A stretch of 64,000 nt of DNA from Haliotis asinina (lineage: Eukaryota; Mollusca; Gastropoda; Lepetellida; Haliotidae): positions 27,595,118 to 27,659,117 of the forward strand of contig NC_090280.1 of NCBI RefSeq assembly GCF_037392515.1. Reading direction: 5' to 3'. The notes below the pieces were generated by a model that was not told the origin of the DNA, did not search any database, and saw nothing but the letters and a program-made list of their open reading frames with translations. Position 1 is the stretch's first letter, and each line of letters begins with the position of its first letter. Shown here one piece after another: positions 1 to 64,000 of the stretch. The translations under genes were made by a program, and so were the position numbers.

Positions 1-2457
1 ATCCAGGTCGTCCCGACCCCACCAACCACACGGTCACGTCATCGAGCGTATAGGTCCTCCTCGTCACGCTCCATTGCATATGCGAGTTCAGGGAACATGC
101 ACCCTTCGAGTATTGTGTCGGGGAGCGTCATGAGCATACCCCAGTATAGTGTGCAGACTATCGATCAGTACGAGGAGAAGCAGTCCACCTTGAAGAAAAT
201 CTTCTATCTTCTCAAGGAGATGTTTGATTTCCATTTGCTGAAGAGTCCAATGTTTGCACTCCTAGTGTTTGCCAGTATTCTCAGCATGTTGGGTAAGTAC
301 TCGTTTTATCTCCTACTGTATATTCCGTCATGTTGTACCTCCTCTGTGGTGTAGTAGTTATAGTGTCAGCCTGGAGAGCAGAAGGTCACAGGTTCAATCC
401 CTGGACGAGTCAGACCAAAATACCGAAAGATTCATCATACCAAAATATGGTACTTGTTGGTCCCTGCTTGGAGCTTGGCATTAATGGGTACAACAAGGAC
501 TGGTTGTCTTGGAGTCAGTATGTGTCTGAGCAGGGTATTCATGCTTAAATGTGGCATGTTTCTCAGTGAGCTAGCACTGTAAAACTAGCTATAGTCTGGG
601 TTAGAACAAACTGTCACACATACCATTGCACGTCATCATGTGAGCAAAATTTACCCCCATTTCACCTCCCGATTCATGTTATTTCTCAGATGACTGGGAG
701 GTGGGTTCAGGGTTGGCAATCCAGAGGTGGGTGCAGGGTTGCACACCCCCTCTTTTGTCCTGAGAGTTTGTTATATGACCTATGAAAATGAAGTTTGCCA
801 TCAAAGTAAATAATGCCCATCATGTGGTGTTCACATAGAGTATGTATTCACATAGAGTATGTATTCACATAGAGTATGTATTCACATAGAGTATGTATTC
901 ACATAGAGTATGTATTCACATAGAGTATGTATTCACATAGAGTATGTCCCTGTGAAGTGGAGTTCAGTGCTATATAAATAGCCAAGTATTATTATAAGTT
1001 TCTTTCTTTTCCAGCTTTCTTTATCCCGTTCTTCTTCCTGAAAGACAAGGCAGCGATGGAGTCAATCAGTAAGGCAGAGGGTGCGCTGATCTTGACAGTC
1101 ATTGGCATCACCAACACCCTCGGACGCATCATCAGCGGTTGGGTCGCCGACCGGCCATGGGCAGATCCTCTCCATCTTAACAACATGGCACTTATCATCG
1201 CAGGGATCGCAACACTGATGGTACCGATGTGTCACTCGTATGTCTCACTGGCTATCTATGGCACCACCTTTGGGTTGTGTGTTGGTAAGTTCACATAGGA
1301 AGGTTTTAGTTTAGTTTGCAATTGTGTTTAGGATCTGTTGATAATTAATGGCTTGGGGGTGAAGATGATTTTAGGGTTTTTTTAGAGGGATGTCACTCAT
1401 TTTGTACTCATGTACTTAGGAAGTCGGCAATTTTGTACAAACGTAAGCTTCAGAGATAAGGGGAGAGGGGAGTCATTAATTTTGTACATGATATGCAAGG
1501 TGGGTAGGGGGTAGGTAATTCTCATTGTACAGGCGTCTGCATTAAAATCACCATTACATAGAGGGGCCAAAATATGGAAAACACTGGTCCAAACTTTCAC
1601 TTCGTAATATCTGTTTGATGGAAATGATGACAAAGGCATGTAACAAAACTTACAAAATCTGAGTTCCTGTTGTCAGTTGTTACAACCATAAAATTTCGCG
1701 ACCTTCTGATCAAGTTTGGACACTAGTGACCAATGGTCAGCAGGCTGATAAAGCCATGTTGTCATCTGAGGGGATGATTCCATGCCATGCTTTACCCTGA
1801 GAAAACTGTCAATTTGTCAGTTTTGTTTGTGGTATTTTGCAGTTTTCCTTCACAGATTCTTACATTGCCAAATGTTTCTCCACAGCGGTCTTTGTTTCTC
1901 TGAGGTCCATCCTCCTCGTGGACCTCCTGGGCCTTGACCAGCTGTCCAAGTCGTTTGGGATCCTCATGCTGTTTCAAGGTGTGGCCTCCATGGCTGGCCC
2001 CCCTCTCGCAGGTGAGTCAAGAACGAACAATGATGTCTTCAATTTTTCTTTGTTGATTAATTCTGCAGTCAAGAAAAATATTTGGTCCCATTATTAAATC
2101 AGGGTATTGATTTCATCATGTTTTTGTTTGCATGATGAAGTTGGCAAAAGAAGGACACGTGTGTAAAAACCTCTCTCGCTATGTTTCAGTCATGTAATAC
2201 ACAGTGATCTGACCTCCCTGTGACCATGACATTTGACAATAACTGTGACCTTCTTCTCTGCAGGTACTCTGCTGGATTCGACGAAGAGCGTGAATGTCTG
2301 TTTCTATTTGGCTGGCTCACTTCTTGCTCTCTCTGGCTTTCTTGGAATCCCACTACGCCGCCTTAAAAATTGGGAGCTGAACAAACAGCCTGCTCGGTTG
2401 CCTGAGGAGATGCCAATCACCGAAACACTACGTTTGGAAGTGGAGAGTACAATATGA
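1..2457 (+). CDS. Monocarboxylate transporter-like protein (SLC16/MFS), 3' part
   Basis: Four exons are readable: 1-292 (open at the left edge), 1015-1284, 1886-2011 and 2264-2457 (TGA). All junctions are GT-AG and phase 1. About 294 residues are visible. They begin in the Ser/Arg-rich cytosolic loop that precedes TM7 in this family, then give hydrophobic segments starting [20 protein letters not shown], a loop with [11 protein letters not shown] typical of major facilitator proteins, [14 protein letters not shown], and [20 protein letters not shown], which is the TM10-TM11 signature region of MCTs. A short charged tail ends in LEVESTI. The family moves lactate, pyruvate or related acids across the plasma membrane with protons; the substrate here cannot be told. 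The N-terminal six helices lie outside the window. Exon 3 could instead start at 1856, adding ten in-frame codons. The family call is firm, the subfamily is not. Confidence 0.92.
337..545 (+). repeat. tRNA-derived SINE (family D)
   Basis: Inside intron 1 of the transporter. It has a tRNA-like head with GTGGTGTAGTAGTTA (A-box-like) and GGTTCAATCCC (B box), then a non-tRNA body containing TACAACAAGGACTGG. The head cannot fold as a complete tRNA, so a SINE is preferred over a tRNA gene. Confidence 0.6.
832..945. repeat. 17-bp tandem repeat
   Basis: About seven near-perfect copies of TTCACATAGAGTATGTA lie in the intron before transporter exon 1015-1284. Confidence 0.9.
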
Positions 2458-5400
2458 ATGTTATGCTCAAACAATACTTCAAGGAAGCTTGTTTTGCATG
2501 TGTGTGAGTTTCCCGTAATGCTCTGGAAAAGTTTCCCATGGTGCATTGCGAAAATACTTGTGCTTGATGAAAGGAAATGCTTGCCCATAAGTCGGAGACT
2601 GAATCGAAGATGGGGATTATTTCGTTTTATCAAGTTCTGGTTGAGTAGTCATGTGCAGGGAGGATGGCCATATTGTTTTTGGAACCAAGTCGGTCTTGGA
2701 GAACCTATTTGGTAAGGACCACTTGTACTAGTCTGGGACCTTCTGTGTTCTGCTGTAGGTGTATTATTGCTCCGACTCAAGGAATTGTGGTAGCAGAATG
2801 TGTTTCTGTGAGGTAGAGCCGGCTTCCACAATTGTTTTTCAAGACCCTCACCAGGGATTTTCATTTTTCTTATGAGACTTGTTTTCTGGAAAATATTATA
2901 CAAATATTACTCTGTATATAGTCAAGCTACATGAATACGTTCACATGATCAGAAGTCATGAAGACATTTGATATCACGTGACCTCATATTGATCATATGA
3001 CCTTTTGAGCCTCAATTTGACATTCTGAGCCTCAGTTTCATGCGTGGTGGACAGAATACCCACATGTGGTCAGTTTTAATATAGGCCAGTTGGGAGTAGA
3101 CACAAACTTGGACAAGACTGTGGCCATGTTGGATTTAAGCCATTTTGGATAAACAATATGTGGAGATGTTTTTGTGATACATAGTTGAATATTCTCACAA
3201 AATCTGGATGCCTATTTATGAAATCTGCTTGATTTTGAAATTGATCAACTATTCATGAACTGTTGTCCTATATATTGTGACACGTCAAGGTAGTGTGGTG
3301 TGAGACTTAACCATCAGCAGTTCCTCTGAGAATAAACCATGTGGTGATGGTTTGTAGTAGTGCCAGAGGATGTGATTGGTCACATTTGCTGCCTGTTTTG
3401 CAAGAGACACTCTGATTGGCCTGAATACACTATGGATCTCAAGAGAACTACTACTTACTCAGGAGTATGCTGTATATTTACCAGGGGCGTATTTAAAAAG
3501 AGGGAACTTCTACTCATTTGTCCATGTATCTCAGGATGAAACATGGCCAGTTTTTAAATAATCATTGTATCACCAGCATTTGATACTAAATTAAAATTTA
3601 GTTTTTGAAAATGTGAGAATTTATTCTTGTGGTGATGTGATGTTTTAAAGTCTTGTGAGCATGTCTCAACCACCACTTGCCTTGAGGGAAGTAGTGTTGT
3701 AAACAGTGATGTTGGTTCTAAACAGTGGATCCCTCTTTTTACATATTCCCTGGTTTTGTTTTTTTTTTTTTGTATGTGAGAGAGCGCAACTTGATGGGCG
3801 TAATGCTGGGAATCTCAATCTGTAGGAAATATGTTTTTCTGTCTTCTCAGTGAGGCTTGCAGTGGGGATATCATGAACCAGAAGGAGAATGTTTTTGAAA
3901 AGGATTTTTTCTGAACTTAAATATTTCATGTAAGGCAAATATTTATTTTAACTTACATAAGCATTAACTATGACATAGACAACTATTTCATAAGAATATT
4001 TTCAAGTTGAAACCCCTCAATTCTGGCCCTCACTGATCAACAAGAAAAGGCTACACTATGGATATTGAGTATTTCAGTTGTCCTGGAAACTTCATGAAGA
4101 AGTTTGAGATTTCACAGATTTGATCAGTTTTATGCAAATATTGCAAATGAAACATTTCATGTGAAATTTTTGGTTTCAAACACACTTTAGTCTTGTTTAG
4201 TCAATGGCTTGTACTGACCAACAGAATGGTCTGTTAGTCAGTCATCTTGTTACCAGATACTTCACATGTGCTTAGCATGTATTTTGTGAAAATGTTTCAA
4301 ACATTTCTGAAGATATTGGCAGGAAATACATTTCACGAATAAATCAACATTTGACATTTTACCCATCGTTTCAGAAGATTTTTTTCTCGAGGTACCTAGC
4401 AATTAAATGTAATATGATTTCTGCATCAAGTGCCTGAGATAATGCCAAACAAAGAGTTTGGACTCGTTATGACCCTCAAACTGATGTGGTATCTTTTGAC
4501 GTGCCTGACACTGCCAAATATCTTCAAAATGTTACCATTTTGCACCATCTCTTCTGCTCTGCTCTGCTCTGCTGTTTTGTGCTGGTAGATATGATTTAAG
4601 TGCTATTTGTGATAATTCAATTGGGGGCTGTGTCAAAAGCATTTTTTTCCAGTTTTGACACAGATCCTTCAAGTCTTGTGCTATTTCAGTGTATTAGTAT
4701 TCTTTTAAGATATATGTATCTAAAACACTGTCAGCTTGGGATGAGACAGTAGCCAGAATGACTTTATCTGCTATTTATTAGTGCTTCAATGATAACTTAA
4801 TTTTTTGTTACATATTGAAATGATTGTTTTTATTTTATGAAAAGTAAATAGTCAGAATGTGTAAGTATTTATCTGAAAGGTATAAAGCCAGGCTTTCCAA
4901 TGACAATAAAAAAGGTTTTGAACTTTTTATGAACTGTGAAAGTGAAATGACAGTGTATCTCTTTGTTAACCACCAATATTGTTGAGCTGAAGCAGATCCA
5001 GAAGATTGACATTGAGGTCAAGAAACATACTGGCATACCAACCAGACCACTAATTCCCATAAATAAGGAATATGATTATCTGTAATTATTACTTTCCATA
5101 TGGAAGAGTTAAAAAACATTGGTATAAATTGAATTTTACACTCAGAAATACATTTGTCGTCATCCTAAGATGACGATGTCAGACAAACTGACTAAAGCAA
5201 AATTGTTCATGTCACTGTCCAAGTATTTGAACCCATCTGTAGAATATGAATTTTGTTGTTTCATCTGTGGAATGTCTCACCTGCTGAAGCAAACAGATAA
5301 CAGAAAGGTATTAATACTGGTGCCATATATGTCCTGGTTGTTGTGTTTGATTATCAATGAGCTGTTTGTTAATAGTGACTCAGAAATGGCAAGAATTTTA

Positions 5401-8220
5401 CCTCATACTACTTCCAAATCGGAACATCAGTTATCTCCCTTAGTTGCAACAGCAGTTACCCCCCTTAGTTGGTCTGTGTTTGTTGTTGACAATGTTCATG
5501 TTCTTCTCATTATGCTGTAGATAATAAGATACCTTGATGATATGATGTGGCATATTTTGATTGTTTGATGATCATCATGACATGTAAATTTGTGTTCTTC
5601 CTTATTTGGACACAAGACACAACAGAAGGGAATGGTCTGCTCACACACTCTTGGTATGGACAGGTCAATGGTCTTTCAAGGTTATTACCTGCCACTGGAA
5701 TTTGTTTGTTAATGAAAACTTTTGTCCTTAAAAATAATGTCATCTGAAATGTCAGAGATTAATCTAATCAATTCAATTTGACAATGAGTGAAAGACAGTT
5801 CTGAGATTCTTTTCATATTTCCCAATATTGAGTTGTATTTTACACAGGTGTTGAGGCCTGAAATAGTGGACAAATATTAGCAGCAAATCAAGAAAAACCT
5901 TTAGTTTATAAATAATCCCAAATGTTTGAAACAAGTTGTCACTCCAAGATAACAAGGACCTTTCTGGATTCTTTGTAGGTGCATTCTTATTGTTGTTCAC
6001 ACTTTTTACACAGAAAAAATCACAAAAATATTGATTATTATATGTAGTATCTTTTGCAAACCGCAGGACGGTGAAGTGGTAGTCAGTCATATTTAATGAT
6101 GTTGAGAGTACGTTTTTTCTGATATTGTTTTCCTAACTACTAATTGGCAATATTTCAAGTGGTAAGAGTCCTCTGTGCAATTGGATGAGGTGTTTTAGTA
6201 TCGTCAAGGTTATGACTTCATGATGTAATCCATACATCACAGGAAGAGTGGAAGTATATGTAAGCCTTACTAATGGAGGAACTTATACACATTCAGATTT
6301 CATTTATATATATGTGATTGGCATTGCTTCTGTTGAATCCAATTTTGATATGGAAATAGTTAAACGGAAAACATCCGAAGCTCCATGAAGCGATGAGTTT
6401 GCAAACACTACAGAAGTGAGATGAAGAATCCTGTTTAATTAAAAAACCATGCAAGGTGGTGATGACACTGACGAAACAAAAGCTATTTGTACCATAAAGT
6501 AGTATATCGTGATATATAGACTGTATTTTTTTTCAAATGTTTGTGCCCAGTACAAAGGAGACATGTACGCCCAGCAGGGGCTGGCCTGTTTGAATCTGCT
6601 TCCGTTACACTGCATTATGTCTTGGCTAGGGTATGTGTGTATTCTGACTGCATACATCAACCAGTGGTAGATGATATTTTCAGATGTTTAATATCTGCTG
6701 TTAGTGTTCCCATTGACTTGAAACTGGGATCGACCTGGGGCCAGTTTTAAGAGTCTTTTAAGGGCCTTTCAAGTTGACTGTTATTACACATTTGTCTTGG
6801 TTAAATTTGTTTTAGTATATTTTTAAATCAAGGGCTGAAGTGTTTTGACTACACAGATACTGTTAGTAGGAAATAGATTCATCCAGATTTGACATAGCGA
6901 AAATGAAGATATTTAGGATTTCAAAAGGGTTGTGCAAACTAAGATACAAGTTACGAGTCTTATATTGTGAAGTAGGCAGGCCCAGGTTCTTTGGAGTGTG
7001 AGTCTTCCTTTAAGGCTTCACAACACACCAGGGTGTGTTATATGAAGATTAGGTCGTGATTATTGGGAGGAAGATGTCCCGATATAGGTCTAGAGACAGT
7101 ATCGTAAACTCGTTATTAGGCAAGCCATGACTACGTTAGAGACTGGGGGACTACTTTAGCTGTTTTTACAAGAGTAGGGCTGCTGTGAGTGTCAAAGAGT
7201 GTGGATAACTGAAGTTACAGCAGGCAAAGCCTAAAGAGATAGGAGGCCTACTTGGTGTTTGTGCAGTAAGTGCACAGGTAAACTGTGATTGAGGAAGAGT
7301 ATGGATAACTGAGGTGATGAGGGAGAGTCTATGTGTACAGAGGGGACATATGTGAGTGATTAGTTCAAGTCAATGGAATACTACCAGCCTGAATCTGTCT
7401 GTACAGATGTCATGTGGTTATAACGCATTGTTATAACATATGGTTATAACTCTTGATGATATCCTGTGGAAGCCTTGGACTCCATATGTTCAACAGTCCG
7501 GGGCGATTCTGCTAGCTTAGATGATCTTCCCCTTCACAATGAAGGTCAAGGTAGGTGTGTACAGAGACTGGTACAATGTTGTTGAATAAAATTCATATTG
7601 TTTTTTTAACATTCCTGTGTTGTGTTGTAATTCTGGTGGACAGTTGTCCAAACATTGGGTTGTGGTCTGGAAATCACAGGTTCGAATCCTAATATGGCTA
7701 CAAGGTCTGAATTTTATGTATGATGTGATATTTCTAGAGTGTGGGTAGAAGCACGTTTTCACAGAATTCACCCGCTCTCATCCCATGGAATGTGTCAAGG
7801 GGTAAAATCTTGGGTAAAGTCAACTAGTTAAAACAGGGATTTTGTTTGGAAAAAGCCTGTGTTCATCCAAAAGTGTGTTGGTATATTGAACAATGAAATT
7901 GTAATGTGACGGTCAATTATAGTGAGACAAATCATATCAGCACGACCGGACCAGACAGTCCGAAAACAGTATCAATATAACCGATCAGCCAGACAGATCA
8001 TGTCAACACAACTAAATCAGATCAGTGAGACAAACCATATCGACACAATTAGAAAAGACCGTCAAGTGAGATCATGGAAAATATGAATCTGTGATTACAC
8101 ACTTGTGATATCATCAAAATAAACAGATCGATTTCTATGCTGGTAAATACCAAAATCACAATGCCTTCACAGATTCGAAGATCAAGTTGACTACCTTGAA
8201 CAGTGCTTTGATTTCTACGA
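2458..8220. other. 3' flank of the transporter; no further gene recognised
   Basis: This AT-rich stretch probably includes a long 3' UTR. AATAAA-like signals occur near 4336, 4906 and 7582, but none can be chosen as the true poly(A) site. Short open frames here (for example 5170-5520) have no recognisable domain. A B-box-like GGTTCGAATCC near 7680 hints at a decayed SINE. Two similar blocks containing AGTGAGACAAA lie about 100 bp apart around 7930 and 8020. Nothing else is recognised. Confidence 0.5.
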
Positions 8221-8459
8221 CTCATACTAAATATTTACACTGTGCAAGCGTGCGCGCTGGCGCGCGCTCGTATGTTGGAGAGAGTGGGGGAGAGGCGGTG
8301 TTATTATAGTCCAAGAAACACAATTGAAGCCAAGACCAATTACCCCCTGTTTGGTTGAAGATCACGTGACTCGGTTCTAGCGACCTCGGTAGTTGTAGGT
8401 GAATAGTGAAATTGTATGATTTTACACCACTTTAATGAATAGTCCAGTGATATCACCGC

Positions 8460-8543
8460 GCTTCACACGTTGCGCCCATGTGGGGAAACGAACCCAGGTC
8501 TAGCGAACGCTTTAACCACTGGGCTACCCCAACGCCCTTAAGC
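8460..8543 (-). repeat. tRNA-derived SINE (family A), truncated
   Basis: Reverse-strand copy with the family's head (GGGTAGCCCAGTGGTTAAAG) and B box; the tail is missing. Confidence 0.75.
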
Positions 8544-8599
8544 GGCTTCAGGTAAGGTACATTTTGCATCCCCCTAAGGGATAACCTTACTTCACATAT

Positions 8600-8800
8600 T
8601 CAGAGGCTGTTGTAAGAGACGAGTAACGGGGGTCAGGTTCGCTGACGTGTTTGACACAATCATGGCACCGTATTCCTGTTACGTAGAGCGATGCTCATGC
8701 AATCAATGGATTGTCTGCGCCAGACTCGAGTATTTACAGACCGCCTTACAGATGAAATATTTTGCTGAGTTCGGCATTAAACAACAAAGCAGCCAACCAT
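8600..8800 (+). repeat. SINE family B, near full length
   Basis: Carries the family landmarks in order: a GTAACGGGGGTCAGG-like head, GACTCGAGTATTTACAGACC, then a degraded tail TTTTGCTGAGTTCGGC. Confidence 0.75.
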
Positions 8801-8934
8801 CCAATCACATTTTCAGGTACAAATACGACAGATCGTACTTGTACCTGGCTATGTGATTGGATAATGGGCAATTTTGAGATCACAGTGGTTATGTATGCTT
8901 CGTTTTGGAACATGACAGAAGTCCTGAAATATCA

Positions 8935-9046
8935 TGGCACAGGGCACCAGAAATGGGCTTCACACATTGTACCCACGTGGGGAATCGAACTCGGACCTCG
9001 GCGTGACGAAAGAGACCGCTTTAACCACTAGGCTACACCAACGCCC
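8935..9046 (-). repeat. tRNA-derived SINE (family A), truncated
   Basis: Reverse-strand copy with B-box GAGTTCGATTCCCC and the downstream motif TACAATGTGTGAAGCCCATT; tail absent. Confidence 0.8.
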
Positions 9047-9184
9047 AACGCTCTGGTATTTACGTCGGTTCATAAGTCATAAACCAGATTTCTTGTCTCT
9101 CGGTACATACATGTATAGTATAACCACATTTTCTCAGTAAAGTACAGATTCGAGTATTTTTCGAATCTCATCTGGGATTCGAAG

Positions 9185-9262
9185 CCACGCACTCAGAGTC
9201 AGGCACATAATCGCCAACACACAGTGTCAGCCGCCTATCCCACTCAGCCACCGCGACTGATG
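9185..9262 (-). repeat. tRNA-derived SINE (family C), head fragment
   Basis: A tRNA Ser/Leu-like head on the reverse strand (GTGGCTGAGTGGGATAGGCG with a long variable arm and a B box). The same head recurs near 9.7, 36.0, 56.0 and 57.3-57.7 kb. Confidence 0.65.
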
Positions 9263-9479
9263 GGGAAGTACAACCATTATTGTATTGACTGGTCACTGAT
9301 TATAGATTATAGATTATAGTGAGGGTTATAACCTACGTTAAACCAGTAAAGTAATTTTAGGGAAATAGGTAAAGTTACGTCCATGCATTGCTTTTGGGAG
9401 TGTTTTATTAGCATAACGTATTAACCGACCTAGGGCAATTATTTCTTTTTCAAACAATAAAACTGTACTTGATTACATA

Positions 9480-9845
9480 ATGCCATCTGAAAGTGCAATC
9501 CCAAATATGACACATGTTGCGTTTGACCACTTTCTAAATGGCGTTGTGTAATCATAGCTTTCGGCCATGGGAGGCGTACCAATTTACGCTTATCAGAGGG
9601 GTACACTAATTACTCAGTCTCAGACTATCAGTTCTCCGACCATCAGTTCTCCGACCATCAGTTCTCCGACTTCCATTGCTGTGGAAGTGGCTGAGTGGGC
9701 TAGGCGGCTGACTTTGTATTCTGGCGATTAGGTGCCTAACTCTGAGGGTGTGGGTTCGAATCCTGGAGGGGGCTGAACCAAAAATATTCCAGAATTTGTC
9801 CTTTACTAATGAATTTTAATGCCAAATGTGACATATGTTATAAAA
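9480..9845 (+). repeat. Composite family C repeat
   Basis: The left half (GACCACTTTCTAAATGG, CATAGCTTTCGGCC) matches 57470-57570. It is followed by a 15-bp triplicate of ATCAGTTCTCCGACC and then a family C SINE head with GTGGGTTCGAATCC. The same order at 57.4-57.8 kb shows that the composite moved or was copied as one unit. Confidence 0.7.
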
Positions 9846-10562
9846 TTGTAATTATTTTGCTAATCTCCATCATGCCCAGGCGGTTTAAGCCGTCTATTCA
9901 CCCTCACTGCAGTAGTTGTTCAAATACCTCCAAAACTCTGGCAGCCATAAATACACTAGATCAGTCCAGTAGAATCAATTAGACACATGTAATTAGTGTC
10001 AATTGTTCGTTTGTGTCTAAGTTATGGCTGTCCAAGTTTTGATAGACAACCTTTAAATAACGTGAGCACTGGTACCGCCTCGTAAAGGTGCTGAACCTAC
10101 ACCTATCACGGTATTTACATGGCAATCGCTACTGTTTTGACAGTCAGTGATTAGACACTGCGGTGTTAGAGTACACGACATCACCTACAACATCGTATGA
10201 CCAACATCTGTCGCGAACCACATCACGATCGTGTACCACATTTCTATACATTTAATGTCTTTGTCATGGACATATAGTATTTACGCAATCACACGTTGAG
10301 AGGACTTCTTACACGGGAGCTATGAAAGAGTAACCTTGAGAATTCATACACAATAGCGTGCACAGCTTTAGACATTTAATGAAGCTCAAATATACCGAAA
10401 CTACCTGCACAAGCACTTTGTTGCCTATTTTTCAATGCTTCAAAATTTTATATCTGCTATAATTTTAGACAATATTGGCCAAGTGACAAAGGCTCAACTC
10501 ATCGCGCATTGTTACCCTTGTTTCCTGTTTAACGCTGCACGATTCCTGTTTCATGGGGGGCG

Positions 10563-10890
10563 GTAGGGTAGCCTAGGTTTTGAAGCGTTCGCTGGTCAAG
10601 CCGAAGACTCGAGTTCGATTCCGGTCACTTCTGATTTATGATGACCTTTCGTGCACATTAGATTCTGAATCAGACAATCCAGTGAGTAATTTTGTAAGAC
10701 AGAGGTCAAATACGATAAAACAAAAACGCGAAACAAGTCACTGAGTATGAAGCGTGCGATGGCCACGAGGAAACATCGCTTAGGGTAGCCTAGTGATTAA
10801 AGCGTTCGCTCATCACGATGAAGACCCGTGTTCGATTACCCACATTTATGCAATGTGTGACGCCCATTTCTTGTGTTCTCTGTCATGATG
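10563..10890 (+). repeat. Two truncated family A SINEs in tandem orientation
   Basis: Heads at about 10563-10640 and 10782-10890 both read GGGTAGCCTAG and contain B boxes. Neither retains the tail. Confidence 0.7.
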
Positions 10891-11359
10891 GTAACATGAT
10901 CACTTATTCGGAAATGTCGCGTTTTCTCAAGCAAGGAAAACTGTTGATATCCACGTAAATTCTCGCCTTTATCGGAGTCGCCTTCATTTAGACTTAGCGC
11001 CTCTATAATCTTTATTTGTTCGCGGGTTTTTTCGCCTCTGCAATGATCAGCTCCTGCATCTGGACCAGACAAGTGACTGACATCATGAGCAAGCATCAGT
11101 GCCGTCGTTGGGACGCATTGAACTTGACACCTAGATCGATGCACTTGCGATTTATAGAAAGTATATTTTTTGTTGTGGTTTTTCAATCATTATCGACCTC
11201 CTTTTCGGTTTGGTCGGCATTAGCATGATTAGCCCCCTAGACATGATTAGTGATTAGTATTTTACCCCGCTGTCATCATCATCCCTTGTCTTCCTCAACA
11301 TCACCATACCAAGTCTTGACAATAAAGGTCATTATCATAACTACATATAGGTATTCCAC

Positions 11360-11580
11360 CGGGTTAGAATATATCTTACGGAGTCCATGCTTGTAAAAGG
11401 CGACTAACGGGATCAGGTAGTCAGGTTCGCTGACTTGTTTGACACATGTCATCGTATCCCAGTGGCCTAGATCGATGCTCACTATTATTTACATTTGACA
11501 GGATTATTTACAGACCACCACCATAAATCTGGAATATTGCTGAGTGCGTCGTAAAACTAAACTCACTCACTCACTCACCA
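11360..11580 (+). repeat. SINE family B, full length
   Basis: One of the best copies: GGCGACTAACGGGATCAGG near the head, GACACATGTCATCGTATCCC in the body, and the tail TGGAATATTGCTGAGTGCG followed by an ACTC run. Confidence 0.85.
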
Positions 11581-11942
11581 GTTATTCCATAGCACGTGAC
11601 GTTTCATAACAAAGCCCGCATGTGACTTCAATAAATCCTGCATATCACAGGGCCCGAGATGTTACCCTTAGGCCCGAAATGTGCATAATATTAACTTGAT
11701 TTTCACCAGCGTGGGTTATATCCAGCGTATCACCAGCTGTACTGACCACATGACGAACTTGTGCCTTGGACAACGATCAAGTGTGTTTGTACAGTACATG
11801 ATCTTATCATGACCAGCTGATTGAATATCGATCAGGTCAGACCTACATACGGCGACCCGTGGTGGCGTTAACCCTTTCTCTTCTTGGAACTTTGACCGAA
11901 GTACAGAACACAGCCTGTAGCGGCATCATGTAGGCGTGTATG

Positions 11943-12170
11943 TAGTGAGTGAGTTTAGTTTCCCGCCGCACTCAGCATTAATATTCCAGCAATACGGCGG
12001 CAGTCAGTAAATATTTGAACCTGGACTAGACAGCTGTACGAGCATCGGTCTACGCTACTGGAATACGATGACATGTGTCAAACAAGCCAGCAAGCCTTAC
12101 CACCCGATCCCATTAGTACTCTTTTACGACAAGCATGGCTTGCTGAAGATCACATGTACCCTGGATCTTC
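11943..12170 (-). repeat. SINE family B, reverse copy
   Basis: It starts with the reversed tail (GTGAGTGAGTTTAGTTTCCC) and ends with the reversed head ACGACAAGCATGGCTTGCTG. The 33-bp array begins about 35 bp beyond it. Confidence 0.85.
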
Positions 12171-12204
12171 GTGGTTTAGGTGTGTATGTAATAAACAAAC
12201 TAGC

Positions 12205-12604
12205 TGCGACATATGGGAGTCTTCTTACCAAACATGCACCGACATATGGGAGTCTGCTTACAAAACATGCAGCGACATATGGGAGTCTTCTTACCAAACA
12301 TGCACCGGCATATGGGAGTCTGCTTACAAAACATGCAGCGACATATGGGAGTCTCTTACCAAACATGCAATGACATATGGGAGTCGTCTTACCAAACATG
12401 CAGCGACATATGGGAGTCTGCTTACAAAACATGCAGGGTCATGTCAGAGTCTTCTTACCAAACATGCAGTGACACATGGGAGTCTTCTTACCAAACATGC
12501 AGCGACATATGGGAGTCTTCTTACAAAACATGCAGCGACATATGGGAGTCTTCTTGCCAAACATGCAGCGTCATATGGGAGCCTTCTTCTCAAACATGCA
12601 GGAT
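12205..12604. repeat. 33-bp minisatellite, about 12 copies
   Basis: Unit CGACATATGGGAGTCTTCTT followed by ACCAAACATGCAG. The period is a multiple of three and the unit has no stop in any forward frame, so three overlapping open frames of up to 191 codons appear. They share no start context or flanking coding signal, so I annotate a repeat and not a protein. Confidence 0.9.
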
Positions 12605-12734
12605 TACATGAGGGATCTAAGATGGGTGTTGGGCATCTCAGAACCTAGTTAGAAAGATGGTATTGTACAAACAGAACAGTTTGTATATATAGTGGACTCC
12701 CTCCAAGAGCGATTTCGCTCAGGATTGGTGAAAA

Positions 12735-12870
12735 ATGTCGCTCGTCACCCCGGAGACCGGGTTCAATTACCCATATGGAACAATATCTTCAGCCCATCTC
12801 TGATGTCCTCCCGTTGTGATATTGCTGGCATATTGCTAAAAGCGGCGTAAGACCACACCTACTCACTCCA
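12735..12870 (+). repeat. tRNA-derived SINE (family A)
   Basis: B box GGGTTCAATTACCC, then the tail TGATATTGCTGGCATATTGC and GCGGCGTAAGACC. Confidence 0.8.
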
Positions 12871-13346
12871 AGCATTGCCTGCTGAGGACAAATTCTAAAC
12901 CGAATCTTGAAGGGTGTAGAGCTTTGGGTGAGTCATCATGAAGTACAATACAACGACAACACAAACGTACACTGATGTGTGCCGTGCATAAAACAAGTTT
13001 TACTGGGATATGTTAATGTCTGACATTTCAGAATACCATCTTAACAACACAAGTTTTATATAATCACGTATGAAAGCACCTGACCCCGCTAACACACTGC
13101 ACGCACAAGGCCGAAGAACCTAGCTCAGTCACGTGACGTTCAGAGCAACTGAAAGATGACACTGTGCGAATTTCAGAGTTATTTTAATGTTGTTATGCGT
13201 GCAAGGTCAAGGTCAAGAACACTTATATCACTCCCTGCATATTACGTGACTTAAGTTGCGTAACAAGTAAATGAGGACAAGTTCCCATTTGCAAAATCGA
13301 TGTTTCCATCTATGAATGTGAGCACTAGTGCACATTGCAGAACACA

Positions 13347-13383
13347 AGTGAGTGAGTGAGTGAGTGAGTGAGTGAGTGAGTGA
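13347..13383. repeat. (GTGA)n microsatellite
   Basis: About nine uninterrupted tetranucleotides, probably the relic of a SINE tail. Confidence 0.9.
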
Positions 13384-13609
13384 GACCAACAGTGGTGTTC
13401 GTCGTGCTGGGCTAATCTGGCATAAGAACCCATGACCTAAGTCCAGAACGTCCACGGGACGCAGCGAATCCTGACGTCTTTGTCGACTTGTGCTACCAGA
13501 AGTCGATGTACGGTGCTGTTGGACTTACTTGTGCATACATTTACTTTGTCTTACGTCAGAGATCATACAACAAAGCACATAATCTCTGCTTACAGTAATT
13601 TTACAGAAC

Positions 13610-13800
13610 CCGTGAAGCGCAGGTAAAGAATTGGCCTCCAGCAACCCATAATTGTTGTAAAAGACGACTTTCGGGATCGGGTGGTAGGCTCGCTGACTTG
13701 GTTGACACTTGTCATCGTATCCCAACTGTTGTGATCACCGGGTTGTCCGGTCCAGTCTCGATTTTTTACAGACCGTTGCCACATAGCTGGAATATTGCAA
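13610..13800 (+). repeat. SINE family B
   Basis: Head TCCAGCAACCCATAATTG, GCTGACTTGGTTGACACTTG in the body, and a tail ending at TGGAATATTGCAAAC without the ACTC run. Confidence 0.8.
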
Positions 13801-14364
13801 ACAAACAGAAAGTAACAAACAACTAAACAAGCCAGGGCGGCTTCCCGAGAAATACCTGATTCTGCCTTTACATGGGAAATGAGTCTGGTGTGTTTGTGTA
13901 CACACAGTATTATGTTGGATCAGCCCTTCATCATAATCTCCTTAACAGCAGCTTATGTTAGATAAAACATCCTTCGGTGACTTTAGATACTATTAACAAT
14001 GGTTTGCAGAACAGCTGGTACACGGCCTTGACACTCGGTTAACGAGCCCTTGAGAGTATTCTAATAAGATTGTTTTGAGGAAAATCTTGTTTTCATTCTA
14101 AGAACACTGTATATAAAACCGTAAAGGGATAGTGGGCTGAATGGAAAACGGGCGAACGCTAAGGAAAGGCTGGAGTCTGGCTGTCTTTGTGGAACAAAAA
14201 CTGCTGACAAAAACGCAAAGCACTTTCATAACATTTATACGTTACTGTGCAATTATTACAACGAGTTACGGAAACAGTTACACGTGCATTACCTGCATGA
14301 ACTAATCCAGTAAACCTGCAATATCAACACCACATAGGGATAACCACATAGCGGTAGCCACATA

Positions 14365-14493
14365 GGGGTAGCCTGGTGGTTAGAACGTTCAGTCGTCACG
14401 CCGAAGACCCGGATTCGACTCCCCACATGGCAACGTGTGAAATCCATTTTGGACTATTGCTAAAGGTGCCATAAAACAATACTCACTCATTCA
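14365..14493 (+). repeat. tRNA-derived SINE (family A), good copy
   Basis: A box GGGTAGCCTGGTGGTTAGAA, B box GGATTCGACTCCCC, body CATGGCAACGTGTGAAATCC and tail CTATTGCTAAAGGTGCC with an ACTC run. Confidence 0.85.
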
Positions 14494-14589
14494 ATACCAC
14501 AATGTCATTCCACGAGATTTAAGGGATTTGGGAACAACACGCAATGATTGTATCGTTCCAAAAATTAAACGGCTTTAGAAACGCATAGC

Positions 14590-15522
14590 ATGCCCAGGCT
14601 AACACCTGCACAACGTCGGGGAATGTCTCAAGTACAAGTGGCAGGACATTTCCACTTCCAGCAGAACACCATTTCTGCACTAGTGAGACGCTACCAGAAC
14701 ACAAATGAGGTCATCGATCAGCCACGTTCTGGACGTCCACATGTAACAACGCTAAGAAAGGACAGATTGATACGGGTGACCCACCTTCGCCACGGGTTTC
14801 AGACTGCAGTGATGACTGCCCGAACCATCGCAGGACTTCGGTGTATCAACCCCAACACAGTTCGACAACGTTTACGTCATCATAGGATCAGACCACGACG
14901 TCCCGTCATACGACCTATCCTGACACAACGACATCGACATGCTCGCCGAATGTGGTGCCGAGAGCATGTCCGCAGAACCTTGTTTTGGTGGAGAAATATT
15001 TTACAGATGCGTCCAGGTGTCCCATAGTGATGGACATCAACGTGGAGTGGGAGAAGTACGTTATGCACATGCCGTTGTCTTGGGCGGGTAGTGGTTCCGT
15101 GATGATTTGGGATGGAATAACAGCACGCCAAAGAACTCCTTTGGTGATTGTTCAGGGCAACTTAACTGGTGTGGGCTACTGGGATCAAATTATTCGACCT
15201 GTGGCAATTCTTTTTCTACAATGTCATGGCCCTGGCTTTACATTCCAACAGGACAATGCCCGCCCTCGTACGGCAAGGGATGCTATGGATTTCTTGCAAC
15301 ACCACAACGTTGACTTACTGCCTTGGCCTGCAAATTCACCGGATCTCTTCCCGACGTTTACGCCGTTTTCCTCATCCGCCAGATAAAGTTCTTGACCCTG
15401 CAACAGACCTTGAGAGAATCTGGCGTGACATCCCACAAGCCTTCCTTGCACGTTTTATAGGCTCTATGCGTCGTCGATACATTAAAGTCCTCAATGCAGA
15501 TGGTGGACATACCCGTTATTGA
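14590..15522 (+). pseudogene. Tc1/mariner transposase relic
   Basis: The reading starts at 14590 with paired helix-turn-helix regions (VAGHFHFQQNTISALVRRYQ, then a GRPRVT-like GRPHVTTLRKDR linker). It breaks near 14990 into a second frame that carries the catalytic-domain block FQQDNARPRTARD, and breaks again near 15350 into a third frame ending at the 15522 stop. A Tc1 transposase is normally about 340 residues in one frame, so two frameshifts make this copy dead. The third acidic block (SPDL followed by N-P-I-E) is damaged at the second break. The first acidic block is also poor. I could not find convincing terminal inverted repeats. Confidence 0.88.
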
Positions 15523-15556
15523 GCTTTTGACATAGTCGTTTGACCCCTGCCCCTCC

Positions 15557-15864
15557 TGACGTCATTATGATTGACTTTTCAGTTGAAATTTTCCCGACTT
15601 GTTATTGTCTCATGATCCCTCCATTAAGGCTTATAAAAATTATGTGCCTTTGACATTGTTGTCGTAATTATCAACTGGGATAATATTTTGACAATGCACA
15701 GTTTCTTAATGTGCCTAGTTTCCTTATTTTCACTATGCATTATTTGTTTTGCTTCTTTCTGATTGGCTGGTTCCTTCCACTCTTGCATTGTGTGCTACAC
15801 ATGACGTCATTTGAATGCACTGTCTGAAATAATAAAACGGTGTCATCCATTATTCATGACGTCA
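15557..15864. promoter_or_regulatory. Candidate URB2 upstream regulatory region with three CRE palindromes
   Basis: Perfect TGACGTCA octamers at 15557, 15802 and 15857, with a reversed CCAAT box (GATTGGCTGG) at 15761. They lie 300-610 bp upstream of the URB2 start codon. CRE/ATF sites and CCAAT boxes are common in promoters of growth-related genes. The link to URB2 rests on position only. Confidence 0.45.
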
Positions 15865-16165
15865 CAAACGTTTACATGAACGTCATTCCAAAAATGTATT
15901 ACAAACTTTGTAACCCTACTATATCACTACTGTACTGTTGAGTCTGCTGAGATGAAAAAGCCACAGATATTCAGGGGTTGTAGAATACCTCGAGAAATAC
16001 GGTCAACTTCAAACAGTCACTCTTTTGTATCAGACATTTCAAATGTCAAACACCAGAGTACCCTACAGGACATGACAGCATTGGCAACATCCATGACGCG
16101 TTTTGAGAAAAGTGGGGAGTTCACTGATTCAGGGGAGGTAATTCTTATTGCCCACATCCTCCAAT

Positions 16166-19100
16166 ATGGCGTCCTACACAGGTACTCGGTTCGGACTGAA
16201 CGTTGATATAAATGCAGGCACACGGTTTCAGTATATTGATTACACACTCTGTTCATATTTTTGCAACTTTCGCGCTTGTCCACAGGGAAGGTTTGACAGG
16301 AGTTATTTCACTGAAGCGGCAGAAAAACAGGACATAAGAGAACGACCACACAAAAGCCGAGGCCCACGTGGTCTTGGCACACTGCATGATAATTTTAAAG
16401 AAGAGTCTTGTTTGAACTAGCTGATTATACGTACATGCCGTGTATTTCTAGATGATGACATGATGATGTCAAATTTATGTTGATAAAATTGTTAAAATGT
16501 TGTGTACGTAATATGTTACACGGCGGAATTGAGTATGGTATTTTGACTATTTTTTATCACAAGGTGAACATGCAGAAGCAGCCTGGTAAGAGTTCTGTCC
16601 GTACCCCCCACCCCCCATCAAACACCAAAATTACGAAGTGACATGAATACCTCACTCGACATATACATTCAGTAAACTAGAACAGATATAAGAACAAGCA
16701 ACAAACTTATTTCAGCGTTTGGAATATTACTCGGGGGGGCATATTTATGCCGAAGGGGTCGTTGTCGGCAGAGGTACTACAGAAATGTACCCCAGCTACA
16801 ACGCATTTTCTTTGGCTTGGGTACATTTGTGTTGTACCTGTGCTGACAACGACCCCTTCAGCCATGTTTACTGTGTGAAAAGAGATGGGTGCCGCAGAAC
16901 TCTTTCCTCGGCCTTACTCACTGTGGGTGTTGTGAGAGGGCCAGCTTCAAAGTGCCTCTCAAATAAGTTGGCATATGAGAATTGTGAATGACTGTTTGCT
17001 GTAAAATTCTTGAGAGCATACCAGTGTTCAAAATTAAGCATATAAGACAACTTGTGAAATATTAGTGGTATCCAAATTCATACAATAAAGGATCAAAATG
17101 AAATGACTTCCTTTGATTTGTCACTGCATGTGCTGATGCATTGGATGAATCATGCTGTGGATATTCAGAGTATGGCTCCCAAGTAACTTACGTTTGTTAA
17201 GAGCTAGGCATACTGGCATCTGTCCATTTGGTAAGCTGTCAACACTGGCGTAAAATGTCAGTCACATTTGTGGCTTTTTTATGTTTATTATCAGCTCTCC
17301 AATCTAGCATGTTGTCTGAAATGGATTTCTTCTGTCCCGATGAGTGCTGGTTTAGACAGCTTCCACTATAAATGGATCTGTTGATAAGAACATGTGACTT
17401 AATCAGTTGAACTTGAAGAGCTGCTTATTGATATATATCTCAGAGATCAAGATTGAGATCAATAATCATCAGCTATCTATGGTTATTGATAATCATCGGT
17501 GAAAAAGGCCAGAAATGTCTGAAAGATACCATTTCACATCACTAAGGCAGGAAACAAAATGTGATTTTCAGGTTTGTTCAACAAGATCAAAGACAAGACC
17601 TGCAGACTTCAGGACCGACTGAAACTGGTTCACTTTGCCTGGTGTTCCAACCTAGTCTACATCCCCAACAAGCATTCTGTCCTCATCGACGTGGTAGCAG
17701 GGCTCATCGTCAACAGGAAGAAGTAAGATGCATGTCAGTCATTTCTGAAGATATACTGATAGTATCAAGCTACATGTATATTAAGAAGCATGAATGGCCT
17801 TCTAAAGATCCATCCACCATGGCTGGAATATTGCTGAGTGCAGCTTAAAACTAAACTCCCTGTCTCTAAGGATCCGGATTGGATTTGCCGTTCAGCAACC
17901 CTTTCCTTGTCTCTAGAGGTGATTGACAGGAACCAGTGGTCAGATTCTCTGACTTGGCTGACAAAGTTCCTTGTGTGCCTAATGTGCTCCTATTGTTGAT
18001 CACTGAACTGTCTGGTCCAGACTTGATTATTTACAGGCTGCTGCCATATAGCTGGAATATTGCTGAGTGTGGCATTAAAAAACACACCAAACAAACAAAA
18101 CATATTATCTCAATGCATATGTTGAATATTCATTAATTCTGTAGGATGGTGGCAAGTGGGTGAAGTAAGAAAAGGATCATCAATGTGACATTTAACTGAG
18201 ATGACATCACGAAGCTATGTGTTGATGTAATTCCATAAATTAACTGAAGTTGACAAGTTTTCACACTGTATTTTCTGCTCCAGGTACCAGATCACAGATG
18301 ATGATGTTGCATGTGTGTGGCAGTGCCTGTTCAACATCCTGCAGAGCCGTGGGTGTTCAGAGGAAGGGGGACACAACATCCTGGTTAAACCATCGCTAGG
18401 GCAGGTGAGAATCCCCCATGATGATTCTGCCTGGGAATTGTTTTGGCATCAGCCAAGGTTTATCTCGAAAAACCTTAGCAATGGTCTCCTCCTGGATGAA
18501 AGCAGTGATTATAAGGGCACTGTCTTTGGTAACCACTATCTCAGAGACATTGGTACTGAGGATGTTTCCAGTTTGGTTCCTTAGTCGTGGTGCAGCAGTT
18601 GACAGTTCCAGCTAGGAGATAATTACTCACCCATAATCATGCAGACTCTTAGACATCAGGCTCCTGTTCCATAACCACAGACAGAAAGTCCATGTTCCCC
18701 TGTTTTGCAAGGTAAAACACCACATGAGTGGTAATCACACAGACTCTGAGTTGATCAGGTCCTGCTACCATAATTCCCTCAGGATCAGTGCCCTCAGCCA
18801 GAAGGTGAAAGCTGCTCTGGAGATCTCAGGAGATGCAGCAGGTGACAATAGTGTATTATGTACTCAGGATGAGTATAAAATAACAATTGTATCATAAAAA
18901 TTACATTCTTGTATTACCTTTCCTTTGTTCTGAATCAGTTTGAACCTCCCTCCATCCAGGTGATTGTAGATGCCCTCCAACGTTGTGTGCTGCATCATGG
19001 TGACAGGCAGCTGATGAGAAATGTTGTGGGGAGCTGTCACGTCATCATCACCTCCAAGCACCTGTCACACATCCTCACAGCCAAGTATGACACCCTGGTA

Positions 19101-22100
19101 GGTAAAGGGTACCTCATTTTCTCTGAAAGTGACACACCAGATATAACTCAAATGCTGTTCAAAGTGTTGTCTTATTAACTCTGGGGTAACCACTACTTAT
19201 TAACCCTGGAGTTAATAAGTGTCCAGACTGGAACAAGGTGCTACCCATGATGATCTGTGTTAAAATTTCATCTCCAACAGCCAAAGCTTTTTGTAAGATG
19301 AGACAAGGATAATCAGGTGATCCGCTTCTCGCTTACTTGGTTCACACATCACATCATATGTCAGTTATAAATAATCCTGGTGTTAATCACTGGATTGTCT
19401 GGTTGAGATTCAATTATTTACGGACTGCCATCATGTTGCTGGAATATTGTTTGCAGCATTAAACAGCAAACCATTGTGTGCAATAAGTCCATTTGTTGTC
19501 CAGGCCAGCCTCTTGTGCAGTGTGAGCCAACTATGTGTAATGGAGGATTATGATGACATCACCACACTGTATTCCATCCTGGAGCATGTCATACGAGCAT
19601 ATACCACAGCCCAGACCGCTCACCACAATCACAGACAGGTGAGTCTACACCCTGTATTGCATCCTGGCACATGTCATACCACAGCCCAGACTGCTCACCA
19701 CAATCACAGACAAGTGAGTCTGCACCCTGTATTACATCCTGGTGCATGTCATACAAGCGTATACCACAGCCCAGACTGCTCACCACAATCACAGACAAGT
19801 GAGTCTACACCCTGTATTACGTCCTGGTGCATGTCATACAAGCGTATACCACAGCCCAGACTGCTCACCACAATCACAGACAAGTGAGTCTGCACCCTGT
19901 ATTACATCCTGGTGCATGTCATACAAGCGTATACCACAGCCCAGACTGCTCACCACAAACATCCATCAACACAACCAGAAACAGGTCCTTGAAGAAAAAG
20001 TATTACTAAAGATAGCCTCATTTACCATGTACCTTGAGTCTGGCTGGAGACCCCAAAGCATGTCAGTCGGCATACTAATTGTGTATCATGGTCAGGAGGT
20101 CAGGATTCATGTGTATTGTTTGTTTGGCTCAAACGCTGACTGATGAATTGCAGTATAACTTGAAAACGTGTAAGCATAAAATGGTCAATGAAACACTGAT
20201 CATAATCAAGACATAATCAACATTCCATTGAGCATTTTATGTTTATTTGTTTTTGAGTTAGATAGCAATTCATTGGTCTGATTTTGAGTCCAACGGACTG
20301 TACATTCAGAGCTCTGACTCTAGTCTATGCTTTACTCAGTCACAGTGTTTTGTTTTAAACAAGAAATTTGCCATCTGCATTTACTTGGTTTAGGTATTCA
20401 CTGTGTTAAATCAAGGCAATCTCCCATTCTATCGTTGTAGGTACTGCAGACTACAATTGACAAATTGTTGGTTCCTGTGATGCTGTTTTGCTATCAAGAA
20501 ACAAGTTGCCTTGGTGATGACAACTCCACCAAATCCCTACAAGAAGACTTATACCTGTGTCTATTTGCAGCTCTCTTCAACAGGTATTGTCTGCATGGTC
20601 AATGTTACCAGTAACACTATCTCTGAATCCTCGATAATCTCCAGGGTATACGTTTTGATAACTCTCCACTATACCCTGGATGCATCTACAGCTTGGCTTT
20701 ATGATTTTATTATCTCCCTTGGCCAGGTTTTTATCCAATCAGGTGGATACGCTTGGAAGTTGAGGGTACCAATCATAATTCACTCTCACTTTTTGAATTA
20801 TTTAACCAATTAAACTTTGCAACACAGTTGATGCAGATGTACCTGAAACAGGTTGATTGGATTCTTGCATATAAATTTTGAAACTTTCAGACCTGTTAGT
20901 TTGTCTGCTTGATTTGCCCCCAAAATCTGAGTCACAGTGAGAACAAACCTACGCGGCTGTGACCACTTTCTTTGATGACACTGGCAGTTATAACAGTGGC
21001 TTAGCTGATTGGCTACTGTGTGAATGTGGATCCAGCCAAGGGAGGTAATAAAATTATAGATACATCCAAGGTATAGTGGAGAGTTATCGGAATGTATTCC
21101 ATGGAGATAAATGATGATGCTAGCTCTGTAGCTGCAGATAGTCTCACTGAAACTAAGGTTGGATACAAGTGCAAAATATCCTCCCTGCTTGACAATGTCA
21201 GTGCTTGAATGCTAGTCAACTAATATCTTTTGAATAGGACTGTGATGATACAAGATTTATCATGCTATTGACATCTGAATACAATGTGTATCATGCCAAA
21301 GAGTTGTGGATACAATGTGTACAAAGCTAGATATGTCCAGATGCAATGTGCATCATGCCTGAGAGGTAAGAATACAACATGTAGAACACTAATGAGGGAC
21401 GGATAAGACAGATTTTCTTTATCCTGATTTGTGCTTATTATGCTTTTCTCCTCCTCCTTTGCGATGATAGTGGAACACTTGAAATCCCTTGAAGTTCCCT
21501 CCTAATTGAAGCACTCACCCACCGTAAGCCTCCTTTTCCTGCCAATATGGTCACACATCCAACCTTACCTCACTCCCTCGTTCATCGCTTGACAGGGACG
21601 GTGGGAGGCACTTTGGGTCATATTACAGCGATAAGTTTTAGCTTATGTTTCAGTCCTGTAAACTAAATTGTGTCGTATTCGGATTTTGGATTGTAATTAT
21701 TATCATCATGATGTAAAATTATTGTCATTTTGACATATAAATTTTCCTGTTTTTTTTTTTTTAACATGTTTCCTTCAACTTAGGCTTGGTCTTAGTTGAT
21801 CAAATCGTGCTCCCTGTGTAAGGTAGGGCTGTCAGCAGTTGATCCTTCATGCCAGCCTATTTGTCCTTTCACTGTTCGCCGTGAACTTTGTAAGAATTTG
21901 TCTGGTTTAGAATTTGCATTATATTTATGTACTTTTCAAAGGTGTTTTAAGGACAAACAATGTAGACTCTGTCAAGTCATGTCTAATAAATCGGTTGATT
22001 CTGCATCTAGTAACCGTATGTTGATCACAGAAGACATTCCTGATTTTAGTGATCAGCCAGACATATCCCAGGTCATGGTTGAGAGTGCCAGAATCAGGAT

Positions 22101-25100
22101 CATCTCAACAAAAGACAGTGAAGTTATGTCTTCGACTACTAGGTCAGCGCTGAAACTACACCCTACATCTTCTACGTCGTCCTTCAGCAATGAAATTGTC
22201 CCCGACGAATGTCACATCTACAACAAACATCCACCAGTACTTCCTGAGGTACAGATAATCAGCACTCCTGATCAACATTCAGCATCCGCTAGACCTTCAA
22301 CTACGTCAACAACAGCACTGCAGACATCAGAGAGTCTACTTTCTATGCAGCCATTTACATCATCTACACTTAGCACCTCAGATGCTTCTGCTGCTGCATA
22401 CACTGCAGTCACTGGACACCGGCCTCTTCATGCATCGCAGTCAATGGACACCGGCCTCTTCATGCACCACAGTCACTGGACACCGGCCTCTTCATGCACC
22501 GCAGTCACTGGACACCGGCCTCTTCATGCATCGCAGTCACTGGACACCGGCCTCTTCATGTACTGCAGTCACTGGACACCGGCCTCTTCATGCACCGCAG
22601 TCACTGGACACCGGCCTCTTCATGCACCGCAGTCACTGGACACCGGCCTCTTCATGTACTGCAGTCACTGGACACCGGCCTCTTCATGCATCGCAGTCAC
22701 TGGACACCGGCCTTTTCATGCACAGCAGTCACTGGACACCGGCCTCTTCATGCATCGCAGTCACTGGACACCGGCCTCTTCATGTACTGCAGTCACTGGA
22801 CACCGGCCTCTTCATGCACCACAGTCACTGGACACCGGCCTCTTCATGCACCGCCGTCACTGGACACCGGCCTCTTCATGCACCGTCGTCACTGAACACC
22901 GGCCTCTTCATGCACCGCCGTCACTGGACACCGGCCTCTTCATGCACAGCAGTCACTGGACACCGGCCTCTTCATGCACCAAAGTCACTGGACACCGGCC
23001 TCTTCATGCACCAAAGTCACTGGACACCAGCCCCTTTATGCAACAGTTCACCACCCATATCATAAAGCTGATGGATCACTGTTCAGAAGAGGAATGGAGA
23101 CGCCAGTCACCAGCTACAACTACAGTCACCCTAGATGACCGTTCATCAGCTGCATTAGGTCCGTCAGATGAAGAGGAGGCATCGCATGCATCAAATCATC
23201 ACCGTCGGCTGTACCATTGCATTGCAATATGGATGAACCTCCTTCCATTGACTCCTCGAATGCTCGCACTAGCGGGTTTAGAGAGGCTGCCGAGGACTGA
23301 GTGTATTGTACATCTCAGTGGTGTGGAATTACTATGTCCGACTCGTCCGACTCGGGAAAAAATTGACACTGACAAGTCAGTTTTTACAAGTTAGTCGTCC
23401 GCGGACAAGTAAATACCGAATCTCATTCATTCGTTCCATTAAAATACAGTGTGCCAAAAATTAATGTCCTAGATCAAATTCATTCATCAGTCCCCTCCCG
23501 CACTCGTTCTGACGGTCACGAATATTAGTGTTGTAATAAATTGTGAATGTCAACTCTTCTCTGGTTGGCTGGATTTCATAACTTCCTGGGAATTCCTTGG
23601 TAGAGAACCAGTCAAATCAATTGTTACTATAAGGCACAGTCGCGTTGACAAAATCGTGGAAGTGATCCCTCGGCTATTTCTGAGAATTCGATACGATGCA
23701 GCATTACGATTGGCTGAAAGTTATATCCCTGATTAATATTCATGAGCTCATTCGCGAACATTTGTCAAACTTCCGCTGTCAGGGAAGCGAATGTTGTATG
23801 AAAAATGGACAAGTTTGTAATACGATCAACACCTGGTCACAGAGAACAAACCCTGAGTCGATCAAGTGAGGAAGCTGGCTCTAGTAAAAGAAAATCTAAA
23901 TCTAAATGATCTTCTTCAGTTAGAAGAGAACTTCAAGGGATTTCAAGTGTTCCACTGTCTTTGCATAGAGTGAGGAGGTAAGCATAATAGGCAGGCGTCA
24001 GGATAAGTATGAGAGATCAATTTTATTCAGAAAATTACATTTATCTGTTATCAAGAATTGGCTACATGTACAAAAAAATACCTGTGCGTATGCAAGACTT
24101 GTACAGTAGGACTTACAATATTATGAGTACAGGTGTCTGTTGTCAATATTACTTTCAGCTCTCACAGAGAAATGTACCGCAGATATCTCAATGCTGGCAA
24201 GGGAGGCGATAAAACTGGTAGTGAAGGTTGCAGACCACTAGAAAATCTGTTTGGCACATTGAGAAACCTGTTGAATGGCAAGGTAATGTTTTTGTTTCAC
24301 CTGCTGTGAATAATACTCCAGCATGACAGACCATCATAATCATACATAATACCAATCCCAATTTATCATGTATTAGTGTTTTAATTTCTGCTAAAGTGTG
24401 TCTATGAAATATATTAAAATGTTGCTGCCCTTCATGTACGATGTTTTGATCATATTATGTCTTTCAGGTTAATTTAACCTATTCTGTGGCATGCAAGATA
24501 CCTGAAAAATTACAAAACTGCTTTTGCTTTTAACCTTCAGCCAGCATATTTTTTGTAGAATACAAAACAGAACTTACATTTGAAGATCATTTCAGACTGG
24601 AGACAAGCTGGTGAAGGTGTCCTGTGACTGGACAGCGGTGGTGTTCAGCTTCCTGCCGAGGTTCCTGGGAGCCTTCCTTAATGTGTGAGTAGTCCGGTAC
24701 TTGGCAGAAAGGGGTCAGTCATGTCCCTGCACAGGGTGGAGGGAGGGAATCAGTCAGGTCCCTGAACCTTTGGTAACTTCAGGTTGTCTTACCCTGATAA
24801 TGATGGACACTTATTCAAGTGATTTGACAGAGGGGGGTCATGTCCCACGTCCTAGGGGAAATTGGATCACTCAGGTCTCTAGACCCATGGGAAGGGGGAA
24901 TCAGTCAGGTCTCTAGACCCGGGGAAGGGAGATCAGTCTGGTCTGGACCCAGTTGAAGGGGAGTTCAGTCTGGTCTGGACCCAGGGGAAGGCAGGGATCA
25001 TTCAGGTCTCTGGACCCAGAGGAAGGGAGATCAGTCTGGTCTCTGACTTAAAGCTGACTAGCCCACGTGATGATAGACTGTTTCTCCTGACTCACACATG

Positions 25101-28100
25101 GAGCAGAGACTAACTGATCTAATCTGATGGGACACATGTGAAGGTCTGTGTTAGAGGTAGTTTTCAGGAACTCGTGCTTGTCGTAGAACCGACTGAGGAG
25201 ATTGGGTTTTCAGGTTCGCTGACTTGATTAGTGCATAAGGTATTCATCATATCTTAAATGGTATCAGATATCATGTCCCCAGCAAGCAGTATTGGTCAGT
25301 GACAGGGTGACAGTGGATCTTGGTGACTTGCTTGTGTCATCATACCACTGCTGCTCTAAGAATTGTCCAAACGGGATTATTTAGAAACCTTTTGAGTTTA
25401 ACATTCTTGCTCTTGCATGACCCAGTCTATAAACCGGTGTCCTCATGCAGCTGTTTCTCACTCAGTCTTTATTTCAATACTGACAGACCTTAGACCTCTT
25501 TCTCACTGAAGTAGTAAATCCAGCAACTTGTTGAAAGAGTAAGTTTCAATGTTTCTTTTGATTTTATACCTGACCCCAAATTTCCAAAATGTTGAGTCAA
25601 ATTGTCTTGAATGTAGTTATTAATAGAAGTGATTCTTCATAGTTGCGAAAAGCATTTGAGCAATTGTATGAGTCAGAATAAATATATAAATGTTATTTTT
25701 TTCCCAAAATACTATTCTTTTTCCCAAAGGTTATGGTGATTCTTAGTGTGACAACCCTACAATAGTTTGATCAAAATGAAATTCAGCAACTCAAAACCTG
25801 AACCTATAGTGATGTAGTTGTCGTTATCTTCCAGCCATGACAAGACCCTGTGTCAGAAGATGCTGCAGCATCTCTGCAATCTTATTGGTTTAGATGGAGA
25901 TGGTGCTGCCCCCTCTAGGACGCTGGAGACACTGCAGGTGATGAGGACTGTCTCTGCCATGTTGAAGCAAGTGAAGGATGCTGATGTCTACAACGTTGCC
26001 AAGGACAACGAGACAGGGGGAAGTCAGCTGAAGTTCTACAGGAAGCTGGCCGAGATCCTCCTTGCCATTCCAGTGTAAGTGGGGACAGTTCACACTACCC
26101 GGGATGGTGGTGTAGTGGAGGGGTCTTCTCATCTGGCTGAAGATCAGGGTTCAATTCATAGCTGTGTAATGAATGTGCAGTGAAAGTCTGGTTTGAGAAT
26201 GTCTTCAGCAACTCATTCGATTCGTAAAAGGCAACACATCATTCGTTTCCCAGTTGCGTATATTAAGGCTCATTCTGTTGATCACTGGATTGTCTGTTCC
26301 AGATTAGCTTGTTTACATAGTGCTGCCATATAGCTGTAATATTGCTGAATTCAGTGTAAATCAACAATTGGTGACTCAGGTTGGAAAAGCTGATCTAAAT
26401 GAGCATCTGGTATCCTAATTCCTCATGCCTTTTATAACTTCCCAGTGTTGTATTGAGCTTAAACACTTTTGGTAATCTCTGCGTTCATTAATGTGACAAT
26501 ATGCCTTCTAGGGAGGATGCCTGGTATGAGACGGCCTTGACCTTGCTGCAGATGAATCATGGGATACTTGAGCCAAAGATGTCTCATCTGCTCACACATG
26601 GTTGGCTGACAGTTACACAGGTAGGTGACCAGCATGTGGGGGAGGCGATGGGGGTGGAGGGAGACTCTTAAAGCTGGCTATCCCACATGATGATAGAGAC
26701 TTACTCCTGACTCACACATGGAGCAGAGACTAACTGATCTAATCTGATGGGACACAGTGGATGATGGAATATTTGAAACATGACAAATTGGTAGACACCA
26801 TGTCACCATGTGAAAGTGAATTAGTCTTCAGCAATCCATGCTTGTCATTAAACTGACTGCCACCCTTCAGCAATTCATGCTTGTCTTTAAACTGAGCGTC
26901 ACCCTTCAGCAATCCATGCTTGTCATTAAACTGAGTGCCACCCTTCAGCAATCCATGCTTGTCACAAAACTGAGTGTCACCCTTCAGCAATCCATGCTTG
27001 TCATAAAACTGAGTGTCACTCTTCAGCAATCCATGCTTGTCATAAAACAAGTAAGAGTATGGGACCTGCTGGTCAAATGTGAAGCTTGAATCTTTGTTTA
27101 TCCTCCTTGACAGACGTCTAGCAGCTCCCAGTTGGGCAACTTCCTGTCTGAGCTGTTCAGCACCTACTTCAAACTGAGGCAGATGCCCAAGCTTGTCACA
27201 TACATAACATCTGCCATATTTGACAGCAGCCACAAGCTCAGCAGCCTCCCCTGTCCAAGAGTCTTCATAGATAGGCAAGTATGGCATTGTACAGCAGAAA
27301 ATGGGTACCCGGTGGGATATGTCATATAACTGTTAACCTAACTTCCAGCGCCCCCAGGCACCTGTGGTTATCAGGGGTTACAATGTGTTAACGCCTTGAG
27401 TACGAGTGTGGACATTATAAATAAGTAGAGTCATTGTTAAGTATGACATAGCCGCAGTATATAGCTTTAAGAAGCTCTGCAACATTTCCGTTATACCTCA
27501 ATGAAGTCAGTAGAGTCATTGTTAAGTATGACATAGCTGCAGGATATAGCTTTAAGAAGCTCTGCAACACTTCCGTTATACCTCAGTGAGGTCAGAATCA
27601 ATTTTTAGGCAATATTATTCCTCAGCTCAGTTTTACAAAGTAATCTAAGATTTTTGTTCAAAGTATTGGAATATTAACGTAAATGTCAGATTGATAAAAT
27701 ACAGTCTTTAAATTGAAACTGCTACTCATCGCTCATTCCTGAAAGGTAATGAAGCAAGTAGAGAATAGGATTGACAATACAAATGTAATTTAATGCTGGA
27801 ACATTGCCTATAGCAGCACAAGGAGACTCTCTTATGTCCTGCATGTTAACAAACACTTGTAGAGCTGTGCTTCCGAGTGTCAGTCTGCGACACTGTTTCA
27901 AAAATGTTCAAAACATGCCCAGAATATGCAATTATATGATTTAGCCCCTGAAAATCAACTAGTTTCCTTTCACAACCTCAATTCTGAAATAATCAGGTGT
28001 GATCTTCCCAGGTGATGATAGACATTTCTCCTGACTGACACATGGAGCAGAGACTAACTGATCTAATCTGATGGGATTTCTACCTGAAGAAACTTTCTGT

Positions 28101-31100
28101 TTATAGACATCATATATAGACAGGACAAACGAAGGCCACCACTGAAAAACAAGTGCAGTGATTTCAAATCTAATGCTTCAACACTCCTCAAAATCATAGT
28201 CAGTTGTGCTAACAATAATGTAAAGCACAGCTCCAAACCTTCAAATACTTCATGATTTTATTGGCGTATTAGTGCCTTTTTAAGGTAATGTGAGAGTTAG
28301 TACAAACAGAAATGTGGCAAGTTGCATTTATGCTGCTGAACAGGGGGTTGTAATTGTAAAGCAGTGCTAAGTATTGACTGTTTCTGGATAAAACCCACTG
28401 TAGAGATCATTTTAGTGAAGAACTTGAGGTTCTTAAAATTAGGTTGTTTTTAAGAAACATTTCAGAATTGTTTTTTATTCAACAGCAGGTGTCCCAAAGT
28501 AATTACACAACTAGCCAAACTGGTTTCTTATTGGACCAGATTGCATAAGAGATTCATAGTCTTTGTACATGTGATAATGCCCGTAATACCATGTGTAATA
28601 ACACTACAGTGTGTGTTGAAGGTTCCAGGACCTGGTTCAGGGGCTGCCACAGACCACAGTGGTTGCCATCTGGGGGAAGCTGGTCGAGGAAATGAAGACC
28701 CGATACATCGAACCCCTCGTGGATAAGTCAGAAGGTGAAGTTGGCTTGATACGATACTCTTAATGAAATGCTGGAATCATTGTCATTGATGCTAACTGTG
28801 CTGTCATAAATACCTGGATTCATTTGCTTGTTTAGAGGGTGATGGCATCGTGTGTACGTCTGTTGTTGACAACTTCGCTCAGTAATTTTGTCAGTGTGGA
28901 ATGAACAGATGTATTCATATTTTAAAACTCATTTTTGATCAGTGTAAAAATCTTTTCAATCTCTCCCAAAATGCACATCAAAGAAAAGAGTTAGTAATCA
29001 ATGATAACCTTCAATGGGTCTTCACAAAGCCCAAAACTACCTGTCTCCCAGGTGATGTGAACTCAGTTTCCTGACTCACCAGTGGAGGATCTGATCTAAT
29101 GAGGCTGATGGGGACAGGGACATGCATGGCAGAGTTGGTGCTGACTGTATTGACCACTAATGGCAAACAAGGATAAGTTGAGCACAGACCTTACAATTGA
29201 CCCGTATTAGCATGTTTGAGTGCCGCTCACTGGGACTTGCCGTTGTGAGCAAAGCGGCCTCATGTTGTCTGGGACCATATGAGAATATTAGGAGCAAGGC
29301 GTGTGCAGCAACATGTAGAGTCAATTTCATCGTCATGCACTGCACGTGCAGTAGCCTACATCTGGACCTTTCACAAACCAAATGGGTTTGCTCATTACTG
29401 TGCACTGCCAACTTCTCATATTTTCTGCACCAGACCAACTTATTTTTGTTTGCCAGTAGTTTGTCTGGTGCTGGTTGAATGTCAAGACATCCTTGTTGTA
29501 TACTAAATTCTGTTCATTAAAGTATTTTGTTATTTGCTAGAGAAATATTGTCTGTCTCTTGAAATGGTTTGTGTAAATGGTGTGTTGTTCAAATCAGATG
29601 TGGGATTGCCCAGCAAGTTGCGGTGTGTGGCAACAGTACTCCGGCTGTACCTTGGAGGTGTCAAGATGGCTGACTACACCATCACTGAGGTGACTGCCCG
29701 TACAGCCCACCAACTGATGTCCCAGACAGAGAGTGAAATCCTCCAGCCTCTCTATGACCTGGTCAGTGTACAAGTATGCCTCTCACTAGTCAGTTAGGCT
29801 GTAATGATGCATCGAATCGTCAATTGATTGCAATTGTTGGGTGTCCGATAGTATTTAATCGATGGTAGAAACAAAAAATTGTTGAGGCATAGATAGTATG
29901 TGTGACTATGGGATCGTATAGGAATTGACCTGTGTTGATAAGTGCACGGCACAAAATACAAGAAATATCAGATTTTTTCACTTTTATTTAGAGTTATCTG
30001 TCGCTGTTACCTTCAGACATTCATGGTGGCAAACAATGCATGCAACCAAGAGTTTGAAATTGTGAATAACAAGAAGTTTAACTTCAAACTGTTTATATGA
30101 TCTGGGTTTCAAGTTTCTTGGGAGTTACTAAAAGAGACTAAATCTACTGGAACTATTTGGGAAATGACTTGAAATGAGGCCATTCAAAGGAATTGCAATA
30201 GTTGGTTGCAATAAACCATTGCTATTGCAATGGTTGATTCCCCGGCAATAGTCACCCATACTATCAGTGTCCTTGTTATGAAGAGCAACTGAACTGATGG
30301 GCTGATCAAATTCACTGTCTCATTTGAATTCATATAGTGACACCTATTTTGTATGTATCTATGCTCATGATGTTGGTCACTGGATTGTCTGGGATCATTT
30401 CCAGAAATTCATTTGAGTGAAATCCTCAGCCTCTATATAACTTGGTCAGTCAACAGTTATGCCTCGCCGCTTGTGGAACTCTAGAGAACATCTGATAGAA
30501 TACTTGTCCATAAGAATCTGTATGCTTGTCTTGAAGGGTGACATTTATGGAGAAATCACTTGCGGACTTAGCTGATTTTGTATCATTGTAGGCTGATCGT
30601 TTAGCCTTGTGGTTAAAGCGTTCACCTTCTGGTGTCCCCTGCAGGGATTTTGCTGGAATTGGTTCAAGCCCATAAAACCATACTAACCCCGCTGCATGTA
30701 TCAGTACTCATGATGTCAGACATTGGATTGTCTGGTCCGGACATGATTATTTTCAGAAATGCATTTGCGTAAAAACTGCTGGGCATTTAGTCAAGGCCCA
30801 GTGTTGGAGGAAATGGGATATGTAGGAGAAATGCTTCTTCATGAACCTAACTGAAGAAAGCCACCGTGCCCCATTGTTTGTTGACATCATTGTGTACCAG
30901 TTTTATTCCTATTTAAAAAATGATCTTGTTTTTTGGAGAAAAAAATCTTTGAAAATACCACATCTCACTTATTGCCATGTTTTCCTATTTCAGGGAGAAC
31001 AGCTCTTAGATTCAGCTCTCTTCTTGAGTTACACATGGGGGGAGCTGAAGCTGTTGCTAGCTTTGTATGACAAGAAATACAGAGCTAGCCTCACACTCAG

Positions 31101-34100
31101 AACAGACGCAGTTTCCCATCAGCATGACTTTGAACTGGTTCATCCCTACTTTGCTGCAGAGAGGTGGCAGAAGATACATAAGAAAGTGAAGAAGTCACAG
31201 AATAAAGGCCTGCAGTACTTGCTGGTAAGTTGTTTCATGTACATTAATTCTATCACACAGACCGTCATTTGTTTCAAGGCAAATTGCAGACAGTGTCATC
31301 ACTCGTACACTGTTACATCAATTTGATTAATGACATTTTGGACACAGGTTGCCCATCTGTCTAAAGATGGTTTGGTGTGCCGAGTTGTCTGAAAGAAAGT
31401 AATAATTGCCGAGTTGTCTGAAAGAAAGTAATAATAATGGATTTGAATCTTGACTCCCAGGTTTGTCATCACCAAATTGGTTTCACAAAAGTGAGCATCT
31501 TAGATGGTCTGAACCAGTGATATGACTGTCTGTTGAAGGTGGCTTTAAACCCAACTCTCTCCGTTTCACTCACTCGCTGACCCTTCCTCTCACTCTGTCA
31601 CTCACTTTCCCCTCACTCACTGACCCCCTCACTCACCCATCCATCCACGCAGGGTGTATGTCTGCCTCCCAGATGATGTGCTATACCTGATCATGACATC
31701 ACCATGGATATTTTGATCTAATGAGTCTGATGGTTGGCAATCATAGCCTAAGCAAGCTGTGGACTTACCTTGAATAAAGTGTGTTTGTGAGAAAACATAC
31801 TTGCAGCAGTCCACATGGTAGTGAAAACTCTCTAACATCAGTTACTTGTGATGCAGGTGAAACGCTGAATACTTTCTCACATTCAAATGTTTTTTTCTAG
31901 GACTTGCTGAACATCCAGAAGCTGAAGGCTCTCCTGCTGTTTTCTCCAGAACAAAACAAGACAGACGAAAATGTACAGATGGCCATCAACAGGATCATCA
32001 ACCTTCCAGCAGATGTCACTGATTATCATCGAAGTGCATCGTGGGACGGGCAGGTGGGTACATATTTGGTTGAGTCGTGAAGAATAAATGGTGGACTGAT
32101 GATCCCGTGTGATGTTCATTTCCTTCATGACTTCACACATGGATGTCTTATCTAATATGTCTGATGGGTTTATCATCTGCAATGTTGGTTCTGTGTCTGC
32201 TATGTTGGTCGGTCAGTCAGTCTAAACTAAGCTCAGTATTATTTGTGATACTGCTAAACAGAATCTAACAAACTCTAGTAGAAAGTCACGTCAACTTTAT
32301 AACAATGATACATCCATCTATGTTAAAACATACATAGTGTTACTGTCGGCATCACTGAAGCAAAGGATATATTTCTATAGCAATATTTATTAGCAAAGGT
32401 GTATCACATTGAGCACAATTATGAAATATGTGTTCACAGACATGAAATATCAGTAATAATGGGATTTTTATTTTCTCAGCCATGTAGTATAAACGGAGAC
32501 AACTGTGTGGTGTCCAACTGGCAGATGCTGGTGTCCAACCTTCCAGTGTTCGCCACGGGCCTGTCAACTCAACATTGTGAGAAGATAGCCCAGTTTATAG
32601 TGGCCACAGCTGGAGACCCAAACAAGACAAGGTAATCAGTTCATACTTAAGAGTTATGTCCCTTTTGTTTTGAAGTAGTACTTTTCTGTTTAGAATTGTC
32701 CAATGTGTGGAGATATTTTTGGAAAAGTACTTTAGGGTTAAAAAGCTGTAAAATGAGAGATTGAAAAATGAATGGAAAATGTGGCATACACAATCTATTT
32801 ACTTATATTTCTTGCCAATGAGCTTACTGTTCTTGCTGGTGAGAGTAATGTCCCTTGCTGGCTGGATTAGTGTCCTTTCCAATGAGAGTAGTGTCCCTCG
32901 CTGGCTGGGTTAGTATCCCTTGCCAATGAGAGTAGTGTCCCTTTGCGAGCTGGGTTAGTATCCCTTGCCAATGAGAGTAGTGTCCCTTGCTGGCTGGGTT
33001 AGTATCCCTTGCCAATGAGAGTAGTGTCCCTTGCTGGCTGGGGTAGTGTCTGTTGCTGGCTGGGTTAGTGTCCCTTGCCAGTGAGAGTAGTGTCCCTTGC
33101 TGGCTGGGGAAGTGTGCCTTGCCACCGAGAGTAGTGTCCCTTGCTGGCTGGGGTAGTGTCTGTTGCCAGTGAGAGTAGTGTTCCTTTCTGAAAGGGGAAG
33201 CATCCCTTGTCAGTGAGAGTAGTATCCCTTGCTGGCTGGGTTAGTATCCCTTGCCAATGAGAGTAGTGTCCCTTGCTGGCTGGGTTAGTATCCCTTGCTG
33301 GCTGGGGTAGTGTCCCTTGCTGGCTGGGTTAGTGTCCCTTGCTGGCTGGGGTAGTGTGCCTTGCCACAGAGAGTAGTGTCCCTTGCTGGCTGGGGTAGTG
33401 TCTGTTGCCAGTGAGATAGTGTTCCTTTCTGAAAGGGGAAGCATCCCTTGTCAGTGAGAGTAGTATCCCTTGCTGGCTGGGTTAGTATCCCTTGCCAATG
33501 AGAGTAGTGTCCCTTGCTGGCTGGGGTAGTGTCCGTTGCTGGCTGGGTTAGTGTCCCTTGCCAGTGAGAGTAGTGTCCCTTGCTGGCTGGGGTATTGTGC
33601 CTTGCCACCGAGAGTAGTGTCCCTTGCTGGCTGGGTTAGTATCCCTTGCCAATGAGAGTAGTGTCCCTTGCTGGCTGGGTTAGTATCCCTTGCCAATGAG
33701 AGTAGTGTCCCTTTGCTGGCTGGGTTAGTATCCCTTGCCAATGAGAGTAGTGTCCCTTTGCGAGCTGGGTTAGTATCCCTTGCCAATGAGAGTAGTGTCC
33801 CTTGCTGGCTGGGTTAGTATCCCTTGCCAATGAGAGTAGTGTCCCTTTGCTGGCCGGGGTATTGTCCCATGATGATGAGAGTAGTCACCTTTGCTGGCTG
33901 TAGTTAAGTATGAATGTTTTTTATTGATGACCCAGTAGATTCTGTAAATGGCAGGGCATTTTGCATAGGTCAGCTTATGGACCATACATCCTGAATGGCT
34001 GACCTGCTTGCAAGGCCTGCTTGTTTGTGTTCATCTACATTTCAAACCACTGTAATTAATCACTAATTGATGTTTCTGTTTCAGCTGCCTAAATTTAACT

Positions 34101-37100
34101 TCTCTTACCAATAGTCTTCTTGTGGCCCCAGTTACCATGGAAACAAGGAACTTGCAATCTTGTATCATAGCAGCATTATGGCCACAACTTACACCAAGTC
34201 CAGGCCCTGGGAAGAGGTATGTAAACAAGCAGTCCTTCGTAGAGTCAGGTGGATTGTAGCATGTCACGGTGTGTCACCTTCATATATAATGGAACTTTCA
34301 GTTATCAGTTACATTGGTAGCTGACAGTTTACCAATGTAATCTAACACCTTACTGCACTCTTTCGTCAAACACCTTACCGACCACTTCAGTCAACCACTT
34401 CTGTTGAACACCTTACTTAAGTCAAACACTTTTATGAACCTCTTCAGTTAAACCAACCTCTTTAGTCGAACACTTCACTAGTTTAGTGGATCACCTTACC
34501 CACCTCTTCAGGAAAATACTTTGCCACTTTTGTCAAACACATAACTCTAATCGTTCACTGGCATGACAAGTTTATGCAGTTTATAATTTGAATATGTGAT
34601 GCACTCAGATTTTGTGTTCCAGTCCAAAGAAGAAGAGAAAATTGTCCCCTGGAGTAACCATGGTGATAGAGGGCCTCTCAGAGCTTGCTACCATGAATCT
34701 TGACAGACCCGAGAAAGTTGACACGTACGTTTTGTTCTGACTCATCAATCTCCCTCATGATGTTAGACACTGTCTCTTGACTCGCACATTGAGCACAAAG
34801 TAACTGATCTAATCTGATGGAACATAAACTGTTTCTTTTGTCTGTTTGATGCCAATGTTTTTTACCACAGTGGATTACTGTCCCCCGCCACAATGCGGAA
34901 TCGGAGACTATGTATTCAGCAGCATCTATGTGTACGTACATCCCGGTCCTTGTTCTCGTGACATCTCATGAACTCTTGTACCCAATGTCTTCAAATTTTG
35001 TGACAGCCTAAATTAGGGGACTAGCAGACACCAATCAGTTTGGGTGACTTTGGTCTTATCTTTAAGGTCACCACATCATTTTGACCACTTTTCAAACTTA
35101 TGTAAATGTGATATCTCATTAAACTTTGCACCCAATGTCTTCAGTATTTTGACAGACACCAGTCATTTCAGGTATCTTGTATGTGACCCAAAAATAAAAT
35201 AATAGTAAAAGCCGTAAAATCAGTCGGCGTGTTGAATATTTTGCTTAACTCGAAGTACCTGTTGGTCCCAGCCACTTTTTCTATCATCATAGACATATCA
35301 GTCTCGAATGCATTGATTAGTCAAATTTATTATAAGCTTTTTGACTGATCGGGATTGACGTGTATGTTATAAATATTTTGGTCTTCTTTAATGGCAGGTG
35401 ACATAGCCTTATTAAAGGCAAACACTTGCTCTCCAGCGGAATCCAGAGCCAGAAAAGGTCCCTTGTAACTCACACAAGAGTTGACTCAGGCTCAGTGACG
35501 TCATAAATTACCCACATGGGTTAAAAGTCTGAAGCCCATTTTGGGTTTGGGTTCAAACATTTCACACTGAGCGCCCAGGTTTGATTCCCCACATAGGTGA
35601 AGACTATTTCTGGAGTCCTTCGCTTGATATTGATTTGATATTGCTGACATATTGCTAAATCAGCATAAAACCGTACTCACTCGCTCGCTTTATTTGTTCA
35701 GTGAATTCCTAGGTGAGTTAAAAGGAGTTGCCGCCCTTGTTACAAAGACCTTGTCCACCACGGAGGAGCCTCTTGATCTCCAACCTGGACAGCTACAGCT
35801 CCTGAAGGTGAGAAAAACCATGTTGATTTTCCCATACATCCATAATGTTGATCATGTTTTAAATTTGAATACACAATGCCATTTTGTAAGTGGTTATATA
35901 TAACACGTTATAACATGACTTTCAGATTCTAGTACTTTTGCTGGGTTGAGCCCCTACTCTCTGAATCAGGTGCCTATTTTGCAGCACACGTCAGCTGTCT
36001 AACCCACTCAGCCACAGTGGATCCGCGAAAACTGAAGTTGGACAACATGTAGTCTAGATCATGAACTTTGTGTACCCCTCTGACAAGTACAAATTGGCCT
36101 GGCTCCCATGGCAGAAAGCTATGTATACTCAGTGCCATTTGGAAAATGCTCAGATGTTGGGATTACATGCTTGGGACTCAACCCAACAAAAGTTCTAGAA
36201 TCTGTACTTTACTGAAAAAGTGTAATCCCAAATTTATGTGAAATGTTGTAACAAACAATGTCCCACATGATGATAGACACTTCTCCTGACTCACACATGG
36301 AGCAGAGACTAACTGATCTAATCTGATGGGAGATTAAATACATGTTAACATGACTCAGTTTGTCAAAAGGCATGTGTGCTGATTCCAGTTAGAATACGGG
36401 TGGTGAGGTAACCTAGTGGGTAAAGCATTCGATCTTCCCGCCAAAGACGGGGGCATCCTTTCACAATGCACTAAGGTAAGTTATTAACTTAACCTTAGTG
36501 CAATGTTAAAGAATGGCAGTTACGGTTAGCCTTAGTTAAGGTTGCTTCATGAAAGGAGTCCCTGGGATTTATTCCTCATATAGGTACAATGTGTAAAGTC
36601 CATTTGAGAGCCCCCACCATGATATTGCTTAAACACTCGCTGACACAGTCACTGCAGTCATGGATGTCCGTGACCTCCTTTCACAAAGCACTGAGGTGAT
36701 CGTAAGTCATTAAGTTAACCTTAGCACAGTGTTAAAGAATGGGAGTCAAGGTTAACCTTACTAAGGTTGCTTTGTGAAAGTCCCAGTCTACCATTGTCTA
36801 AAGTGATCTTAGCCCGAAGGAGACTGTAACTCACATACCTTAACATGGCCTTTGATAGGCAGTCTTAGCGCTAAGGTTGTTTTGCACAAGTGCACCCTGA
36901 ACATCAGTGGAGTGCACTTCACCTAGTCCTCACAGTGGCAGTGTATCACTGGAGTTTGGTTTCAGCTCCTGGAGAAGCTGCCTCTTGAGTTCCTGTCTCC
37001 GTCAGAGAGAGTCCGCTGTTTCTGTGGTTTGACGCTGCTTGCATCCTGCACTGCAGACAACTCTACCATCATCCCCCTGCTCACCACCCTCCTTGATGGA

Positions 37101-40100
37101 GTTGGTCCCATGGCAGTGTTCCAGATAGTCAGTGCCGATGTCTTCCTGACATGGCTCACTACTCTATGTTGTGACACCCAAGTGAGTCAGCCTTTTTATC
37201 TGTGCGCCCGAGAGATTTTGATGGAATCCTGTGTTTAACATAGCATAGACAGTTCTCTGTGTTTCAAATGGGTTCTTTTGGATTGTGAGGTGCATACATC
37301 AACCTGTCAGTGTGTAAACTTGGGACATGTTCACTGTGTCATTGAGTAGTTGTTCCAGGGGTTCGATCTGGCTTGAAAAACCTGTAAATTTGAACATCTT
37401 ACCCTTGTGAGGCCTTAAGTAAATTTGTTTTGCCTTGGAAAGTCCATAATTACAAGGGATTTGCTTTAAAAAGGTATTATTATTAGCTGTACTTGTCAAA
37501 TTATGATTTTACAAGAAACTTGTACATGACAAAAATACAGTGAAATGATAGTGAATGTTAATTAATCTCCATCACAAAGCGAAACTTTCCAACTGAAGTG
37601 ATATAGCTCAGGTTATTACCCTTTTATGGTCAATGCCACGTTTGACCATGTGTATTTAATGACTTCTGTGTTATATGTGTTTCTATAGTTCCTAACAATT
37701 GTTGATAAGCCCCTAGAAAGACCTTAGTTCTATCTTTCATTTGTTGTCCATGGTGGGATATTTCTACTTGGTTATTGTTTTCAGTCCACAGATTCTCCAG
37801 TACAGATGTTGGTTGACAAGACTTGTCAGGTGATAGTCAGGGATTTCCTTGTTATCACCAAGATGGAGTCGTACATGACAAAGGTGAGGGATGGCCCAGG
37901 TAATGGGCAGAGTAGATGGTTCTCCTCCTTGTACTGGGATGCATCTTTTACACACCTCCCTAGGTTATTCTTTAAGATAACTCTCTCTTAATCTGCTACA
38001 TAATACCTGCGAAGATGCGGGTTAGAATCTTCACCAGCCCACCTGGTTGACATGTCATCAGTTCCCAGTTATGCTGATTGATGCTCATGGTGTTGATCAT
38101 TGGATTGTCTGGTCCAGACTAGATTATCTACAGACTGCCATCTTATAGCTGGAACATTGCTGAGTGTGGCATAAAACTAAACTCAGTCACTCACTTAGCA
38201 GCCCATGCTTGTTGACACATGTCATCGTATCCATGTACATGGATTGATGCTTATGCTGCTTCATCACTGGATTGTCTGATCCAGACTTGATCCTTTGCCA
38301 ACCGCTGTCATATGGTTACAGAGAGAAAGAAAAATGGTACATCAATCCCCATGTTAATCTGGAAGTGTTTCTGTGACAGCTGTGTGCTGACCTGGAGCTA
38401 TGCTGTGCCCACCTCCAACACAAGAAGATCCAGAAGGCCTCTGACCTCGAGAAGGCCAAGTTTACGTTTGCCTCAGCATTCCTCAAACATGTCACTATGG
38501 TAAGTAGTCACAACATCTTACGTCTGATACCACATCTTCTTTAATGTCGTTGGTTGAAAAACTATATAAAATGTTATTCGAAACGTGGAAATTTCAATGC
38601 TATTCGCTGCATATTGACTCGTATGTATTGTTGTGTCGTTTTGAGTTGGTGGTTATTTGTAGTGGTGCTGAAGGGTACATTAGGGTTGAGGCTGAAAATA
38701 TTTGGATGTAATTCCTTAGAATGGCCCTTAAAGTATTTGGTGCAAGAGCATGAGAATATCTCAGGATGAGGTGGTTTTGGATTGGGGATAGATTTGTAGT
38801 TTAGTCTCTTTCACAGAATACCACAGACTGGCCTTAATGATTCTGCCTGTTCTAACAACATTTGTCTCTCTGGTCTTCAGCAATTACAGAAGCAAGCCCT
38901 GCCATCAGCAATTCGGGACTGCTACAGAGGAATCTTCGTAAAATTGTCTTCTGCCATCAACACCATTATCAGCACCCTCAGGGCAGTGCCAAGCAAGAAG
39001 ACAGTTGTCTCCCCTTCCTCCTATTTGATCAGCTGCTTCAGATTTGTTGTCAACCAATCATGTGTAGACTTTGGAAAGGAAATGAAAAGGAAAGAGAAAG
39101 AAGCAGTTTCTATGGAGATTGATGAAGATGCAAAGCCAGATGTTGAAACAGGGAGTCTGGATGACAATCTCACTCAAAACATTGAGTTCGTCATAGAAAG
39201 ATTGACAGAAGACATTGGGCAAGAGAATGTAAGTTGTCAGCTTGAGTATATTACATCTTAGGTGAATACAGAGGCGGTGGAGTAGCCGGGTTCAATTCCC
39301 AAAGTGGGTACAATGTGTTAAGCTCATTCTTAGTGTCCCCTAATGTGATATTGCTGGAATATTGTGGTTGATCAGCTGGTTGGGTGCAGGAAAAAGATTT
39401 GAGTACCATATATCTGTTTATAATTGTAAACCAATTGTGAGTGCTTTCCGCAAACTGATTGGTCAAATACCCTTGTCGAATTGTGTTCATCAAAATGATG
39501 GCATAATGACGCTGACACTGATGGTTTTAAACTAAATTTGTCTTTGTTGAATTCCAGTGAATCCCGGAAATTGAACAAACCTAACTGTTTATCTGTTAAC
39601 TGTTTATTTATGTTTCAGGGATGTGACATTTCTTTGCTTGAGTTCATCCAGACAGCATGCAACCATCACAAATTCCTCAAGTCAGTTTTGACGTCTGTTA
39701 TTGTTCATAAACTGTATGAAGTGCTTATGTCTGCTGTCACCAGGTCACATGACCAACATAAACTGATGATGTCGTCACTACATGTGAAAAGTGTCACAGA
39801 CAAACCAGGGCCTGGTGACAATGACCAGAGAGCTGACTTACTGTATAAAAGTGTTAGGGATCTTCTTGATGGGCATGTACCAAAACAGAACACGTCATCA
39901 CATCACAGTCCTGTACTGGAACAGCCAGATGGCTCTGGTCAGCTACACAGTTTAATGTCAGCACTCCAAGATACTCTGGCTGCTGTTATTACTTCCTGTG
40001 ACCTTGACCTCTTCAAGACCATTTTGGCCAACCTTGTGGACACAACAGTAAGTGGAATAATGTCCGATGTTTTGCAAGAGTTTTGGCACCCTATGGGAAT

Positions 40101-43100
40101 TCAGAGAAAAAAATACTTAAGCTGCTTATAACAGATGAGGTTGCTACAGTGTTTATACACTTGTTGGGTGGTGGAAATATTCACTTTTCATGCTTAAGAC
40201 CCAGGTTCAATACCCATATGAATACAGTGTGTGAGGCCCCATTCTGGTATCCCTCGCTGTGATAATTTGTGGAGTATTGCTGAAAGTGATGTAAAACTAA
40301 ACTCACCACTGACCACTCTCCACATGATGATAGACACTTTCTCCTGACTCACACATGGAGCGGAGACTAACTGATCTAATCTGATAGGAGGGAAGATATG
40401 TTTCTATAATAACTTAGCTTGTGAGACGGCACAAAGCACCCATGAAGATTCCAGGTCCATGCTTATAGTAAAAATGATGATCTGGAATGTTGCTGAAAGT
40501 GGCATAAAACAACTCACTCTCTCTCTCTCTCTCACTCACTCACACTCTCACTCACTCACTCACTCACTCACTCTAGCAGATGAAGAAATGGTTTAAGCTT
40601 CAAGTCTTGATCATCTTGAATCAATATCCAACGCTGGATTCAGATGCAGTTATTTACTGGCAGGAATATTTCAGAGTACCAGATAGAAATTATTCCATTA
40701 ATAATGATGTGAATGTCGGTTTGCAGATCAGGACTAATCTGTGTGAGTGTTTAACTTGAAGTAACTATGCTTTTAAGCAGGAAAACGTCAGCTGATTGAA
40801 ACTGTGTCTGTAAGCGTCATTTACAGAATAAAACACAAACACAAACATGGCTTTTCGTGTCTGTTGGCAGTTGAGTCACAATGGATCTGGACAAATTACA
40901 TGAAAAAAGCTCAAACATGGTCAGCTTGATGAGAGTTTTTAACTTTATTGTCTTTAGGTACAAATGAGAAACTACTAATTTGTTATGTAATATATAAATG
41001 CACTTATTCTATGAAAAACTATGGATATATGCTCTTTGTTGAGAGATGAAATATACTTCAAGTGATAGAATTTAAGAATGACAATGTATGCTGACCATTG
41101 GCAAGGTTCGTTGAACACTATTTATTTCTAATAAAGTATATTTGCCGTCCTAACACAGGCAAACATTATTCGTTTTGCTGAGATGTAGTTAATACAATTA
41201 TTTCAGTGTCCAGCCCTGTTGTGGACACAGAAAGACAAAATGCTGGCAGCCATGACAGTTTGGGAGAAGCTTCTTGCAGGGGTCTTAACTGAAGAGCAGA
41301 GTGTGGAGGTTACAGTGGCTGCTCAACATGTGAGACTTTCTTTGATACAAACACATAGATTAGTGGTGGTCCCAATTAACTGAAATACTTAAAAATTGAT
41401 TGCAGTGACCAAATGACCAAGCAGTTGATCACATTTTCTCATAATCGAACACAAACAATTTTTGCAACCACTGTTTTTGGTGTCTGAAACACTTGAAGGG
41501 CCAGAAAAGTTGTTTAAGTCTTAGAAAACACACTTCACTTATTGAAAAGTCATGACTGAATATTTCTTGAAGACTTCAGGAAGTTTACATTCTTGATATA
41601 TTAGTCATCACTTTAAAGTAGGAAGTTGCATCATTTTACATTGGATATAACATTAGCAAAGACAAAAAAAGGCAAACAAAAACCAAAACAGTGGAAACAG
41701 AGAACCACTTTATACCTATCTGCAATATCAACCTGAATAGGAAAATCTGAAACTAATACCAACAAGTTCTTTTTGATGATTTCTCATTGGTAATGAACCA
41801 ATGGTCTTTTGTGAGATTTCAACCAATTCCCAACATTCGACCAACCCCTCAACTACTTACAGGATTTGACTACTCAGGGGATATACACATATCTCTGTAG
41901 TTCATTAAAATTGTTTATTCGACCTTGAAAAGCCCATAAAAAGGCCTTTCATGGCTGATAGTCTGCATGAGTGTTCATGTTGTAGATATTGATGAACTAC
42001 CAGAGCTGCCTGGAACAGCTCCACTGTCTGCCTGCCGATGATGCCATTCACCAGGCTCTGCCGATACTCCGCTCACAGACAGCCATGTTGAACTATGGAT
42101 ATGTGAGTACACAGAAACCCTGCTAATCCGGGCATCCTCACTCTGAATGGAAGTGCCCAGTGTAACAAGTTCCTGGATAGATAAATAATGATGCTTTGTA
42201 ATGTTTAAGATAAATGTACACATCATTTGAAGTTTAACAATGTTGGCGACAGAGAGTTCTTGGATTACGTAAACGTGTATGGCAGCTTGACCCCTGCGAG
42301 TTGTAGGACTTCTGTTCTACCCCACAATGAATGACATTGATCAGAGCAGGGAGCCTATATACAGGGGGACAAGAAACTCCTCGAAAAGCCGCTGAATGTA
42401 TGTCTCGGGTCGTTATGTAACCAGTGTAGCCAATATGGTGGCATCGTAGTGAGCACGGTTTATTTTCAACAGCTGATTCAGGTTGCTGATTGTTGTAACA
42501 ACTGAAATCCTACATGTAGAAGATAAGTTAACTATTTTGTCACTTCAGTTTAAGTCAAATAATTGGTATTAGTGTCCGTATTAGGACAGTAGATTTGTAG
42601 TAAAGTTTCAAGTCTGTATGTTATAGCTCACTGGCTTCTATTCTCGATTCATCGCGAAGATAGACTAAATTGTGCCGATTAAAACTTCTGTCACACATTC
42701 GTTTAATTTTTAGAAGGGAAACATACCTTTAGTTGAAAGGTATTTGCAAGTTATAGTGACAGTTTTATGAAGCAAACAAAAAATTGTTAGGGTGTAATTG
42801 AGGTGTGTGAAAAATATGATAAATCGCCGATCTGATCTGATTCGCCATTGATGCTTGTGATGCTTGAGGGTTTTAGTTCCATAACTGTTTTCTTTCTTGT
42901 TGATCTTATTATTTGACAAAACTGGAAAGGTGTTTTAGAATGCTTTGTGACAGTTATACACTTTATTTTTGAGGGCAGTGTGACAGTGACAGTTAACATT
43001 TTGTTAATGTCCATTCCATTCACCGCATGCAATAAGATATCTGGATTAAATATTAATGTAAACAAAATGTCTCAGAGTAGATTTTTTAAAAGGACAGCTG

Positions 43101-46100
43101 ATGTTAGCACATGTTGTCGCAATACTTTTGCATTCTTTAACATGATTTGGGAGGGAAAGCCGCGGTGTATCATTCATTCTTTCATTCATTCACATAAGTA
43201 CTTCTTTCTTTATTCTTTTTCTTTATTTCTTTCATTTATTCACATAATTCTTGGTCTTAATTTCTTACTATAATTCATTCATTCATTCATTCTAAAATTC
43301 CGACTGATACAATAAACTGGCTGAAGTTCTGTTAAACACAACTGAAGTTGCGCTGGGAACGAGCTAAGTCACCGTGTGCTTTGGAGCATGACGAGGCACA
43401 CGTTAATAATTAGTACAAATGATAAAGAAAGCAAGTGAGTGACCTATCCCTGTTGTAGAGTATCCCTGATCAGAGTTATAATGTTAGTTTTTTTGTCATA
43501 CACTTTGTTATTTTGAGATACATTCAGAATATGTCAGTGCACTGACTTTGTGAAGAAACTTTCTTAAGACTATGAGGCTACCTACAGGATCAGGTGCTCA
43601 GACTCACTCTTTTGTTTCAAATTGAGGGTTGTTTTATCAAATATTGGTGATTGTATTTAGTGAGTGAGTAAGTTAAGTTTTACGCTGCACTCAGCAATCA
43701 TCCAACAACATGGCGTCTGGACCAGACAATCCAGTAATCAACAGCATGAGCATCAATCTGCGCAATTGGGAACCGATGACATGTGTCAACCAAGTCAGCG
43801 AGCCTGACCACCTGATCCCGTTAGTTTCCACTTACGACAAGCATAGTCATCTTTCATTGCCAGCATGGGTTGCTGAAGACCTATTCTACGCTGGACCTTC
43901 ATGAGTCAATTGTATTTAGTAGTGGGTTATGTCTTAATACACAGTTGTGTTGATGAAAATATCTGTACCCTGACTGTCTCCCAGGTGATGTGAGCTTACT
44001 TACCTGACTCCACAATGGAGGATCTGATCTAATGAGGCTGATGGGAGATTGCTATAGAACTTCTAAACGTATTTAAGCCATCGTTTTAGACCCCAGATAT
44101 TGATTAACACAAACTGATAATGTCATGAAACCCTTGAACAAAAAAAGTTGGTTTGGTGTGAAGGCATCAGAGCTTTCAGTGACTTATGTCAAATGTCAAA
44201 ATATTAATTATTCTCCCCAACCCCACAAGTTGGATGACAAGTGACTTAAAAACAGTAGGTGCAGCTATATATACTCAGAGGAAAATTAATGGCTAACTTT
44301 GCCGAGAGTGAGTGACTTTGCAATTTCTAGCAATATCAAGGCATGAGCATGTTTAGAATTAATTTTAGAGTGCTTTTCCTTATTTTCAGTGGCAAGTATC
44401 ATTAAATTCTAGCAAGTATATTCACACCTTCAGTAAATGAGTAACGGAAGATATTCCATTCGATTGAAAAGGAGAATTTTCCATCATAGAGAACCTACCT
44501 GTCTCCCAGGTGATGTGAACTTATTTACCTGACTCCACAATGGAGGATCTGATCTAATGAGGCTGATGGGCGACATGGACAAGAAACTCTGGACATATTT
44601 ATAGCTTTTGTATTGTACACTAGATGACCCTTGAAGATCCAGTTTAGAATTGATCTTCATTAACCCAAGCTTGTCATAAGAGGTATGCTCCTGTTGTTGA
44701 TCACTGGACTGTCTGGTCCAGACTCAACTGTTTACTGACCGCCACCATATAGGTGGAATATTGCTGAGTGAGGTAAAACAAAACTCAGTCACTTATGCAC
44801 CAGATTTAGACTTATAATGTTATTAAGAGTTTGAACAAATATATATTGCCTATGTTAAAAGACACCAGTAACTGATTTCTAAAAACAAACTTAAATCTGA
44901 GTTTTACTTAAGTTCAAGTTTTTGCTCAAATTTGAGAAAACACAGGAACATGCATTTTCCAGAATGGATGGAAATTGGTATCAAACTCAAACTTAGTAGA
45001 CAATCTGAGTTTTGTGGACAGATTTCTTTAGTGGTTTGAATGTTTTTATATTTCAAAACTACAGTTGAGTAAAAAAAATTCAGCTGTTGTGAAACTCAGT
45101 TTGAGATTTGAGTAAAAACTTAAGTTTGTTTCAAGAAATCGGGGCCAGATCTTAAAGTGATGCATGCAAGCAAATAACAAGATATGAATTATAACACCCA
45201 CAGGAAGTGTAATTCCAACAGGGATCAGCTACATGTATATCCCGAGGAAAATTAATGACTTATATTGTTGGTTTTAAAGGGGATTCATATATTTGGTATA
45301 TATTTTACTTGCTTCTCCAAATTTCAGTTGCAAGTTTGAATAAAATTCTGATTGGTATATGCAAAAAAAATTTCCTTCCAAGAGAACAAACTTGTCTCCC
45401 AGATGATGTGACGTTATTCCCCTGACTCAGCAGTGGAGGATCTGATCTAATGAGGCTGATGGGAGACTGAATACTCGTGTTTCGTTTGTTATTTCATTAT
45501 TTTTTTTTTTTTGAAAAATGAATTTCTGTCTTTACCTAAAGTTTACTGATGTGAAACTGGCCCTAACACAATAATGGAAGTCATACGGGTCTCTGCAAGT
45601 ATGTTGAATATGTTGTTAGGTGTTTCTGTGCGGTGGTGGAATGGCCTGGTGGTTAAAGTGTTCACTCATCACACCAGATATCCGAGTTCAATTCCCCTCA
45701 AGGTTACAATGTGTGAAGCCCATTTCTGGTGTCCCCTGCTTTGATATATTTGAAATATTGCTAAAACTAGCGTAAAAGCAAACCCACCCACTCACTCACT
45801 CAATCACTCGCACATACAGCTGTGATATTTTTATCTCTAGCAACTCATGTTGTGGATACTAAAATGGACCCAATCCATCCATCCGTACATCTGTGCACAT
45901 TAGTCTTTTCAGGTGCACAATTTTAAAACCGTTAAATGTTTCTTCACCAAACTTGGCACATAGATAGATTTCGTGATGTACTGGTGCCTTTATGGAATTC
46001 TGAATAAATAGACCCAAACTTGTGGCGTAAAACTAAACTCACTCACTCACTCATTCTGAATAAATATTTTGTTTAAGTGTTAACAAGATTATCTTTGAAG

Positions 46101-49100
46101 TTTAGAGTTGTGCACCTTTCTGGGCAGAATTTGGAAACCTTTCAGTACTCTCCTTCTTCTTTGCTATATAATTGCCAAAACTTTTGACATAAATCATAGC
46201 TAGTAAACTCCTTCATGAAGAGTATTTTGCCATTGAGGAGGATACTGATTACTCTGTCTTCTTGTTTTTGTTCTTGTTCATTTTGGTTTCTTCACTCACT
46301 CCTTATGTTTATTTAACTGTGATTGGTTTATGTTTCTTTACCAACAGACATTGATACCTCGACAGACCTCCGTTCTCTGCCTTCATGGTTGTCAAGTCGT
46401 ACCACTAGAGGGCAGCACCTACAGCTCCTTTATCCCAGCATGCACTGCTGTACAGGAAGTGTTAAGTGCTCTCATAATACACCACCCTAATGCTGTCCTG
46501 TCTGTCATTCCCAGCTACGTTGCCAACATCAGACATATCCTTCGCAACATTGTTCACTTTACTTTACCTGGTAGCAGTGAAGTTCTTGTAACATGATACA
46601 CTTCCCAGTAAACCATCACTCAGATGTCAGCTCACAAAGTCAGAGGTGTCAGAATGGGTTAAATCACAATCCTAGACTCAAAGCAAAAAATGTACTTGAA
46701 TCTGTACGTAACAAAACATATGTGTCGTTGTGGTGGTGGTTTAAACATTTGCTTGTCACACTGAAGACTGATGTTTCACTCCCTCACTTAATCTAAATGT
46801 CATTTTGTATCCATAGTCAAGACTGAAAAGGTAGCTTTTTAGGTCCTGTAACCTGTGTATTTTACCCTCTGAAGACATCGATTTGGGATGGCTGTTGGTG
46901 AGTAATAAATCATCTCAATGGACCAATCAATGAACATGGTTGTCAACTCCCAGGTGATTAAGACTTCATCCGGATGTCCATGACGGCACTGATCTAATGA
47001 GTCTGATGGGAGACTGCATGAATGTGAACTGTCAAATAAATGCTGCAAATTGATAAAAAGCAACAAACTGGTTTAAGTTTTATGACTGTCTCATGAATGA
47101 TATGCAGTGTAAGAATGCTTATCTATCATGATCATATTTGTCTTTTATTTATCAATGTTTACATCTGTGTCCCTTGAATGATCTGATGAACCAGGTTCTA
47201 TTCCCAGCATGGGTGCAATGTGTGAAGCGCATTTCTGGCGTCCCCCTACTGTGATACTACTGGAATATGGCTAACCATACTCACATATCCATTCACTTGA
47301 ATGATCTGCAATATGACATCCTGTTTATCTGTTAAGACACAATGAAAGTGATGTCTTTTATCAAAGCATGCCTGAACTGATCTTACTTTATCAAGACATG
47401 GCTGATATGTTCTTCTATTTATGTCTTTCATCAACTTATCTTTTTCATGTGTGTCTGTCTGCCTACCTATGTTTTCATGTGTCTGTATCACTCTGATTTG
47501 TATATGTGTCTCTCTCTGCCTGTTTGTGTTCTTTGTGGTTCATGTTGATCACTGGATTGTCAGATCCAGACTCGATTATATGCAAACAGCCAGTATGTAA
47601 CTGGAAAATTTCTGAATGTGGCGTAACACAGAACTCAGTCATCCACTCACTTTGTGGTTCATATTAGTATTCAGCAGTTTGGATAAGTATCAAGTATTAC
47701 CTTAACCAGTCCACATCTCCTGGTGTCTGTCATCCAACATGGCTGCCAGGACAAGCTGGCTTCAGATCCACAGTACGTGGACGGCATGGTCCACTGTGCT
47801 AACCAACTTACCAGGTAAAGTGTTTGTGTTAGTCTTATAGGTGTGTCATGATGTCAGGGTTATACTGTAACTATGTATTATCCAACAATGTTCTAAGTAT
47901 AGGAGAAAACACGCCTCCAAGGTTTTGGTAGACACTGTAACCCCGATGGTTTTACATACATGCTGTCAATGATGGGTAATTACAATGCAGATGATCATTT
48001 AATGAAGCTAACGATAACTGAAGTGCACGTAAAATCAATTTAATGGAAGTAACTATAAGTAGATAATTTAACCCCTCCACCTTCATCAGCCCGGTGGCCA
48101 TGCGGTAGAGCATCTACCTATGGAGGAGAAAATTGTGGTTCCAATCCCCCTTTGGAAAATCTTTCTGTCATGAGTTTAATCTTGAAAAATCTCAATTTTT
48201 CAATTGATTTCAAACACTATCAAGAATAAGGACTATGATATGTGGATATACAACTTCTTTAATTCAGTGAGTGCAACGTTTTGACATAGATACTAATGTC
48301 GCTGTCAAGCAAATGGTACAGGGTAATAAATTTGGAACTCACTGAATTAAAGAAGTTGTATATCCATAAATCATAGTCCTTATTCTTCATCTACTCAACT
48401 TCTAGAATGCATACCAAAGAACTTATGTATCATTTGAATGTTGAGGTTCATATGAAGTTAGGAAGAGTAAACCCTGGGAAGCGGTCTTTCTAACAAAAAG
48501 TAAAACCTGTCCCTCCAAAACAAAAGCCTCAAATGCGGTTTTTATGGGAAAACAAGAGATGGCCGAATATATAGTGAGAAGCACACTTAAGGTTTATATG
48601 TAATGTCTATTTATACAACTGGGTAGTGATAACTAAATAGGTTAGTGATATTAACTGTAATTATGCAACAATCCAGTAAGTGATATCTAATTGTATAACA
48701 AGATAGTATGTGATAACTGTAATTATACAACATTGTAGTGATAACTAGTTGTACAATAGTGTAGTAAGTAATAACTGTAATTATACATTGTATGATAACT
48801 AATGATACAACAGTGTAGTAACTAATTGTACAACTGTGTAGTAATTACACACCAGTATTGTAAGTGATAACTACTTATACAACAGTTAAGTGTTTTTGCA
48901 GTAACTGTACAGCCATGTTGCAGACTAGTAAGCCTGCTGCAGCCAGTCAAGGTGGAGTTCAGCAAGGTGGTCGTGTACCTGCTTGCAGACTATGCGTGTG
49001 AGGTTCAGAATGTCACTCTGCTCCCAGCTGTCAAAGTGAGTCTCATCAGGACTGATATCTGTAGATAGGTGCAGTAGGTGTTGCCTTTTGAGCTGGACTC

Positions 49101-50549
49101 ATGTTACACATTGGGGATGCTGCTGTTAGTGAGCAGTTGGAGCTTCTGTCCTGGCATTTGAGGAATGTTGTTTTGAATTGCAGTCTCATATAAAGATGGT
49201 AACAGATGGGCCTTGTTGTTTCTTTGCCTTGTACTTGTGTTCAAGGATCATACAAGCAGTGGTCAGCTGACTGTGTCCATGTTGATAATACCAGCATATT
49301 ACCTCATCGGGATGAGATATGAAATATGGTTGCTTCATCAGCAACAGCAGCAGCAGCAATGTGAACCCCATTCACATCACCAGGGTTTTACACATCCTGC
49401 ATGCACAGATGTACCGAATGGGTGCAGAGGAAATGCAATATTGCTTCAAAACTAAACAAAGTTGTGGTGTGATGTGTAATATATTGAGAGAAAGATATAA
49501 GTTATCACTGAAAGTTTCAGAATCTAATTATGGCAAACTAGCACAACAGATTTTATTCATTGTTTTTGGTTTAAGTATGGAATGTCAGTATCGAGTATGT
49601 CCCCTATGAGCTCTCGCATCGGTCTGACAAAGTCTGGGCATACCTCCAATCAGTGTCCTCATTAAATTTCAAACAGTTGATGCAATCATTGATTTTTTCC
49701 ATCAGTACACAATATGATAGACATTTCTTGCATAAAACTGTGGTAAATTTGTCATAGTATGACCAGAGTGTGTGACAATGTCTCAACTGTCAGAACAGAT
49801 TACCATGCTCACAAGAGGTGACAGACAGGTGGTCAGACGTGCTGACTTAGCTGATGTGTGTCATTATCTTCCAATTGCCCAGATCAGTACTCATGTGTCT
49901 GGTCTGGTCCAGACTCAATCATTTAGAGACCGCTGTCATATAGCCTTACAGTTCCTGACTGTCGCATTTGAGAGCAAACAAAACCTTACAACAGATCAAC
50001 AATAGTTACAGGAAAGAACCTAAAGAAAAGAATGCTATGGATATCAGCTTTTTGAGGTCCTTTTCAGTGTATATTCTTACCCATTCACGGGGTGGTGGGA
50101 TAGGACAGTGATTAAAGCGTTCACTCTTCACGCTGAAGACTGTTGTTCGATTCCCCTCATGGGCACAATATATGAAGTCCATTCCTGGTGTCCTCTGCTG
50201 TCTTATTGCTGGAATAATGCTAAAAGCAGCACCAATTACTCATCATGTTATCAAAAAATCTAGAAAACAGACAGGCCATGTACAGGAAATAACCTGGAGG
50301 TGATTACCTGCTTCAAAGTAGTATATGTGTTGACGTAAGGTGTGTATTTGGGCCAGTTACAGTTGTTTAATTGTGGACAATTTCTGGTTCCAGAAAGCTC
50401 TGCTGCCTGGTATCTACATCTTGCTGGATATAGCCGACCGCTTCCAAATTGCACAGCTGCTGGCTGTCCTGCCACATGGGACGAAGGAAGTGTTTAAGTT
50501 AATGTACACTGAATACACCAAGTACCACAAGTACGCAGGGAGAGTGTAG
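16166..50549 (+). CDS. URB2: Unhealthy ribosome biogenesis protein 2 homolog (URB2), 30 coding exons
   Basis: URB2 is a nucleolar helical-repeat protein needed for early 60S ribosome assembly. Exons: 16166-16181, 17572-17722, 18284-18404, 18939-19097, 19504-19638, 20441-20583, 24159-24282, 24596-24684, 25835-26074, 26512-26620, 27114-27274, 28622-28734, 29598-29761, 30994-31224, 31901-32053, 32480-32631, 34085-34216, 34623-34724, 35702-35807, 36966-37181, 37785-37883, 38380-38499, 38881-39228, 39619-40047, 41207-41329, 41986-42102, 46348-46570, 47710-47814, 48924-49035, 50394-50549. Phases agree everywhere except exons 27/28. The start MASYTG (16 bp) splices in phase to LFNKIKDKT, matching the vertebrate N-terminus. 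VHFAWCSN, a YHRSASWDGQ block and the C-terminal Urb2/Npa2 domain (VTLLPAVK, PGIYILLDIADRF, EVFKLMYTEYTKYHKY) support the call. PKKKRKL in exon 18 is a classical nuclear localisation signal. Length is about 1,549 residues against about 1,524 in human. Intron 11 uses a GC donor. Confidence 0.95.
16752..16860. repeat. Perfect-hairpin repeat in URB2 intron 1
   Basis: Arms 16752-16793 and 16819-16860 are near-exact reverse complements (GGGGTCGTTGTCGGCA against TGCTGACAACGACCCC) around a loop of about 25 nt. A related single arm is at 61086-61123, so this is a dispersed element. Confidence 0.8.
17866..18095 (+). repeat. SINE family B in URB2 intron 2
   Basis: Body GTCTGGTCCAGACTTGATTA and tail ATAGCTGGAATATTGCTGAG. 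A separate tail fragment of the same family precedes it at 17815-17858. Confidence 0.85.
18420..18620 (+). pseudogene. DIRS-like tyrosine recombinase, C-terminal fragment
   Basis: The segment GTVFGNHYLRDI followed by TEDVSSL lines up with STTVFASHYLRDL and VEDMEGL in the DIRS recombinase at 62.2-62.7 kb, including the catalytic tyrosine. A stop follows after SLVP, with SRGAAV-like coding in another frame. It sits in URB2 intron 3, only about 15 bp after the exon 3 donor. Confidence 0.7.
18650..18840 (+). other. Unexplained open stretch with splice-like ends
   Basis: An open reading of about 64 codons (contains LIRSCYHNSLRISALSQK) runs from near an AG at 18644 to a GTGAC at 18841. Its phases (2 in, 1 out) do not fit the phase-0 intron it lies in, and URB2 aligns well without it. 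It may be a decayed exon, DIRS tail sequence or chance. Confidence 0.35.
19290..19470 (+). repeat. SINE family B, diverged
   Basis: In URB2 intron 4, ending about 35 bp before exon 5. It retains ATCACTGGATTGTCTGG and TTGCTGGAATATTG. Confidence 0.75.
19564..19965 (+). repeat. 85-bp tandem repeat duplicating the end of URB2 exon 5 and its 5' splice site
   Basis: Five units. The first is the real exon end (75 bp) plus the start of intron 5. Later units repeat it, each with a GTGAGT donor: 19639 (true, CAG|GTGAGT), 19714, 19799 and 19884 (CAA|GTGAGT). The last unit lost its donor. Unit two has a 10-bp deletion. The reading frame stays open from exon 5 to 19887. Confidence 0.9.
20584..21405. other. 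URB2 intron 6, left part
   Basis: Unique-looking sequence. CCACTATACCCTGGATGCAT (20669) and its near reverse complement at 21062-21085 mark a diverged inverted repeat around a spacer of about 370 bp. No gene or RNA is recognised. Confidence 0.4.
21796..23394 (+). CDS. 532-codon frame of the intron 6 element, gag-like with internal minisatellite
   Basis: Residues 1-60 contain paired cysteines (CSLCKVGLSAVDPSC, then CRLC) resembling the zinc-knuckle start of DIRS gag-like proteins. Residues 65-200 are Ser/Thr-rich and low in complexity. Residues about 204-415 are encoded by the 32-bp array and read as a 32-residue periodic peptide (TGHRPLHA, SLDTGLFMH, HWTPASSC). The last 115 residues are unlike the rest, with an acidic SDEEEASH patch. 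I recognise no enzyme. The start at 21796 is the first ATG of the frame. Whether it is expressed is unknown. Confidence 0.45.
   Translation: MIKSCSLCKVGLSAVDPSCQPICPFTVRRELCKNLSGLEFALYLCTFQRCFKDKQCRLCQVMSNKSVDSASSNRMLITEDIPDFSDQPDISQVMVESARIRIISTKDSEVMSSTTRSALKLHPTSSTSSFSNEIVPDECHIYNKHPPVLPEVQIISTPDQHSASARPSTTSTTALQTSESLLSMQPFTSSTLSTSDASAAAYTAVTGHRPLHASQSMDTGLFMHHSHWTPASSCTAVTGHRPLHASQSLDTGLFMYCSHWTPASSCTAVTGHRPLHAPQSLDTGLFMYCSHWTPASSCIAVTGHRPFHAQQSLDTGLFMHRSHWTPASSCTAVTGHRPLHAPQSLDTGLFMHRRHWTPASSCTVVTEHRPLHAPPSLDTGLFMHSSHWTPASSCTKVTGHRPLHAPKSLDTSPFMQQFTTHIIKLMDHCSEEEWRRQSPATTTVTLDDRSSAALGPSDEEEASHASNHHRRLYHCIAIWMNLLPLTPRMLALAGLERLPRTECIVHLSGVELLCPTRPTREKIDTDKSVFTS
22404..23041. repeat. 32-bp minisatellite, about 20 copies
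   Basis: Unit CAGTCACTGGACACCGGCCT then CTTCATGCACCG. Because 32 is not a multiple of three, any frame crossing it reads all three phases in turn. None has a stop, so three long overlapping frames result. Confidence 0.95.
24700..25045. repeat. Degenerate G-rich tandem repeat in URB2 intron 8
   Basis: Irregular copies of GGGAGATCAGTCTGGTCT followed by GGACCCAG, with a period of about 32-40 bp. The array ends just upstream of the first snoRNA-like unit. Confidence 0.7.
25061..25132 (+). ncRNA. C/D snoRNA 1, SNORD57-related, class II guide (URB2 intron 8)
   Basis: Terminal stem CCCA/TGGG; C box GTGATGA 25067-25073; internal CTGA (D') near 25087; D box CTGA 25124-25127. The guide TAACTGATCTAAT abuts box D and is complementary to 18S ATTARATCAGTTA. 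C/D snoRNAs direct fibrillarin to methylate the target base paired to the fifth guide nucleotide upstream of box D. Confidence 0.88.
26200..26365 (+). repeat. SINE family B, diverged (URB2 intron 9)
   Basis: Contains TTGATCACTGGATTGTCTG and ATATAGCTGTAATATTGC. A family A head fragment precedes it at about 26100-26165. Confidence 0.7.
26681..26752 (+). ncRNA. C/D snoRNA 2, class II guide (URB2 intron 10)
   Basis: C box ATGATGA 26687-26693, D box 26744-26747, stem TCCCA/TGGGA. The guide is identical to snoRNA 1. The upstream flank (CTTAAAGCTGGCTA) also matches that of snoRNA 1, so the two arose by duplication of a larger block. Confidence 0.88.
26828..27050. repeat. 39-bp minisatellite grown from a SINE B head
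   Basis: About six copies of CAGCAATCCATGCTTGTCAT then AAAACTGAGTGTCACCCTT. The first half is the family B head sequence, so the array probably formed from a SINE fragment. It ends about 65 bp before exon 11. Confidence 0.85.
27425..27592. repeat. 84-bp tandem duplication (URB2 intron 11)
   Basis: Two copies about 95 % alike, starting GTAGAGTCATTGTTAAGTAT. Confidence 0.9.
28005..28077 (+). ncRNA. C/D snoRNA 3, class II guide (URB2 intron 11)
   Basis: C box GTGATGA 28012-28018, D box 28068-28071, stem TCCCA/TGGGA. The guide matches snoRNAs 1 and 2; the D'-proximal segment differs. Confidence 0.87.
29044..29115 (+). ncRNA. SNORD57: C/D snoRNA 4, class Ia guide, SNORD57-like (URB2 intron 12)
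   Basis: Stem GTCTCCCA/TGGGGAC; C box GTGATGT (one mismatch) 29052-29058; D box 29105-29108. The guide CTGATCTAATGAG lies one base upstream of D and pairs with 18S CTCATTARATCAG, so the fifth base upstream faces the residue equivalent to human A99, the SNORD57 target. Confidence 0.88.
29762..30993. other. URB2 intron 13, mostly unassigned
   Basis: Holds only eroded SINE pieces: family B body fragments near 30360-30400 and 30700-30760, and a family A head near 30595-30690. A self-complementary CAATAGTTGGTTGCAATAAA stretch lies near 30200. No snoRNA-like unit was found. Confidence 0.45.
31663..31738 (+). ncRNA. SNORD57: C/D snoRNA 5, class Ib guide (URB2 intron 14)
   Basis: C box ATGATGT 31673-31679, D box 31727-31730, extended stem TGCC TCCCA / TGG TTGGCA. 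The guide TGATCTAATGAGT targets the A99 equivalent, with a possible G-U pair next to box D. It lies about 160 nt from the 3' splice site, the shortest such distance in the set. Confidence 0.8.
32101..32170 (+). ncRNA. C/D snoRNA 6, degenerate (URB2 intron 15)
   Basis: C box GTGATGT 32109-32115, D box 32161-32164, stem ATCCC/TGGGT. The guide is damaged (TATCTAATATGT), so this copy may be non-functional or retargeted. Confidence 0.65.
32820..33900. repeat. 22/44-bp minisatellite with higher-order structure (URB2 intron 16)
   Basis: Alternating 22-bp subunits GTCCCTTGCTGGCTGGGTTA and TATCCCTTGCCAATGAGAG. A block with CTTTCTGAAAGGGGAAGC recurs at about 33180 and 33425, showing duplication of a segment of about 240 bp. 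Open frames on the reverse strand are by-products. Confidence 0.92.
34749..34823 (+). ncRNA. C/D snoRNA 7, class II guide, close to a donor (URB2 intron 18)
   Basis: C box ATGATGT 34757-34763, D box 34814-34817, intact TAACTGATCTAAT guide, weak terminal stem. It begins only about 25 nt after the exon 18 donor, which may hinder processing. Confidence 0.7.
35520..35695 (+). repeat. SINE family A abutting the exon 19 acceptor
   Basis: B box AGGTTTGATTCCCCAC and tail TGACATATTGCTAAATC. The tail's ACTCACTCGCTCGC run ends about 10 bp before the exon 19 3' splice site at 35701, so SINE sequence supplies part of the pyrimidine-rich acceptor context. Confidence 0.8.
35925..36255. repeat. Family C SINE fragments in opposite orientations
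   Basis: A reverse head at 35925-36030 and a forward 3' segment at 36165-36255 (CTAGAATCTGTACTTTACTG) flank unassigned sequence, a fold-back layout like that at 57.3 kb. Confidence 0.6.
36260..36332 (+). ncRNA. C/D snoRNA 8, class II guide (URB2 intron 19)
   Basis: C box ATGATGA 36267-36273, D box 36323-36326, strong TCCCA/TGGGA stem; all elements match consensus. It follows the family C fragment directly. Confidence 0.9.
36400..36650 (+). repeat. Family A SINE split by a MITE
   Basis: The head (GGTAACCTAGTGGGTAAAGC) and the body (TAGGTACAATGTGTAAAGTC) are separated by a 100-bp insertion at 36457-36556. Confidence 0.75.
36457..36556. mobile_element. Palindromic MITE, copy 1
   Basis: Terminal inverted repeats CCTTTCACAATGCA and TTGCTTCATGAAAGG with internal AGTTATTAACTTAACC. 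It sits inside a family A SINE. Confidence 0.7.
36677..36781. mobile_element. Palindromic MITE, copy 2
   Basis: Ends CCTTTCACAAAGCAC and GGTTGCTTTGTGAAAG; about 80 % like copy 1. A diverged third relative follows at 36785-36895 (CTTAGCGCTAAGGTTG). Confidence 0.7.
38030..38327 (+). repeat. Two SINE family B copies in tandem (URB2 intron 21)
   Basis: Copy one (38030-38195) has a full tail with TGGAACATTGCTGAGTGTGG. Copy two (38196-38327) has a short head and lacks the tail; it ends about 50 bp before exon 22. Confidence 0.8.
39265..39370 (+). repeat. Family A SINE (URB2 intron 23)
   Basis: B box GGGTTCAATTCCCAA and tail GATATTGCTGGAATATTG. Confidence 0.75.
40185..40315 (+). repeat. Family A SINE (URB2 intron 24)
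   Basis: B box AGGTTCAATACCC and tail GAGTATTGCTGAAAGTG. It ends immediately before snoRNA 9. Confidence 0.75.
40316..40391 (+). ncRNA. C/D snoRNA 9, class II guide (URB2 intron 24)
   Basis: C box ATGATGA 40324-40330, D box 40381-40384, stem CTCTCCA/TAGGAG. The guide is identical to the other class II units. Confidence 0.87.
40520..40575. repeat. CT/ACTC microsatellite
   Basis: A (CT)n run passing into (ACTC)n, the typical end of a SINE tail here. Confidence 0.85.
42103..43655. other. URB2 intron 26, left part: no gene seen
   Basis: AT-rich sequence with an ATTCATTC microsatellite at 43167-43290. No snoRNA-like box pairs and no long repeats recognised. Confidence 0.4.
43660..43903 (-). repeat. 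SINE family B, reverse copy (URB2 intron 26)
   Basis: One of the least diverged copies: GTCTGGACCAGACAATCCAG, CGCAATTGGGAACCGATGAC and the reversed head GGGTTGCTGAAGAC, with a short internal duplication near 43840. Confidence 0.88.
43976..44049 (+). ncRNA. SNORD57: C/D snoRNA 10, class Ia guide (URB2 intron 26)
   Basis: Stem GTCTCCCA/TGGGAGA; C box GTGATGT 43985-43991; D box 44038-44041; guide CTGATCTAATGAG with one unpaired G before box D. Confidence 0.88.
44501..44574 (+). ncRNA. SNORD57: C/D snoRNA 11, class Ia guide (URB2 intron 26)
   Basis: C box GTGATGT 44510-44516, D box 44563-44566, stem GTCTCCC/GGGCGAC with one mismatch. The guide is identical to snoRNA 10. Confidence 0.86.
44660..44800 (+). 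repeat. SINE family B, internally deleted
   Basis: A short head joins directly to GTTGATCACTGGACTGTCTG and a complete tail. Confidence 0.8.
45393..45466 (+). ncRNA. SNORD57: C/D snoRNA 12, class Ia guide (URB2 intron 26)
   Basis: C box ATGATGT 45413-45419, D box 45456-45459, stem GTCTCCC/GGGAGAC perfect over seven pairs. Confidence 0.88.
45625..45815 (+). repeat. Family A SINE, full length (URB2 intron 26)
   Basis: Head GAATGGCCTGGTGGTTAAAG, B box GAGTTCAATTCCCC, body CAATGTGTGAAGCCCATTTC, degenerate tail and ACTC run. Confidence 0.85.
45823..46255 (+). repeat. Dispersed repeat family E, copy 1
   Basis: Shares the order GCACA..CTTTTC, ACCAAACTTGGCACATAGAT, TGTACTGGTGCCTTT and TTCATGAAGAGTATTTTGCC with 53515-53965. 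It ends about 90 bp before exon 27. Confidence 0.75.
46943..47015 (+). ncRNA. SNORD57: C/D snoRNA 13, class Ib guide (URB2 intron 27)
   Basis: Stem ACTCCCA/TGGGAG; imperfect C box GTGATTA 46954-46960; D box 47003-47006; guide CACTGATCTAATGAGT, the longest match to 18S in class I. Confidence 0.82.
47185..47655 (+). repeat. Family A fragment (47185-47295) and family B fragment (47535-47655)
   Basis: The first has CAGGTTCTATTCCC and GTGCAATGTGTGAAGCGC. The second has GTTGATCACTGGATTGTCAG and a diverged tail. They are separated by sequence with no recognised content. Confidence 0.7.
48221..48387. repeat. Long hairpin (URB2 intron 28)
   Basis: Arms 48221-48275 and 48335-48387 are reverse complements over about 53 bp with few mismatches (CAGTGAGT, ACTTCTTTAATTCAGTGAG), around a loop of about 60 nt. 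It probably is a MITE; intron transcripts would carry a strong stem. Confidence 0.8.
48600..48890. repeat. Degenerate tandem repeat, about 40 bp (URB2 intron 28)
   Basis: Irregular copies of GTAAGTGATAACTGTAATTA and ATACAACAGTGTAGT; stops about 30 bp short of the exon 29 acceptor region. Confidence 0.7.
49795..50245 (+). repeat. Family B (49795-49955) and family A (50085-50245) SINEs (URB2 intron 29)
   Basis: The B copy has GTCTGGTCCAGACTCAATCA but no tail. The A copy has GACAGTGATTAAAGCGTTCA, B box TTGTTCGATTCCCC and a diverged tail. A short CAG-triplet run lies earlier in the intron at 49337-49357. Confidence 0.78.
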
Positions 50550-50780
50550 TGCCCTGCCCCATGGGATGAAGGAAGTGTTTAAGTTAATGTACACTGAATA
50601 CACCAAGTACCACAAGTACACAGGGAGAGTATAGTGCCCTGCCCCATGGGACGAAGGAAGTGTTTAAGTTAATGTACACTGAATACACCAAGTACCACAA
50701 GTACACAGGGGAGTGTAGTGCCCTGCCCCATGGGACAAAGAGTGTATTAAAGCTTATGAACACCAGATACTGTAAGTTCA
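50468..50780 (+). repeat. 85-bp tandem repeat of the URB2 terminal coding sequence
   Basis: Unit one (50468-50552) is the true last 27 codons plus TAG. Units two (from 50553) and three (from 50638, one base deleted) repeat it with few changes, including the stop codon. Unit four is eroded after about 25 bp. The copies lie in the 3' UTR of URB2. Confidence 0.92.
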
Positions 50781-51590
50781 AGGTAACGGTATGAACATTG
50801 ACTTGTGGACCTGAGTTCAGAGTTCTGAGGTCATAGAGATCCTGTGACAAAATATGTTGCCTGAAAATGTGATGCTGTGGTTCAATATATATACTTGACT
50901 GACAGTTCTAGACAGCACAGTGATCTTCAATGTCCAATAGCTTGCTAAGTGCAGACTGTGTACTCTCTTCCAGTATGATCAAGATTGGTCACATCCATCA
51001 GCTGGGATCTAATCTACACTTTATGACGTTTGTTTGTGCAGTGTTTATGTACTTGTTGATATACCAGTATTTCTTTTGACATAAAATGTTGAAGATTCTT
51101 AATAGTGTCCTTGTTTTTGTCTTCAGTGATTCACGAATAACACCAAAGGGCATTAAGATTTTCACAAACCTCTTGCTTAGATGACCTCAAGTCAGCTTGA
51201 AATACATGGATCAGTCACTGGCTAGCAGCTAGTCAGTTGCTAGTTAGAAACTGGTCTGTTGCTGTTTCGCAGTGTTTCTGTCATCCTGTATTTACCACAC
51301 TTTCACCATTACAAAGTTAGCATCCAGTCATTTCAAAGAATGTTGTGTCTGGCAAATTTTAAAATCAATTTTCTAATTTCCTCTATCAAAACCCCTGGCT
51401 AAAAATAGCAGCATCAACACAATACCCTCTACATGTCTGATTGGTTGTTTGGGTGTATGGCCTCAAGCACAATGAAAAGCATGATCACTTGACTGGTTAA
51501 ATTTATGTGGCGTTTGAAATGCTAGCTGGTCACAATGTCCAGCTGTGGAAAGATTGTAGATTGTGTAGATTGTCTTCAGTCTATGAAATG
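50781..51590. other. URB2 3' flank, nothing recognised
   Basis: Likely 3' UTR followed by spacer. I see no clear AATAAA with a downstream GT-rich element, no SINE and no open frame of note. Confidence 0.4.
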
Positions 51591-51599
51591 AATCAAGTT

Positions 51600-51975
51600 G
51601 TCTGACTGGGCGGTTGGGTTGATTGCCTGTCATTGCACTGAAACAGTTTGGTTTGTTCATTTTCTCAGTCACTGGATTGCCTGGTCCAGGCATAGTATAT
51701 GCAGACCACAGTCATATAGAAAGAATATTGCACTGTTTAACAGTATAGGGAGTTTAGTTTTACACCGCACTCAACAATATTCCAGCTATATGGTGCCAGT
51801 CTGTAAATAATCAAATGTAGACCAGACAATCCATGGATCAACAGCATGAGCATCTAACTCTGCAACTGGGATATAAGGACATGTGTCAATGACCTCGATC
51901 AACCAATCCCATTAATCACCTCTAACGACAAGCATGGGTTACTGAAGATCAGTTCTAACCTGGATCATGACTGAT
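51600..51975. repeat. Two family B SINEs in opposite orientation
   Basis: A diverged forward fragment (51600-51735) is followed by a full reverse copy (51748-51975) with GGAGTTTAGTTTTACACCGC and CGACAAGCATGGGTTACTG. Together they can fold back. Confidence 0.75.
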
Positions 51976-52325
51976 TTTAACAAAACATAATAAAAAGCAG
52001 CTTGAATACACCTGTCATAAAACATGGCCATGGCCATGTCTCTTAGTTATGCATGGATCTACTACTCCACCCTGAAAGTGGTGAAACTGAAGTACCCTTC
52101 CAAGTGACATTAAACTTACTCCCTGCTTTCACATTAAACGGTAATCATTAATCAGACTTTATCATTACTCCAGTCTCTCCTCCTAGGTAAACAGCCCGAT
52201 TCGGGATAACCAGTCTGTATTCCCATGGTAAATGGAGACGTAGAGAAAGATATGACATCTGCCTTGTACACAGAGGGTTTGAATTTCACTCTTTGTACTA
52301 TCAACTTGTTTCTCTAACCTGATAA

Positions 52326-52430
52326 GGGACCACTTGCACAAAGTGATCTTCACACTACAATCATAACTCCAAGAGCCTACCATTGATTTAGACAGTCTTA
52401 GTGCTAAGATCGCTTTGTGTAGATGAGTCC
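52326..52430. mobile_element. Palindromic MITE related to 36.5-36.9 kb
   Basis: Ends CACTTGCACAAAGTGATCTT and AAGATCGCTTTGTGTAGATG are inverted, with internal TAGACAGTCTTAGTGC as in the 36.8-kb relative. Confidence 0.65.
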
Positions 52431-52464
52431 TCATCATTAAGGATGTCTTCATATAGTGGTTGGG

Positions 52465-52625
52465 AAGATGGGATAGCAGACTTGGTGAAGCATTTGCTTG
52501 AGATTCCGAAGACCAGGTTTGATTCCCCATATGGATTCAATATGTGAAGCCCAGTACTAGTGTCCCCTGCTGTGATATTGCTAGAATAGTGCTCAAGGCA
52601 ACGTACAACCATTTTCAGTAACTCA
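52465..52625 (+). repeat. Family A SINE
   Basis: B box AGGTTTGATTCCCC, body CAATATGTGAAGCCCAGTAC and tail TGATATTGCTAGAATAGTGC. Confidence 0.8.
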
Positions 52626-53039
52626 TACAGTAATTATGTTACTGTCTTGGCATAGCACAACTTCACTGGATTTCTGTATGGTGTGCATGTCAAACATGAA
52701 AAAGTACTCTTGCTGGATAGATTCAACATTTTTATTCCTTTCAAATCACAGTCTTAGACAGCGGCAATCAGTTTATTTACCCTGCAATAAACTTGTTAAA
52801 CAAAAACTTAACATGCAATTACCTCTTGCATACAGTCAATGGTTTCATATCATCCAAAAGATATTTAAAAAACAATATAGTAACATAACAAAACTGTCTG
52901 CAACATTTTCACTATTCTTTTATTTCAAAAAGCAGTGATTGACTTGACATGTCTAGAAGCATTATTCAGTATGCCTGCTTCCGGTTATGTAGGTGATGAC
53001 AACCCTGTCTGTGTCAAAGGGGTGTGAAGAGCAGAGGTA

Positions 53040-56000
53040 TTAGGCAGCCCAGGCTGGGTCATAGACAATGGGGAAGAACTGACCCTCCATCTTGTTACCC
53101 TGACAACAAAAAAGACCAGATTCAGCATTCTTTAACACTGCACTAAGGTTACATAATTAAAGACATACTGAGTTGCCATAGCTACCATAGTGAGTGCTGT
53201 GTAAAATTTACAAAGGAGAATTACTCATTTAAATCACATTTGTCAGGAATAAACCATTAGAGAAAACAAACTTAGATTAGAAGTCAATGTAAAAATGGTC
53301 TTGATAAGAATTACTTAGCAGTAATCTAATTAACGGGGGAAGAGGTTTGTAGGGCAGGGTAGGGCACTTATGAGAAATCGTAAACCCAAAAGTCACTGAC
53401 TATCAATTCTTATCATATATATTAATTTGAAAATAAATACAGGTTTATCTTAAAGTGGTACTTTAAGTAAATATAAAAGGTCTAGTGATTTATATTTCTG
53501 GGTGTATATGAAGAGTATTACTATTTATCTCCCACAACACTTGTTGCTGGGGGTATTAAAATGCACTCCATCCATCTGTCCATCCATCCGTGCACGTCTT
53601 TTCCGGGGCAGAACTTCAAATCTGTTCACTACATGACAAATAGATAGACATGGCAGTGTACTGGTGCCTTTTGGTAGTTTTGGATTTCTGAATAAAATAT
53701 TTTTTGTGTTTCCATGGCAACAAGTTCATCTGTGACTGAATTTGGTAGGTTTGCTCTTTAAAACTGTTCACTTTTTCTAAACCAAACTTGACACATAGAT
53801 AGATCTGGTTTTGTACTGGTGCCTATTGGTAGGTTTGGAAATCTGAATGAAATATTTTCAATACTCTTCTTCCACTTTGCCAAAACATTTGACATCATCA
53901 TAACTAGTAGACACGTTCATGAAGAATATTTTGCCCCTGCAGGGGATATTTGTCTTCTTGTTCCACTTGTCATGCTTTGCTGCAACTATAGTTGTGCAAT
54001 ACATTCACAAGTCTTACTACCTTCGGAATAGAAATGCCTTTGAGCAACTCTTCATCAGAGTCTGATTTGACTCCATCAGCAAAGTAATTAAGTACAGCAG
54101 CTCGGCGGGGAACATCGGATCTGGAGTAGAGGAGAAAATGGATCAGTTTAGGTGAATGTTCAACTGTACACGCAATATGGGTCAAGACTAGATGCTGTTG
54201 TATAATGTTCAGGGCAAAAGTGTGCTTTATTACACAATACATGGTGGTAGAGCGAACTGTATTTCTATATCAGTGAAGTAATATTCCAGAAATATCACAG
54301 TTGGGAAATAACACACGGGCTTCACACATTGTACCTGTGTGGGGAATCAAACCCAGGCCTTCATCACCATGAGCAAATGCTTTAACCACTAAGCTACCCA
54401 ACAGCCCAATTTTCTTTTGATGATGACACAGTAGGAGTCGTATGTCATGATGTGAGTATTTCACTAGTCATGTGTGATACAAGTATAGTTGTCCCCTGGA
54501 AGCTGATGTCTACTCACCTGTTGCCATAGGAACCATGGACTGCAAGAGCATGATGGAAACTGGCATGACCCTTCTTCAGGTTGCCTGTGATTGGCTTAAA
54601 GGCAGCTTTCTCTTCATCATTCAGTATTGTCTGAAACAAGAACATCATGACTGTGGGTGTGGATGAAAGTGGGATAAACTTCAGACTGCCATCACCTGCT
54701 TGTGTCATGACCAGACAAACCCATGACTGCCATACAGTAACCATCTGGCCCCCATTTTGAACTATTAAACTCCTGAGAGTTTCTAGGACTTCAGTCCTGT
54801 CATACAACAAAGCATGTGACACGCCTCACCTTAGACAAGGTTTGTCTCGTTCACCTGGCAGTAAATGGGTATCCAGTAGTATAAGTTACGACTGTTAACT
54901 CTCTAGTGCCTCACAGCAGCTAGGGTTATCCAGGGTAATACTGTGTTAGCGCTATGAGCATGCACAATTGCATGGAAACAGGTGCTTTCTAGACAGCCAT
55001 TGTCATTACTTCAATGATGATGCGAGACATATCTTGATCATGAACCTGTATTTGGGAAAGGGAGTGGGTGGGGTTGGGGGGTGTTAATCCATGAAATATT
55101 ACACCTGAAGCTAAGTTTGACAGATATATTGAAGAAACAGGTACTACTTAGACATTATTTACTTAATTCATAAACAACCAACCTAATGTGGTCATCTTTA
55201 TGTAGTGAATCTGGTCAGAAACTATTTCATTGTATTCATGTGGGGAATAAAACCCGGGTGTGACAGGCAAACACTTTAACCATTCTGCTACCACACTGTC
55301 TCCATTTCACACTATCTATGTCATTAATGCTAACACACCTGGATGGACTCCATGTCAGCAAAGTTGAAGTCCGTCACAGGGAGAGGGTTGCCATTTCTGT
55401 TCCATCTGAAACAGACCAGCTGTACTAAAATACACACAGTGACACATTTCATATCACAAGTTATCTCAATGTAACTGTTTGAAAGAAAAGTTCTTGTCAC
55501 ATCCATGTCATTGCTTAATTTACTTTGAGTATTCTGCAGCTGTAGGACACTATTACAACTCAAGGTACAGTGTAGAGTTTTACTTTCATGTGTTGTAAAT
55601 ATTAAAAACTGTAACCTGATGATGTGAAAAGGACAGACCACAGATCAAATGAACTCAATTTAAAATGGCCGGAATGGAGGTTATATGTTTTGAAAACCAT
55701 TAGGACTTTGTAGCAACATCTGCTCAGGCCACAAAGGAAGAAAGCGAGACATCTTCATGGAGGTCATATTGGGAAAAGATGTTACCAGACACACGATCAT
55801 ATCTATACATTGTTTCCAGTTCCGACTTTGTTCATAAGAGCAATGTGCAATATGAACACACAATGAAATTTAGAAAATGATCACATGCAACATGTTACGT
55901 TTTGGATTACACTCTTAGTATTCTAGTGGGTTGGTTAGGTTCCCTTCTGGGATTCAAAACCACTCTCACAGTCAGGAACCTAATCACCAGCACACAATGT

Positions 56001-59000
56001 CAGCCATCAAACCCACTCAGGTTCCAGTGGTCAATATGTAATGCAGGATAAGTGGGAGAAACTGATTATGATAAGAATATTACTTGTGTGAACCAGTGAT
56101 GTACTTGAGAGCACCGTTCTGTTCAAACTGCTCATCCAGCGCTATGTGCACCTGAAACAGGTAGAATACTGCAGGGTAAGTCCAGCTTAAGTCATATTCA
56201 TTCATAGATATCTTATTGCCTAACGATTAAAATATGCAATATTTCAACGTTTGTATAAATATTGTTATAAAATTAATATTAGTAAGAGCCATCAGAAGAT
56301 GACAAGTCCCCAAGTCCTACTTGATAGTTTTTTAGACACAGTCTGAATTGTTTCCATGGAAATTATGAAAAATATACAGTCAGGCCGCGTTAGTCCGGAC
56401 CCCGACAATCCGATTCCCGCGATATCCGAACGATAGCTAACTGTAACCAATCTTTTTTACTATGTAAACTCATTACCTGTTGATTCAGTAATCCGGTGCT
56501 TCACTCTCCGTATCCGAACGTTAATCAGCGGTAACAGATTAGCTAATTACACATAGTTTTGCTTCATTAATCCGGCGGTACATCAAAAAGGTTGGGATAA
56601 TCCCTTCACACCATGAGCCCCATTCAGTGGTAATTGTTAAGTGACACTTGCGAGTTGAAGATGTCGTTAGTTTGTGATTTTGATCAATTAGTAGGTCTCA
56701 CTTTTGGTTAGTTGGAGTAATACCTGTCATGCTTACTTCCTGTATAAAACACTGATCGTGTCAAAATGAGATCACCTGACGCTTGTCAGTCATAATGGAA
56801 AAGTCCCGCCCCTAGGCGTAAAAGATGTGAAATTACTGCCGCACAAAGAAAAAAAGAGAAAACCCTAAAGCCAACTTTGATCTTATGTGTAAACATTTTG
56901 GTCAAGAATTCGGACAGTCTATCGGCAAGAGCACAATTTCAGACATCGGATATGTTTTGTGATTGGTATGATTGTTTGACAGACAGATGCAATCACCTGG
57001 CTGACACGTGATCTCACTTCGTAACAATGCTGCTAGTCACAAGTTCGTTTCAGTAGTCCGTACGTTTCACTATCCGAACGTTTTTGATGAAAAACGGACG
57101 TGTTCGGATTAACGCGGCCTGACTGTATATGTCAAAATATCTGCAGATAGCAAAAGGAACATCTTCAAGATCTGTCCTTGACAAATGCTAAGTCTTGTAG
57201 AAAGACATTGAATGGTTTTCAAATTGTGCTCTGGAAACAAAATCCACCCTCAGAGTCAGGCACCTATCGCCAGCACACAAAGTCAGCCGCCTTGCTCCCT
57301 CATCCACCTCGACTTCCACAAAAATGAAAGTCGGACAGCTGGTAGTCTTTGTGTGAGACTTTGTGTGCTGGTGATTAGGTGCCTAACTCTGAGGGTGTGG
57401 GTTCAAATCCCGGATGGGACTCAACCAAAAAAGTGCTAGAATTTGTACTTTACTAAGAAAGTGAAATCCCAAATATGACGTAAGTTGCATTTGACCACTT
57501 TCTAAATAGTATCGTGTAATCATAGCTTTCGACCGTGGGAGCTGTGCCAATTTACACCTATCAGAGAGGTACACAAAGTACGCAGTCTAGACTACCAGCT
57601 GTCCGACTTTCATTTTTGTGGAAGTCTCAGTGGCTGAGTGTGATAGGTGGCTGATTTTGTGTGCTGGCAATTAGGTGCCTGACTCTGAGGCTGCGGGTTC
57701 AAATCCCGGATGGAACTCAACCAAAAAGTACTGGAATTTGTACTTTACTAAGAAAGTGAAATCCCAAATATGACATATGTTGCATGTAAATATTTAGATG
57801 ACAATGTGCTTTATTTAACATCTTCAGGGGGTTTATTTCATAAATTGTTTTAAAAAAATATTTGCAGGATCTTGGGGAATTAACCCTGCCCAGATTTTCC
57901 TGACTCTTTGTGACAATGTTCTTTGCCATGATGTTGTGGTTCTAATTATAGACAAGAAATAACATGAGGTTGTCTACAAAAAGAAGTTCAAGAATTATAT
58001 ATAATTCAATCAGTATTTTGTCATGGCAATCAGTTTGCATTAACTTCAGTAAACAGAATCATGCCTGGTATGAAACAAAGTAGATCGCAGGATGGTTGCT
58101 GCAAATTTTGGACAAAATATATTCATTACGTAATCTGTGTGATCATTGGTCAAAATCGTAGCGTAAGCAGTTTACTGCTCAATTCATTGGTCGATAATAG
58201 CACAGTATTGACAATGATTACACAATGAAATTTCTGTCTTGCAAGTATTAGTGGCCATATTGTCCATACAAGCAAGGGAGTTAAGCAGGTCATTGCAAGC
58301 AATAGGGGTAGCTGAGAGGAAGTGCCGCCTACCGTTAAATGCATCATGGGTTTTGTGCGTGTCCAGTATGAATAGTCCTGGTGCCTGTAACACAGCAGTT
58401 AGCTCCCTTTGAAGATAGCATGAACATACATATGTAAAAAATATAATACACTGAAATGTCAAAAAACCTTGTCACTCCCTTTTTGAAACTGGTAATCAGT
58501 TTAATTCAAACATGTATATAACATAATAATTGTCAGGAAGACTTAAAAATTGACATGTTTGATCACCAATACTTATAGATGACAACTGACTAGAATGACT
58601 ACAGGTGGTGTGACTGTGTGATCCAAAAGTCAATAGTGTGTATGGCCTCTTTGAGCATTGACAACAGAGTTATATTGTTTGTACAAGGAGTGGATGAGAC
58701 GGTTGATGAAGGCAATAAGAACTTGACTCAGTAATACACCTGAAAGAGTTGACAGCTGCAGTTGTCGTCCTTGGTCGTACATCATTGAGACTCCTCTGAA
58801 TCTCGTCCCACAAGTGTTCTATCGGGTGTAAGTCTGGACTGAGGGCCGGCCATTGAAGAGTTTGTATGCCATGTTGACAGAAAGTCTCTAGTTGCTATGG
58901 CAGTATGGGCACACGCATTGTCCTGCTGGAAGACATGGTTTCCATGACGACCCAAATGTGCCATGACAAAGGGTCTCAGCCCTTGATCAAATTGTAACAA

Positions 59001-61432
59001 TTTGCCTCTACCAGGACCAATATGGACTGAGAGCCATAGCACCCCACCACATCATTATGCTCGGACCTCCCCATGAGTCGCTTACCAGGACACAAACATC
59101 TAAAAAACACTTTTCGTGTCGTCGCCACTCTCACACTGAGACTGCCATCATCAAGACGCAATAACGACTTTCGTCGGAGGAGACTACAGATCACCATTCC
59201 TGGTGATGCCAATTCCGATGATGTAGGGCTCACTGGAGATGCGCATGATGATCGGACCCCAGTAAGGCCTTCAACATCTGATGTTTTTCTGCCTCAAACG
59301 CCTCCGCACCGTGTCAGCCCTGATTGGACTCTGGTGATTGCCTGTGGTTCTCCGTGCAGTTTCCATAGCCCTAGCAAAACGATTTGCAGGTGATGACGGA
59401 CAATCTCCCGATTTTGCCTTAACGTTGTCACAAGCGGTCCTTTTCTGCAAGGACAGTCTGCTGTGCTTAAAATGGCTTGGACTTGTTCGAACATGAAAAG
59501 AAAATTGATTTGCAACATGTCTTGCAGTCTGGCCAGAATTCAGTCTTCCTAAAGCTTTGTTCCTCTCTTCCCTTGATAGTCATGGCATATCGCTACTGTC
59601 GAACAGTGAATGATTCGATGCATGTTCGGTGGATCTGTTTATAGGGATGACATCTCGGGATGCACATGCATTTGCTTTCGCATGAACCTTGTCCCATCAT
59701 TACTTTAGTTACTACGTTTTAATGACATGTTTTATGTATCAAATACTGAATCTGAAACCAAATGTACTTGAACACTGGCTACGAACTAGGTCCAGCTAAC
59801 ATCAAAATGAAAGAATAATAAGATTGGTACACTGTTTCAATGATGGGGCCAGGAAGTGATGCACGTTGATGCCAACCAAGAACCATAATCCTGGGAATTG
59901 AAATGATCATCGTCAGATCCTGGCAATACCATGGTACACAGCTCTGCATGGCAAGTTGCACAGCAGACATAACAAGGCCATCTGAGGAGAAAACAGTGAT
60001 TGCCAGATGCTTATAACTTAATTATCATTCAGGTGAATAATTCTATTTATTTTATATTTTTCTCTGTAACTAGCAGTGGGACAGGACAGTGGTAAAAGTG
60101 CCTGTTTTTCCCAATGAAATCCCAGATCTGATCCCCCAGTGGGTGTAAAACTATACACACTCATTCAATCCATCATGTGATCCTTTTTCACGTTAAAAGT
60201 GTTTATGTTCTTCTTTCTGAATTCAAGATGGCAGAATTCCACTCACCAGGCGACAACTCCACCATGATGTGGGGGTTTAGCAAACAACTGATCGTGCCAG
60301 AATCGGACTGGAACTTCTTTCCCCGATGGGTCGAGCAACTGAGATGCAGGTACCTGTCCGCAGCAAGGATGAAACAGTCAGGCAGATTTATCAACATTCG
60401 AGATGATTTCACACCAACACAAAGTTTTGTATACACTTCTATATGGAAGATTAAGTCCAAATCAGGGAGGATGGCCATGTCCTGGAACAGCCAGTTATAC
60501 TGTCAAACTTACAATATGGGGAGGAAGACCATATCATGGAAAAGCTCTGTTATTATGTCATACTTAAACCGCTGAAGGGTCAAGGGCCAGATCATGGAAC
60601 AGCTGTGCTATAATAGCATACTTACAACCACTGAGGGGAGGAAGACCAGATCATGGAACAGCTGCGTCATCCGCCAGTGTCCAAGACAGTGCATGAGTAC
60701 CCGTGTAGGGTCTCCAGTTTGGTTGCTATGGTATTCATACAACAAGTCCATCCCAGGGTGTTTCTCATCCTTATTCTGGTGAACATAAAACAGAGGCTAT
60801 CACAGACATGAAAAGAAATGTGCCACAACAGCTCACAGCTTGAGGTGGTGTAATTATAAATTTAAATAATATGGTCAAGTTTGCAGATGTCACGGATGTT
60901 GTTCGGGAGACTGATTCACAATATAGGTCCTGTTTTGGAAAAAATATCTGCCCAATATTTCTCTTTCCCTTGTGGTCTTTCTTTTTGTAATTACTAAAAT
61001 CTTGCACTCTGCTGGAGAATCCATAATAGGTCTCTTATGTACAGACCTGCTCTCAGCTTGAGGTGCTGTCAATAGTTTGGCTGATGGGGTTGTCGTTGGC
61101 ACAAGTACAACAGATATGTACCCTATATACAGAAACATACCCTAAACGAGTGACAAGTCCACATTCTACAATCCCAAACCAAAACTGTATGTAGTTGTTC
61201 CCGTTCAACTGATTGTAAGTGGTGTTGTGCATGTACAACAATTCAGATCAAGACAACAGTTTAATGTAGAAGTCGGTGGTTGTGCTCTGCTCACAATGAA
61301 GTACTTGTAGTCATCCAGTATTCTGTCGCACTGTTCTGGTGAGAGAATCGGCACATTCAGAAGATAGCCATCTCTGTTGAACTGGGCAATTTGGTCGTCT
61401 GTCAAACGGAACTTGGACCAATCAGACTTGTT
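53040..61432 (-). CDS. Phytanoyl-CoA dioxygenase (PhyH) family protein, nine exons
   Basis: Fe(II)/2-oxoglutarate-dependent oxygenase. Exons in transcription order: 61432-61295, 60775-60626, 60353-60247, 58384-58333, 56151-56084, 55405-55339, 54630-54518, 54120-54021, 53099-53040. Phases agree at every junction and give 284 residues plus TAA, near family length. Landmarks: [35 protein letters not shown], the iron ligands in [10 protein letters not shown] (H and D), [20 protein letters not shown], the distal ligand region [12 protein letters not shown], and [12 protein letters not shown] with the 2-oxoglutarate-binding arginine. The first seen exon starts after an acceptor (TTGCAG) and needs an upstream exon with the start codon; the DIRS element from 61.6 kb on separates it from that region. 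The sequence resembles small PhyH proteins more than the peroxisomal PHYH enzyme; the substrate is unknown. Introns hold Tc1 and pogo relics. Confidence 0.94.
53515..53965 (+). repeat. Dispersed repeat family E, copy 2
   Basis: Within the last PhyH intron, on the opposite strand to the gene. It contains two successive ACACATAGATAGATCT/TGTACTGGTGCC modules where the 45.8-kb copy has one. Confidence 0.75.
54270..54420 (-). repeat. Family A SINE, sense to the PhyH gene
   Basis: Reverse-strand head GGGTAGCTTAGTGGTTAAAG, B box GGTTTGATTCCCCAC and tail GTGATATTTCTGGAATATTA. A second head fragment lies at 55230-55305. Confidence 0.8.
55935..56035 (-). repeat. Family C SINE head
   Basis: Reverse-strand GTTTTGAATCCCAGAAGGG B-box region and the long variable arm; it ends about 50 bp from a PhyH exon. 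Confidence 0.65.
56377..57125 (+). mobile_element. pogo/Tigger-type DNA transposon, internally deleted
   Basis: Termini CAGTCAGGCCGCGTTAGTCC and the inverted AACGCGGCCTGACTG, flanked by TA target duplications (56375-56376 and 57126-57127). A reading from 56794 retains a CENP-B-like N-terminal helix-turn-helix region ([28 protein letters not shown]) with stops and no DDE domain. It lies in a PhyH intron on the opposite strand. Confidence 0.85.
57248..57800. repeat. Fold-back composite of family C SINEs
   Basis: The left arm 57248-57347 and right arm 57589-57700 are reverse complements. Their inner 37 bp (CCACAAAAATGAAAGTCGGA and flanks) match exactly. A forward family C copy lies in the loop and another follows the right arm to 57800. 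Confidence 0.8.
58650..59640 (-). pseudogene. Tc1/mariner transposase relic 2
   Basis: Reverse-strand pieces in three frames: an N-terminal HTH ([17 protein letters not shown]), a middle piece, and a C-terminal piece with [19 protein letters not shown]. Several stops and frame changes make it dead, and the SPDL block is frameshifted. It is a different subfamily from the 14.6-kb copy and lies in a PhyH intron, in the gene's sense. Confidence 0.85.
60070..60170 (+). repeat. Family A SINE, internally deleted
   Basis: Head GTGGGACAGGACAGTGGTAA and B-box relic, then directly GGGTGTAAAACTATACACAC; the body is missing. Confidence 0.6.
60470..60700 (-). repeat. 62-bp tandem repeat duplicating a PhyH exon end and its donor
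   Basis: Four units. The first holds the true exon end ([11 protein letters not shown]) and its GTAAGT donor at 60625-60620. The next units repeat the exon end, with donor-like sites near 60563 and 60508. All lie on the intron side of the exon. Confidence 0.85.
61086..61123 (-). repeat. Single arm of the 16.75-kb hairpin repeat
   Basis: GGGGTTGTCGTTGGCACAAG and CAGATATGTACCC resemble arm one of the hairpin in URB2 intron 1. Confidence 0.5.
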
Positions 61433-61632
61433 CTGCAACGAGGAAACATATTCACCACACTTTAATGCGAATTTACTTGATTGATAAAGCTGTCAGCAGT
61501 TACACCAACACATCTTATGCATTGTCGTGAAAAAGTTGAACACCTATGGTGAGTGAGTGAGTGAGTATGGTTTTACAACATGTATAGGATTATTTCAGCA
61601 ATATCATTGGCAAAGACCACCAGAATTATTAA

Positions 61633-61981
61633 AATCTAAATATTTTAGATATTTAAATACATACCTTACCATAGGTCTTATGCATATTACCTCAAGCTTC
61701 GCTAGTAGAGATCAGACAGATGTTGATTTGCCATTCCCTGAATGGCTACCTCATTTATCTACGGATGTAGTCACAGAAATGACATGATCTCCCTACTCGT
61801 GTGAACGCGAGCCATCCAAAATTCACTTTTACTGGCAGCAGGAAAAAAGGTCCAAAGAGTCCAAAGTGGGGAGGAGCATTCAGCGTTGGGAGGGAGTCAC
61901 CACCCTATGGTAAGGTAAGTATTTAAGTATTTAGATTTTTATAAATTTTTAACTTACCTTACCATAGGTCTTATGCATATG
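61633..61981 (-). repeat. Terminal repeat region of the DIRS-like element
   Basis: ACCTTACCATAGGTCTTATG occurs as a direct repeat at about 61665 and 61957. The AT-rich flank of the first copy (AAATCTAAATATTTTAG) recurs inverted at 61908-61943. Such nested direct and inverted ends are typical of YR retrotransposons and mark the 3' end of the element. Confidence 0.65.
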
Positions 61982-62197
61982 GCTTCGACAGAGAGGACGG
62001 TGGTGTGGACTGAGGAGGACCTTCAACTCTTCAGCAGACAAAGCACATGCACAGGAGACCCGGGAGACCAAAGGCAAACGTCACAGTGCAAACCTGGAAA
62101 CAAGACAAAGGATAACCCAAGGGAACTCCAAAGAGAAACCGATGCACCCAGAGGGTGAGGTTAATCTTAAGACCAATGGTAAGAACAACATAATTAC

Positions 62198-62752
62198 CTA
62201 ATGGGCACAAGGCCGGGTGAGTTGCTGTGCAACCACCAACGGGCCAAAAGACTGAAGCCCCTCCATGTCCTCAACCGCCAAGTCCCTCAGGTAGTGTGAG
62301 GCAAAAACGGTGGTCGACTTCCAAAAACAACCCTCCATAATCTGTGGCACCGTACAGTTCCAGTGGAGGGCCATAGTGGACGCCAGAGCTCTAATTTCAT
62401 GGGGGTTGTTCGCCGACAGATGGGGAAGTTTCTTGGCATCATACGTCGCAAGGATAGTCGAACGAAGCCACAAGGCAATTGTGTTTCTGTTTACTTCCCC
62501 CTTGCAAGATGAAGAAAAGGGGATAAATAGCCTTTTCCAGGAACGTCTCTTCAAGGCAGACCTCTGGATATAACATCTAAGAGCCCTGACTGGACACAGG
62601 AACTCCTCCTCAGTATCATGTCGTCCCAGGATAGTCGATAAAGGCGGGATGGAAAACCGTCTGTCCGGTTGACCGGGAAGCTGATTCTTGGCAATGAAGT
62701 CCCACAGTAATCCTAAGTAGACTCGCTTGTTCAAAGCGCATTTGTGTGACAT
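62198..62752 (-). CDS. DIRS-like tyrosine recombinase
   Basis: About 184 residues. The catalytic set is visible: an arginine in CPVRALRCYIQ, H-x-x-R in NPHEIRALAS, and the tyrosine in FASHYLRDL. These enzymes integrate a circular cDNA without target duplication. The frame differs from the RNase H frame and overlaps it by 137 bp (62616-62752), an arrangement seen in DIRS elements. A frameshift after WFPDV is equally possible. The start shown is only the first ATG. Confidence 0.88.
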   Translation of the reverse strand: MSHKCALNKRVYLGLLWDFIAKNQLPGQPDRRFSIPPLSTILGRHDTEEEFLCPVRALRCYIQRSALKRRSWKRLFIPFSSSCKGEVNRNTIALWLRSTILATYDAKKLPHLSANNPHEIRALASTMALHWNCTVPQIMEGCFWKSTTVFASHYLRDLAVEDMEGLQSFGPLVVAQQLTRPCAH

Positions 62753-64000
62753 CGGGGAACCACAGTCTGGTTGGCCACCAAGGCACGACCAAAAGCAGTC
62801 TCAGGTTCTGTGTCTGCTTGATCTTGCCGATCACTTCCGGGAGAAGAACAGGTGGTGGAAAAGCGTACGCGTCTAGACCTTCCCACAACAGGGATAGTGC
62901 GTCGACTGCCCAAGCCTGCGGATCCGGTACGGGAGACACGTAAGATGGCAACTGGTGGTTGCAGCTGGTGGTGAAGAGGTCTACCAGGGGTCTCCCGTGG
63001 AGAAGGCAAATCTGACGAAACACGTCTGGATGAAGCATCCATTCCGTCTGAGAAGGTCTGCCTGGACGCAACAACGCGTCTGCCAGTATATTCTTGCAGT
63101 CGGGTATGTGCCGTACCGCGACTGTGATCCCGTTGCTGTCTAGAAGGTCTGCTAACAAGAACATCTGGTCTAGGAGTTGCTTGGACCTGGTCGTGCCCTG
63201 GTTCCGGATAACCCAAACGACTGTGGAATTGTCCGACACCACCGGAAGCTTGGTATTGGACTGGATCGGTAGCCAGTGGCGTACTGCTAGAATAACAGCT
63301 TGCATCTCCAAGTTGTTGATGTGCCATAACTTTTCGGAGTCGGACCTCAGCCCTGAGGTCGTCCGGACGACCAGGTGGGCGCCCCACCCTAGCAGGGACG
63401 CGTCTACGAACAACTCGTGGTCGTGACTGAAGTCTTTCAAACAGATGCCGGCACAGACATTTGATTCTACCATCCACCTCCGAAGATACTGATGTAGATG
63501 TGGAGGTAGAAGGAACTGTGTTCATCTGGACGAGTGGTAACAGAAACCTCTGTAACGGCCGCAGCATAAGGCGCCCCCTGAGAGTAATATCTTGCGCCCA
63601 CGTCAAAAGACCCAACAGAGACTGCCACTCTCTGAGGGTCATGGGTTGAGAGAGACCTCGATCTGCAAACACCAGTATCTTCCGACACCGATCTGGAGGG
63701 ACCCTGACAAGATTGTCCTTCGTTAGAAGCAATCCCCCGATGAAGGTCAGCTCTTGCATTGGTTCCAGATGTGACTTGTCGGTGTTGACAATCCAACCCA
63801 GTTGATGTAACAGGTGGGTGGAGAAATCCAACTGTTTGCGTAGCAGTTGAGGACTGCAGTGGTTGAGAAGACAGTTGTCTATGAATGGATCGAAATCCAC
63901 TCCCCTGAGATGTAGAGACCTGGTAACCGGCAGCGTGATCCGTGTGAAAAGCCACGGGGCCGTAGAAATTCCAAAAGGAAGCACCCTCCACTGGTAATGC
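62616..64000 (-). pseudogene. DIRS-like reverse transcriptase and RNase H, partial
   Basis: Entering from the right edge in one frame: RT motif B (LPFGISTAPWLF), then motif C as FIDN where an active enzyme has Y-x-D-D, so the second aspartate is lost. RT thumb sequence continues to about 63480, where the reading must shift frame. RNase H follows with its four acids in place (ELFVDASLLGWG, NNLEMQAVI, VVSDNST, ILADALL). A domain typical of DIRS follows (VPWWPTRLWFP). The gag and RT 5' part lie beyond 64000. The combined changes mean this copy cannot copy itself. Confidence 0.87.

Follow-up and report, generated by a model that had tools for sequence, protein, structure and literature searches.

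The introns of the URB2 gene of Haliotis asinina hold 13 related units of C/D-box type, all on the + strand, which is the sense strand of URB2. We consider it likely that these units are C/D snoRNA genes derived from SNORD57 that were amplified within URB2 and have split into guides for A99 of 18S rRNA (type B) and predicted guides for G103 (type A). The units and the exon that identifies their host are listed in Table 1, with positions given in the window, i.e. the whole stretch of 64,000 nt that was analysed; in the text each unit is named by its first position.

Table 1. C/D-box units in the introns of URB2 and the exon that identifies the host gene
Feature	Position in window	Strand	Characteristics
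Type A unit	25062..25131	+	GTGATGA (C box) at 25067; end of D box at 25127; 18S guide of 13 bp with D+5 at G103
Type A unit	26682..26751	+	Intron 26621-27113; mismatch scan and guide pairing
Type A unit	28007..28075	+	SNORD57 model match and guide pairing
Type A unit, diverged	34752..34821	+	D′ TTGA, weak stem; guide and D box unchanged
Type A unit	36262..36330	+	SNORD57 model match and guide pairing
Type A unit	40319..40388	+	Stem TCCA/TAGG; SNORD57 model match
Type B unit, SNORD57-like, guide to A99	29047..29112	+	SNORD57 E 2.3e-5
Type B unit, diverged	31668..31734	+	ATGA at aligned D′; A99 guide of 12 bp; TGCC/GGCA as outer stem
Type B unit, most diverged	32104..32168	+	D′ ATGA; outer stem retained, but guide with mismatches to 18S
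Type B unit, first of three in one intron	43980..44045	+	SNORD57 E 1.7e-5
Type B unit	44505..44570	+	SNORD57 E 7.7e-6, best in window and among genome candidates scored
Type B unit	45398..45463	+	SNORD57 E 1e-5; upstream flank common with 44505
Type B unit, diverged	46949..47010	+	GTGATTA as C box, CGGA as D′; A99 guide of 14 bp
Last URB2 exon, host identifier	50394..50549	+	Pfam PF10441, query 50334-50546

The host gene was identified by its last exon, which matches the Pfam family Urb2 (Urb2/Npa2) with 39.5 bits (cut-off 27.1, E 7.8e-10); a query made from two further exons matched only its two places in the URB2 gene. While the usual arrangement is one snoRNA per intron, the 13 units are spread over 11 introns, one of which (42103-46348 in our own splice reading) holds three, 43980, 44505 and 45398. 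Exon edges were set by a simple splice and codon model plus reading by eye, with several junctions approximate. According to this exon table the D box lies 170-2307 nt from the 3′ splice site, and none of the 13 units is found at ~70 nt, the spacing reported for vertebrates and for DmSnR60 in the available part of the source (PMC1821038). The C box of unit 34752 begins ~32 nt past the 5′ splice site.

As a family, the 13 units have the boxes and terminal stem of C/D snoRNAs together with a guide of at least 10 bp. The sequence-only reading had ascribed a C box, D′ and D boxes and a CCCA/TGGG stem to all thirteen. Alignments, among them separate ones for the two subfamilies, agree with it for the D box (CTGA in 13/13) but not for the rest: the C box RTGATGA/T is present in 12 units (46949 has GTGATTA), CTGA stands at the aligned D′ place in nine (the variants of 34752, 31668, 32104 and 46949 are given in Table 1) and the stem is exact in nine. 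Another CTGA occurs in unit 31668 four bases upstream of the aligned D′. Among the seven type B units, four are well kept, two are diverged with a usable guide and one (32104) is decayed; the six type A units comprise five well kept and one diverged (34752).

Comparison of positions 15000-55000 with Rfam gave SNORD57 (RF00274) as the best family for 11 of the 13 units (E 7.7e-6 to 0.83); no match was listed for units 32104 and 34752. The SNORD57 covariance model, suggested earlier as a check, names the family for these 11 units but places all of them below the gathering cut-off of 47 bits (best score 42.4 bits), and the default search lists none. The terminal stem has an energy below the mean of random places in every unit except 34752. 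Native terminal flanks paired better than flanks swapped between units: over all units, p was 0.002 for flanks of 12 nt, 0.0037 for 10 nt and 0.084 (not significant) for 8 nt. With 12-nt flanks, swapping within subfamilies gave p 0.012; type B alone gave p 0.004 and type A alone p 0.44, which is not significant. One stem change is two-sided, with TGCC/GGCA in 31668 where 29047 and 44505 have TGTC/GACA.

Two words, each covering guide and D box, were used to scan the window with up to six mismatches; all 13 units were matched, with four extra poor matches (B word, one on the + and two on the − strand; A word, one on the − strand). A sequence model built from the seven type B units recovered all six type A units (E 8e-8 to 6e-5) and no further members, the next-best match in the window having E 7.8, while the reverse model, trained on type A, recovered only two of the seven type B units. 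The scan and the type B model bear out what had been read from the letters, namely that the URB2 sense strand bears thirteen C/D-box units of one family and that none lies elsewhere in the window.

In the 1.14 Gb assembly, in which some withheld stretches appear as N, the exact guide plus D box was found at six forward and no reverse places for type A and likewise at six forward and no reverse places for type B; reversed-pattern controls gave no matches. Rather than the many copies in both orientations that had been named earlier as the mark of a SINE, these 6 + 6 places are all in this gene and all in sense orientation, and they account for 12 of the 13 units, the sequence of the thirteenth, 32104, having drifted too far for an exact search. 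With one mismatch permitted, 18 places were added, as against nine for the reversed-word control; all 18 were inspected, and there was no convincing snoRNA among them. Three of these places (L046, L052 and L054) are preceded by a C-box-like word at no more than 75 nt. Only at L054, where GTGATGG lies 44 nt upstream, is the spacing plausible; this candidate is doubtful, with a TA repeat at the expected place of D′ and a guide that is mismatched at position 103. The word search found no other exact guide in the assembly, and on this result a SNORD57 outside URB2, as in NOP56 (a gene that was not located), was rejected.

Genome-wide, the four top matches of the SNORD57 model are the four well-kept type B units, and the next has E >0.25. 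Among ten weak matches elsewhere, eight (E 0.25-1.6) were inspected and all are without the guide; the other two have E 6.6 and 8.2. Of 281,049 first-look candidates, 61 received a score, and some known units of the window, e.g. 31668, escaped this search, so that a diverged relative elsewhere could be overlooked. Taken together, the sequence comparisons support the view that the 13 units represent a C/D snoRNA descended from SNORD57 and restricted to URB2, as opposed to a SINE.

The two subfamilies are distinguished by the sequence before the D box, CTGATCTAATGAGG in the well-kept type B units and CTAACTGATCTAAT in type A. They share the guide core, and type A is without the four bases GAGG before the D box. 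Sites in the animal's own 18S rRNA were numbered from its first base at one rDNA locus, where 99 is A and 103 is G. All 18 matches of a pattern with position 103 left free carry G at that base; of the eight that were inspected, four were outside the usual 18S context or altered. Human 18S rRNA has A at position 103.

All six type A guides form 13 continuous Watson-Crick pairs with this 18S, beginning immediately beside the D box, which puts D+5 at G103, while the guides of all four well-kept type B units form 13 pairs starting from the second base, with D+5 at A99. Two of the diverged type B guides still pair (31668 and 46949, lengths in Table 1) and that of 32104 is broken, which leaves 12 of the 13 units with a D-box guide of at least 12 bp to the animal's own 18S. 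D+5 falls at A99 in six of the seven type B units and in none of the six type A units; in the latter A99 lies opposite the base adjoining the D box, and the A99 register pairs poorly. Under the rule that methylation falls on the rRNA base opposite the fifth guide position from the D box, to which exceptions at six are described in the available text (PMC5389607), A99 is the predicted target of type B and position 103 that of type A. A single D-box guide to the SNORD57/A99 region, as had been proposed for the whole array, is thus what type B has (6/7), but not the six type A units, whose register lies 4 nt downstream with a predicted target at G103.

Since the Rfam consensus of SNORD57 is in the type B register, type A probably represents the derived state. 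The base opposite 18S position 103 is C in all 13 units and U in the Rfam consensus; the C makes a Watson-Crick pair with G in the animal's own 18S, where U would wobble. As this C is one shared change and not 13 independent ones, we regard it as modest evidence.

The guide and D box show fewer changes than the rest of the unit. Differences from the consensus occupy 0 of 102 cells in the guide and D box of type A vs 23 of 312 outside, and 7 of 126 vs 70 of 336 in type B. Random sets of columns were as low in 172 of 100,000 cases for type A and 65 of 100,000 for type B; among contiguous windows of equal length, 2 of 53 (type A) and 4 of 49 (type B) were as low, which makes the stricter control weak. 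The diverged unit 34752 has no differences in the guide vs nine elsewhere. Columns were counted in an alignment of 10 units, with registers gapped by hand and the three diverged type B units left out. Between C and D′, 5 of 13 spacer columns are variable in the five well-kept type A units, vs 1 of 25 for boxes and guide, and 6 of 12, vs 1 of 29, in the four well-kept type B units; there is little variation in the middle segment between D′ and C′ (2 of 22 columns in well-kept type A, 3 of 16 in type B). With the C-D′ spacer the most variable segment, the D′ side does not appear to act as a guide, and no convincing, conserved target for it was found in the part of 18S examined.

We propose that a SNORD57-type unit was copied within the introns of URB2, where splicing of the host transcript would free the introns; the terminal stem, ~6-10 bp in most type B units and shorter in type A, would then join the C and D boxes for trimming, expression and processing being presumed. 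Type B would steer fibrillarin to 2′-O-methylation of A99. Type A would have lost four guide bases beside the D box; with GAGG gone, its D box would dock four bases further along the rRNA, with the enzyme predicted at G103 and methylation there instead. It is quite possible, and we put it forward tentatively, that type A has newly evolved as a guide for 2′-O-methylation of 18S G103, arising by the four-base loss and longer pairing at the far end, and that the ratio of type A to type B RNAs, as competitors for one stretch of rRNA, could decide between ribosomes methylated at A99 and at G103. We know of no methylation of 18S G103 in yeast or man. An unlikely alternative reading would make all 13 units dosage copies for one job, either A99 methylation or chaperoning of this 18S segment, with type A binding without methylating G103. 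Both types cover the same stretch of rRNA, the high copy number would suit such a role, and no exact guide was found outside URB2; dosage copies for A99 would not, however, be expected to have A99 at the base beside the D box instead of D+5 and to pair poorly in the A99 register, nor does this reading fit well with a shifted register kept with 13 or more pairs in 6 of 6 type A units.

How the array grew bears on two further readings. Upstream flanks of 44505 and 45398 can be aligned over several hundred bases (z 9.9), i.e. they represent a local duplication, and 25062 and 26682 have ~15 nt of flank in common. When flanks were compared in 156 combinations against a crude shuffle control, two further pairs exceeded z 8. 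One, 45398/46949, is due to a dispersed repeat; the other, 26682/34752, is an upstream pair that overlaps preceding exons and is unexplained. In an ungapped comparison of ten units, the flanks show an identity of 0.23-0.37 past the first 20 nt, which is near chance. This last value would suit a SINE or a family of snoRNA retroposons that happens to sit in URB2, but the units are without poly(A) tails or target-site duplications above chance, and the exact and one-mismatch searches found neither copies at other places of the assembly nor any in antisense orientation. URB2-only, sense-only copies rule out a dispersed element, and we hold this origin to be highly improbable, though a retroposition step inside the URB2 gene is possible. 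Our best guess is that the array grew by local duplication with gene conversion of a snoRNA-sized tract. The same processes could have filled the introns with snoRNA pseudogenes around one or two active genes, as the divergence of four units (31668, 32104, 46949 and 34752) in D′, C box or guide, the clearly duplicated flank of one pair, the non-canonical intron position and the weak contiguous-window control might suggest. We doubt it, for C, D′ and D boxes are intact in nine copies, the guide and D box of the diverged 34752 are unchanged against nine differences elsewhere, and the diverged 31668 and 32104 retain their outer stems.

C/D guides are rarely caught in the act of gaining new target nucleotides; in URB2 both registers stand side by side, and the animal's own rRNA fits both. 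With six units apparently shifted by four letters, type A offers a testable example of how guides could gain targets. The array also appears to be a case of a conserved guide leaving its vertebrate host gene and multiplying in URB2, with guide dosage possibly coupled to URB2 expression.

A literature search, mostly outside subscription journals, found no report of snoRNAs in URB2 introns or of a G103 guide, and nothing on this animal's 18S stretch or on G103. The array had been called undescribed in the sequence-only reading; its size and host may be so, but intragenic arrays of C/D paralogues are known (DmSnR60 in mfl; chicken). The closest relative is SNORD57/U57 (RF00274; chicken GGgCD2), which the URB2 units resemble in boxes, size, the D′-C′ segment and, in type B, the D-box guide to A99; the chicken U57 has a 13-nt antisense element at the D box, as given in the accessible part of the source (PMC2653536). 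Unlike SNORD57, the URB2 units fall below the Rfam cut-off, number 13 and include six shifted to position 103, and they are hosted by URB2 where vertebrate SNORD57 resides in an intron of NOP56/NOL5A.

The Drosophila pseudouridine synthase gene mfl carries four DmSnR60 isoforms (a-d) in its introns (PMC1821038) and thus likewise combines several isoforms of one C/D snoRNA within one ribosome-biogenesis gene. These four are described, in the portion of that paper available to us, as located one per intron and ~70 nt from the 3′ splice site, whereas URB2 has 13 units, three of them in one intron and none at ~70 nt, with two guide registers. In chicken, intragenic snoRNA duplication has been reported, with substitutions and indels that can yield new guiding functions (PMC2653536); paralogues in the introns of one host, with guides kept and the rest drifting, are a likeness to our case as far as the accessible text goes. 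The examples of novel function that it names, GGgACA30 and GGgACA14, are H/ACA RNAs, whereas in URB2 a C/D guide appears to have moved 4 nt by loss of guide bases. Neighbouring rRNA nucleotides are also served by one guide family in U18, U24, snR13 and snR48 (PMC5389607); there, in the part of the source seen, one RNA does so with unusual C′/D′ motifs, whereas in URB2 the two registers belong to separate paralogues with ordinary D boxes. Against these known systems, the size of the array, its URB2 host and the retargeted subfamily may be the new parts.

The 400-nt upstream flanks of two type-A units (those with a predicted 18S G103 guide, starting at 26682 and 34752) align with each other above the level of shuffled sequence (z 8.1), and the aligned segments take in the exons preceding both units. 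The exon before another type-A unit, 28007, has an apparent GC-AG splice donor (GCAAGT) at window position 27275.

Repeats of several kinds occur in the window (see table for minisatellites and transposable-element traces). A SINE-like repeat with sequence GTTCAATTCCC ... AAAACTAAACTCACTCACT ends immediately before the start of unit 40319 (window region 40204-40320) and is present again within the window. At the 3′ end of URB2, a tandem array (50468-50740; 85-bp unit, 3.2 copies, 95%) starts within the end of the last exon, and copies of the exon end continue past the stop.

Minisatellites and transposable-element traces in the window
Feature	Window position	Strand	Remark
Minisatellite, 22/44 bp	32832-33900		in or near URB2 introns
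Minisatellite, 39 bp	26826-27048		intron shared with unit 26682
Minisatellite, 32 bp	22397-23042		in or near URB2 introns
Tc3-type transposase remnant	14569-15024	+	PF01498, slightly below cut-off
Reverse-transcriptase RNase H domain	62616-63518	-	PF17917, above cut-off

Outside the URB2 array, the matches of the assembly search with the 18S pattern include four partial or altered 18S copies located on chromosome-sized contigs (L023, L025, L026 and L027), one of them fused to a CACT-type repeat. The genome-wide search with the SNORD57 model gave five weak, near-identical matches (L016-L020; E 0.4-0.7) at 47.73-47.85 Mb of the contig that carries the window. Their start resembles a C box and they lack the 18S guide; these five loci probably represent a tandem repeat or a gene family.
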